This document shows, in pieces, positions 1 to 41,685 of a stretch of 41,685 bases of DNA. The notes beneath the pieces were generated by a model. That model worked only from the letters and a program-made list of their open reading frames with translations, was not told the DNA's origin and did no database searches. The translations under genes and the position numbers were made by a program. The DNA is from a virus: positions 1 through 41,685 of the IMG/VR virus record IMGVR_UViG_3300033153_005305. One strand, given 5' to 3'. Every line of letters begins with the position of its first letter. Position 1 is the first letter of the stretch.

Positions 1-51
1 CTTTACTGTACACAAACCGCCTAGTATGAAATAGGAATTTGAGTTTTAGGA

Positions 52-78
52 GGGTCTATATGAGGGGGTCTATATGAC
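52..78 (+). promoter_or_regulatory. Tandem GGGTCTATATG element over the terminase start
   Basis: GGGTCTATATG occurs at 52-62 and again at 66-76, 14 bases apart. The second copy contains the ATG of the terminase small subunit at 74. The first copy ends in an ATG at 60 that opens a five-codon minicistron (M-R-G-S-I), whose TGA at 75-77 overlaps the terminase ATG. The 13-mer GGGTCTATATGAC at 66-78 recurs exactly at 40728-40740. It could be an operator, a translational control element or a terminase recognition element; the sequence does not decide between these. Confidence 0.5.
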
Positions 79-655
79 AGGTGCTGCAAGACGTAAGCCT
101 ACGGGCTTACATATACATGATCCTAAACAGCACTTAGGCGCGGAGGAAATAGCCGCCCGCGCTGACGCTGAAATTACAATGGGTACTTTAAAATTTTCTA
201 CGCCCGCAGACGTTAAGAAAAATAAGGGGGCTTTAAAAAAGTGGAAGGAAGTTACAAAGATATATCAAGACGCCGGGCTCTCTGTTGTGAGTTCTACCGA
301 TAATGGGGTGATTGGTCGTTACTGTATGCTGTATGCGGAATACTGGGAACTCACAGAGCAGCGCAGTATAATAAGTGATCTCGATTTTCCGTCGGATGAC
401 GAGGCCGAGATAATGGCCGAGACTGACGCGGAATATAGGCACGCCAGAGCGCGGCGGCTATGGAGTATAATGGAATATTTTACTAAACTGGACGGCATTT
501 TGAAGTTAGACGCCGCCATAAATAAAAAATTAAAAATGATCCTGGATATAGAAGACCGTATATTTTTAAATCCGGCGGCTAAGGTTCGGACGCTGCCCAT
601 AAAACGTAAGCCAAAACCTAAAAATGAACTCGGTGATCTGGGTTTTGATGTATGA
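74..655 (+). CDS. terS: Terminase small subunit (P27-like)
   Basis: 193 aa. It probably recognises the packaging site on concatemeric DNA and recruits the large subunit. The N-terminus is basic (ARRKPTGL), followed by a helical region with P27-like spacing (KKWKEV, an aromatic/Glu-rich helix around residues 85-100, a second helix around 125-150) and a Lys/Pro-rich tail. Its position directly before a clear large terminase, with a 4-base ATGA overlap at 652-655, supports the call. The start at 74 follows a purine-rich GAGGGGG stretch inside a repeated element. Small terminase subunits diverge strongly, so the family name is likely and the position-based role is more secure. Confidence 0.82.
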   Translation: MTGAARRKPTGLHIHDPKQHLGAEEIAARADAEITMGTLKFSTPADVKKNKGALKKWKEVTKIYQDAGLSVVSSTDNGVIGRYCMLYAEYWELTEQRSIISDLDFPSDDEAEIMAETDAEYRHARARRLWSIMEYFTKLDGILKLDAAINKKLKMILDIEDRIFLNPAAKVRTLPIKRKPKPKNELGDLGFDV

Positions 656-2403
656 ATAACAAGCTGAACGAGCTTTTAAAATATGCGCACGGTTGTATAG
701 AAGGCCGCGTAGCCTGCTGCACTAAGCATAAATGGGCGTGTATGCGGTTCCTTAAAGATTACAAGGCCACTAAAAAGAAAAAATCAAAATTTATATTTAA
801 CTGGGAAGCCGTAGAAAAGATTTTGCGTTGGGCGCTATTGTTCAAACATACGAAGGGCGTTTTAACAGACGAGTATATAGAGCTGGACATATCCCAGGTT
901 TTTGTGGTGGCAAATGTATACGGTTTCTATTATCGGGGTACTGGCTACCGGCGATTTCAAAAATTTTACTTACAGCTCGGGCGTAAAAATGCTAAATCTC
1001 AGCTTTTGGCGATCATTCTTACGTATGAATTGATGGTTTTTACCGGAGGATTGTCTGAAGTATACTGCGCTGCGACTAAAAGAGACCAGGCGAACATAGT
1101 GTATGACGAGATAATGGCTATTTTAAATGGTTGTAAACTCTTAATTGATAGATGGAAAGAGGCCTATCATAAGATAATACACCTGAAAACCGGTTCATTC
1201 TGCCGGGCGCTCTCTAAAGAAGACAGGAAAACGGGCGACGGGTTCAACCCGCAGTGTGCATGCATTGACGAATACCACGCACACCCTACCGCAGAAATTT
1301 ATGATATCCTGGATAGCGGCATGGGCGCACGCCCCGAGCCGCTTTTAGGGATAATAACTACTGCGGGCTTTGATTTGAATAACCCTTGCTATACAGTTGA
1401 GTACAGAATGATCTCTCGGGTGTTAGACCCTGACGACGATATTGATTTAGAAAGTGTTTTTTGTGATGTACATGAATTGGAAATTAATACAACTAGTGAA
1501 GATATAGTTTTAAAAGATGGTAAAAAAGTAGCGCCGGGAGATCTGATAGACGACCCTTTCGACGAGCGTAACTGGATTAAAGCGAACCCTATAATTTGTA
1601 GTTATTCGGAGGGCGTTTCGTACCTGCGGAAAAAGGCAGCCGAGGCGAAGGCCGCGCCAGATAAGCAGCGAAATTATCTTACAAAACATATGAATGTCTG
1701 GGTGAATCAGCGCGACGCGGGGTATATGCCGCTGCTGCGCTGGACTGCATGCCGGGGTGAAATACCGGATTTAAAAGGAATACCGTGCTTTGTGGGGCTT
1801 GATTTATCAGCAAAAAATGACTTGACAAGTGCCGGTTTAGTATTCCCGTTGCCTGACAGGTACGCTGTTTTAGGTCATTCTTTTATGCCAGAAGGCCAAT
1901 TTCAGGCTAAAATGCAGGGTGATCTCGTTCCGTACGACCTTTGGGAGAAAGAGGGCTGGTTAACTTTGACACGCGGCGAGGTCGTGAATTATAAAGAAGT
2001 TGTTGACTGGGTTAAAAAAACTATATTAGAATATGATAGTATCATACAGGAATGGTGTGTAGACCCCTGGGGGGCTGTGCAGATTTCCAGCGATTTAATT
2101 GACGATGGTTATGAAGTTGTAAATATTGTCCAGGGAATTAAAACATTATCGGAACCTACCAAAGATTTCAGGAATCAAGTTTATGAGAAAAATGTAATAC
2201 ATGATGGTAACCCGGTCATATCCTGGGCTATTGGCAATGCGGTGGTCGATATAGTTGATCGCAATATGAATATTTTGTTAAATAAAAGCAAGTCTCGCGA
2301 ACGAATTGATCCTATCGCTTCAATAATTAACGCTCATGTAAGGGCAATGATAGCTGGCACTTTAGGCAGTTGTTATGCTGATCGTGGACTGAGGGATCTT
2401 TAA
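652..2403 (+). CDS. terL: Terminase large subunit
   Basis: 583 aa, a usual length for the Terminase_1/HK97-like family. This is the ATPase-nuclease motor that packages DNA into the prohead. The adenine-binding and P-loop region around residues 108-117 reads LGRKNAKSQ, a Terminase_1-type Walker A. The Walker B segment CIDEYHAH lies around 204-211, and the RNase H-like nuclease domain begins with GLDLSAKNDL near residue 383, supplying the first metal-binding Asp. It is translationally coupled to the small subunit (ATGA overlap) and to the portal (TAATG at 2401-2405). Confidence 0.97.
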   Translation: MNNKLNELLKYAHGCIEGRVACCTKHKWACMRFLKDYKATKKKKSKFIFNWEAVEKILRWALLFKHTKGVLTDEYIELDISQVFVVANVYGFYYRGTGYRRFQKFYLQLGRKNAKSQLLAIILTYELMVFTGGLSEVYCAATKRDQANIVYDEIMAILNGCKLLIDRWKEAYHKIIHLKTGSFCRALSKEDRKTGDGFNPQCACIDEYHAHPTAEIYDILDSGMGARPEPLLGIITTAGFDLNNPCYTVEYRMISRVLDPDDDIDLESVFCDVHELEINTTSEDIVLKDGKKVAPGDLIDDPFDERNWIKANPIICSYSEGVSYLRKKAAEAKAAPDKQRNYLTKHMNVWVNQRDAGYMPLLRWTACRGEIPDLKGIPCFVGLDLSAKNDLTSAGLVFPLPDRYAVLGHSFMPEGQFQAKMQGDLVPYDLWEKEGWLTLTRGEVVNYKEVVDWVKKTILEYDSIIQEWCVDPWGAVQISSDLIDDGYEVVNIVQGIKTLSEPTKDFRNQVYEKNVIHDGNPVISWAIGNAVVDIVDRNMNILLNKSKSRERIDPIASIINAHVRAMIAGTLGSCYADRGLRDL

Positions 2404-3704
2404 TGAAATTTTTTCAAAGAGTTAAGGCGGTTTTTTCTAATACTTATCTTGAGGAGTATATGAAAGACTGGTTCGCCGGGAATGATATGCCGGGGGACAG
2501 CGTCGGCAGTTTGACGGAGGCCACGGCGTTACGCTACAGCGTATTTTTTGCATGCAATAGAGTTCTGGCTGAAACCTTCGCCTCGGTGTCTATTAACGAA
2601 TATAAAAAGCAGAAGAACGGGGATCGTGAGGTCACTAACGATACTGGGTTATATCCCATCTTGCATTTTGCGCCTAACGACGAGACGAGCCGCTTTAATT
2701 TCCAAGAATGTATGATGTATCAGATAAATTTGGGGGGTAATTTTGTAGCTGAGCGCCTTATGAACGGGCGTAAAATAGCTGGTTTTGCGCAGATCCCCTG
2801 GGAGAATTATGATATTATACGCGATCCCCAGGATCGAAAATTAAAATATAGGATTCGTGGCGCGACTAATTCAGCGGTAGAGGCTACAAAACAGGTAGTA
2901 TTAAACAGAGATCAGGTGCTACATATCCCCGGTCCCTCTACTAATGGCTTTGTGGGCATGTCTCTTTTAACATACGCTGCCGCTGTCATCCGTTTAGGCA
3001 GTACTTATAACAGGTTTAACCAAAAGTTTTACGATAACGGCGCAACGCCTACCGGCATGTTTCAGAGTGAGGGGGTTCTTAAAGACGAGGCTTATAACAG
3101 ACTTAAAAAAGATCTGAAAGAGAAGTACACGGGTTTAATGAACGCCGGACGGCCTATGTTATTAGAAGACGGGCTAAAGTACGAAACGCTTACGATAGCC
3201 CCTATAGACGCTGAGTTATTGAGCAGTCGTAAATTTCAGGTTGAGGATATCTGCCGCTTTTTTCGTGTCCAGCCGCATTTAGTACAGCATTTAGAAAAGG
3301 CTACTAACAACAATATAGAAAAGCAAAGTACAGAGTTTGTTATGTATACAATGCTGCCGCATTTTAAGCGCGTTGAGGATAACATAAACAGCCAACTATT
3401 AACGCCGCAGCAGCGGGCAGCGGGTTATTATTTAGAGTTTAATATGGCTTCGCTATTACGAGGCGATCAAAAAAGCATGGCCTTAGCTTTTAGTAAAGGT
3501 ATTCAGTGGGGGTATTTTTCTATCAATGACGTGCGTAGACTTTTAAATATGAATAGTATAGAAAACGGCGATATACATTTACAGCCGTTAAATATGGCTC
3601 CGATAGGTACGGAGCCGAGTAATTCAAATAATGGTATCAGTAATGCAATCGAAGACACCATAAATAGGCTTATCGACGAAGCCGCAGATAAGGGGAAACT
3701 ATGA
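2403..3704 (+). CDS. Portal protein (HK97 family)
   Basis: 433 aa, normal for HK97-type portals. It forms the dodecameric channel at one capsid vertex through which DNA enters and leaves, and it docks terminase and the neck proteins. Family features include the N-terminal ATALRYSVFFACNRVLAE helix, the conserved D-Q-V-L-H-I-P segment near residue 177, the GMSLLTYA helix, and the C-terminal helix with FRVQPHLV followed by NNNIEKQSTEFV. The start overlaps the terminase stop by one base and the end overlaps the protease by four. Confidence 0.96.
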   Translation: MKFFQRVKAVFSNTYLEEYMKDWFAGNDMPGDSVGSLTEATALRYSVFFACNRVLAETFASVSINEYKKQKNGDREVTNDTGLYPILHFAPNDETSRFNFQECMMYQINLGGNFVAERLMNGRKIAGFAQIPWENYDIIRDPQDRKLKYRIRGATNSAVEATKQVVLNRDQVLHIPGPSTNGFVGMSLLTYAAAVIRLGSTYNRFNQKFYDNGATPTGMFQSEGVLKDEAYNRLKKDLKEKYTGLMNAGRPMLLEDGLKYETLTIAPIDAELLSSRKFQVEDICRFFRVQPHLVQHLEKATNNNIEKQSTEFVMYTMLPHFKRVEDNINSQLLTPQQRAAGYYLEFNMASLLRGDQKSMALAFSKGIQWGYFSINDVRRLLNMNSIENGDIHLQPLNMAPIGTEPSNSNNGISNAIEDTINRLIDEAADKGKL

Positions 3705-4420
3705 ATGAATGGTTAAAAATAATGGTGAAAGCCAATATAGGCGAGATATACATTTATGGTGAAATAACCGATTTTAAATGGTTTGAGGAAGACATAACGC
3801 CGACGGATATCAAGGAAGAACTGGGTAAGCTTAAAGACGTAGACGCGATTAATGTATATGTAAATTCGCCTGGCGGCGGTGTGTTCGCGGGTGTGGCCAT
3901 ATATAACGAGATTAAGCGGTTTAATAAACCCGTTACTTCTTACGTCGACGGCTTGGCTGCTTCTATCGCGTCGCTCATTGTCCTGGCGGCTGATAAGGTG
4001 GTCATGCCGTTTAATTCCATGCTTATGATTCATAGCCCGTGGACGTGCACTTGTGGTAATTCTAAAGAGTTGCGGGATCTCGCTGACAAGCTTGATAAGT
4101 TAACCGATAGCGTTTTAATTGAAACATATTTTAATAAAACGGGCATCAAAAAAGACGAGTTAAAAAAGATGCTGGACGTGGAAACGTGGCTTAGCGCCGA
4201 GGAAGCGGTAGAGATGGGTTTTGCCGATGTTCTGGAGGAAGAGCAAAAGATCGCCGCGTGTTATGTCGGCAACAATATAAAGTTTAACGACGTAGAATTT
4301 CAAGTAGATAAATTCAAGGGTTTCCCAAAGGACAAATTTTCTGAACATAAACCAAAAAATAAAATGTCATTAAAACAGCGTCATGAGCATAATATGGCTA
4401 TGCTATCGGCGAAAATTTAA
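3701..4420 (+). CDS. ClpP-like prohead maturation protease
   Basis: 239 aa. This serine protease of the ClpP/SppA fold would cleave the capsid scaffold (delta) domain during prohead maturation. Visible signatures are NSPGGGVFAG at about 55-64 (oxyanion region), the nucleophile Ser in GLAAS (S88), and the catalytic His in MIHSP (H111); the likely Asp lies in the following helix (DLADKLDKLTDS). The C-terminal 60 residues are charged and outside the protease core. It sits between portal and capsid, the standard place, with an ATGA overlap with portal at 3701-3704. Confidence 0.95.
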   Translation: MNEWLKIMVKANIGEIYIYGEITDFKWFEEDITPTDIKEELGKLKDVDAINVYVNSPGGGVFAGVAIYNEIKRFNKPVTSYVDGLAASIASLIVLAADKVVMPFNSMLMIHSPWTCTCGNSKELRDLADKLDKLTDSVLIETYFNKTGIKKDELKKMLDVETWLSAEEAVEMGFADVLEEEQKIAACYVGNNIKFNDVEFQVDKFKGFPKDKFSEHKPKNKMSLKQRHEHNMAMLSAKI

Positions 4421-4433
4421 AGGAGGTACGGCC

Positions 4434-5837
4434 ATGGACTATAAAAAATTAATGCAGGCTCAGCTCGTTATCATGAAAGCGTTGTTTGCTGGCGCTGAAA
4501 AAGAAACCCGGGATCTGACTGAAGACGAGCAGACCAAATATGATGCTGCCAAGACGGAGTTTAACCGCCTTAAAACCGCCATGGACGAAGCGGACGCACT
4601 CGCCGCTATGGATATCAGCGCAGCTATTGACGACCCCGCTGCTGCTGCTGCTGCTGCTAAGGTTGTCGCTGACGCTAAGGTTGCTGCTGACGCTAAGGTT
4701 GCTGCTGACGCTGCGGTTGCCGCTGGGTTTATTCCTGCAGCTAATGCGGCTAGCGCTGCCGCTGCTATCGTTGCGGGTGGCAATTTGACTACCGATAAGC
4801 CTTTTGATAGCCTCGGCGATATGCTGCGTGATGTGGCTAACTCCGCTATGGGCAATGACGAAGCAAAGGACAGGCTTGTAAAGGCCAGTCTGAACACAGA
4901 GACCGGCTCAGACGGTAACTTTCTTGTTCCGCCGGATTTTATCGGAAGTCTGCTCGAAAAGGCTAACGAGCAGTCGCAGATCTATTCCAGGGTTAACGAG
5001 CTGACAATTAAGGGCAATACCGCCAATATACCGGCAGTTGACGAAACCAGCCGTGCAGACGGTTCGCGCTTCGGTGGAATTGCGGTTTACTGGGTACGCG
5101 AAGGCGGCGAAGGTACTTATAAGCAGCCGAAATTTCGTAACCTGGATCTTAAGCTTGCCAAGCTTATGGGCCTTGTCAGTATCACCGACGAAATGCTCGA
5201 AGATTCTGCCCTGCTCACTTCCTGGGTGCAAACTGCCTTTCCTGCGGAAATGGCTTTTGTAAAAGATCAGGCCGTTTTTAACGCCGACGGTAATGGTAAG
5301 CCCCTCGGCTTTATGAATTCCCCCGCGCTGGTAACAGTAGCGAAGGAAGGCAGCCAGGTTGCCGACACTATTGTCTATGAAAACGTCGTGAAGATGTGGG
5401 CGCGTATGCCTGCTGCACGCATGGCGCGCGCTGTATGGTTCATTACTCAGCAGGGGCTTGAGCAGCTTCCTCTTATGAACTTGACTGTTGGTACTGGCGG
5501 CACTGCCGTATTTTTGCCGAACGGTGGCGCGGTAGGTACTGCCGCCGCAGCTCCTTACTCTACCCTGTTAGGGCGTCCGATTATTCCTATCGAACAGGCT
5601 GCCGAACTCGGGCAAAAGGGCGATATCGTACTCGCTGATATGTCCGATTATGTAGCTATCACAAAGGGCGGCTTGAAAACTGCCAGTTCGATTCACGTTG
5701 ATTTCGATAAGGCGAAAACTTCTTTCCGCTTTATCCAGCGTTTAAACGGCGCGCCGTATACGCGGGTAGCGTTGGCCAGTCGGGCTAAGGCTGCTTTCAC
5801 CACCTCCCCGTACATAACCTTAGCTGCGAGGGACTAA
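4434..5837 (+). CDS. Major capsid protein (HK97 fold)
   Basis: 467 aa. I start it at ATG 4434, which has the strong site AGGAGG at 4421-4426; an upstream in-frame ATG at 4383 lies inside the protease gene and lacks a site. Residues 1-60 form a charged helical delta-type scaffold domain, followed by an alanine-rich low-complexity linker (about 62-115). The HK97 core runs from about residue 120, with family segments such as TGSDGNFLVPPDF, the IPAVDET loop and the YWVREGGEGTYKQPKF E-loop-like stretch. The core ends near AASRAKAAFTTSPYITL. Protease cleavage probably falls between linker and core. Two hairpins downstream may tune expression. Confidence 0.95.
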   Translation: MDYKKLMQAQLVIMKALFAGAEKETRDLTEDEQTKYDAAKTEFNRLKTAMDEADALAAMDISAAIDDPAAAAAAAKVVADAKVAADAKVAADAAVAAGFIPAANAASAAAAIVAGGNLTTDKPFDSLGDMLRDVANSAMGNDEAKDRLVKASLNTETGSDGNFLVPPDFIGSLLEKANEQSQIYSRVNELTIKGNTANIPAVDETSRADGSRFGGIAVYWVREGGEGTYKQPKFRNLDLKLAKLMGLVSITDEMLEDSALLTSWVQTAFPAEMAFVKDQAVFNADGNGKPLGFMNSPALVTVAKEGSQVADTIVYENVVKMWARMPAARMARAVWFITQQGLEQLPLMNLTVGTGGTAVFLPNGGAVGTAAAAPYSTLLGRPIIPIEQAAELGQKGDIVLADMSDYVAITKGGLKTASSIHVDFDKAKTSFRFIQRLNGAPYTRVALASRAKAAFTTSPYITLAARD

Positions 5838-5843
5838 TAAAAC

Positions 5844-5876
5844 AGCCTGGCCGGGTTTAACAGATTCGGCCAGGCT
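5844..5876 (+). terminator. Hairpin after the capsid gene
   Basis: AGCCTGGCCG at 5844-5853 pairs perfectly with CGGCCAGGCT at 5867-5876 around a 13-base loop, only 6 bases after the capsid stop. The following bases (TTAGTTAGCTTTAAATATT) are AT-rich but not a clean T tract. It may act as a partial terminator or a 3' mRNA stabiliser for the abundant capsid message. Confidence 0.6.
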
Positions 5877-5933
5877 TAGTTAGCTTTAAATATTCTTAAT
5901 TAAAATCAATTAACCTAAACAGGAGTAAATAAA

Positions 5934-6371
5934 ATGAGAATTCTTTCAGTTATCGGAGAGCAGATAAAAACCGCTGGCCGTATTCTTTTTAACGGTCTTG
6001 TAACAGGGACCGGCGACGCTAAATGTGTGCTGCCCAGTGGCACTAATGGGTTAGCGCTCACTTGCCTCGTCACCATGGCTAACGCCGCTAATTTGGTAAT
6101 ATCCGTTATTACCGCAGACGACGCCGACGGGACAACCCCCGTCGCCATTGCTGAAAACATCCCTATTTTTAAAGATGATGTGAGACAGGACGATGCTAAG
6201 GCGCTTACCATTGCTGACGACAGTGGCACGTTTACCGCCATCTTTTGCATACCTCCGCTGCTGATTCCCGAGGGTAAGTATGTAGGCCTGTCTTTTGCTA
6301 ACAGTAATGACGCCAATATTCTAAGCGCCGTTGCCTTAGACGATGTATACCACGAAAGCGGACTGGCGTAA
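5934..6371 (+). CDS. Putative head decoration or accessory virion protein
   Basis: 145 aa, not recognised with certainty. It lies alone between two hairpins directly after the capsid gene, where head-decoration or head-fibre proteins are usual. The sequence is rich in small and beta-forming residues (Val, Thr, Ala, Asp) and has no membrane segment, consistent with a compact beta protein such as a capsid stabiliser. The ribosome site is AACAGGAG with the start at 5934; the 25-base stretch 5918-5942 spanning site and start recurs identically at 8485-8509 before another virion gene. The function is inferred from position only. Confidence 0.5.
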   Translation: MRILSVIGEQIKTAGRILFNGLVTGTGDAKCVLPSGTNGLALTCLVTMANAANLVISVITADDADGTTPVAIAENIPIFKDDVRQDDAKALTIADDSGTFTAIFCIPPLLIPEGKYVGLSFANSNDANILSAVALDDVYHESGLA

Positions 6372-6405
6372 CAGCCTTTAAGCCTAAAACTCGAAATCTT
6401 AAACC

Positions 6406-6431
6406 GTACCCCCTATTAATTTAGGGGGTAC
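6406..6431 (+). terminator. Strong hairpin with a 6-base loop
   Basis: GTACCCCCTA at 6406-6415 and TAGGGGGTAC at 6422-6431 pair perfectly around TTAATT and are followed by ATTTTAAAA. This is terminator-like, with a weak T run. It lies between the putative decoration gene and the Lys/Ala-rich gene, so it may limit read-through from the high-level head genes to the neck genes. Confidence 0.62.
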
Positions 6432-6453
6432 ATTTTAAAAAGGATGGAATATT

Positions 6454-6747
6454 ATGGCTACTGAAGAAGAAAAAAAGGCTGCTGCCGCTAAGAAAAAAGC
6501 CGATAAAAAGGCTGCGGCTGACAAGAAAAAAGCCGATAAAAAGGCTGCGGCTGACAAGAAAAAAGCTGCTGCCGATAACTTGACGGCTGATTTTGTTGGT
6601 AAAGATTTAAAGGTAAAGCTTTCCGGCGGCGCGGAGTTTGAAGGGCTTTGCACTTGCGTGCGTAAAACTAACAGCGGCGCGCAGGTGTTGTTAAGAATTA
6701 AGGGTGAGGTTGCCCGCTTCTTTAACGCCGAGGATATAGTAGAATGA
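6454..6747 (+). CDS. Small basic protein with repetitive Lys/Ala tail
   Basis: 97 aa. Residues 7-42 are almost only Lys, Ala and Asp, built from an 11-residue unit KKKADKKAAAD present twice plus a partial third copy. Such tails are helical or disordered and nucleic-acid binding, resembling histone H1-like tails. Residues about 43-97 form a small folded part (DFVGKDLKVKLSGG, then VLLRIKGEVARFFNAEDI) that looks like a small beta-barrel; I cannot assign a family. It sits between head and neck genes, so a role in DNA condensation in the head or in head assembly is possible. The site is AAAAAGGAT upstream of ATG 6454. Confidence 0.7.
   Translation: MATEEEKKAAAAKKKADKKAAADKKKADKKAAADKKKAAADNLTADFVGKDLKVKLSGGAEFEGLCTCVRKTNSGAQVLLRIKGEVARFFNAEDIVE
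6490..6555 (+). repeat. 33-bp tandem coding repeat (two copies)
   Basis: The 33-bp unit at 6490-6522 is repeated exactly at 6523-6555, and a partial third copy (AAGAAAAAAGCTGC) follows. It is in frame and encodes KKKADKKAAAD. The identity at DNA level points to recent slippage-type duplication, so copy number may vary among relatives. Confidence 0.85.
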
Positions 6748-7307
6748 GGTTCTTTCGACTGAATGAGGCGGCGGACATTGAGCCGGTCACTGTGGCCGAG
6801 GTAAAGCTTTATGCCCGTGTTGCTCATTCAGTCGAAGATTCTATAATAACGAAGTGGATAGCAGCGGCTCGGAAAGAGGCAGAAGATTACCAGCATAGGA
6901 GTTATATAGAACAAACATATCGTATGACTTACGATTCTTTCCCCGGTTCCTGCATAGAATTTCCCCGGCCCCCGCTCATAAGCGTGGATTCGGTAAAGTA
7001 CTATGACACAGAAGACGCGGAAAATGCATTCAGTTCTGATAACTATTTTGTAGACTTAAATTCGGAAATTGGCAGGTTAGCACTTAACTACGGCATATCG
7101 TGGCCTACGGCTACTCTAAGACCGATTAACGCGGTTATAATAGATTTTACTACCGGTTACGGCGACGAGGCCGCAGACGTGCCAGATGACGTTAAGAATG
7201 CCATTTATTTGTACTGTACTTACATGTATGAGAACCGGGAAGCCGAAAACACCTTTCCGAAGGAATTTTATGATTTACTCAGACCGGACAGGATGGCTAT
7301 TTATTAA
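6744..7307 (+). CDS. Head-tail connector (gp6-like adaptor)
   Basis: 187 aa. It would bind below the portal as the first ring of the neck. The sequence has the family's pattern: an N-terminal P-V-T-V-A-E-V-K-L-Y-A-R segment, a helix with W-I-A-A-A-R-K-E-A-E-D-Y, the beta stretch EFPRPPLISVDSVKYYD, the TGYGDEAADVPDDVKNAI turn, and a terminal helix with YENRE. It overlaps the previous gene by 4 bases (ATGA) and the next by 1, in the order portal, protease, capsid, connector, closure expected of HK97-type phages. Confidence 0.88.
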   Translation: MRFFRLNEAADIEPVTVAEVKLYARVAHSVEDSIITKWIAAARKEAEDYQHRSYIEQTYRMTYDSFPGSCIEFPRPPLISVDSVKYYDTEDAENAFSSDNYFVDLNSEIGRLALNYGISWPTATLRPINAVIIDFTTGYGDEAADVPDDVKNAIYLYCTYMYENREAENTFPKEFYDLLRPDRMAIY

Positions 7308-7684
7308 TGGTTTTCAGGAAAGATACGAGGGCGACGAGAAAAAGTCAAGCGAGCCGCTACCGCCATTATGTAGATTTTCAGAGTAAAGAGGAAGTGTCAG
7401 ACGGCGAGGGGGGCTTTACTGAAGACTGGTCTAATATTTCTGGCGCTACGCAGATCCCGATTGAGATTTTACCTATAAAAGCCGAACGCCGGGCTGAAAT
7501 GCGATCCTGGGATGTTATAGCTACGCACTATCTTAAAAGCCGGTTTAATATCCCTATAGAGGAAGTGGGGCGCGTGGTATTTGTTACGCCCGCTGGTACT
7601 CGTTATTTTTATTTAAAAACACTTGAAGATTTGCAGACGAGGGGTATAGAGGATTTTATGATCGCGGAGGAACGCAGGCCGTGA
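7307..7684 (+). CDS. Head closure protein (SPP1 gp16-like)
   Basis: 125 aa. Small beta-barrel head-tail adaptors of this kind plug the neck after DNA packaging. The sequence runs RYRHYVDFQSKEE, then DGEGGFTEDW, a central IPIEILPIKAERRAE and a C-terminal RYFYLKTLEDLQTRG, matching the family pattern in which a rigid beta-barrel core surrounds a loop containing the E-R-x-x-A-x-x segment. The ATG at 7307 overlaps the connector stop by one base, and the end overlaps the next gene by four bases (GTGA). Confidence 0.85.
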   Translation: MVFRKDTRATRKSQASRYRHYVDFQSKEEVSDGEGGFTEDWSNISGATQIPIEILPIKAERRAEMRSWDVIATHYLKSRFNIPIEEVGRVVFVTPAGTRYFYLKTLEDLQTRGIEDFMIAEERRP

Positions 7685-8067
7685 GCAAGGTTTTTAAAAC
7701 ACCATTTACAAAGCTTACACTTTATACTGACGATATTATAAAAGATATCGATCATAATGAATTGATAAGACGCCGGGATGCTGGCAGATATGCGGTAAAA
7801 GTAATGAAAAAAAACGTCAATAAAAAAGGTGCATCTACCCCCGGAGGTTTTCCGGGTAAACGTACAGGCACTACGCGGCGTAGAATAGGTATGCAGCTTA
7901 TGAAGTTTGATCGCTCGGTTAAGGTAGGCAGTAAAGATTTTAAGGCTCACTTGCTTGAGTTCGGACACGGTGATGGTAAAGAGCGTAACAAGCGCCCTTT
8001 TGTTTATCGGTCGCTAATTGAGGCCGAACCGGAAATTATTAAAATTATGTCAAGGGAATATTTTTAA
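7681..8067 (+). CDS. HK97 gp10-like neck/tail protein
   Basis: 128 aa with a GTG start at 7681 inside the GTGA overlap, next to an AGGAACGCAGG purine stretch. The family marker H-L-L-E-F-G-H-G followed by R-P-F lies near residues 80-105, after a basic region (GGFPGKRTGTTRRRIG). Members of this family sit between the head closure and tail terminator genes and help join or complete the tail. The order here agrees exactly. Confidence 0.87.
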   Translation: MSKVFKTPFTKLTLYTDDIIKDIDHNELIRRRDAGRYAVKVMKKNVNKKGASTPGGFPGKRTGTTRRRIGMQLMKFDRSVKVGSKDFKAHLLEFGHGDGKERNKRPFVYRSLIEAEPEIIKIMSREYF

Positions 8068-8486
8068 TGTTCGAAGGATCTTTAATAGCGTTACTGGCTG
8101 CCGATACGGATTTAGTAAATCTGTTAGCGACTTTTGAGAGCGCGCCAGCTATTTTTTCAAGTGTCGCGCCGCAGAAAGCAACACGCCCGTATATTGTTTT
8201 TGATATAGATAAATTCGCGGTTGAAAATTTGGCCGCTTCGGGATTTGATTTACCTATTGATATATGGATTCGTAAAGAGTCTGGAAAAGAAATGAGGGAG
8301 ATCGCCGAACGTATAGAGTTTGTCTGTGATAGAGTAGAGATTAAAACAGATTCTCGCTTCGATACTATCAGGCTTTTTTACGAAGATGGTGGAGAGGTTG
8401 AAAACCTGGATATTAAAATAAGGCACTACGTAGTAAGGTTAAGCGCTCGCGCGGGTCGTAAAAAGTGGGCCGAGGAAACAATTTAA
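8067..8486 (+). CDS. Tail terminator/completion protein (DUF3168-like)
   Basis: 139 aa. The N-terminus (SLIALLAADTDLVNLL) and the phrase SSVAPQKATRPYIVFD, followed by a beta strand with LPIDIWIRKES and a helix with EIAERIEFVCDR, match DUF3168/gp17-like tail terminators, which cap the tail tube and set its length with the tape measure. The gene overlaps its predecessor by one base. The next gene begins 14 bases downstream. Confidence 0.83.
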   Translation: MFEGSLIALLAADTDLVNLLATFESAPAIFSSVAPQKATRPYIVFDIDKFAVENLAASGFDLPIDIWIRKESGKEMREIAERIEFVCDRVEIKTDSRFDTIRLFYEDGGEVENLDIKIRHYVVRLSARAGRKKWAEETI

Positions 8487-8500
8487 CAGGAGTAAATAAA

Positions 8501-9325
8501 ATGAGAATTATAGTTATTTTTCAGTTGGTATTAATATTGGGTCTTTCGGCATACTGCGGCGATAAGCATTACAGGGGTATAGTCGATTTTATTTTTGATG
8601 TGGCTAAGGGAAACGTACCGGGACACTCCTCTATAAATAAATTCGGGCATAACCCGGCAGTAGCTACGACCGGCGAGGATGTTTGGAGCGGCGGGGGTAC
8701 GTATATGTTTTATCCGGATACCGCTAAGAATATGGAATTAGTTTGCGATAGTAGCGCCGACAGTGCCGCAGGGACCGGGGCGCGTTCTGTGCAGGTTTAC
8801 GGCCTTGATAGTAATTGGTTAGAGATAAACGAAGTAGTTATACTGGGCGGTTCGGATACGGTAGCACTTACCAATAAATATATAAGGATGTACCGGGCGA
8901 TAGTTATAACGGCAGGCAGTTATGAAACCAATAAGGGGGTTATAGCTATACAGGATACCGGCGCGGGTACTGTGGGCGCGTATATTGACGCTGACGACGG
9001 GCAGACGCAGCAGGCTATATACACAGTACCGGCGGGGAAAACGGCGTATTTCGTAAAAGGATATACCGCTATGAAAAACGACGACAAAAACGGGGAAGAT
9101 GCAAGTTTTAAATGGAAAGCGCGCTGGAATAACGGTGGTGATGGTGCATGGGCTACTAAAGGGCAGATATCTTTGATTAATATCGGCTCTTCGTGGTGGC
9201 AGTATCAGTATGGTATACCTGCCGGACCGCTGGTAGAAAAAACCGATATAAAAATAGAATGCTATGAGGCGTCCGCTACCGTCGGCGCAACGGCGGGTTT
9301 TGACCTTTTATTGGTTGACAATTAA
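8501..9325 (+). CDS. Virion-associated protein with hydrophobic N-terminus
   Basis: 274 aa from ATG 8501, chosen because AACAGGAG precedes it; an in-frame ATG 36 bases upstream lies within the terminator gene. The first 20 residues (MRIIVIFQLVLILGLSAYCG) look like a signal peptide or membrane anchor; the Cys at 19 has only a poor lipobox because Tyr precedes it. The rest is beta-rich, with T-V-P-A-G-K-T-A-Y-F near residue 180 and YGIPAGPLVEKTDIKIE near 240. I recognise this only loosely, as a type of environmental-phage structural protein. It sits between the tail terminator and the tail tube genes. Confidence 0.6.
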   Translation: MRIIVIFQLVLILGLSAYCGDKHYRGIVDFIFDVAKGNVPGHSSINKFGHNPAVATTGEDVWSGGGTYMFYPDTAKNMELVCDSSADSAAGTGARSVQVYGLDSNWLEINEVVILGGSDTVALTNKYIRMYRAIVITAGSYETNKGVIAIQDTGAGTVGAYIDADDGQTQQAIYTVPAGKTAYFVKGYTAMKNDDKNGEDASFKWKARWNNGGDGAWATKGQISLINIGSSWWQYQYGIPAGPLVEKTDIKIECYEASATVGATAGFDLLLVDN

Positions 9326-9332
9326 GAATTAA

Positions 9333-9908
9333 ATGGCACAAAGATATCACGGCATAAAGGCGGATACATACGAAAAGTTCCTTTTGGATTCAGGGGCTAT
9401 CTATACCGATTTTGTTAGTATAGGGGAACCTGGTACACTTTTGGGGGCTACTCGTGGTGGTGCTGTGTTTAAAAGGATGCCTAAATATAAAGATCTTCCT
9501 TATGAGGGTATACCAGGACAGGTAGTAGGGCAGAAGCATTTAATAGGTGTTAAGGTTTCTTTAGATGTTAATATAATTTCTTTTGACGAGGATAATTTAC
9601 CGCTCGCTATTCCTAACTCGGCGGTCTCAGCTCCATCCGGCGGATACGTCATAATAAACGAGTCAGAATGGGACGCCGAAGCGGTGCACAGCTTGACAAA
9701 CATAGCTATAATAGCGCAGCTTTCCGACGACTTTTCGCCGGTCGCTATAGTGTTAGATAACCCTATATGTGAAAAAGATCTAAGTTTAACTTTTAAGGAT
9801 AAAAGCGAAGCTGTCAGTAAGTGGCTATTTTCTGCTTTTTATAAAGAGTCGACGGGCTTTAGCGCGCCCCCGTGGCGTATGTATTGGCCTGTCTCTGCAA
9901 TACCATAA
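9333..9908 (+). CDS. Tail tube protein paralogue 1
   Basis: 191 aa. It is clearly related to the next gene: both begin with HGI-x-ADTY-x-KF, then D-x-GA-x-YT, then LLGAT-x-GG-x-F, then G-x-VVG and V-K-x-x-L-x-V-N. This gene has hardly any Shine-Dalgarno sequence (AAGAATTAA before the ATG), unlike its paralogue, which suggests lower expression or translation coupled to the upstream gene. The place just before the tail chaperones is where the major tail protein is expected. It may form a minor part of the tube or a decorated variant. Confidence 0.72.
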   Translation: MAQRYHGIKADTYEKFLLDSGAIYTDFVSIGEPGTLLGATRGGAVFKRMPKYKDLPYEGIPGQVVGQKHLIGVKVSLDVNIISFDEDNLPLAIPNSAVSAPSGGYVIINESEWDAEAVHSLTNIAIIAQLSDDFSPVAIVLDNPICEKDLSLTFKDKSEAVSKWLFSAFYKESTGFSAPPWRMYWPVSAIP

Positions 9909-9931
9909 ACAATTAAACCGGAGGTACAAAA

Positions 9932-10504
9932 ATGACTAGAAAACATGGAATAACAGCGGACACTTATAAGAAATTTATAATTGACGCGGGCGCGGTGTAT
10001 ACCGGCTTTACTGATTTTACTTCTTTAGGTACGCTTTTGGGCGCTACAAAAGGGGGGTCTCAATTTACTATTGAGCAGGATGTTAAAGAAATGGAAGTAG
10101 ACGGCGCGCGCGGGCCGGTTGTTGGCAGCCGTCGTTTAACTATGGTTAAGGCTACGCTTGTTGTAAATTTTATAGAGCACAGTTTAGCCAATTTGAAAAA
10201 GGCTTTAGTCGGTTCGGATTCGGCTACGTTCGAGGTTGACTGGGACAAGATCACGCGCGAGTTGGTAATTGAAGACGCAGACTTTCTTTCTGATATTACA
10301 CTAATCGGCGAGGTTTCCGGCGAGACTAATGGTTTAGGAATCAGCTTGGCTAACGTTATAGTAGATAGCAATTTTGAGTTGACTTTTGCGGATAAGGAAG
10401 AGGGCGTAGTAGCTATGACTTTTACCGCGCATACAACGCCGGAATTGCTTGGAGCTGATAACGATATAGAGCCCTGGGCAATCTTGCTACCTACCCCGTC
10501 TTAA
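9932..10504 (+). CDS. Major tail tube protein (paralogue 2)
   Basis: 190 aa. The strong ribosome site CGGAGG before ATG 9932, and the position immediately before the tail-assembly chaperone pair, make this the likely main tail tube subunit. It shares the N-terminal third with the preceding gene (HGITADTYKKF, YTGF, GTLLGATKGG) and has the beta-rich, Val/Thr-rich composition of siphoviral tube proteins, which stack in hexameric rings. A C-terminal region with LELTFADKEEG-like spacing (here FELTFADKEEG) is matched by LSLTFKDKSEA in the paralogue. Confidence 0.78.
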   Translation: MTRKHGITADTYKKFIIDAGAVYTGFTDFTSLGTLLGATKGGSQFTIEQDVKEMEVDGARGPVVGSRRLTMVKATLVVNFIEHSLANLKKALVGSDSATFEVDWDKITRELVIEDADFLSDITLIGEVSGETNGLGISLANVIVDSNFELTFADKEEGVVAMTFTAHTTPELLGADNDIEPWAILLPTPS

Positions 10505-10541
10505 GCACAGAGAATAACAAATAAACAAAAAGGACAATGCT

Positions 10542-10952
10542 ATGAAAGAGAAAGAAAAAGTAAAAGAAGGGTACACTTACCCGAAAGTGCGTGAGCTAAC
10601 GCGTAAAGACAGAGTAAAGCTTTCTGAGTTAATTAAGCTTTTCGCTGAGCGCTCCGGTAGCATCAAATTAACAGGGATGTTACCGGGGCAGAAAGGCAAA
10701 GATAAAAAAAAGAAAGACGATACCGATCAGATTTACGCGCTTATTAAAAGCTTAATGCAGCAGTTTTTAGATTTTGTAGAGGAAGAGTTAACCACCTGGT
10801 TTATGGAGCTTATAGACGTGACTGATCGGGATGCATACGATAATATGCCTTTCGATATAGAGTTACGTATTATTGATCAGCTTATGGCGCAGGAAGGTTT
10901 CGACCATTTTTTTACGCGAGCCTGGGAGATGTACAGAAAGATCCCAGGCTAA
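10542..10952 (+). CDS. Tail assembly chaperone, short form (gpG-like)
   Basis: 136 aa, starting at ATG 10542 after AAAAAGGACA. Its position between the tail tube and the tape measure is that of lambda gpG-like chaperones, which coat the tape measure before tube polymerisation. The sequence is charged and helical, with a Lys-rich insert (GKDKKKKDD) near residues 50-55. It reads through CAT TTT TTT ACG near its 3' end, which is a -1 slippery site, and stops at 10950-10952 in frame zero. See the separate entry for the fusion product. Confidence 0.8.
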   Translation: MKEKEKVKEGYTYPKVRELTRKDRVKLSELIKLFAERSGSIKLTGMLPGQKGKDKKKKDDTDQIYALIKSLMQQFLDFVEEELTTWFMELIDVTDRDAYDNMPFDIELRIIDQLMAQEGFDHFFTRAWEMYRKIPG

Positions 10953-11287
10953 ACAGGAGTACAAAGGAAGTTGAAAACGCTGTACGCTTTCACGACAGAC
11001 TTACCGAAGCGCAGCTTAACGGGACGCTATACAGTGAGGTTGTTTTTCGCGGTGAAGCGATACTCAGTGAGCGGCAGCGGGTCGATAAAGAAAGAATGGT
11101 TGCGGCTTCGTTCACGGCCTGGCAGACGTTAGCAGCACATGCTAAAAAAATGCCTACGTGGGGTAAGTATATAAAGCGGTTAGGCTTATCGAGTGAGCCG
11201 GAGTTAACAAAAGAGGATCTTAAACGTGAGGCAGATCAAGCAATGGAAAACGTACAGCGGATAGTAGATAAGGCGAGGCGTAAGTAA
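10542..11287 (+). CDS. Tail assembly chaperone, frameshifted long form (gpGT-like)
   Basis: A -1 shift at the heptamer T TTT TTT (10907-10913) joins the short form to an open frame that runs without a stop from 10877 to 11287. The product would be about 248 aa: 124 from frame zero and 124 from the -1 frame. Across the shift it reads HFF then YASLGDVQKDPRLN, and continues through ENAVRFHDRLTEAQLNG to a helical, basic C-terminus. No good start codon with a ribosome site explains the 10953-11095 coding stretch otherwise; the first ATG in this frame is at 11096 and cuts off conserved-looking sequence. The arrangement matches lambda G/GT. Confidence 0.78.
10907..10913 (+). promoter_or_regulatory. 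Programmed -1 frameshift slippery site
   Basis: In frame zero the codons are CAT TTT TTT ACG, so T TTT TTT is a perfect X-XXY-YYZ heptamer. The only allowed window for a -1 shift (after the TGA at 10874-10876 in the -1 frame and before the TAA at 10950) contains this site. A downstream stimulatory structure was not obvious by eye. Confidence 0.75.
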
Positions 11288-14214
11288 TGGCCGCCGGTAA
11301 AGAGCTATTTAAGCTTTGGGGCTTGCTCGGTATGCAGGGCGTGGATACTACCTCTCAGAAGCTTAAGAAGATTGATAAACAGGTTAGAAAATCTCAAAAA
11401 GAACTAGACCGGCTGGGTAAGCGGGCGGTTAAGGTTGGTAAGGTTCTTACTAAAGCTTTTACCGCCCCTCTATTGGCGGTAGGTATAGCCGCGACTAAAA
11501 TAGCTGCGGATTTTGACGCGGCGTTTACAAAGTCTACGGCTATCATGGGTGATCTTTCTGAAACAATGCGTAAGGATTTGAGAAATGCAGCTATAGAGGT
11601 ATCCAAGGTAGTTGATTTTTCTGCCAGAGAAGCGGCTGAGGCTTACTTCTTTTTAGCGTCTGCGGGTAAGAGCGCGGCTCAATCGATCGGGTTGCTTCCC
11701 CTCGTCGCGAAATTTGCGCAGGCCGGAGCTTTTGATCTTGCCAGAGCCACGGATCTATTGACTGACGCGCAAAGCGCTTTAGGCTTATCATCTAAAGATA
11801 CTGTCGAAGATATGAAGAGTATGGCTAGGGTTAGTGATGTATTGGTTAAAGCTAATACTCTGGCTAACGCAACAGTATCGCAGTTTTCCGAATCGCTTAC
11901 GAATAAGGCCGGGGCGGCGCTTCGTGTATTAGGTAAGGATATAGAAGAGGGCGTAGCGGTGTTAGCGGTTTTTGCTGATCAAGGGCTGAAAGCTTCTGCT
12001 AGTGGCGACGCTTTGAATATTGTCTTGAGAGATTTACAGAGATCAGCTCTTAAAAATGAGGAAGCTTTTAAAAAGGCTAAGGTCGCTGTGTTTGACGAAA
12101 GCGGTGAAATGCGTAATATGGCGGATATTGTTGGGGATCTTGATGTGCTGCTTTTAGGTATGTCGGATAAACAGCGGCGCGCTACTTTGACAACTTTGGG
12201 TTTTCAAGATAAATCTATAGCGGCCACAATGTCGCTACTAGGTATGTCGGACGCGATAGCAGGTTATGAAAAAGAACTAAGAAAAGCTGCGGGTACAACT
12301 GACGAGGTAGCTAATAAACAGTTAAAAACATTTTGGAAGCAACTAGGCTTAATTAAGGATAGGCTTATAGCTGTTGGTCTTACTGCTGAAGGTTTCGCCG
12401 CGATAGGTAATGAGGTGCTGCTGCCTGTACTTAGCAAACTAATTTCTATTATAGAAAGGTTAAATAGTTGGTGGAATAAGCTAAGCGACACAGAGCGAAA
12501 GACGGCTAAAGGATTTATAATTTTAGCTGCGGCAATTGGCCCCGTAGTTTTTTTAGTAGGTAAGCTTATCGTGTGGGGTAAGGTACTTGTACCTCTTTTG
12601 GCCGCGCTCAAAACAGGTACATTAAGTTGGGCCGGGGCTATGGGGGTTTTATCGAAATCGGTTTTAGGAATTACACTTGTTATTGCTGCGCTTGTTGCGA
12701 TCGGATGGTTTTGGTTTTCTCAATGGGAATCTATGGGTCCTAAATTAAAAGGGGTTTTCGCTAAAATAAGGTTAGCTATCGCGCAAGGATCTAACGCTAT
12801 TTTCCAAACTTTTGCGAGTGGTATTTTAAAGATATTGGATCTGCTTTCGAAGGTATCCGCGTTTATCCCTGGTCTTAGCAAGAAATTTGAAAGGGCAAAG
12901 ATCGGCGTATTAGAATTTAAGGCCTCGCTGTTTAAAGATATGGCAAAACAGCGGGAAGTTACTAAGAGTATACTTAAACAGGCCGAGGCTACCGGCACTC
13001 TTTCGGATGCGTTGAAAAAAGTAGTAGCCGATGGTAAAAAAGCGCTCGGGTTGAAAGACGAAGACATTAAAAAAACTAAGGAGCAAAGCAAGGTAGACCT
13101 GGAGAAAGCAAAGCAGGGCGAAGCACTGGCTAAAAAGCGCTTGAAATTCGATCAAGATATATTAGCGTTAACGGCAAAACTCGGCGCGGATAAGTTTGAA
13201 CTATTAAAGATTGAGCGCGAAAACGCCGTGCAGGAAGCCGAAAAACTCGGCGCGGACGTTCTGGCTGTGAAAAAGTTTTATGCTGCTAAAGAAAAAGAAC
13301 TGACTGACGAAGACCAGAAAGCCCGCGAGGATTTTAATAGTGGTGTTATATCGCAGCTTGAGCAGTTGACACTTACAAAATTGGAATTACTTGATTTAGA
13401 AAAAGAGGAAATGTTATTAAAGGCTGACGAGCTGGGCGCTGAAAAATTTGATATTATTAAGCTGTATGAAATTAAAGCGCAGCAGTTAAAAGATAAGCTT
13501 AGAAAAGAAGAGAGAGCCAAAAATAAGAAGGCACTTAGAAAGCTGCTTAGTCAGACGACGAGTTTTGGAAATAGAATAAATAGCATACTCGGTAAATTTT
13601 CGGATAATAAAATCAGGCGTTTAGATATTGAAGAACAAAAGCAAATAGAAGGTATAGAACACTCGCAAATGACGGAAGAGGCTAAAGAAGCCGCTATTCA
13701 AAAAGTACAGGAAGAGACCGAAAAGAAGCGGCGGCAATTCGAACGCCAGCGGGCGATCCGCGAAAAGGTCGCGGCGCTCTTTAGCATAGCTATAAACACA
13801 GCGTCGGCGGTTGTAGAGGCGTTGCCTAACTACCCCCTGGCTTTATTCGTCGGCGCTCTGGGTATAGCCGAGGGTATCGCCGTAGCGACTACGCCGCTGC
13901 CTTTTGCCGAGGGGGGTTTAGTCAAGGGAAGTGACCAGGGGATCACGGCTCAGGTGGGTGAGCAAAATCAAGACGAAATAGTTTTTCCGCTCGAAAAGGG
14001 TATAGGGCTTTTTATTGACGGCTTAATGGAAAGGCTAAACGAAATAGAGCTGCCTTCTTTTGGCGTTCCCGATTTTGCTTTAGCCGGAGCCGCCCCCTCT
14101 TCGAGTATCAGCTTACATATAGGTACTTTTATTGGTAATAAAGCGGGGCTAAAGGAGCTGGAACGTAAACTAGATACGATCAGGATTGCTGAAAATCAGA
14201 GGAAGGGCTTTTAA
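11287..14214 (+). CDS. Tail tape measure protein
   Basis: 975 aa. It spans the tail lumen and sets tail length; at the usual 0.15 nm per residue the tail would be near 145 nm, an estimate only. The TP901-type core is at residues about 80-370, with FDAAFTKSTAIMGDLS and AAEAYFFLASAGKSAAQS. Hydrophobic segments at about 408-440 and 458-478 fit membrane insertion during DNA entry. A long charged coiled coil occupies about 560-850. A Gly-containing FAEGGLVKGSDQGI motif near 871 precedes a short C-terminal domain. The ATG at 11287 overlaps the chaperone stop by one base. Confidence 0.95.
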   Translation: MAAGKELFKLWGLLGMQGVDTTSQKLKKIDKQVRKSQKELDRLGKRAVKVGKVLTKAFTAPLLAVGIAATKIAADFDAAFTKSTAIMGDLSETMRKDLRNAAIEVSKVVDFSAREAAEAYFFLASAGKSAAQSIGLLPLVAKFAQAGAFDLARATDLLTDAQSALGLSSKDTVEDMKSMARVSDVLVKANTLANATVSQFSESLTNKAGAALRVLGKDIEEGVAVLAVFADQGLKASASGDALNIVLRDLQRSALKNEEAFKKAKVAVFDESGEMRNMADIVGDLDVLLLGMSDKQRRATLTTLGFQDKSIAATMSLLGMSDAIAGYEKELRKAAGTTDEVANKQLKTFWKQLGLIKDRLIAVGLTAEGFAAIGNEVLLPVLSKLISIIERLNSWWNKLSDTERKTAKGFIILAAAIGPVVFLVGKLIVWGKVLVPLLAALKTGTLSWAGAMGVLSKSVLGITLVIAALVAIGWFWFSQWESMGPKLKGVFAKIRLAIAQGSNAIFQTFASGILKILDLLSKVSAFIPGLSKKFERAKIGVLEFKASLFKDMAKQREVTKSILKQAEATGTLSDALKKVVADGKKALGLKDEDIKKTKEQSKVDLEKAKQGEALAKKRLKFDQDILALTAKLGADKFELLKIERENAVQEAEKLGADVLAVKKFYAAKEKELTDEDQKAREDFNSGVISQLEQLTLTKLELLDLEKEEMLLKADELGAEKFDIIKLYEIKAQQLKDKLRKEERAKNKKALRKLLSQTTSFGNRINSILGKFSDNKIRRLDIEEQKQIEGIEHSQMTEEAKEAAIQKVQEETEKKRRQFERQRAIREKVAALFSIAINTASAVVEALPNYPLALFVGALGIAEGIAVATTPLPFAEGGLVKGSDQGITAQVGEQNQDEIVFPLEKGIGLFIDGLMERLNEIELPSFGVPDFALAGAAPSSSISLHIGTFIGNKAGLKELERKLDTIRIAENQRKGF

Positions 14215-14597
14215 TGGCTATTGAATGGGATATATACCTTGGCACGACGGGCAGCACGGGCAAGCTTTCGCCGTTTGGGCGTAAGACTACGATCAGTCCG
14301 AAAGAAACCGTGAGAGAGCAGAGGGCGGCGGACGGAACGTTAAAACAAGATTGCATGTATGTTAAACATGAATTCACATTAACTTATTCTACTATAACGG
14401 AAACCGCTCTAGCTACCCTTGATTTTTGGTACGCTGAATTTAAAGCAAATAAGACGCCGTTACCTCTATACATATATACCAGCCCTTCGGCTTACGACGA
14501 GTATGTAGTAATACCAAAGCCTGTAGACCGCACATGGGTTATAAAAGGCGCTGATAATTTGTACAGCGGCGTTAAATTTTTAATGATTGAAGTATGA
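14214..14597 (+). CDS. Small distal-tail-region protein, unassigned
   Basis: 127 aa, beta-rich, with no membrane segment. It comes straight after the tape measure, where distal tail or minor tail proteins lie; the C-terminal phrase YSGVKFLMIEV and a Tyr-rich middle (PLYIYTSPSAYDEYVV) fit a small beta-barrel. I do not recognise a named family, and it is shorter than usual distal tail (Dit) proteins. The next gene starts within its stop codon (ATGA at 14594). Confidence 0.65.
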   Translation: MAIEWDIYLGTTGSTGKLSPFGRKTTISPKETVREQRAADGTLKQDCMYVKHEFTLTYSTITETALATLDFWYAEFKANKTPLPLYIYTSPSAYDEYVVIPKPVDRTWVIKGADNLYSGVKFLMIEV

Positions 14598-15085
14598 ATA
14601 TTTTATTTATATGGGTTACTGTAGGATCGCCGCTTTATGAGTGGCGTTTAAAGTGTATCCGCCGGGCAATGGAGGTATACCCCGATGCTAATTTTCAGGT
14701 TATCACTACGCTAAAAGAGTTTTTCGGTTTTAAGATAATTGACGCTCACGAAATACACGAAAACCTAAAAGGCTTTGATATAGATATTAACGATCCTATT
14801 TGGTTTTCAGATTACGCTCGTTATTACTGGCTTTCCAGGGTTGCCAATACCCTGTATTTAGATACTGACACCTTTTGCATATCACCGATACCTCAAACTA
14901 AATGTATCGGACACGATGACTATTGGGCGATTTGGAACGGTGAGGATCTAAGAGGCATAGCCGACGTTTTAAGTAAGCACAATAACCAGCGCGGTTTATA
15001 TCATACCCCGGATTTATTAGCTGAGCGCGGTAAAAACTTTACGCAGTATTTCCAGCATAAGCCTCACTGGCGGGAGTATATCTAG
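14594..15085 (+). CDS. Glycosyltransferase-like protein with DXD motif
   Basis: 163 aa, similar to the sugar-binding glycosyltransferase family (Gly_transf_sug type). The key region is S-D-Y-A-R-Y-Y-W-L (72-80), then Y-L-D-T-D-T-F (88-94); the DTD at 90-92 would bind metal and nucleotide-sugar. The N-terminal MNILFIW strand and RRAMEVYPDANFQVIT resemble the Rossmann-like start. Full enzymes are usually longer (over 200 aa), so this may be a compact form. It is embedded between tail genes with 4-base and 1-base overlaps, which suggests co-expression with the tail and possible glycan modification of a virion or host surface component. Confidence 0.75.
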   Translation: MNILFIWVTVGSPLYEWRLKCIRRAMEVYPDANFQVITTLKEFFGFKIIDAHEIHENLKGFDIDINDPIWFSDYARYYWLSRVANTLYLDTDTFCISPIPQTKCIGHDDYWAIWNGEDLRGIADVLSKHNNQRGLYHTPDLLAERGKNFTQYFQHKPHWREYI

Positions 15086-17040
15086 TGGCAACTAGAACCT
15101 GGGACGGGTACACTAGCGACAAGTGGTCGGAGGATAACTGGGGCGGCGATCCGTCGCCCGTTAACGGCGATAGTGTTATATTCGCGGGCTCGTCTGAATT
15201 AACTCCCGATAATGATATATCGTCTTTAAGTTTAGTTGATATTACTTTTGCCAGTGGCGCGAGTGAGTTTACCCTTGACGGCAATTCAATAACGTTGACA
15301 GGGGGCGTAACCAATAATAGCAGTAATGATCAAAATATTAATATGGCTATTAGCTTGCCAAGCGGCGTGCATGTATTCGATTCTGCAAATGGTAGAATTG
15401 ATATTGAAAGCGTAGTCAGCGGCGTGGGGTCAATTACGAAAAACGGAAATAATCAATTGAGATTTGAAAATAATAATTCTAGTTGGTCGGGCGGTATGCA
15501 ATGGAACGCGGGAGATGTTCGCGGGCATAATAGTAACTCTTTCGGCTCGGGTAAAATTACAATGGATTCTACAGGGTTGCTAAGGTTACAAGGTAATATG
15601 ACCGTTCCTAATAACTTTGATATAGATTCAATAGGTGGTATGCAATCGCTAGGCGGATCGGGTAACACTTTAGCGGGAGACATATTATTAAATACCGATT
15701 GGGAATTTAGAAATAAATTGGGAAGTACGCCGTTAACTCTTTCGGGGGTTATATCCGGTAGTGGTGGGATTATTCAAGATAATTCTTATACTGATATAAC
15801 GTTAAGCGGCGATAATACTTTTACCGGCGATACAGAAATAAATGCCAGTAAAGTGATAGCCGGGCATTTAAGCGCTTTGAGATATTCAACCGTCGTTGTG
15901 GGTGCTAGTGGTACGCTCGATATATCTGGACAAAATACTAACATTTCAGGGCTTGAAGGTGCGGGTAATGTAACGCTCGGCGTTTACAAGTTAACCTTTA
16001 TGGGTGCTGAAACATACGCGGCTCACACCGGGGTAATTAGCGGTACAGGTGAAGTACAAAAAAACGCTACTGGTACAATCGTATTAAATGGATTGAACAC
16101 CTACACGGGGCAAACTACAGTAGTTCAAGGCACTCTGGAATATAATTCTATTGGCGACGTGGGCGGCGGCGCAAGTGCTTTAGGAAATCCGAGTTCAGTG
16201 GCTAACGGCACAATCGAGCTAGGCAGATTTGACCCCGTATTAAAATACACAGGTTCCGGCGACACCACGGATCGGGTTTTACATTTTACCGGAACGCCGG
16301 GGGCGCACTATATAGAAATGGCCGGGACGGGGACACTAACTTTCCAAACCAATTGGACAGTCGACGATAGCGATCGGACAATATATTTTACAGGTTCGAC
16401 GGCGGGCGAGGGTTATCTAAACACGGCGGCGATACCGGACGGCGCGACTACTGGCGTAACTACGGTAATAAAACAGGGCTCGGGGGTGTGGACTTTTAAC
16501 GGTAACGATAGTTATACGGGTGTTACCGATGTAACGGCGGGCAAGCTGGCCATAAACGGCGATCCTATTGGTACGACGGGATTGCTTACGGTTTCAAGTG
16601 GCGCGGTACTCGGCGGATCTGGGAATATATACAGCCCCGTAACTATTAGTAACGGCGGCATACTCTCGCCGAGTTTGCAGGCGGCTGGGCCGGGAGAGAT
16701 TTTACAAACGGCCAATCCCACTATTTTAAACAGTACGTCGATACTTGATTTTCTTTTAGGCACTGTAAGCGATCGGGTAGACGCTAGCGGGGCTTTGACT
16801 TTAGACGGGGTTATTAATGTAATAGAGGCGGCGGGCTTTGTGGCTGGTACTTATACAATATTAAATTACGCCGGGGCGTTAACAAATAACGGGCTAACTG
16901 TGGGCATTATACCCGACGGTTATACGGCGGTAGTGGATACATTGACGCCCAACGTGGTTAAATTAATCGTTAGTGAAGTGTCAGATAGGTTAAATTTAGT
17001 AGGTAATTTAGACGGCGGGTTAAAAGGAGGATTTCAATAA
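15085..17040 (+). CDS. Tail-region protein with autotransporter-type beta-strand repeats
   Basis: 651 aa, GTG start at 15085 overlapping the previous TAG by one base. The N-terminus TWDGYTSDKWSEDNWGGD, with W, NW and GD spacing, and several repeats such as VISGSGG...LSGDNTFTGDTEI, VISGTGE...LNGLNTYTGQTTV and VIKQGSGV...FNGNDSYTGVTDV match autotransporter-associated (PATR) beta-helix repeats at about residues 220-490. There is no signal peptide and no C-terminal beta-barrel, so it is not an autotransporter itself. It would fold as a long beta-helix, plausibly a tail fibre or receptor-binding part. The AGGAGG for the next gene lies at its 3' end. Confidence 0.8.
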   Translation: MATRTWDGYTSDKWSEDNWGGDPSPVNGDSVIFAGSSELTPDNDISSLSLVDITFASGASEFTLDGNSITLTGGVTNNSSNDQNINMAISLPSGVHVFDSANGRIDIESVVSGVGSITKNGNNQLRFENNNSSWSGGMQWNAGDVRGHNSNSFGSGKITMDSTGLLRLQGNMTVPNNFDIDSIGGMQSLGGSGNTLAGDILLNTDWEFRNKLGSTPLTLSGVISGSGGIIQDNSYTDITLSGDNTFTGDTEINASKVIAGHLSALRYSTVVVGASGTLDISGQNTNISGLEGAGNVTLGVYKLTFMGAETYAAHTGVISGTGEVQKNATGTIVLNGLNTYTGQTTVVQGTLEYNSIGDVGGGASALGNPSSVANGTIELGRFDPVLKYTGSGDTTDRVLHFTGTPGAHYIEMAGTGTLTFQTNWTVDDSDRTIYFTGSTAGEGYLNTAAIPDGATTGVTTVIKQGSGVWTFNGNDSYTGVTDVTAGKLAINGDPIGTTGLLTVSSGAVLGGSGNIYSPVTISNGGILSPSLQAAGPGEILQTANPTILNSTSILDFLLGTVSDRVDASGALTLDGVINVIEAAGFVAGTYTILNYAGALTNNGLTVGIIPDGYTAVVDTLTPNVVKLIVSEVSDRLNLVGNLDGGLKGGFQ

Positions 17041-18959
17041 TGTTTGGATCAACAGACGTAATAATAGCGGCGGCGGTAAATCAGTCTGTTTTATTTGCGC
17101 TGAATACCGGTAACTTAGCGATCTCAGCTATGAAGCTCGGGTATGTAAGGTATACAGAAAACGACGGTACTAGCTTTACCGAGGTTATCTCTGTACCGTT
17201 AACAGAGCTTGCGTCTATTACGACCGCCCATGCAGATAATTACGCTAAGTACTTGGATAGCGACACGTCCGGCGGCAATTATTTTCTATTGCGGGTAGAT
17301 TTTCCCGACGCGGCTTTCGTAGTAGGAAAAGATAAAGTAATTTGTAACATCTACGACGACGACGAGAATGTAATAGCTCACCGTATTTTCGATTTAACCG
17401 GGCCGGATTCTATTTACGTAGGCGGCGCGGTTTGGGTCGATCCGGTCGCGGGTGTCGCGGGTACACGTAGCTATGTAAACGGTATACCTAGTAACCCCGT
17501 TAGCAATATAAGCACAGCTAGAGTTATAGCCGCCGCTATGGGCTTTAAAAGGATACGCATAATAAACGGTAGTACCCCTTCGGATATGGCTACGACTAGC
17601 TATATTGGTTATACTATTTTTTCAGATTCTTTTGCACAGATCGATTTAGGATCGACGAATGTAGCTGGCGTAAGTTTTGAGGGTTTACGGATAAACGATG
17701 GCGGTAGTACTGGCGCGTCGGGTGGCTATTGTAATTTAAAAGATTGCTTTATAGGTAAAGCCGCTGGTATGGACATACCCAGAATGATCGCCCGTGACTG
17801 TACGCTTGAAGGTATCGTACATTTGGCCGACGACGGTAACTACTTATTTTCCGGTCTCAGAACCGCCGACGACGATACTGTATTAGATTTTAACGACATA
17901 TCCCCCGGCGATCCCGGACAAAATACAGTTTTAATATCTGGCTTTTCCGGGCGCTTGACTATTAAAAATATGCTTACTACTGATAGTATCGAGATAAGCG
18001 GCAACGGTGAAATAATTTTTCATTCTAGCTGTAATTCAGGAACGGCCACGGCTAGAGTCAGCGGGGCGATTAAGGTAACAAATAACGCTACCGCTCTCGA
18101 CTTAACCAATAATACAATAGATCAAAGCAATGCCACGGCTATTAGTAATTTGCAATCGACAGTGGATAATATGGGTGAGTTTACCAGAATTAAAACCTCT
18201 ATAAATTCTCATTATATTAATCCCGCTTCAGGCTCAGAGTACACGCAGATATGGGTAACACTAAGAGATTTAGACGGGGATATAGTTGATCCTGATTCTG
18301 ACGACTTAGGTATAGAGCTTATAGGTACGGTAAGCGGAGATATCACAGCCAGGCTGTACGACGGCGACGGCGGATCGCCGCTGGCTTCAGCGTCCGCCGT
18401 GGTGGGTAAAAAACTTATTAAATCAGCCACAGGTATTTACTACTGCTGGCTTAAGACTACCGTAGGCGATCAGATAGAAAACTTGAATTTTACGCTCGGC
18501 TGGAAAGAGGGCTCGCCTCTGGTTACTTATAAGGAATTTACAGGCAGTGCCATACTTGACGAGGTGCCATCTACTGTAAACGCTAATGTCGTTGAATGGG
18601 ATGGTAACGCGGTTACTGGCGACGGTGACTGGGCGGCATTGGCGGCAGCGTTGGCGGCTGTTAAAAATAAGACCGATAATTTGCCACATTCAATAAAAAA
18701 GAATACCGCTATCAATAATTTTAAATTCGTAATGCTCAGTGCTTTGACCGGTGATCCTATGCCAGGGCTAACCGTGGCCGCTTCGCGCTCGCTAGATAAC
18801 ACAAATTTTACCTCAATGGCTAACTCGGTTAGCGAGCGCGGGAGCGGTGTTTACGAGATAGACGTTGCTGCGGCAGACACGAACGCCGACACAGGTGCAT
18901 GGAAATTTATGGCCACAGGCGCAGAGGCTACTATTATTACTTTTATTACTGAAGTTTAA
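17040..18959 (+). CDS. Putative tail fibre or receptor-binding protein
   Basis: 639 aa. It starts at ATG 17040 after a strong AAAGGAGG site. The N-terminal 115 residues are a beta domain that could attach it to the tail. The middle (about 140-370) has Gly/Asn/Asp-rich, strand-turn-strand texture like a beta-helix (ARDCTLEGIVHLADDGNYLF, LTIKNMLTTDSIEISGNGEI). The C-terminal 85 residues form a separate beta domain beginning NFKFVMLSALTGDPMPGLTV, a pattern that I recall from phage tail proteins ending in adhesion-like domains. Position among distal tail genes agrees. No catalytic motif for a depolymerase is visible. Confidence 0.68.
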   Translation: MFGSTDVIIAAAVNQSVLFALNTGNLAISAMKLGYVRYTENDGTSFTEVISVPLTELASITTAHADNYAKYLDSDTSGGNYFLLRVDFPDAAFVVGKDKVICNIYDDDENVIAHRIFDLTGPDSIYVGGAVWVDPVAGVAGTRSYVNGIPSNPVSNISTARVIAAAMGFKRIRIINGSTPSDMATTSYIGYTIFSDSFAQIDLGSTNVAGVSFEGLRINDGGSTGASGGYCNLKDCFIGKAAGMDIPRMIARDCTLEGIVHLADDGNYLFSGLRTADDDTVLDFNDISPGDPGQNTVLISGFSGRLTIKNMLTTDSIEISGNGEIIFHSSCNSGTATARVSGAIKVTNNATALDLTNNTIDQSNATAISNLQSTVDNMGEFTRIKTSINSHYINPASGSEYTQIWVTLRDLDGDIVDPDSDDLGIELIGTVSGDITARLYDGDGGSPLASASAVVGKKLIKSATGIYYCWLKTTVGDQIENLNFTLGWKEGSPLVTYKEFTGSAILDEVPSTVNANVVEWDGNAVTGDGDWAALAAALAAVKNKTDNLPHSIKKNTAINNFKFVMLSALTGDPMPGLTVAASRSLDNTNFTSMANSVSERGSGVYEIDVAAADTNADTGAWKFMATGAEATIITFITEV

Positions 18960-20977
18960 TGCTATTAAATTGGACTACTCCCAGGCATCGGAATATCGTT
19001 TTTGCGCAAAGCGGTATTGTTAGGGCGTATACTGGTAAAGCTTCTCAGCTCTTCACTGATGATTTTATATTTGCAGCTACGTCTAATACGCGCTGCCCTA
19101 AAGCGTTAGTCGAGGTTACGTGGGCTGATACGTTAATTGATTTTAATCTTGTTATATCTTCAAATGACATAAATCGCATAGATAGAACCGGCCAGATTTT
19201 TAACGGCAAAACGGAAAGCGGCGAGAAGTGGGCGTATATACACGACGGCTTAATTGCCGACGGTTCTTTTCATGTTTGCCCGGAGCTTGACGTAGAGCCT
19301 CAAATGGGCTGGTATGGCTCGGCGTTGATAGCTGACGGCGCAGGGGATTTTTCGACTAAGCCATATTTAACGTTAACGCATGACGCCCGCCCGTACTCTA
19401 AAATTGTCGTGGCGGGTGACAGTATTTATAACGAGTACCCGGTCGATTTTGATATAACAATTACTCACCCAGGGGGGCCAACAGTAATAAACGTTACCGG
19501 GAATACCGAGAGGATATACGAAAACCTTTTTAACATCATAGTTGACGTGACCAGCGTTAAGCTTGAGGTCTCTAAATGGAGCGCGCCCAACACGATAGTT
19601 AAAATTACGCAGTTTATCGGCGCAACAATTGTTCTATACGATTCAAGTGATATAGTAGAGTTGGGCATATTGGAGGAAACCAATAGTGACACGGGGGTAG
19701 TTCCGATCGGTAACGTATCGGCTAATGAGCTTGACCTTTCGCTATTAAATACTGATAGGCGCTTTAGCCAGGGCAACACAGAAAGCGTATATCATGAGGT
19801 TTTATTATCCGGTCGTAAGATAAGGGTATGGCTCGGTTTTGTTCTGCCCTCCGGGTCGCTAGACGCTACCGGCGACGTAGAAGGGTACATAGTTAAAATA
19901 GAGAACGGCGTAAAAGTCGGGTACATGCCTTACGGCGTGTACTGGTCTAAAGATTGGATAAGCAGCCACGACAGTCAAATTACCACTACAACGGCCTACG
20001 ATATCGCTTATAAGCTCAGTCAAAAAGATTTCTTGAGGTCTGATAATTATTCAGGTAACGTGGGTGATATCGTTAACGAAGCAATGACAGAGGCTCTAAG
20101 GGATATCCCCGATCTAAAATGGCGGGTTAGTGCCGATATCGCCGCCTTAACGTGGGGCGAAGTGGCTTTTAAGACTGAAAGTTATTTGGAAGTTTTAAAG
20201 GATATCTCAGAGGCTACTTTATCATATACATACGTCGACCGTTCCGGCATCCTTGTTATTGGCTCACTGTTAGGGGCTAATACCCCCGTTCAAGCATGGC
20301 AGCAGATAGGGCTTTCTGAGTATTTCGATTATGAAAGCAATCCTAAAATAGACGAGCTTATAAATTTTATTCGGGTCGGTTACATTAAGTATAACGTAGG
20401 GACGCCCGATACGGACATATACCCGGATAGTGAAACGTTTGTTATTCCTGCAGGCGGCACGCTCGGGCTCTATTTAGCTTGGAATCAAAAACCGGTAGAT
20501 ATTTCGACAGTCGTAATAAACCTTAATATAGTGTCAGGCTCGCCATACCTTTCCGATCATACCATATACGCTAACGGCGCTGATATCGTTATAACGGGAG
20601 CGCCAGGCGACGAGGTTAGTTTATCCGTTAGCGGGACGCCTTACGCGCTTGAGGAAAATACAGAGACTACCGCAAGCGACACTATTAGTATTAACAGATA
20701 CGGCACGCGTGAATTTGCTTTAACCGGTAACGTTCTAGTAACTACAATTGAGCAGGCGCAGGGATTAGCTGACAACTTAATTGTTTTCTATGGTAACTTA
20801 AGAAACGACGGCGCGTTTAACTGGTTTGGCAGTACGTTGATAGCGGTGGGCGATACGCTAGAAGTTGCGGAATTTAAAAGTGAGACTGTAGAGACAAAAA
20901 CGGATTTTATTATTAAGCGACAAACAACTAAATTTGACGGCGGTATACAAGTAGAAACCGAATTACGGAGGGCTTAA
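18959..20977 (+). CDS. Baseplate/tail hub-like protein
   Basis: 672 aa. Its size, the NTDRRFSQGNTES segment near residue 260 and SGRKIRVWLGF near 282 resemble tail hub (Tal/gp27-like) or minor tail proteins that form the tip ring below the tape measure. A later region with helix and strand (SESTLSYTYVDRSG-like; here EATLSYTYVDRSG) fits an OB/beta domain, and a C-terminal part (about 540-672) is beta-rich. Start overlap TAATG at 18957. No lysozyme or peptidase motif is evident, so cell-wall digestion is not encoded in this protein. Confidence 0.66.
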   Translation: MLLNWTTPRHRNIVFAQSGIVRAYTGKASQLFTDDFIFAATSNTRCPKALVEVTWADTLIDFNLVISSNDINRIDRTGQIFNGKTESGEKWAYIHDGLIADGSFHVCPELDVEPQMGWYGSALIADGAGDFSTKPYLTLTHDARPYSKIVVAGDSIYNEYPVDFDITITHPGGPTVINVTGNTERIYENLFNIIVDVTSVKLEVSKWSAPNTIVKITQFIGATIVLYDSSDIVELGILEETNSDTGVVPIGNVSANELDLSLLNTDRRFSQGNTESVYHEVLLSGRKIRVWLGFVLPSGSLDATGDVEGYIVKIENGVKVGYMPYGVYWSKDWISSHDSQITTTTAYDIAYKLSQKDFLRSDNYSGNVGDIVNEAMTEALRDIPDLKWRVSADIAALTWGEVAFKTESYLEVLKDISEATLSYTYVDRSGILVIGSLLGANTPVQAWQQIGLSEYFDYESNPKIDELINFIRVGYIKYNVGTPDTDIYPDSETFVIPAGGTLGLYLAWNQKPVDISTVVINLNIVSGSPYLSDHTIYANGADIVITGAPGDEVSLSVSGTPYALEENTETTASDTISINRYGTREFALTGNVLVTTIEQAQGLADNLIVFYGNLRNDGAFNWFGSTLIAVGDTLEVAEFKSETVETKTDFIIKRQTTKFDGGIQVETELRRA

Positions 20978-20979
20978 AA

Positions 20980-21900
20980 ATGACATGGGAAACACCTAAA
21001 ACAGACTGGGTAACTAGCGACGGCATAGGGTACGCAGATATGAATAGGATTGAAAGTAATACCTTAGGCGTGCGAAATGCCACAGTAAGAAAGATTCAGG
21101 GCGGCGGTTATCTGATTTATAATAATGTTTCTGGCTACGACGGCATAGTGGCGATTCAACCGCTATCTTGTTACTCTGCCGGGGGCTTTCCTATCAGGCA
21201 GAATACAGAGTTTAGAAAAAACCTGAATACATGGGCGCTCGGCAGCGGCGACGACAAGGGCGGCATGGCTTCGGCCGTTACGCCTGCGGGGCGTACTTGG
21301 TACTATATTTATGCAATACTTAATACTTCGTCGGGTGCTATAGACTTTATGTTTGACGACGATCCCGGTGGGGCTAATATTCCCGTAGGTACTTTCGACG
21401 AAAAAAGATATATCGGGGCTTTTAAAACCCGTGATGCGGGCGCAGAGAGTAGCTTTTTTATATCTGAAATGTACAGCATAGGCGATCGTACTTTTATTAA
21501 TCCTAATGATATGGTAGCCGATCGTGATATTGTATATACTAACATTAATAATCAGTATAAACTCGTAAGTTTAAGCTATGTATTACCCGAGCGGTTAGTT
21601 TTGGCTCAGCTTAACGTTTACAGTGAGGCAAATAAAGCTATAGGTTTTATATCTAACTACGGCGGCTTTACTGTACCAAGTGGCATATACGCTTCGTTCC
21701 CAAGTCGCCCGCCGTTAGGCGAGGTAATTTTTACCCGTGACGCGCCGGTAGGCGCTACGCCTAACCTTTTAACGTGCGGCGGCGACTTCCCACTTATGGT
21801 AGATACTGACCGGCAAATTTACGCGGCCTTGTACGATACCGGGATAATAGATAAGATATACATAGGCGTACGTGGCTGGCACGACGAAAGATTAATATAA
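20980..21900 (+). CDS. Distal tail protein with conserved TPKTDW N-terminus
   Basis: 306 aa, preceded by CGGAGGGC. The N-terminus WETPKTDWVTSDGIGYADMNRIESNT is a segment I recall from many phage minor tail and fibre proteins (split here: TPKTDW, then GIGYADMNRIE). The remaining sequence is beta-rich and aromatic, consistent with a trimeric fibre or tip protein. It is the last of the tail genes before the lysis pair. The role is inferred from this N-terminal motif and from position. Confidence 0.6.
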   Translation: MTWETPKTDWVTSDGIGYADMNRIESNTLGVRNATVRKIQGGGYLIYNNVSGYDGIVAIQPLSCYSAGGFPIRQNTEFRKNLNTWALGSGDDKGGMASAVTPAGRTWYYIYAILNTSSGAIDFMFDDDPGGANIPVGTFDEKRYIGAFKTRDAGAESSFFISEMYSIGDRTFINPNDMVADRDIVYTNINNQYKLVSLSYVLPERLVLAQLNVYSEANKAIGFISNYGGFTVPSGIYASFPSRPPLGEVIFTRDAPVGATPNLLTCGGDFPLMVDTDRQIYAALYDTGIIDKIYIGVRGWHDERLI

Positions 21901-22214
21901 TGGCTAAAGATATCAACGATTTAGATGTTACTATAAACTCTTTCCTTAGTGCGCAAACTGTCTGGAATGAAAAACACGACAAGCGCAGTAGCGAAGTACT
22001 GCAAAGTATCGACAGGAAAACCACAAAGTTATTTGACCTGCATGAAAACCTAATAGAAAAAGTAGGCGCGTTAAATTGTGGTCAAGCTATTGTAAATCAA
22101 AAGATAGCCGGTACGGATAAACGCCTTGATTGGCTGTGGCGGATTATCGGAGTTACGGCATTGGCTATGTTATTTAAAGCCGTGTATGAGTACATTAAAA
22201 GCCCAGGGGGTTAA
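21900..22214 (+). CDS. XhlA-like small membrane protein (holin-associated)
   Basis: 104 aa with one C-terminal membrane helix at about 80-98 (WRIIGVTALAMLFKAVYEYI) after a charged, coiled-coil-like stretch. This is the layout of haemolysin XhlA-like proteins, which act with holins in lysis and help release the peptidase downstream. The start overlaps the preceding stop (TAATG at 21898-21902). With only one membrane helix, it could also be a pinholin-type holin; no second holin is found beside it. Confidence 0.65.
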   Translation: MAKDINDLDVTINSFLSAQTVWNEKHDKRSSEVLQSIDRKTTKLFDLHENLIEKVGALNCGQAIVNQKIAGTDKRLDWLWRIIGVTALAMLFKAVYEYIKSPGG

Positions 22215-22215
22215 T

Positions 22216-22785
22216 ATGCAATTAAGTACTAATTTTTATCTAAGAGAATTTACGAAGTATCCCAGGATAGAGATCCCGCCTATTAAGATTTTTCTTTTAG
22301 AAGCGCTTTGCCAGGGTATCTTACAGCCTATTCGAGATTTTCTAAGATGTCCCATAAAAGTTACTAATGGTATACGCTTTGATGGTGACTATGAGCGGTT
22401 AATAAAAGCCGGTTATCATCCAAGCGAAACCAGCGATCACGGCTTTCAGGACTGTGTATCTTTAACCAGCCATAAAAAAATAGCGCGCTTCGGTAAAGAG
22501 TACGCTTATTCGGTGGGGGCTGCCGATATTGTACCGGCCTGCGGCGCGGAGGTTGCTTTTGCGAGAATGCGAGAATTTTTTGAGCCTATAACCTGCGAGC
22601 TTAAACTACCGGCGCAGAATATAGAAGTAGGGCAAATGATACTTGAGCACGGTAAATCTTACTGGCTGCATGTCTCTAATCCGGCGACGGTAATTTATGA
22701 CGGGCTTTTTGTTCAGAGGTATCTTAAGAAAACCCCGTTCCTGATTTCATTGGATAATGGGAAAACTTATCAGCCGGTCGCCTGA
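22216..22785 (+). CDS. Peptidase M15-type cell-wall hydrolase (endolysin)
   Basis: 189 aa from ATG 22216, which has AGGGGG just upstream; an earlier in-frame ATG lies inside the XhlA-like gene. The M15_3 layout is clear: LSTNFYLREF at the N-terminus, ILQPIRDFLRCPIKVTNGIR, then S-D-H (H75), GAADIV (D104) and W-L-H-V-S (H152), the three likely zinc ligands. It would cleave peptide crosslinks in peptidoglycan. Compared with compact family members it has about 15 extra residues between H75 and D104. Its 3' end overlaps the convergent helicase gene by 16 bases. Confidence 0.9.
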   Translation: MQLSTNFYLREFTKYPRIEIPPIKIFLLEALCQGILQPIRDFLRCPIKVTNGIRFDGDYERLIKAGYHPSETSDHGFQDCVSLTSHKKIARFGKEYAYSVGAADIVPACGAEVAFARMREFFEPITCELKLPAQNIEVGQMILEHGKSYWLHVSNPATVIYDGLFVQRYLKKTPFLISLDNGKTYQPVA

Positions 22786-24368
22786 TTATTACGGGCGTCT
22801 CTCTTCACAGCTTCCAATAGTTGATCTTGCGTCCAGCCGTATTTAGCTACACCCTCCATTAGTCGCACGTCCGCCCGGCCTTTGGCTATTAAATAGTATA
22901 CGAAAACTTCCCGTTGCTGGCCGGGACGCCACAGCCTTTTATTTAACTGTCTGTTATGGTCTAAGCGCCAGTTAAGCCCCAGCCATACCAGTACGCGCCC
23001 CGGACCCCTTTGGATGTTTAAGCCGTGCGCCACGCTGCCAGGGTGGCCGAAGGCTAAAGGGATCTCGCCCGCGTTCCATGCGTGTACGAAGTCGCGCCGC
23101 TCGCGTATGTCTATGCCTTGAGGGTAACGGGCTTTGAGCCTTATTAATTCATGGGCGAAATTATAGCCTATCAGAACCGGCTCGCCTGCATGCTCTAAAA
23201 GTATATCATCCAGGGCGTTAAACTTCTCGTCGTGCAGCGTTATCCATTCTTTTTCAATTCCAGTATAGACCGCGCCCCCGCAGATCTGCAAAAGCTTGCC
23301 AGCTAAAACCCCATTATTGGCTGCTGTTATCTCTTCGGTATCGGTATTTAATACTAAATCGCGCTCGAAAGTGTCGTACATTTTGGCCGCTTCCTGGGGT
23401 AGCTTTATTACGCGGTCTACGTGATGACAGGGCGGCAGCTCGGCTTCGGCCTCTGATTCTACAGCTATGCAAAGATCCTTTATACGGGCGTGTATGGCCG
23501 CTTCAGCGCCAGGCTTTAGATCCCAGGAAAAGCCGTTGTGAGATCGGTTAAAGTATTTCATTTTATACTGGGTGTAGGTTCTTTCCAGTCGCTTACCCCC
23601 ATCCATGGTGAAAATGAGCGGCCAAAGGTCAACTAGCCCTTTATTTGACGGGGTGCCTGTGAGGTGCGTCAGCCTTTCCACCTGTGGTGCCAGGGCGCAC
23701 AACGCGCCAAATCTGGTATAACGTGAGGCTGGGCTTTCGAAGCCCTTACAAAGCGTTATACAGGCCTTTAACGACGCCCGGACAGGTGCGAAGTGTTCAC
23801 AGGGCATAACACACCACTTGGTATACTTCCCTTTGTGGTAATTGGCGCAAAAATCGGCCTCTGTGCAGATAAAGCTCTTTTCGTGCAGAAAGAGAGGGCA
23901 CTCTTTAGCATGCACGCAGATCGCCTTATTTGGTTTAGATTTGCGGTTAGCATTTTTGAAGCCTTCGGCGTCGTCGAAAACTACCATATCATATGGCCAG
24001 GTCCGCCCGGCGCGCTCGGCCAGCCAAACAAAATTTTCCTGGTTAATTATGTGGATCTGCTCAGCGCCTCGGGCTGCTGCTAATCGTGGGCCGGCCCCGC
24101 CGGTTATGACTTTGAATTTTAAGTATGACGTGTGCGCCCAGTCTTGCAGCTCGCCCGGCCAGGTGTCGCGGGCGACGAATAGAGTAGTGACTATCAGAAC
24201 CTTTTTAACTTCCTTCAGTCTGAAGAGCTTTTCTATGGTCGTAATGAGCGCCGCCGTCTTACCGAATCCCATATTAGAAAAGCACGCGCAACGGGGATTT
24301 TCTAGTATAAAATCAATTACGCTGAGCTGCGAAGCCCGCAGCATGTCTTTAGTAAAGCGGGCGGTCAA
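22770..24368 (-). CDS. SNF2-like DEAD-type helicase
   Basis: 532 aa. An SF2/SNF2-type ATPase found in phage replication clusters with VRR-NUC. Walker A is GFGKT (34-38), motif II is DDAE (132-135), motif III TGTP follows near 240, and motif VI-like WRPGQQREVFVYY lies near 480. A Cys-rich insertion at about 151-207 (Cys 151, 157, 168, 174, 186, 190, 203, 207) is unusual. The start is TTG at 24368 in a TTGA overlap with VRR-NUC; an ATG eight codons later (24344) is an alternative, and both have weak ribosome sites. Confidence 0.9.
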   Translation of the reverse strand: MTARFTKDMLRASQLSVIDFILENPRCACFSNMGFGKTAALITTIEKLFRLKEVKKVLIVTTLFVARDTWPGELQDWAHTSYLKFKVITGGAGPRLAAARGAEQIHIINQENFVWLAERAGRTWPYDMVVFDDAEGFKNANRKSKPNKAICVHAKECPLFLHEKSFICTEADFCANYHKGKYTKWCVMPCEHFAPVRASLKACITLCKGFESPASRYTRFGALCALAPQVERLTHLTGTPSNKGLVDLWPLIFTMDGGKRLERTYTQYKMKYFNRSHNGFSWDLKPGAEAAIHARIKDLCIAVESEAEAELPPCHHVDRVIKLPQEAAKMYDTFERDLVLNTDTEEITAANNGVLAGKLLQICGGAVYTGIEKEWITLHDEKFNALDDILLEHAGEPVLIGYNFAHELIRLKARYPQGIDIRERRDFVHAWNAGEIPLAFGHPGSVAHGLNIQRGPGRVLVWLGLNWRLDHNRQLNKRLWRPGQQREVFVYYLIAKGRADVRLMEGVAKYGWTQDQLLEAVKRDARNNQATG

Positions 24369-24709
24369 GGGTCAAAGCTGCTTATGTCGCGGGATAGCAG
24401 TATCAAGTCAAATATAGGATCGTCTTCGGCTGCGGTCTCTGTCATAAGGTCGATAAACTCGCGGGCGTCGGTCACGTTATCGCAGCAGCGGCAAGGGATA
24501 CCGGCGCGCTTTAGCTTTACCGCTTCGCGCTGCTGTTTGGGCGTAGCTGGCTTTCCGGTGGTTTTATACTCTATGGAAAAAGTAACGCCGTTTTTAAAGT
24601 GTAGCCGGTCGTGTATGCCGCCGCGCCCCGGCGCGCTCCATTTATAGACCAGCCAGCCGCGATCGCGGGCGTACTTAACGCCGTCATCTTCTATTAGGTT
24701 TTCTTGCAT
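24365..24709 (-). CDS. VRR-NUC domain nuclease
   Basis: 114 aa from ATG 24709, eight bases after the methyltransferase stop. An in-frame ATG 78 bases upstream lies inside the methyltransferase gene. VRR-NUC motifs: GGIHDRLHF (acidic metal ligand D) and FSIEYKTTG (E-x-K), then Q for TPKQQREA. This Mg-dependent structure-specific nuclease would act on branched replication or recombination intermediates. It overlaps the helicase by 4 bases (TTGA), and the pair is conserved as neighbours in many phages. Confidence 0.9.
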   Translation of the reverse strand: MQENLIEDDGVKYARDRGWLVYKWSAPGRGGIHDRLHFKNGVTFSIEYKTTGKPATPKQQREAVKLKRAGIPCRCCDNVTDAREFIDLMTETAAEDDPIFDLILLSRDISSFDP

Positions 24710-24717
24710 GGTGTAAG

Positions 24718-25392
24718 TTACTCTGACATTTCTGCCGCTAAGATACCCCGCATTTTTGTGCCGTCGTCTTCTGGCATACGTATGCATTTTATAATAGCGG
24801 CTTCCCTTGATTTAAGAATAGAGCTTTTGGCTTTTAGCTTTGGGCTAGGTTTATTCGTCCAGTGTACCAGCATAGAGGGGAAAGGCGAGCCGGGTTTTTT
24901 CCCGTACTGCATATACAGCGGGTTCTCTTTCTTTTTTCCCTTAGCATCTAGTACATACTCAGCGTCCCAAATACTCTGCCAGTAATGATCCGAGCCGAAT
25001 CTTAAGCGCCCCGGTAAAAAATCTACCTCGACGCCTTCGCGAAACTGGCCGCGCTTGCGATCCCATATGTATTTATGGAAAACTACAGTATCGGAGCGCG
25101 CCGGTAAAAGGCCTACTACAAACTCGACGCCGGGGCGCTGGGCTTCGGTTACGGCTTTTGGTATCCATAGCTTAGCCTCGATATATGGCGGGTTCATAAA
25201 TACGCGCCCGCGCCAAGGCTCCTTTAATCCATCCTGCTCTAAGTCGTAGAAAAGACCGTCAGGGCATTTACAATTATCCAGCGTGCAGCAGGGATCAAAA
25301 GTGAAATCATACTTTTTATTCCACGTATCATAATCGTCCTGGGGCGTTTCCCAGTCCTGCTTAATGCTGGATAGTAGGCCGCTGTTTAACAT
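24718..25392 (-). CDS. Phage DNA N6-adenine methyltransferase
   Basis: 224 aa. Family features are the DWETPQD N-terminus, D-P-C-C (33-36) for cofactor binding and N-P-P-Y (67-70), the catalytic motif of N6-adenine methyltransferases. Late motifs such as LPGRLRFG also fit. It probably protects phage DNA from host restriction or regulates it by marking adenines. Unlike a restriction system there is no paired nuclease. Overlaps the upstream gene by 7 bases (25386-25392). Confidence 0.92.
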   Translation of the reverse strand: MLNSGLLSSIKQDWETPQDDYDTWNKKYDFTFDPCCTLDNCKCPDGLFYDLEQDGLKEPWRGRVFMNPPYIEAKLWIPKAVTEAQRPGVEFVVGLLPARSDTVVFHKYIWDRKRGQFREGVEVDFLPGRLRFGSDHYWQSIWDAEYVLDAKGKKKENPLYMQYGKKPGSPFPSMLVHWTNKPSPKLKAKSSILKSREAAIIKCIRMPEDDGTKMRGILAAEMSE

Positions 25393-25652
25393 CTATGGGC
25401 AGTAACACTTACAATTTCATTGCGCTTTGTAAATTTATTCATTTCAGTCTTTGTTACTATCTCATATTCAGGCGGTAGGCTACCCGCTTCTAGCTCTTCA
25501 AAGGCTTTTGATATTCCGATATATTCAAAGCTATCTTTATGTGCTAAGAACTCTACCCTATAAGGTAGGAAAGCTAGACGTTTTAGTATTTCTACTAGGG
25601 CGGGGTTCCGTATCATTTCCGGGGATACATAAAATTTACCTAAACGTTTCAT
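25386..25652 (-). CDS. Small hypothetical protein
   Basis: 88 aa, no recognised family. It is predicted to be alpha/beta, with helix NPALVEILKRLAFLP, strand YRVEFLAHKDSFEYIG and helix KAFEELEAG, and no Cys pair or membrane segment. The start at 25652 follows AAGAGG in the upstream gene's end, only 2 bases after that stop. It is part of the tightly packed leftward operon before the methyltransferase, so a DNA-transaction accessory role is possible but not shown. Confidence 0.75.
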   Translation of the reverse strand: MKRLGKFYVSPEMIRNPALVEILKRLAFLPYRVEFLAHKDSFEYIGISKAFEELEAGSLPPEYEIVTKTEMNKFTKRNEIVSVTAHRC

Positions 25653-25654
25653 AG

Positions 25655-25822
25655 TTACCTCTTATTTTTATACTCGGTTATGGCTCGGTTTATCTTGTAT
25701 AGATTTTCGTATATGGCGCGTCGTCTTTTATGTATACAGCCGGGGGCGCTCTGTATTACTATTATTTGTGATACCGCCATATTAGTAATAGTGCGTATCT
25801 TTATAGATTCTAACGCGTTCAT
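25655..25822 (-). CDS. Small basic hypothetical protein
   Basis: 55 aa, starting at ATG 25822, which overlaps the stop of the upstream gene (TAATG). The translation begins MNALESIKIRTITNMAVSQ and ends in a basic helix (HKRRRAIYENLYKINRAITE). No family recognised. The tight packing with both neighbours, and the AAGAGG ribosome site for the next gene lying in its tail, support it as real. Confidence 0.65.
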   Translation of the reverse strand: MNALESIKIRTITNMAVSQIIVIQSAPGCIHKRRRAIYENLYKINRAITEYKNKR

Positions 25823-25989
25823 TACTCTCTACACCCAGACGGCTGGTTAACTTTAGCCGTTATACCGCCGCCGTCAGTTATGACATAATAGCAGCCGTCA
25901 ATATACACGACTCTATGGGCTCCGCTGCTGCTCATATTACTGGCTATGCAGCTAATCAGTAATACCAATAAAATTAGTAGCCATTTCAT
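25822..25989 (-). CDS. Small predicted lipoprotein
   Basis: 55 aa with ATG 25989 after AGGAGA. The N-terminus is MKWLLILLVLLISC, with the lipobox L-I-S-C (Cys 14), so it should be lipidated and exported. The mature part is about 41 residues, including HRVVYIDGCYYVITDGGGI and two further cysteines. It could be an o-spanin-like or superinfection-exclusion lipoprotein; it is not Pro-rich as classical Rz1 is. It lies among replication genes, so an early role against other phages is as likely as lysis. Confidence 0.7.
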   Translation of the reverse strand: MKWLLILLVLLISCIASNMSSSGAHRVVYIDGCYYVITDGGGITAKVNQPSGCRE

Positions 25990-26000
25990 TTTACGATCTC

Positions 26001-26330
26001 CTATTTTTTAAATGTAGCTATTGCGTAAGCCCTTACTGCTAACCAGAGCCCCCGAGCGTTAAACCTGTGTACGCTATCCAGTAGCATTATTTCGTGAAAG
26101 TATTGATCGCCGAGCTTACGGGGTAAGCATTTGGTTTCGCAGATAAAGTCATGTACTATAGCAGCTCGCAGGCAGCGGGGCTTATATTTGTTTATTAATT
26201 TCGTGAGCCCGTCGGATCGGTAGTTACCTGGTACGCATACTTTTTTATAACGTATAGGTAAAAGGCTGATCACTCGGTTACTCTTCGGATCTGTTTTAAT
26301 ATATACAGGTACGTTTTTACGCTCGAACAT
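26001..26330 (-). CDS. DUF1353-family protein
   Basis: 109 aa. The DUF1353 pattern is present: V-C-V-P-G-N-Y-R-S-D-G, then Y-K-P-R-C-L-R-A-A-I-V-H-D, then QYFHEIM and WLAVRAY. The His-Asp pair (AIVHDF) and the following acidic/His residues suggest a metal site, but no activity is established for the family to my knowledge. AAGGAC precedes the ATG, and the gene overlaps its upstream neighbour by 14 bases. Confidence 0.82.
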   Translation of the reverse strand: MFERKNVPVYIKTDPKSNRVISLLPIRYKKVCVPGNYRSDGLTKLINKYKPRCLRAAIVHDFICETKCLPRKLGDQYFHEIMLLDSVHRFNARGLWLAVRAYAIATFKK

Positions 26331-26493
26331 GATTATCGTCCTTATTTTGAAGGTTATTTTTTACCTGGAGTTTTATACCGCGCTCTTTTGACAAGTTACG
26401 CGCGAACTGTCGCGCCTTCTGAAAGTCGTCATGAGTAACAAAGGTTTTACCACAACTGTTAACTACTTTGTATTTATGGTTTAGGTCTATCAT
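26317..26493 (-). CDS. Small hypothetical protein
   Basis: 58 aa, starting at ATG 26493 overlapping the previous TGA (ATGA). The translation starts MIDLNHKYKVVNSCGKTFVT and continues with a basic helix (HDDFQKARQFARNLSKERGI). It looks like a small alpha/beta fold; no family recognised. Both ends overlap coding neighbours, typical of genuine small phage genes. Confidence 0.62.
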   Translation of the reverse strand: MIDLNHKYKVVNSCGKTFVTHDDFQKARQFARNLSKERGIKLQVKNNLQNKDDNHVRA

Positions 26494-26651
26494 TGCTGTA
26501 GCCTTTCTTTTAGTTGCTGTATTCGTTCGCTATATTCTTTATCAAGGATATCAAGCATTTCTGACGCGCCGTCTTTACCAAATAAAACGCAAAGCCCTAT
26601 AGCGGTAAGCGTAACGCCGGTAAATATCCATAGCATTTGTATATACTTCAT
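26490..26651 (-). CDS. Small membrane protein with coiled-coil tail
   Basis: 53 aa. The start at 26651 overlaps the PolA stop (ATGA). Residues 1-24 form a membrane helix (YIQMLWIFTGVTLTAIGLCV), followed by an acidic and basic coiled coil (EMLDILDKEYSERIQQLKER). This resembles a very short i-spanin or a membrane anchor for replication proteins. With the lipoprotein two genes further on, an unconventional spanin pair can be imagined, but 53 aa is short for that. Confidence 0.65.
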   Translation of the reverse strand: MKYIQMLWIFTGVTLTAIGLCVLFGKDGASEMLDILDKEYSERIQQLKERLQQ

Positions 26652-28663
26652 TTTTTATACCTCTTCGCTATGTACCCTTCGGCGGCTATAGGTAGACCCT
26701 CAGCCCAGGCGGGTACGGTTTCCATTATGCTGTTAAAGTGTTCTAAAGACCCATGGTCTTTTGGCGTGTCGGCTACTAGCTCGTCGTGTACTGTCAAGAC
26801 CAGGGGGTAGCCTGCGGCGTCTATCTCGATCATCTTATCGGCCATACAGTCCATAGCCATAGCCTGCGTTATGTTCTCTACGAGCTTACCGCCCCACGTC
26901 CTTCGTTTACAATATTTTTTAGTCACAGAGTCTACGCCCCAGTATTCTATTTGGAGCTTTCCGTAATTACCCTCTACTAAGCGAGGCCTATGGTACGCTA
27001 TCCGCCGCCCACTGGGTAAAATGCAGAATAAAAAAGAAAGCCTACCGCTTCCTAATGCTTTAAAGCTGACATTTTTAATACGTTGTACCGTTCCGGGATT
27101 AGCTAAGGCCTTTACTGCCGTCGCTTCGACGTTGTACCAGTACGATGTTATTTTAGGGTTACCCTTGCGCCATGCTTTTATAAATTTTTTAGCGTCTTCG
27201 TCTGGTATAACTACACCATAGTTAGGGGCTAGTTGTTGGAAGCCTTTAAGCCCGCCCCCAAAGCCGCAAAGTAATTCTGTTACTTTACCTATCTGCCTTT
27301 GTTCTTTATTTACATCTTCATAATTTACTTTGAAAATATCGGCTGCGCCTATCTTGTATATGTCCAGCTTATTTTCATAGGCTTCCAGCTTTTCGACGGC
27401 TCCGGCTAACCAAGCTAAACCCCGGCTTTCTATCTGCGAGAAGTCACTAACGAGTAGTCTGTTATACGGGGAAGCGGTGATCATGCCCCGAAGACAGTAG
27501 CTAATAGCTCTCAAGCAATTATCAAAAAGCATTTCTACGGCTTCGGGGTCTTGATACTCTAAAAGATCTATACATAAGTCTGGTAAGTCAAGCGATTTTC
27601 TCGGTAAATTATGCGGCTGAAATAAATTACCAGACCAGCGCCCCGTACTCGCGCCATGAAAACGCAGCAAGCCATAGCCCCGGCTCGTTTCGTCGATTAT
27701 GTTTTTAAGCTTATCATACTTAGCCAGCGACGATCGGGCTACTTCCAAGCGTAGCTTGATAATGCTAATGGCTTCCTGTAACTGCTGCCCTCGTTTCTGG
27801 TCTAACACCTGGCACTCCACTACAGATTCATTTAATATTTCTACCTGTCTTTTTAAATATTCTTTCTGGGCGTTCTCTAAAGGCACGTCTAATAATTCCA
27901 TGTAATCTAAAAACTGGTTTCGACCGCTTATGTTCTCTAACATGCCGCAAGTCTGATCAGATACTTTCTGAATGGCTTTCTTTTTAGCCTTGTCTATGGT
28001 GGCTATCGCGTTATTTACTGAAGGCATATCGAAGTACACGCCGCGTAGGTTTATCTTGCGGTCAAGCTCCCAAAGCTCGCGCGTCCGGGGCTGTAGCTCT
28101 GGGAGTAACTTATCTATACTACGCTCAGCTATAACGTCCTGTATGCAGTACCTTTTAAACTTCTCGAATAATTCAGGCTCGTCTTTTGGATACGTTCGTA
28201 TTAACTGGCCTTTAGTCTCTTTCTTAGTACTCTTTTTTGGTTTGGAAAATATTTGAATTAGCTTTTGGCCTTCCTTATCTTTCGCCGCTGCCATGTCCAG
28301 GCCGAGAGCTTCGCCGCAGTCGCCCAGCTTGCGAGGCAGCGCCAGCGCGGCGGCCTTAGCTGCGGTATCCGCCCAGTACTTAGGCGGCGGTACTGGCCAC
28401 TTTAAAACGTTACGCATTATACAAAGCTCGAAAAAGTCATTCCAGGCGGTGAGCTGGAAGTTAAGATAATTACCGCGCTCAGATAGATTTTCATGCCATA
28501 AGGGTAACTTGTCGCCCGGCAGCCATATAACCGGGGCGTCATCATTGAACGCCCAGGCCAGCATTAAAACCTCAGTGGTGGGGTGCATAGAGTACGCCCA
28601 CGCGCCGACGGTTTTTAAATCCGCTTCGCTGTAGGTTTCGTAATCTTTACGAAGTTTATCCAT
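26648..28663 (-). CDS. Family A DNA polymerase with 3'-5' exonuclease domain
   Basis: 671 aa. This is the replicative polymerase. The exonuclease domain opens with D-Y-E-T-Y-S (residues 6-11). The polymerase domain shows motif A DFSQIESR (about 408), motif B with R-Q-I-G-K-x-x-x-L-x-x-G-F-G-G, and motif C VHDEL (about 626). There is no 5'-3' exonuclease domain. The ATG at 28663 has no good Shine-Dalgarno sequence; a small hairpin and GC-rich spacer lie between it and the upstream gene, so expression may be low or leader-controlled. Confidence 0.96.
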   Translation of the reverse strand: MDKLRKDYETYSEADLKTVGAWAYSMHPTTEVLMLAWAFNDDAPVIWLPGDKLPLWHENLSERGNYLNFQLTAWNDFFELCIMRNVLKWPVPPPKYWADTAAKAAALALPRKLGDCGEALGLDMAAAKDKEGQKLIQIFSKPKKSTKKETKGQLIRTYPKDEPELFEKFKRYCIQDVIAERSIDKLLPELQPRTRELWELDRKINLRGVYFDMPSVNNAIATIDKAKKKAIQKVSDQTCGMLENISGRNQFLDYMELLDVPLENAQKEYLKRQVEILNESVVECQVLDQKRGQQLQEAISIIKLRLEVARSSLAKYDKLKNIIDETSRGYGLLRFHGASTGRWSGNLFQPHNLPRKSLDLPDLCIDLLEYQDPEAVEMLFDNCLRAISYCLRGMITASPYNRLLVSDFSQIESRGLAWLAGAVEKLEAYENKLDIYKIGAADIFKVNYEDVNKEQRQIGKVTELLCGFGGGLKGFQQLAPNYGVVIPDEDAKKFIKAWRKGNPKITSYWYNVEATAVKALANPGTVQRIKNVSFKALGSGRLSFLFCILPSGRRIAYHRPRLVEGNYGKLQIEYWGVDSVTKKYCKRRTWGGKLVENITQAMAMDCMADKMIEIDAAGYPLVLTVHDELVADTPKDHGSLEHFNSIMETVPAWAEGLPIAAEGYIAKRYKK

Positions 28664-28683
28664 TTTTATTTGGGGCGCGGGAA

Positions 28684-28698
28684 ACGGGCTTTTCCCGT
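28684..28698 (-). other. Small hairpin between ssDNA-binding and polymerase genes
   Basis: ACGGG (28684-28688) and CCCGT (28694-28698) pair around CTTTT within a GC-rich 54-base spacer. On the minus-strand mRNA this sits just upstream of the polymerase start, which has no clear ribosome site. It may attenuate read-through or polymerase translation. The stem is short, so I hold this loosely. Confidence 0.35.
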
Positions 28699-28717
28699 CT
28701 CGCCGCGCTTTCTATTG

Positions 28718-29362
28718 TTAGCCTAAAAGGTCGTCGTCGTCGGGTGTGCCGCCGCCTAAAAGGTCGTCGTCGGGTGTATCTTTTTCGCCGCCGCCTAAAA
28801 GGTCGTCGTCGGGTATACCGTCGTCCAGAGATTCAAAGCCCTTTACGGCCTCTTCAGGTGATACATAAGAACCGTCGAAGCTCTCGGCGGGTTTGTTTAC
28901 GAATTGAACGGCGATCAATTTTGCGTTAACCCGCTTACCATACTTATTAGCTTGGCCCCATATCTCGATCTTAGCGTTTACATAACAGCCCGAGTATATA
29001 AGGTTAGTGGCTTCGGTCATTACTGTACGCCCGTCGGGGTGTAATACGAGAGGGGCGCGGGGATTATTCGCTTTAACCATAAGGTTACCCTCCATATATT
29101 TCATCTCGTCGCGGTCGGGAAGGCGTAAACACATTCTATCGGGGCCTAGCTTCCCATCCTCTTTAGCCTTGACTAACTTAGGGTTGTTGGTAATAGCTTC
29201 GCGCATATACTCTTTGATCATTTTTAATACTGGGCCGTGTTTTTCTTTTTCCAATATTAAGGCTATGCCCGGCCCGAAAGTATCGCCGTCGCGTATTTCG
29301 TTGCCGTACATTCTCGGGAATGAGCAACGTACATCTTTAACCATTATGTGTTTTTTTTCCAT
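28718..29362 (-). CDS. DUF2815 ssDNA-binding-like protein with repeated acidic tail
   Basis: 214 aa, with AAAGGAG before ATG 29362. Residues 1-165 resemble DUF2815, an OB-fold-type family placed next to phage polymerases and thought to bind ssDNA (SFPRMYG near the N-terminus, SGCYVNAKIEIWG at 124-136). Residues 180-214 are an acidic low-complexity tail with three copies of D-D-D-L-L-G (185-190, 198-203, 209-214), the last forming the C-terminus. Such acidic tails in phage and bacterial ssDNA-binding proteins recruit replication partners. Confidence 0.85.
   Translation of the reverse strand: MEKKHIMVKDVRCSFPRMYGNEIRDGDTFGPGIALILEKEKHGPVLKMIKEYMREAITNNPKLVKAKEDGKLGPDRMCLRLPDRDEMKYMEGNLMVKANNPRAPLVLHPDGRTVMTEATNLIYSGCYVNAKIEIWGQANKYGKRVNAKLIAVQFVNKPAESFDGSYVSPEEAVKGFESLDDGIPDDDLLGGGEKDTPDDDLLGGGTPDDDDLLG
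28722..28810 (-). repeat. Three direct repeats coding for D-D-D-L-L-G
   Basis: CCTAAAAGGTCGTCGTC (plus-strand reading) occurs at 28722-28738, 28755-28771 and 28794-28810, encoding the acidic motif on the minus strand. A fourth identical copy is at 30971-30987 in a different gene of the same operon. The spread across two genes suggests duplication and transposition of a coding unit rather than chance. Confidence 0.85.
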
Positions 29363-29395
29363 GGTGTCTACTCCTTTTGGCTTTTGGTTTATGAG

Positions 29396-30757
29396 TTAGC
29401 TAAGTAAATCGTCTTCGAAATCCTCAGCCGTTCCTATACTAAGTAAATCGTCTTCGAAATCTTCGGCGGGTTCTGTGTTGTCTTCTATGATTTTGTCTTT
29501 ACCCGGTGGCCGATGTATAGCCACAATTTCGAGTTTTTTGTATCTGCGCTTATGGTCTTTGGGCTTTACTTCTTTCAGCTTTTTTTCCGCTTCGGTGGGC
29601 GAGATAAGATCTATTTTTTCATAGTCCTGTTTTTGCAGCCCGGCGGTACGCATAGCTTTAATAGTCTCGTCGTCGTCGCCTATCCAGGCGCGGGGCTTTT
29701 CGGTGGGGCGCAATCCTAGCCCCGGAACTATTTGGCCGCTCTTTATACGGCTGGTTATCTCGTCGCCGAGGCCTTCGGCGAAGGCTAAGAATATTTGCAT
29801 CTTTAGATATATGGCCGCTAAATCAGCGTTATCTAAAAGCGCCCGGTCTTTAATGGTGGCTTTACTAACCTCGATAGCTGGCAGCTCGTTTTTTTCCTCG
29901 ACGGTTAGATCGTCGAAGCCCTCGACAGCAGCGCTATAACCCATCTGTGCTTGAGCTTTACAGCGCTTAAGCCGTCGCCCTTGGCACCATTTACAGCCGT
30001 CCTTAGTAGGCTTAAGATACTGCTGTAAGTGTTCTTCGCCGTTGTCTAAGGGATGATCAAGATATACGCCGGTAACGGTAGCGTATAAATCGTAAGCAAT
30101 CTTAGCTTTTGGTTTTACTTCCTCTTCGCCCCACTTTAAAAGATCGGCTATAGATATTTCATACTCGCTTATGTTATCTATACGCGGCTGAGCTATAACA
30201 ATAACTATTCTTTCGATCTCGCGTTCAAACATAAGATCTAACGAGTTAAGCGCGCCGAGCGCGTATAACTTTAGCTGGCTATTTTCGTAAGCGTTTACTT
30301 TATCGAAGCCATATTTAAAATCAATAATGTATAACGTGTTAACACGTTTCCCTGCGGCTACCTTCTCGTATACCTCTAAAACTATATCGCCGGTCCCAAA
30401 GCCGTTAGGTGCTATATGGGAATAGTCTAAGCGTTCTTCGTAGAAACCTTTTTTAGTGGTAAGTCTGCGCGAGTAGTCAATAACAACTTCAACGGCGTCC
30501 ACCATTTCTTGAGTGACTGCTATTCCAATTCCGTCCGGTGACCCGTTATCAACTGTTATTTTGTGGCCTAAATAAAACTCGGGTTCCTTGTCGAGCTTTA
30601 AAGACATTTCTAAAACTTCGTGGGCTGCTGTGCCTTCCCATGAATTTACGTTGCCATCGTCCGGCGCGTTAATTAACCCCTCTAACCCCAGAGCGCCAGG
30701 GCAGCTCAGCCACTTGGCTGAGCCGCTTGCTGATAGTGTGGCGTGAGCCTCAGACAC
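29396..30757 (-). CDS. DUF2800 PD-(D/E)XK nuclease, Cas4/RecB-like
   Basis: 453 aa, GTG start at 30757, one-base overlap with the upstream TAG. Nuclease motifs: GTGDIV (metal Asp), YIIDFKYG (D-x-K) and QLKLYALGAL (motif QxxxY). A single Cys in the N-terminal WLSCPG and a C-terminal C-K-W-C-x(6)-C cluster suggest a 4Fe-4S Cas4/AddB-type layout. It probably makes or trims DNA ends for recombination-dependent replication. The C-terminus has two identical AEDFEDDLLS blocks (431-440, 444-453). Confidence 0.88.
   Translation of the reverse strand: MSEAHATLSASGSAKWLSCPGALGLEGLINAPDDGNVNSWEGTAAHEVLEMSLKLDKEPEFYLGHKITVDNGSPDGIGIAVTQEMVDAVEVVIDYSRRLTTKKGFYEERLDYSHIAPNGFGTGDIVLEVYEKVAAGKRVNTLYIIDFKYGFDKVNAYENSQLKLYALGALNSLDLMFEREIERIVIVIAQPRIDNISEYEISIADLLKWGEEEVKPKAKIAYDLYATVTGVYLDHPLDNGEEHLQQYLKPTKDGCKWCQGRRLKRCKAQAQMGYSAAVEGFDDLTVEEKNELPAIEVSKATIKDRALLDNADLAAIYLKMQIFLAFAEGLGDEITSRIKSGQIVPGLGLRPTEKPRAWIGDDDETIKAMRTAGLQKQDYEKIDLISPTEAEKKLKEVKPKDHKRRYKKLEIVAIHRPPGKDKIIEDNTEPAEDFEDDLLSIGTAEDFEDDLLS
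29400..29461 (-). repeat. Two direct repeats coding for the AEDFEDDLLS tail
   Basis: A 23-bp sequence starting CTAAGTAAATCGTCTTCG lies at 29400-29422 and again at 29439-29461, 39 bases apart. It encodes the duplicated C-terminal block of the DUF2800 protein. A similar but diverged version (CAATAAATCGTCGTAGTC) is found at 39259-39276 in the small RHH-like gene. Confidence 0.8.
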
Positions 30758-31317
30758 TATTTTACTTCCGCGTCTTTTAAGGCTTTCAGCGCGCTTTCCA
30801 TGGCTTCGCCGAAGTTTTCTTTCTTCAATGCTCCTAAGCGTGGCGCGCCGAAGTCTGCAAGGATCTGCCGCGTAACGTCGCGCCCCAGGGCTTTTGTATT
30901 ATTTATTTTAAGTAGCGTCTTTTGTACATCTTCCAAGGTGTACACTTTGTCAGTGTCTGGCGGATCTAGCCCTAAAAGGTCGTCGTCGTCCGTGCCGCCT
31001 GGAGCGCCCTTTGTTAACAGCTCGTCGGCCTTAACCATAAAGCCGGAAAATACTTCCGGTTTAAGCTTCGCGAGATTAGCCGCGCCAAAACTTTGGAAAA
31101 GGCCGGCGAGCGCTTCTTTCCCCAGCTTTTTTAAGACTTCGCCGCCTTTAGCCTTGACAGCTTTTTTCAGATCCGCCAAATCTTTTTTTGTCATGTCTTT
31201 ACCGGTATCTGCTGGCGCGGTTGCGCCTGGGCATGCACTGGCGATCGTGGAAGTGACCGCGCTAACTAAAGCTGTAACGGCTTCTAAAAGATTCTCTGCT
31301 TTTTTTTCTAATGACAT
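30757..31317 (-). CDS. Two-domain helical protein with D-D-D-D-L-L-G linker
   Basis: 186 aa, with AAAGGGG upstream of ATG 31317. Residues about 42-103 and 127-180 look like two copies of one helical domain: LFQSFGAANLAKLKPEVF matches ILADFGAPRLGALKKENF. Between them lies D-D-D-D-L-L-G at 110-116, the motif seen in neighbouring proteins. The N-terminus is helical and hydrophobic-alternating. Function unknown; position between nuclease and clamp-like genes suggests a replication or recombination cofactor. Confidence 0.78.
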   Translation of the reverse strand: MSLEKKAENLLEAVTALVSAVTSTIASACPGATAPADTGKDMTKKDLADLKKAVKAKGGEVLKKLGKEALAGLFQSFGAANLAKLKPEVFSGFMVKADELLTKGAPGGTDDDDLLGLDPPDTDKVYTLEDVQKTLLKINNTKALGRDVTRQILADFGAPRLGALKKENFGEAMESALKALKDAEVK

Positions 31318-31331
31318 AATGACCCCTTTTT

Positions 31332-31787
31332 TTAGGTTAATAGTTTAATGAGTTTGTGTAGGTGGAAAGAAATATTTTCAGCGTCGTCTAAAGTTAGCTC
31401 GCGTTCCCATTTCATTTGAAGCGCCTGGAGTACAAAGCCTGTCAGGTCGTCGCGTATGGCTGCGGCTATGGCCGTCTTTATATCTACCATGGCGTAGCCC
31501 TCAAAGTCGTCATCTATGGCGCTTTCTTTAGGCTCGTCTCGCATAAGAAGACCGTCTGGTACGCCCGGATCGGTTTTAATTACGACCTGTTTTTTAGGAT
31601 CTATAAATTTAAAAACCGTGCCGAGTATATTGGAAAGCTCTTTATCTAGCTGCATGTGATTACATGAAAAATCGGTAAGCAGCCCGGCAACAAGTCGCTT
31701 TAAAGCCTTAGGCCCTAAGACGATCTCGGCGGCTACTATGGATTTATGCAGGTGCTTATTAAATACAGGGGGCTGTTTATCGTTCAA
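31332..31787 (-). CDS. Hypothetical replication-operon protein
   Basis: 151 aa. The start is TTG 31787 with a strong GGGAGG site; it overlaps the clamp-like gene's stop (TTGA). It is mostly helical, with an acidic centre (ESAIDDDFEGYAM) and two Cys/His-poor helical regions. I do not recognise a family. Tight coupling with the clamp-like gene argues for a shared function. Confidence 0.72.
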   Translation of the reverse strand: MNDKQPPVFNKHLHKSIVAAEIVLGPKALKRLVAGLLTDFSCNHMQLDKELSNILGTVFKFIDPKKQVVIKTDPGVPDGLLMRDEPKESAIDDDFEGYAMVDIKTAIAAAIRDDLTGFVLQALQMKWERELTLDDAENISFHLHKLIKLLT

Positions 31788-32422
31788 GATTTGTCCTCCC
31801 AGTCTAATAATTCTGAGCCGTCCGTTTCCTCTTCCTCACTTAATGGGGGTTCAATTATTAGGTCTTTATGGCCTATCTTTATAGGCGTTAGCAACCCTAA
31901 CATATTAGGTGCCTGAAGTATAATAAATGCAGATTCAGCAAAAATCTTTAGTGTTATATCCTCTCCCAGTAGATCGCCGTCTAATAGTTCTTTAAACATA
32001 TCAGCATTAAGCGCCATGGTGGGAGTTAATAACCTGGTAACTGCTGAAAATACCGCGTATAGCGACGCGCCCCCGTCTGCATAGGTAACCTTTACACTCT
32101 TACTTAGCAGTTTGTCGTCTGGAATTATGGCCTCTACGTTGGGGTAGGGCGTCTTACAATCGCTTTTATCTAAAATTATTTCAGACTTAGTAATTTTAGT
32201 GATGGAAAACAGCCCTTTACCTTTTATTAATTGAGGGTATATATTGGAACTAAATCGGTGTAGACGAAAACCGTCGCAGCCGGTGAATTGAATACTCTTA
32301 CCCAGCTTTTTTACATGTAAGCACTCTAGCGCCGGTCGGGCTCCGTCTTTACGCGCTACCGCTAAGCATGCCCAGCGTAGCTTTTTAAAAATGGCGTCAT
32401 GTTTAGCGATCTTTAGCGTCAT
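31784..32422 (-). CDS. Sliding-clamp-like protein (DnaN fold)
   Basis: 212 aa from ATG 32422 (AAAGGAC eleven bases upstream); a longer reading frame to 32476 would overlap the previous gene. The segments ARPALECLHV, then F-T-G-C-D-G-F-R-L-H-R-F, and YPNVEAIIPDD are typical of beta-clamp domains (R-x-x-L, T-D-x-x-R-L, and y-P-x-x-x-x-x-I-P). It is shorter than a 366-aa bacterial clamp, so it probably holds two domains or forms a larger ring. The C-terminus is acidic (EEEETDGSELLDWEDKS). It would tether the phage PolA. Confidence 0.7.
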   Translation of the reverse strand: MTLKIAKHDAIFKKLRWACLAVARKDGARPALECLHVKKLGKSIQFTGCDGFRLHRFSSNIYPQLIKGKGLFSITKITKSEIILDKSDCKTPYPNVEAIIPDDKLLSKSVKVTYADGGASLYAVFSAVTRLLTPTMALNADMFKELLDGDLLGEDITLKIFAESAFIILQAPNMLGLLTPIKIGHKDLIIEPPLSEEEETDGSELLDWEDKS

Positions 32423-32438
32423 TTTTGTTTGTCCTTTA

Positions 32439-32798
32439 CTAGCCGTATATTTCGGCGTTAAGATCATTACAAGCATCCATCCATTTATCAGAAGGCGGTA
32501 CGGGCGCGGTATAGGTTTCTGCGTCGATAAGGTCGAGCACTTTTTTAGCGGTTGTAAAAAGAGTGTTATAAGTTCCGTCGCCCTCTTTATCAGGCATATG
32601 AATGTCTGTTATATCGCCTTGGAGCGTTAGGGTATTTGTTTTACATTCTAACGCCAGAATTATCTTATTGTTTCTGTTATTGATCGCGATTACTTTACCA
32701 ATAACAGGCCCTGGTATTTTTCTAACAATGTCAAAGCCTTCTATACTATCCGGCAGTATCGCCGCGTCTGTGATACACTCTAGTGTTATTTTACTCAT
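32439..32798 (-). CDS. First gene of the leftward replication operon
   Basis: 119 aa from ATG 32798, which has AAAGGAC at a good distance; an ATG upstream at 32879 would overlap the promoter and is rejected. The sequence is beta-rich early on (ITLECITDAAILPDSIEGFD, then IILALECKTNTLTLQGDI) with a helical end. No family recognised. Its start pattern, AAAGGACAAA before ATG, is shared with the following gene. Confidence 0.72.
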   Translation of the reverse strand: MSKITLECITDAAILPDSIEGFDIVRKIPGPVIGKVIAINNRNNKIILALECKTNTLTLQGDITDIHMPDKEGDGTYNTLFTTAKKVLDLIDAETYTAPVPPSDKWMDACNDLNAEIYG

Positions 32799-32850
32799 GA
32801 TTTTGTCCTTTGTTGATTTTTGGCTTTTGGCTTTTGAATGTTCAATTTTT

Positions 32851-32879
32851 AAAATATCATACTTTCCGGCCAGTGTCAA
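32851..32879 (-). promoter_or_regulatory. Leftward promoter of the replication operon
   Basis: On the minus strand TTGACA (32879-32874) is followed after 17 bases by TATTTT (32856-32851). The -35 is the perfect sigma-70 consensus and the -10 is fair. Transcription would begin near 32844 and read the genes from 32798 down to 22770. A short near-palindrome, TTGAATGTTCAA at 32834-32845, lies near the start point and could be an operator. Confidence 0.72.
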
Positions 32880-32979
32880 TAAAAAAGATTGAAAATATTA
32901 AAATAATTATTTGTTGCAATTCCCATAATTTTATTGTAGGTTAAAAAATAGCCTTTTAATCTCAAAATAAGGGGATAGC
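32880..32979. other. Divergent intergenic region
   Basis: An AT-rich stretch between the leftward promoter and the rightward early operon. A rightward promoter must be here, but I see only weak candidates, such as TTGCAA at 32914-32919 with a poor -10 (TAGGTT) 17 bases later. AAGGGGAT at 32970-32977 is the ribosome site for the first rightward gene. No other gene is visible. Confidence 0.55.
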
Positions 32980-33285
32980 ATGAAAACAGTTATTAAAAAT
33001 CTGAATGACAGGACTGAAAATATCCGGCTATTAATCCGCGATCTTAATATGGATTGCGCAGATTTAAACGGCGTCGCGGTTACTATACCTGAAGACGCGC
33101 CTTATCCGGCAGTCTGTTTTAAAGGCAGTAAAGTAATACTGCATAATGTAAGCTCTGACCTGGACGCGGGCGGTGTACGCGCTACTATGGCTATGCCTTA
33201 TAATAAGGACGATAAAGATGATAAGGCGCGGCGTTTCTTCGGTGCGCAGTACAGATTTAGCATAGACGAAAGCTGGTTTGAATAG
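32980..33285 (+). CDS. Early hypothetical protein, paralogue A
   Basis: 101 aa, first gene of the rightward early operon, with AAGGGGAT upstream. It shares its plan with the gene at 33695: V-x-I-P-E-D/S...Y-P in the centre, F-K/I-G-x-K next, and RYRFSIDESWF or RYYVNITDDWF at the C-terminus. No known family. Being first in the early operon, it may act soon after entry on host targets. Confidence 0.75.
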   Translation: MKTVIKNLNDRTENIRLLIRDLNMDCADLNGVAVTIPEDAPYPAVCFKGSKVILHNVSSDLDAGGVRATMAMPYNKDDKDDKARRFFGAQYRFSIDESWFE

Positions 33286-33665
33286 TGGCTAAAAGTATTT
33301 TACAGATACAATTTCCTTACTATATACGACGCGCTATGTATTTTATAAATAGGTATTTTAGACCAATAAAGCCGGGTAGCTTATTTAGAGAGCTTCGCGC
33401 TAAACGGCTTAAGGTAGGCACACTAAAAGAGGTACATTTAAAGCCTTATCTTAAAAATCATAATTTTAAAGAAACGACCGAAAAGTATTGGCTTGATTAT
33501 TTTTTTAATAACATGCTTAACCTATATGGAATAGGCCGTATATGCGAAGCGTTACAAAATCTTGATCGCTATGCTGATTTAGACTACCAAGATAATTTTA
33601 AGCTTATAAAAGGGTACGGCGATTATTTAGGGACGCGCCCAGATGGTTATGAACTATTACAATAA
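33285..33665 (+). CDS. Early hypothetical protein
   Basis: 126 aa with a GTG start overlapping the preceding TAG. It is basic and aromatic (Tyr, Arg, Phe), predicted to be helical (PYYIRRAMYFINRYFRPI, LDYFFNNMLNLYGIGRICEA), and has no membrane-length hydrophobic run. No family recognised. The lack of its own ribosome site suggests coupling to paralogue A. Confidence 0.7.
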   Translation: MAKSILQIQFPYYIRRAMYFINRYFRPIKPGSLFRELRAKRLKVGTLKEVHLKPYLKNHNFKETTEKYWLDYFFNNMLNLYGIGRICEALQNLDRYADLDYQDNFKLIKGYGDYLGTRPDGYELLQ

Positions 33666-33694
33666 AAACTAAATCTTAACAGGAGTAAGATAAA

Positions 33695-33994
33695 ATGTCT
33701 AGATTATTAGTAGCTGCTTTAAATGTCGGCGCGCTTGCAATAAAAGCCGAGATAGATAAAATAAATAAAGTGTGCAAAAAATTTGAAGGTAGGGACGTTG
33801 TTATACCAGAATCGGTAGACTACCCGTTAAAAAAATTCATAGGCAGAAAAGGCCGTCTGCGCTATCCTCAATTTAATTCGCGTGATGGCTGCATGCACGC
33901 CGTAGTTGACTTGTATTACCTGGACGGTTCGGGGCGTGTAACGTCCTATCCTGAGACCAGGTACTACGTCAATATTACAGACGACTGGTTTTGA
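33695..33994 (+). CDS. Early hypothetical protein, paralogue B
   Basis: 99 aa, start at 33695 after AACAGGAG. Sequence order matches paralogue A at 32980: a helical N-terminus with C near residue 27, IPESVDYP, FIGRKGRLRYP and a C-terminal RYYVNITDDWF. This points to duplication followed by divergence on either side of the gene at 33285. Function unknown. Confidence 0.74.
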   Translation: MSRLLVAALNVGALAIKAEIDKINKVCKKFEGRDVVIPESVDYPLKKFIGRKGRLRYPQFNSRDGCMHAVVDLYYLDGSGRVTSYPETRYYVNITDDWF

Positions 33995-34026
33995 GAAATA
34001 AAACAACAACTAAAGGAGATCACAGG

Positions 34027-34203
34027 ATGCCCAAAACAAGATTGTATGGCGATATATCGCCGAATCATGAAAGTAATTTTCTTTTTATTAAAGGGGCTCT
34101 GGGCTGTAAGAGCAACGGCGAAGCCCTTGAGAGAATGATCGAAAAGCTTATTGGTCCCATACGGAAAGAGGCCGCGAGCGTTAAAGGCGTAAAAGACGCC
34201 TAA
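34027..34203 (+). CDS. Small RHH-like protein
   Basis: 58 aa from ATG 34027, seven bases after AAAGGAGAT; an in-frame ATG at 33991 lacks a site and overlaps the prior stop. TRLYGDISPNHESNFLFIKG then KSNGEALERMIEKLI resembles a ribbon-helix-helix unit (one strand, then helix with the K-S-x-G-E-A-L pattern). It could be a small transcription regulator for the early operon or a DNA-binding partner of the primase-helicase that starts right after its stop. Confidence 0.66.
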   Translation: MPKTRLYGDISPNHESNFLFIKGALGCKSNGEALERMIEKLIGPIRKEAASVKGVKDA

Positions 34204-36471
34204 ATGCAGACTAACTTCAAAAGTAAGCACGGCCCCGCGCTTATAGACGCGCGATATATGCTAGTGCCTATCAAGACGGGCGAAAAGTACCCTAATAAAA
34301 AAGGCTGGCCCCAGCTAAGGGCAACTCTACGAGACGTAGAGAGCTGGGCAGCCAGCCGATATTATGGCGGCCTGGGCGTGCTGGGGGAATTTAACCCTGG
34401 CATAGATATAGACATTCAAGACCGTGAGATAGTCGAAAAGGTTATTAAATGGTGCCAGAAAAACATAGGCGTAACGCCGGTAAGAACCGGTAACGCCCCG
34501 CGCGCGCTTATCCCCTGCTCAGCTCCGCCCGAAGGCCTGGGGCCGGATAACTCGGCTAAGTACGAGGATGATTTAGGGGTATCACACCAAATAGAAATTA
34601 AAGCGAAAGGCCAGCAATGGGTAGCTTACGGCATGCATCCCGGAACTGGAAAACCTTACGCTTGGGAGGGCGGCGAGCTGCATGATCTGGATAGCGACTT
34701 GCTGCCGTTGCTTACCGGGGATAAAATAGCCGCCCTCTTTTCTTATTTCGAGTCAATCGCCCCGGACACCTGGCTAAAGCTTTCTAAGGGACGCGCCCGC
34801 GCCAGAGCAGGCGGGTTAACGTCTGACGGCGAATTACAAGGCGGCACGGCTTTTGAGAATTATAAGCCCCCGCTTAATATAGACGCCGATCGTGTGCGCT
34901 CTATACTGGCAGCTCTGAGCCCCGACGGCGAAGTAAACGGCATGGGCTGGCGCTCTGTAGGCATGGCGCTTTATCATCAATTTGAAGGCAGCGACGAGGG
35001 ACAAGAAATTTACCGGGAATGGAGTGAAAATTCTATAGAGTATGACTATGACGAAATATTACTGCGCTGGCCGTCCTGGGGCGCTAATACCTACAGCGGT
35101 AACCCGGTAACCTTCGCAACAGTTATTCAGATGTATAATGAGGTTACCAAAAAAGCTGACGACCCTACCCGCAGGAAAAAAAGTAAAAAGCTGTCGGACT
35201 GGGAAAAGCGTTTTACTATGGTAGACCTGGCAGACAGTTCAGAAGTACATGACGCCGGAGTACCTATTCATAAAGCCCGCAGGCATACGCTCAGAGCCTT
35301 TAGAGAGCAAAACAGCGGCTACGTCCATAGGTTTAAAAACGTCCTGGGCGACGACGACAGCGAGCCTATGGTAACGTCCTGGCAGAACTCCCAGAACGTC
35401 CGGCACTTCGCCGGTTATACCTATCAGCCGGGGACGCCGCGCTTTTGCCGTCGGCCTAATAGCTACGACGACGACACGCAGTATATAAATACTTTTTACT
35501 TCCCCCCGCATACTGAAGAGATCCCCGATTACCGTGAGCGCTTAGCGCCGTTTAAGGACCTCTTAGCGCACTTGTTTCCAGAGCAAGCCGAAAGGCTGTG
35601 GTTTATTGAATGGCTCGCTAGGCTCATTCAAAACCCCTCTGTAAGGTCATTTGTAACGCCTATTAATATAACGCCGGTAACCGGGACCGGGCGCGGCATT
35701 TTATTTGATATCCTGCGGCTACTCGTCGGCGGCCACAACACCCATGACGTGAGCCCCGACGATATCGAAGGCAGGTTTAACGGCTTTTTGGATAAGTGCC
35801 TGATAGCAGTTATCCAGGAAATAAAAGCTAATACCGGCGCGCGCAAGTACCAGGTCTGGGAGCGTATGAAATCGCTGTTAGCTGATACCGTCGCAAATAT
35901 ACAGGCCAAAGGGCAAGACAGCTACACAGCGCACGTCTACGCTAATTTTTTAATGTTCTCCAATAACATCGACGCCCTGCCGCTGCGGGACGTTAACGAG
36001 CGCCGTGTATATGTTATGCGAGGCGCGAGCCGTGGGCTAAAAAATACAGAGATAGACGCTATTATAGAATGGAAAAAAGAAGAGGTTAATATATCGTCGC
36101 TGTTTAAGTACCTGAAAACCTACCCGGTGGACGAAGGCAATTTTAAGCGAGCGCCTAAGACCTTAACCAAGATTCAAATGGTTAACGCTACTGTAGGCGT
36201 AGGCGGCGCGGATATAGACGACTGGCTAGCCGAGGAAGCCCCGGAGGTATTTGATTTTGACTATGCCTATAACGCCCTGGAGAACTACTCTGAAGATATA
36301 GCAGCGGTGGGCATAGCGCGAGATCGCTTTAGGCGTATGCTGTTAGACAAGGGCTATCATTCAGTACAGATCCGTATAGATAATTCACGGCGCAAGTATG
36401 TGTATTTTCACCCGGACAAAACCGAAAACGATCCGGCTAAATTGAGAAAGCTTTATAATGATATTATTTAA
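34204..36471 (+). CDS. Primase-helicase (prim-pol, PriCT-2 and SF3-like ATPase)
   Basis: 755 aa. The N-terminal prim-pol-like domain has GLGVLGEFNPGIDIDIQD (catalytic D-x-D near 66-70). A PriCT-2-like region follows at about 229-290 (ILAALSPDGE through WRSVGMALYHQ). The C-terminal half is an SF3-like ATPase with the P-loop position T-G-T-G-R-G at about 493-498, where Lys is replaced by Arg, then AVIQEI and NFLMFSNN sensor-like motifs. It would unwind the origin and prime. It begins directly after the RHH-like stop (TAAATG). Confidence 0.88.
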   Translation: MQTNFKSKHGPALIDARYMLVPIKTGEKYPNKKGWPQLRATLRDVESWAASRYYGGLGVLGEFNPGIDIDIQDREIVEKVIKWCQKNIGVTPVRTGNAPRALIPCSAPPEGLGPDNSAKYEDDLGVSHQIEIKAKGQQWVAYGMHPGTGKPYAWEGGELHDLDSDLLPLLTGDKIAALFSYFESIAPDTWLKLSKGRARARAGGLTSDGELQGGTAFENYKPPLNIDADRVRSILAALSPDGEVNGMGWRSVGMALYHQFEGSDEGQEIYREWSENSIEYDYDEILLRWPSWGANTYSGNPVTFATVIQMYNEVTKKADDPTRRKKSKKLSDWEKRFTMVDLADSSEVHDAGVPIHKARRHTLRAFREQNSGYVHRFKNVLGDDDSEPMVTSWQNSQNVRHFAGYTYQPGTPRFCRRPNSYDDDTQYINTFYFPPHTEEIPDYRERLAPFKDLLAHLFPEQAERLWFIEWLARLIQNPSVRSFVTPINITPVTGTGRGILFDILRLLVGGHNTHDVSPDDIEGRFNGFLDKCLIAVIQEIKANTGARKYQVWERMKSLLADTVANIQAKGQDSYTAHVYANFLMFSNNIDALPLRDVNERRVYVMRGASRGLKNTEIDAIIEWKKEEVNISSLFKYLKTYPVDEGNFKRAPKTLTKIQMVNATVGVGGADIDDWLAEEAPEVFDFDYAYNALENYSEDIAAVGIARDRFRRMLLDKGYHSVQIRIDNSRRKYVYFHPDKTENDPAKLRKLYNDII

Positions 36472-36485
36472 CGAAAGGGTAAAAA

Positions 36486-36632
36486 ATGTCACCACTTGAA
36501 TTATTCTGCGTAATTATGTTTTCTATAAGTATGGCAGCCTTTGCTTTTGTGGTAATCGTATTGGTTGCTGCGAGATCCAACGATTATTCTGAAATGATGG
36601 AACATAAAGATTTAAATAAAAAAAGGCGGTGA
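36486..36632 (+). CDS. Small membrane protein
   Basis: 48 aa, ATG 36486 preceded by GAAAGGG. Residues 5-29 form a hydrophobic helix (ELFCVIMFSISMAAFAFVV); the tail is charged (NDYSEMMEHKDLNKKRR). The end sits next to the following gene's ribosome site. Tiny membrane proteins of this sort in early operons often change host membrane functions. No family recognised. Confidence 0.66.
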   Translation: MSPLELFCVIMFSISMAAFAFVVIVLVAARSNDYSEMMEHKDLNKKRR

Positions 36633-36635
36633 GTA

Positions 36636-36845
36636 ATGACTAGGATAAACTTAAAACTTTGTTCGCTCGATGTTAATACCAGTAATGCAACCTGTACTGA
36701 TAGAATAAAGGTTAGTGATTTGCCTCTATGTAAATCAGATACGGAATTTTGCGGTTATGTCGTAAATGGGAAAATACAATTAGACGAGGCTACGCTTAAA
36801 AAAGCGGGTTGTTACAGTGATGTTACCAGCAAAAAAGTAGGGTAA
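36636..36845 (+). CDS. Small Cys-containing hypothetical protein
   Basis: 69 aa, start ATG 36636 with the preceding AGGCGGTGAG. Five cysteines at about 9, 20, 32, 39 and 59. No recognised zinc motif; the C-terminal DATLKKAGC helix is similar in feel to other early proteins. It begins a run of Cys-rich small genes. Confidence 0.65.
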   Translation: MTRINLKLCSLDVNTSNATCTDRIKVSDLPLCKSDTEFCGYVVNGKIQLDEATLKKAGCYSDVTSKKVG

Positions 36846-36848
36846 AAA

Positions 36849-37028
36849 ATGATTGATAAAGGTTATAAGGTTACAATAGATATGGCTGACGAAAAAAAGG
36901 CAGATCGTAGCGCGCTAACTAGGGTAGCGGTAAAAGAGGGCAATGTATATTGTATAAAATGCAGCGTATTTTTAGGTATGACTTGCGATCCGTTTAGACC
37001 AGAGTGTTGTAACGGCTGTTTTAAATAA
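36849..37028 (+). CDS. Small Cys-rich protein
   Basis: 59 aa, ATG 36849. The C-terminal half reads CIKCSVFLGMTCDPFRPECC then NGC; with C-x-x-C, C, C-C and C this could bind zinc or form a small iron-binding knot. The N-terminus is a short charged helix/strand (YKVTIDMADEKKADRS). No family assigned. The site AAAAAATG is preceded by GTAGGG. Confidence 0.65.
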   Translation: MIDKGYKVTIDMADEKKADRSALTRVAVKEGNVYCIKCSVFLGMTCDPFRPECCNGCFK

Positions 37029-37039
37029 AGGGGTACGTA

Positions 37040-37288
37040 ATGAGAAAGCCAACACAACTGTTAAACGAGCTGCTATCTGAAACGCTGCCTAACAGTCCCC
37101 CGCGTCATGCCAAAAATGAAGCCAGGGTGCAAGGGATTTTAGACTTGTTTACTGAGAAAGAAAAAGATCTGAACGCGGCGAAAATTCTGTTAGCCTGGGC
37201 TAGACCCCGGCTGAACACTGTAGTTAGTGCCAAAGATGAGGAAGAGTTTATGTGTAAAATAAATAAGCTACTAAAAGGCGGTGGATAA
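37040..37288 (+). CDS. Small helical hypothetical protein
   Basis: 82 aa, ATG 37040 with AAAGGGG upstream. It is helical throughout (TQLLNELLSETL, ARVQGILDLFTEKEKDLNAA). No family recognised. It is the last gene before a 15-bp inverted repeat that frames the next gene. Confidence 0.7.
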   Translation: MRKPTQLLNELLSETLPNSPPRHAKNEARVQGILDLFTEKEKDLNAAKILLAWARPRLNTVVSAKDEEEFMCKINKLLKGGG

Positions 37289-37293
37289 AGTAT

Positions 37294-37650
37294 TTAACTA
37301 ACCTACGCATACACACATACAAACATATAAACATATAAAAGGAGTAAATTATGATATTAAAAATAATGACATTTAAAAAAGGTAATCATACCGATGGTAA
37401 GAGCGGAGAGGGTATTCATGAGCATGCCTCTACTGAGCTTATCCAAGGCTTAAAAATCCAGTGGTGTGATGTTAAGGCGTTAGACGATAAAATGTTTACT
37501 CGGTTTACTGTTGATGAAAACAAACCGACAGAACGCGATCGCATGATCTCGTTCGACCTGATTAATCAACGCCTAGTTTCCGCCTACGTCCTGAACGACT
37601 CAGGCAAGACAATCCAAAAGCCAATTTAACTTAACTGCGTAGGTTAGTTA
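37294..37650. repeat. 15-bp perfect inverted repeats flanking one gene
   Basis: TAACTAACCTACGCA at 37294-37308 is repeated in exact inverse (TGCGTAGGTTAGTTA) at 37636-37650. The pair encloses a single gene and its leader, 357 bp in all. No target-site duplication is visible outside. In mRNA the arms could close a long stem; in DNA they could be recombination ends or paired binding sites. Confidence 0.8.
37351..37629 (+). CDS. Small hypothetical protein within inverted repeats
   Basis: 92 aa, ATG 37351 after AAAGGAGTAAAT. It has a His-rich spot (GNHTDGKSGEGIHEHAS), then WCDVKALDDKMFTRFTV and a C-terminal helix/strand (DLINQRLVSAYVLND). No family. It is the only gene between the 15-bp inverted repeats, with a long AT-rich, purine-pyrimidine alternating leader (37309-37340) containing CATATAAACATATAAAA. 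Confidence 0.7.
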   Translation: MILKIMTFKKGNHTDGKSGEGIHEHASTELIQGLKIQWCDVKALDDKMFTRFTVDENKPTERDRMISFDLINQRLVSAYVLNDSGKTIQKPI

Positions 37651-37683
37651 TTTTAGTTTTACAATCATTAAGGAGCTTATATA

Positions 37684-37974
37684 ATGACGCTATTTGAAGA
37701 GATAAAAAAGGCGGTAGCCACCTATGATAAAAACCCCGCGCTAATGTCTAAGGCGCGAGCCGTAGAGCTTTTGGAAAGGTGCCTGGTCTTATCCACTGGC
37801 AGAGTTAGAAAGCCGGTTAAATACGCATGCTGCGTTGAAACTAGCTGCCTGTGTTTTAGCCAGTACCCAGGCCGTAAAAATCCGGTAGTAAGGAAAACAA
37901 ATTGCACTCAGCATAAGACGATTAAAACCATGATGCGTTGTAGCCATAAAATACTTAGCGGTAGTACAGCGTAA
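37684..37974 (+). CDS. Small Cys-rich protein
   Basis: 96 aa, ATG 37684 with AAGGAG. The N-terminal half is helical (FEEIKKAVATYDKNPALMS); the C-terminal half has many Cys (YACCVETSCLCFSQY, then NCTQHKTIKTMMRCSH), likely metal binding. No named family. One-base overlap (TAATG) with the zinc-ribbon gene. Confidence 0.7.
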   Translation: MTLFEEIKKAVATYDKNPALMSKARAVELLERCLVLSTGRVRKPVKYACCVETSCLCFSQYPGRKNPVVRKTNCTQHKTIKTMMRCSHKILSGSTA

Positions 37975-38156
37975 TGAGCTGTACTTGCCAAGATTGCGGC
38001 GTTGGTTATAAAGTAGATCTGCTTATCCCCGACGCGCTTTGGGAAGCTATTAGAGGTGATAAAAATTTATTATGCGGCGTGTGTATTATGGATAAAATAG
38101 AAGACCTGGACGAGTATGGCTCTTTAAAAGTAACTGAGGGACAAGTAGGGAAATGA
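37974..38156 (+). CDS. Small zinc-ribbon-like protein
   Basis: 60 aa. Cysteines C-x-C-x-x-C at 3, 5 and 8 and C-x-x-C at 34 and 37 (CTCQDC and CGVC) form a treble-clef or ribbon-like zinc site. A helix WEAIRGDKN sits between the halves. Such mini-ribbons occur widely in phage early regions; partners are unknown. The next gene begins immediately after its TGA. Confidence 0.75.
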   Translation: MSCTCQDCGVGYKVDLLIPDALWEAIRGDKNLLCGVCIMDKIEDLDEYGSLKVTEGQVGK

Positions 38157-38333
38157 GTGATTGAGCCCGAAGATAAAAGAGAGTGTCAATTTAAAGTACC
38201 TCCGGCCTGCCGCATGTACACTCTGTGCATGCATGCGGGCTATGGTAACGGGAAAAATAGTATACGGTGCTGCTTTCTATACTGGGAATTAGTGACTGAT
38301 AGGATTTATAATAAACTTAACAGTGAGGGGTAA
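38157..38333 (+). CDS. Small Cys-rich protein (GTG start)
   Basis: 58 aa from GTG 38157, directly after the previous stop, with GTAGGGAAATG upstream. The translation starts MIEPEDKRECQFKVPPACRM and continues with C-M-H-A-G-Y and R-C-C-F-L-Y-W. The six cysteines suggest metal binding. No ATG fits this frame at the right place, so the start is a best guess. Confidence 0.6.
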   Translation: MIEPEDKRECQFKVPPACRMYTLCMHAGYGNGKNSIRCCFLYWELVTDRIYNKLNSEG

Positions 38334-38335
38334 TT

Positions 38336-38506
38336 ATGGAAATCTTTGAAAGAGCAGACGGTAAAGGTAAAGTGATAATCTTAGCCGATAAACATGATTC
38401 GCGAATTTTAGACGCTATGGTAGTGTACGCGGCTGAAAATAATAAGCGTAAAAAAACCTGGCAGAAAATTTATACGCAGTTCTATAAAGAGCTGCCGCTT
38501 TTTTAA
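38336..38506 (+). CDS. Small basic hypothetical protein
   Basis: 56 aa, ATG 38336 after GAGGGGTAATT, a leader shared with the genes at 38529 and 38966. The translation starts MEIFERADGKGKVIILADK and ends in a basic helix (NNKRKKTWQKIYTQFYKELP). It might bind nucleic acid. No family recognised. Confidence 0.66.
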   Translation: MEIFERADGKGKVIILADKHDSRILDAMVVYAAENNKRKKTWQKIYTQFYKELPLF

Positions 38507-38528
38507 AACCTAATCAGAAGGGGTAATT

Positions 38529-38729
38529 ATGCTAAAATGTTACAATTTTTTATGCGTATCAAATCAGCCGCTTTTAGCTAATAGCTGCTTAAAGCATTGT
38601 GATGATATGCTACCAGGCTGCCCGAAGCTGCACGCCTTTAATAAAATAGAGATCGTTCTGCTAAACGGTAGTGAAAACGACGCAACTTATAAGGCCTGGC
38701 TTAAAGAGAAAAACAAAGTTACGGGGTAG
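38529..38729 (+). CDS. Small Cys-rich protein
   Basis: 66 aa, ATG 38529 with AAGGGG. Five Cys in the first half (LKCYNFLCVSN, NSCLKHCDD, PGCPKLH) are likely a zinc site; the second half is a strand-helix unit (IEIVLLNGSENDATYKAWLK). No family named. Confidence 0.66.
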   Translation: MLKCYNFLCVSNQPLLANSCLKHCDDMLPGCPKLHAFNKIEIVLLNGSENDATYKAWLKEKNKVTG

Positions 38730-38763
38730 TGCTATAAAAAGCCCTGATTTGCACGATTACAAA

Positions 38764-38943
38764 ATGAAAGCCGTCGTCGAATTATCCGGCGAGCAAATCG
38801 AAGCGGTAGTTATATTCGATTACGTAGGCCGTATTGTATACATAAATCAAGTGGTATATAAAGGAAAAGATATCAAGAGCATTATAAGCGGTAGCGTAGA
38901 GGCCAATTTAGAAAGGCTTTTATATAGGACATTTGGTAGATAA
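38764..38943 (+). CDS. Small hypothetical protein, start uncertain
   Basis: 59 aa from ATG 38764; the frame is open from a GTG at 38671 inside the previous gene, and a TTG at 38749 is another option. I prefer the ATG because the coding character begins there (MKAVVELSGEQIEAVVIFDY), but none of the three has a good ribosome site. It is an alpha/beta sequence with beta strands and a terminal helix (ANLERLLYRTF). Confidence 0.55.
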   Translation: MKAVVELSGEQIEAVVIFDYVGRIVYINQVVYKGKDIKSIISGSVEANLERLLYRTFGR

Positions 38944-38965
38944 CAATTAACAGAAAGAGGTAATT

Positions 38966-39256
38966 ATGAAAACTAGTCTCAAATTAATAGCCGAAGAAAG
39001 ATTTCGGCAGATAGATAAAAAAGGCTACGACGCCTTGCGCGATAAAGTACACGTTAAAGGTGAGTTAATAAAAGCTGCCGTAATGTACGCGCTGGATGTT
39101 ATCAAGCCCGGTTTTTCTAATGACGATAAAGTGGTAAACTGGCCTTGGAGTCCGCAATGGTGGAAACCTACGCCCGACGATAAAGTACGGCAGCTTACTA
39201 AAGCCGCTGCCCTAATCGCCGCTGAGATCGACCGGATACAAGGTACTGGCGCTTAG
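38966..39256 (+). CDS. Phage protein with ERxRQ...WPW motif, MazG-like helical
   Basis: 96 aa, ATG 38966 with AAAGAGG. It begins LKLIAEERFRQIDKKGYDA, then HVKGELIKAAVMYAL, WPWSPQWWKP and KAAALIAAEIDRIQ. This arrangement occurs in many phages; helices with E-x-x-x-E and a central D suggest a MazG-like NTP-binding fold, but the enzymatic role is not known to me. It meets the leftward operon tail to tail. Confidence 0.74.
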   Translation: MKTSLKLIAEERFRQIDKKGYDALRDKVHVKGELIKAAVMYALDVIKPGFSNDDKVVNWPWSPQWWKPTPDDKVRQLTKAAALIAAEIDRIQGTGA

Positions 39257-39447
39257 CTCAATAAATCGTCGTAGTCTTCCAAATCCTTTTTACTTGTTAG
39301 CAGGGCGCGTATATACTGCGCGCCTTTTGCTATACACCATTTCTTGAGGCTGGCCGGTACTTTTACCTGGTAGGGTTTCAATGGGCCTTCAGTGCTTATG
39401 CAGGGCTTGCGCCCCCGTTCATGCGGCTGTATGCATCGGCGGGTCAT
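39253..39447 (-). CDS. Small RHH-like protein ending in D-D-L-L-S
   Basis: 64 aa. The start at 39447 overlaps the upstream stop (ATGA). PLKPYQVKVPASLKKWCIAKGAQYIRALL reads as strand, helix and helix in the manner of an RHH (arc/CopG) protein (split here: YQVKVPASL, then GAQYIRALL). The C-terminus is KKDLEDYDDLLS, nearly the same as the DUF2800 and DUF2815 tails. It may be a DNA-binding regulator tied to the replication proteins. Confidence 0.72.
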   Translation of the reverse strand: MTRRCIQPHERGRKPCISTEGPLKPYQVKVPASLKKWCIAKGAQYIRALLTSKKDLEDYDDLLS

Positions 39448-39764
39448 ACTGAGTCCCTTTTCAGTTGTGGCAATACCTTTTCATTCCAATTCAAAGCCTG
39501 TAAAGCAAGGTCTAAGGCTCGCTCTAAATCATAATGATAAATTGTATAAAACCCTATGGGGGTAGTTGGATAAAATTGAAGTGATACGAGTGTATCTTTT
39601 TCAATCATTTTTTGCCTGACGCTCTCGCTAATACTCGGGGGAAAATCGCAGTCGTCGATCTCTTTTAGGGCTTCCTCTACTGTCTGGTGGTAATCCCTAT
39701 AATTATTTATCTCTACCGATACGCTGCATTTACATAGGTCGATCAATTTTTGAAGTTTAGTCAT
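39444..39764 (-). CDS. Conserved phage hypothetical protein (Cys-x-Cys, LQFYPTTPIGFY)
   Basis: 106 aa, ATG 39764 after AAAGGATC. The phrases LIDLCKCSVSVEINNYRDYHQTV and LQFYPTTPIGFYTIYHYDLERAL are recurrent in many phage and prophage proteins. The family has no assigned function as far as I know. Both ends overlap with neighbouring tiny genes (ATGA overlaps). Confidence 0.78.
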   Translation of the reverse strand: MTKLQKLIDLCKCSVSVEINNYRDYHQTVEEALKEIDDCDFPPSISESVRQKMIEKDTLVSLQFYPTTPIGFYTIYHYDLERALDLALQALNWNEKVLPQLKRDSV

Positions 39765-39865
39765 TTTTGATCCTTTCGGTTATTGGCTAAGATATTCGTA
39801 TCCGACCATATGAAATACAGCAAAATATTAATGGTAAGCAAAAGTATAATTATACATGTCATCAT
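39761..39865 (-). CDS. Tiny membrane peptide
   Basis: 34 aa, ATG 39865 with AAAGGATAAA upstream. Hydrophobic residues 3-20 (TCIIILLLTINILLYFIW) make a single membrane helix. Start and stop overlap the flanking genes by four bases each, so coding density argues that it is real. It could target host membrane functions. Confidence 0.6.
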   Translation of the reverse strand: MMTCIIILLLTINILLYFIWSDTNILANNRKDQK

Positions 39866-40101
39866 GTTTTATCCTTTGGTTGTGGGGTTGAGTAAATCTC
39901 ATTATAATAGTTGACGGCTTCTTTTCTGGTCTTAAAACTTGCTATCGGTATATTATCGGGGGTAATATAGAGATTCCACTTTTTAAAACCGCCGCCGTAT
40001 CTCACTCCAGGGATTCTTTCTTTTTTGGTTATCTGATAAGTAGTGTTTATTCTACTTTCCCGTTCTGCCCTTGAGGCAATTTCAGCCTTTATACAATCCA
40101 T
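39862..40101 (-). CDS. Small hypothetical protein
   Basis: 79 aa, ATG 40101 after AAAGGATC. Lys/Arg-rich: a helix (IKAEIASRAERESRINT), then strand RYGGGFKKWNLYI, then a helix KTRKEAVNYYNEI. The central and C-terminal parts feel like an AP2-type integrase-DNA-binding fold or similar beta-beta-helix motif, but this is a guess. No family assigned. Confidence 0.68.
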   Translation of the reverse strand: MDCIKAEIASRAERESRINTTYQITKKERIPGVRYGGGFKKWNLYITPDNIPIASFKTRKEAVNYYNEIYSTPQPKDKT

Positions 40102-40127
40102 GTCTGATCCTTTCGTTTGAGTTGTGG

Positions 40128-40268
40128 TTAACTGTTATTCCTTCTTTTAGCTTTATCTTCTAACTCTTCGGCCACCATTAAAATATCGTTTTCATAGAGA
40201 TCGGGCATTTGGTCTCTCAGCTGATCGAGTAGGTCTAGCCTCTGTCTGATTTTGCTTGAGTTTTTCAT
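40128..40268 (-). CDS. Small helical protein
   Basis: 46 aa, ATG 40268 with AAGGAAAT upstream. A charged helical peptide (SSKIRQRLDLLDQLRDQM, then ILMVAEELEDKAKRR) without membrane segment. It could pair as a coiled coil with a partner. No family recognised; support comes from its ribosome site and place in the operon. Confidence 0.62.
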   Translation of the reverse strand: MKNSSKIRQRLDLLDQLRDQMPDLYENDILMVAEELEDKAKRRNNS

Positions 40269-40281
40269 TTTATTTCCTTGG

Positions 40282-40536
40282 TTAATTGTTATTAAAAGCT
40301 TTCTGTGTAAGTACGAGCTTTCTACCGTCGAATTTTATATAGTCGTTTATCAGTCCTATAACGGCGGCGACTTTGCCCTTTTCGGTGAGGTTGTTTTTAT
40401 AATCGTAAGTGAAGACGCCGGCACCATTGAACATTTTACCGTAGAGCAGCCAGTCAGTATTTACCACTTCATTTTGAAGTTGAAACATTGCTCTTTTGTT
40501 GACTCCGACTTTTGTCATTATTTTTCTGAGTTCCAT
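40282..40536 (-). CDS. First gene of the second leftward operon
   Basis: 84 aa, ATG 40536 after AAAGGAAATAAA. It lies 23 bases downstream of the predicted start of a perfect consensus promoter and is probably one of the earliest and most abundant transcripts. Sequence: MELRKIMTKVGVNKRAMFQL, then WLLYGKMFNGAGVFTYDYK and a terminal helix/strand (AAVIGLINDYIKFDGRK). No family; a host-takeover role is plausible. Confidence 0.72.
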   Translation of the reverse strand: MELRKIMTKVGVNKRAMFQLQNEVVNTDWLLYGKMFNGAGVFTYDYKNNLTEKGKVAAVIGLINDYIKFDGRKLVLTQKAFNNN

Positions 40537-40565
40537 TTTATTTCCTTTTGTTAAGCTCTGTACTA

Positions 40566-40594
40566 ATTATAACTCTTATTTGTGGTAATGTCAA
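40566..40594 (-). promoter_or_regulatory. Perfect sigma-70 consensus promoter, leftward
   Basis: On the minus strand TTGACA (40594-40589), 17 bases, then TATAAT (40571-40566). Both hexamers and the spacing are ideal. Transcription would start near 40559 and drive the six small genes from 40536 to 39253. It lies just outside the left end of the GTCTTG/CAAGAC box region, which could regulate it. Confidence 0.88.
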
Positions 40595-40677
40595 CCTTTA
40601 TTTCAAATTATTTCTAACACCTGTCACTTAGTTTTTTGAGCTTTTAGGCGTCAAAATAAAAAGAGTGACACTTAGAG

Positions 40678-40699
40678 CTAAAGCCGCGAGGCGTTTTAG
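40678..40699 (+). other. Short hairpin beside the box array
   Basis: CTAAAGCC at 40678-40685 pairs with GGC and TTTAG at 40690-40699 around the GCGA tetraloop, with a two-base bulge. GNRA-like loops favour RNA structure. It lies between the leftward promoter and the GGGTCTATAT copies. Confidence 0.4.
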
Positions 40700-40710
40700 A
40701 GTGCGATATA

Positions 40711-40738
40711 GATGGGTCTATATAGATGGGTCTATATG
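40711..40738 (+). repeat. Tandem GATGGGTCTATAT repeats
   Basis: Two 14-bp units, GATGGGTCTATATA (40711-40724) and GATGGGTCTATATG (40725-40738). The core GGGTCTATATG also occurs at 52-62 and 66-76 at the terminase start and inverted at 40798-40808. The shared 13-mer GGGTCTATATGAC (40728-40740) equals 66-78 exactly. If the genome is circular or circularly permuted, all copies lie within about 1.05 kb around the HNH-terminase junction. Confidence 0.78.
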
Positions 40739-40902
40739 ACATAGCTGAATTGACGTTTCCTGCCTATCAGAGGCAATCTGTCTTGTTGTCTTATTTGCAT
40801 ATAGACCCCCAAGACATTGGAAGTACCTTATTCTATTAGGCTTAAGGGGTGCTGTCTTGTTGTCTTGCCTGTTTTACTAAGTCTCACATGAGGGAAACTG
40901 AG

Positions 40903-40948
40903 TTACATACACTTTGAGACTTTATTTATTGTCTAAAGGTGTATGTAA
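40903..40948 (+). ncRNA. 18-bp hairpin with 10-base loop
   Basis: TTACATACACTTTGAGAC (40903-40920) pairs along its whole length with GTCTAAAGGTGTATGTAA (40931-40948) when two G-U pairs are allowed, around the loop TTTATTTATT. There is no T tract and no coding frame. It may be a structured RNA, a replication hairpin or a regulator in the middle of the box array. Typing it as ncRNA is only the closest category. Confidence 0.5.
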
Positions 40949-41151
40949 GTAGTATTACCCTATAAGGGGATAAAGCCCTTTTAGCAAGACAACAAGACAA
41001 AACCTTGTAAGGCTATATACTGTATGCTAGTTACGCTGTCTTGCGGCTTTCGAGGGTGACAAGACAGGCAAGACAGATTGATATAAGTCTTTATTATAAC
41101 AGGTGTTAGGTTTTTAAGTGACAAGACAAATCTAAAAACCCAGCATTTATT

Positions 41152-41160
41152 TGGTATAAT
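41152..41160 (+). promoter_or_regulatory. Extended -10 promoter toward HNH and terminase
   Basis: TGGTATAAT is a perfect extended -10 (TGn plus TATAAT). The -35 position, 17 bases upstream, has no good hexamer, which is usual for extended -10 promoters or for promoters needing an activator. It points right into the HNH gene and, across the window join, to the terminase and late genes. CAAGAC at 41122-41127 lies near the -35 region. Confidence 0.68.
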
Positions 41161-41200
41161 GAGGGTGACAGAGCTATACTATGAATAGGGACAATGGACA

Positions 41201-41602
41201 ATGAAACAAGCTAAATCTATCTGCCGTCAGGTGGGCTGCCCTGTGCTTATAGCCAGGCCCGGGTACTGCGTACAACATGAGAATGTAGAGCGTGGGCGCT
41301 TTAAGGGACTGCGTAAGGCCGCAGGCTCAAGGGCTTTCTATGGGTCACGTAAGTGGACGCTGACAGCTAAGGCATACAGGCGGGCTAACCCACTATGTGC
41401 TGACCATAAGAGCAGAGGCATGATCATAAAGGGCGACTTGGTAGACCATGTTATAGAGCGGCTTACATTGATAGCCAAGGGTTTAGATCCGTGCAGCTGG
41501 GAGTATCTACAGACGCTCTGCCATAGCTGTCACAACAGGAAGCTACGCGCAAGGCAGCATATACATAGCCCTGGAGAACTGGGGGACAATGTTTTTATAT
41601 GA
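41201..41602 (+). CDS. HNH endonuclease
   Basis: 133 aa. The N-terminal C-x(5)-C and C-x(2)-H region (CRQVGCP, GYCVQH), FYGSRKWT, AYRRANPLC, VDHVI and the final CHSCHNRK with zinc Cys pairs form the standard phage HNH. Such enzymes lie beside terminase and help cut packaging ends. It follows the extended -10 promoter with GGGACAATGGACA before the ATG. The catalytic His is in VDHVI, and the distance to CHSCHNRK is normal. Confidence 0.92.
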   Translation: MKQAKSICRQVGCPVLIARPGYCVQHENVERGRFKGLRKAAGSRAFYGSRKWTLTAKAYRRANPLCADHKSRGMIIKGDLVDHVIERLTLIAKGLDPCSWEYLQTLCHSCHNRKLRARQHIHSPGELGDNVFI

Positions 41603-41685
41603 GAGCTAAACTATATAGATGTATGTATGTAAGCCCGTCCATATGGAGGGGGCTATATATTCTCTATAAGCTAAAGTCTAGAGAC
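41603..41685 (+). other. Gene-free right end
   Basis: 83 bases without a gene. GGAGGGGGCTATATATT at 41645-41661 resembles the GGGTCTATATG element. GTCTAGAGAC is the last 10 bases (41676-41685), a perfect 10-bp palindrome apart from a two-base centre. If the genome ends here naturally this could be part of a packaging end; it might also be an arbitrary break. Confidence 0.4.

Follow-up and report, generated by a model that had tools for sequence, protein, structure and literature searches.

Unrelated proteins of a phage and its relatives share the C-terminal tip of their own single-stranded DNA-binding protein, probably as a docking signal for one receptor

The locus considered here raises the question of why unrelated proteins of one phage should carry the same short acidic peptide, D-D-L-L-(G/S). 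The window, which is the whole stretch of viral DNA that was analysed (41,685 nucleotides), was scanned in all six frames and contains a total of seven [DE]DLL peptides, every one of which lies within the four minus-strand genes for which the initial annotation had reported the motif. In three of the four, as had been claimed, DDLL and one further residue, G or S, form the exact end of the protein, where 0.002 such ends would be expected among 61 gene-like open reading frames. This expectation is the same whether it is derived from composition or from shuffles of each protein, and it refers to a greedy choice of open reading frames from which the gene of the 186-aa protein was left out. Our answer is that the tip was probably copied from the phage's own single-stranded DNA-binding protein (SSB) and that the tagged proteins probably dock on one receptor, for which the family A DNA polymerase (PolA) is the foremost candidate.

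Proteins that carry the motif

The features on which the argument rests are the following (all on the minus strand).

26648..28663, minus: family A DNA polymerase (PolA; Pfam PF00476), untagged, candidate receptor
28718..29362, minus: Enc34-type SSB of 214 aa (DUF2815, PF10991) with three DDDLLG blocks in its acidic tail (Pfam 9e-16; PHROG 112, 4e-24)
28721..28738, minus: C-terminal tip of the SSB, DDDLLG, residues 209-214 (window sequence and relatives)
28754..28771, minus: second SSB block, DDDLLG, residues 198-203 (near-identical DNA in the other copies)
28793..28810, minus: first SSB block, DDDLLG, residues 185-190 (window sequence)
29396..30757, minus: DUF2800 exonuclease, 453 aa (Pfam PF10926, 1e-59; PHROG 69, exonuclease, 1e-67)
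29399..29428, minus: C-terminal AEDFEDDLLS of the exonuclease, residues 444-453 (window sequence and homologues)
29438..29467, minus: first exonuclease block, AEDFEDDLLS, residues 431-440 (window sequence)
30757..31317, minus: 186-aa adaptor, an N-terminal helix followed by two helical domains of one family (HMM matches; AF2)
30970..30990, minus: interdomain linker of the adaptor, DDDDLLG, residues 110-116 (window sequence; disordered in AF2)
39253..39447, minus: 64-aa protein
39256..39285, minus: C-terminal end of the 64-aa protein, DLEDYDDLLS (window sequence)

The DUF2815 protein matches its Pfam profile with 58.5 bits against a curated cut-off of 26 and is, judged by sequence, an Enc34-type, gp2.5-like SSB. 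Its C-terminal tail is acidic, and an acidic, unstructured C-terminal tail is known from the Enc34 SSB (PMC5686142). As one of the four motif proteins is thus an SSB, the likening of the motif to SSB tails in the initial annotation becomes literal. The DUF2800 protein likewise exceeds the cut-off of its profile (203 bits against 21). With an SSB and an exonuclease among its carriers, the motif can be read as the tip of an SSB-type tail that has been copied onto other proteins.

The 186-aa adaptor consists of two copies of one small helical domain, with HMM matches at residues 53-97 and 126-176 to families of unknown function (PHROG 408, 3709 and 18562). In the AF2 model (overall pLDDT 85.8), the DDDDLLG segment forms a disordered stretch between the helical domains (pLDDT about 50-66), which bears out its earlier description as an interdomain linker, and no docking of this segment in cis is predicted. 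An identification of the domain with the Redβ C-terminal domain or lambda Orf was rejected as no fold match in the PDB had an E-value lower than 0.7 (two-domain model) or 3.8 (single domain); the sequence matches in the PDB were chance matches to ankyrins, and tblastn of the adaptor against the phage collection returned zero matches. For the 64-aa protein, previously termed RHH-like, no profile support for that assignment was found.

Retention of the tip and matching to the phage's own SSB

Variation of the tails among relatives had been proposed as the check on a shared function. Five contigs with a common gene set (G001-G004 and L213) serve as close relatives. Their SSBs end in DDLLA, GDPLLD, GDDLLS, DEDNLLG and PDDLLG, so that the terminal tip is kept in four and degenerate in G002 (GDPLLD), a contig in which the tips are degenerate only. 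The exonucleases end in IDDLLS, GFDLLE, LDDLLS, DDFDDLLGDADDLLG and VENLLD, ADDLLG is among the ends of the homologues, and DDLL is retained in the adaptor linker of all five relatives. The tip thus persists, at least in degenerate form, on the SSB, the exonuclease and the linker while the flanking tail changes, and the chain end is mostly kept while the internal repeats of the window's SSB and exonuclease tails generally are not. The small proteins behave differently: G003 has an additional 72-aa protein with the C-terminus DIDDLLS, while neither L005 nor L006 has the tip on its homologue of the 64-aa protein, which indicates that small proteins gain and lose their tags. The check thus counts only in part against a shared function. 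In the window lineage, the primase-helicase and the SNF2 helicase are without a tag, the window primase ending in KLYNDII.

The wider family was assembled as 157 loci from viral contigs and genomes, later extended to 244, in which the gene sets of unannotated loci are six-frame open reading frames beginning at the first possible start codon. In the tips of most Enc34-type SSBs, an acidic stretch is joined to a hydrophobic residue and in many cases a small final one (DDDFLG, DDILG, DDLLG, EDFLN). Other tips have F at the end, and the tail of a single clade is neutral (DPITGxPxxGGVMGL). When the exonuclease and SSB tails were compared by the best six-residue match inside their last 20 residues, the exonuclease tail was found by permutation to resemble the SSB tail of its own phage far more than those of other phages, with z values, for phages dereplicated by SSB identity, of 8.0 (identity below 70%, n=98), 7.0 (below 60%, n=62), 4.4 (below 50%, n=23) and 4.3 (below 45%, n=15) and p 0.0002 at each cut-off. 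This can be seen in the tails of L272 (SSB TDDFDDISEGADASDLV, exonuclease NDFDDVSDDALAADLI) and L065 (DDFDDLSVEDEGDLV and DDFEDLGAEDLV, respectively) and in L108, where DDFDDE is common to both proteins. Further proteins also carry the tip of their own SSB, among them a DUF1351 protein in L166, a 62-aa protein in L063 (DDIDDLFA, next to DDDDMFA on the SSB) and small proteins in L169 and in L119/L132. In total there are 11 such proteins, a count that takes in exonucleases of the window lineage, where 3.5 would be expected and the highest count reached in 100 permutations was 8.

Annotated phages confirm that the sharing of tips is much wider than first described. In Casjensviridae, it spans the primase, helicase, exonuclease, SSB, small adaptor, terminase small subunit and a head protein. 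All eight tagged proteins of SAP012 end in an acidic stretch plus V, namely the DUF7609 "RecT-like" protein, RdgC, the DUF7443 protein (whose gene adjoins the major capsid gene), the primase, the adaptor, the exonuclease, the SSB and the terminase small subunit, and a scan of the SAP012 open reading frames yielded zero with an acidic end and another hydrophobic residue. In A18P4, eight of eight end in an acidic stretch plus I, including a methyltransferase, the helicase, the terminase small subunit and the DUF7443 homologue; in MA11, six of six end in acidic plus L; and no tagged end with a different hydrophobic residue was found in any of these three phages. Seifer has the V end on its primase, adaptor, exonuclease, SSB and terminase small subunit, while Ruegeria phage V18 uses the spelling of the window itself (primase EDLLG, adaptor DDILG, exonuclease and SSB DDLLG). 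The end VTEEDLE is common to the helicase-primase and the exonuclease of Kagunavirus, and sharing is partial or mixed in Saba, phiAxp-2, Loktanella pCB2051-A, R22L and RcMrWorf. Across six protein families in 14 Casjensviridae and related phages, with tips entered by hand, the last residue is common to 76 of 142 within-phage family pairs, as compared with 23.3 under the null (sd 4.1, maximum 42 in 5000 permutations), in a permutation test that ignores the phylogeny of these mutually related phages.

These data also bear on the reading in which nothing docks at all, the tails being either generically acidic or the product of a recently copied DNA cassette. Acidic tails are indeed common among phage proteins, and in the window the three blocks of the SSB and the adaptor linker are nearly identical at the DNA level, the mark of a recent cassette duplication there. 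However, the permutation tests against other acidic tails favour matching within the own phage, the last residue switches in concert, and the codons of the last residue differ among the tagged genes of one phage in SAP012, A18P4 and MA11. Selection therefore acts on the peptide, and DNA copying was rejected as the sole cause. This makes an absence of docking very improbable; the reading is already disfavoured in the wider family and stands mainly as an account of the origin of the extra internal copies.

Candidate receptors

The tip probably serves as a docking signal for one receptor, since up to eight unrelated proteins of a related phage carry one phage-specific tag and hence probably all dock on one common partner. 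In the proposed mechanism, the D-D-L-L-(G/S) peptides would be copied from the end of the SSB that the phage itself encodes, and this SSB, the exonuclease next to it and certain small proteins would dock alternately, or in competition, on a receptor belonging to the replication and recombination machinery of the phage. Its pocket would read the end of the chain preceded by acidic residues, and each lineage would spell the tip in its own way, with all tagged proteins of one phage changing together. The initial annotation had suggested a phage-wide recruitment code in which several proteins dock on one receptor, the core of which is strongly supported by the matching of tails within a phage, the concerted last residue in Casjensviridae, the retention in close relatives and the precedent of phage T7.

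In T7, the family A polymerase gp5 has basic patches to which the gp4 tail docks (PMC12593628, PMC5997990), and the last four residues are DGDF in gp2.5 and DTDF in gp4. The likeness to the present system lies in an OB-fold SSB with an acidic tail, a family A polymerase and more than one protein with a similar acidic tip, here the SSB and the exonuclease in both the window and relatives. The T7 tips end in F, whereas those of the window end in L-L-G/S and those of relatives in V, I, L or other residues. The tip on the T7 helicase-primase is absent from the window primase but present in Casjensviridae and Kagunavirus, and in relatives the tip is also found on the exonuclease, adaptor, primase, helicase, terminase small subunit and head protein, with PolA as the candidate receptor. 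The most likely receptor would be PolA, by analogy with the basic patches of the T7 polymerase that bind the acidic tails of the SSB and the helicase-primase. PolA is a constant neighbour, the gene order adaptor-exonuclease-SSB-PolA being found in 94 of 94 loci, and it is never tagged (none of 171 related PolA proteins has at least four acidic residues among its last eight). Together with the T7 precedent, this makes PolA the first candidate, though a tentative one. In partial Mantel tests, which may be too permissive when sequences are related, neither SSB-tail nor exonuclease-tail distance is tracked by PolA distance after control for the other proteins.

The SSB tail shows a closer relation to the adaptor domain and to the SSB body than to PolA. 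The adaptor encoded nearby could, through its small helical domain, gather the tails of the SSB and the exonuclease, for which the constant gene order also speaks. SSB-tail distance follows adaptor-domain distance given the exonuclease, PolA and the SSB body (r 0.29-0.35, p 0.002), and the only clade whose SSB tails are neutral lacks the basic residues that are otherwise conserved in the domain. What first appeared as strong coevolution was, however, found to rest mainly on that clade: without it, r falls to 0.11 (p 0.02), and under the strictest dereplication (n=20) the signal is not significant (p 0.08). In addition, the adaptor is itself tagged in Enc34, SAP012, A18P4 and V18, and its linker motif is undocked in the AF2 model. 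The adaptor is a doubtful receptor for these reasons.

The SSB itself is somewhat less doubtful, while still unlikely. The tips of the exonuclease, primase and other proteins would enter its DNA-binding groove as its own tail does, to be displaced by single-stranded DNA. In crystals of the Enc34 SSB, the C-terminus, as far as it can be traced, occupies the groove of an adjacent molecule (PMC5686142), and the distance of the exonuclease tail weakly tracks that of the SSB body after control (r 0.11, p 0.014, n=104; r 0.175, p 0.04, n=20), a signal that is not significant at n=57. Docking on the SSB would also leave the need for a sequence-specific last residue unexplained.

A host factor, for instance a host SSB-binding protein for which the tips would be decoys, is about as doubtful as the adaptor. 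These phages could plausibly engage the SSB network of the host, as separate small proteins with the host SSB tip DDDIPF are encoded in SAP012, XAP3 and R22L. By contrast, the main tips differ from DDDIPF and also among phages of related hosts (V in Salmonella, L in Pectobacterium), and they look private to the phage. The clamp-like protein (31784-32476), named earlier as a possible receptor, is disfavoured, as single-sequence phmmer (E<1e-3) detected no homologue in the loci fetched from five relatives with a retained tip; this concerns the phage clamp only.

Relation to known SSB tails and significance

The preferred reading, in which tagged proteins dock on one phage receptor, has parallels in other SSB tails. 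The bacterial SSB tip DDDIPF likewise joins an acidic stretch to a hydrophobic chain end and is used for recruitment; its Pro-Phe end is absent from the window tips (DDDDLLG, DDLLS), which also occur on proteins other than the SSB. The gp32 of T4, an unrelated phage, ends in LDDLLNDL and so has the same DDLL core at its SSB tail, in agreement with the initial annotation. The recruitment of Sak4 by the SSB tail of HK620 (PMC5928155) supports a general role of phage SSB tails. The gene module itself has been described as duf2800-gp2.5-polA (PMC8093625), and the passages of that account that were consulted mention neither shared tails nor an adjacent adaptor gene. An earlier description of shared tips beyond T7 was not found in the open-access literature, a result that lends weak support to novelty.

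An acidic tip is common to two replication proteins in T7 and, here, to as many as eight unrelated proteins of a single phage. Because the code changes in concert between lineages, the receptor is directly testable by tip swaps. It is conceivable, at a little under even chances, that phages of the DUF2800-SSB-PolA type place a private C-terminal code on most of their DNA-handling proteins, from the primase and exonuclease to the terminase small subunit and a head protein, which is read by one phage receptor and changes in all genes together. Replication, recombination and packaging would then share a hub insulated from the SSB network of the host, and the last few residues of a protein could list the members of the replication and packaging hub of a phage, including proteins of unknown function.

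The adaptor family and the neutral-tail SSBs

The unnamed adaptor family, comprising the window protein at 30757-31317 and its relatives at the related viral loci L052-L289, is laid out as a helix, a flexible linker and a helical domain of about 50 aa, and its gene directly precedes that of the exonuclease. Family members in streptococcal phages are annotated as 'rRNA biogenesis protein rrp5', and comparison with the PDB returned no fold match. Judged by eye, the N-terminal part of the following protein looks like a peripheral subunit-binding domain:

L002:9095-9616, +, adaptor protein

In one SSB clade the tail is neutral, DPITGxPxxGGVMGL, rather than acidic, and the conserved basic residues of the adaptor domain are lost in the same phages:

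L091, L095, L106, L116, L140, L181, L203, L205, neutral-tail SSB genes

Other proteins and tails

Window 31784-32476, -, clamp-like protein, 230 aa
Window 74-655, +, terminase small subunit
L309:4794-7034 and 8974-10215, +, Kagunavirus helicase-primase and exonuclease genes

The clamp-like protein had no profile match, and the regions fetched from five close relatives contained no detectable homologue of it. In the window lineage (window, L007-L019) terminase small subunits have a conserved tail of their own, often xLGFDV, which is unlike DDLL. The two Kagunavirus proteins share their final seven residues, VTEEDLE, an ending that the SSB of this phage lacks.

Small proteins with a host-type SSB tip

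L296:4554-4907, +, small phage protein
L297:4623-4997, +, small phage protein
L301:13975-14388, +, small phage protein

These proteins end in WDDDIPF or DLDDDIPF, which is exactly the host-type SSB C-terminal tip and differs from the phages' own tip. They may be mimics of host SSB.
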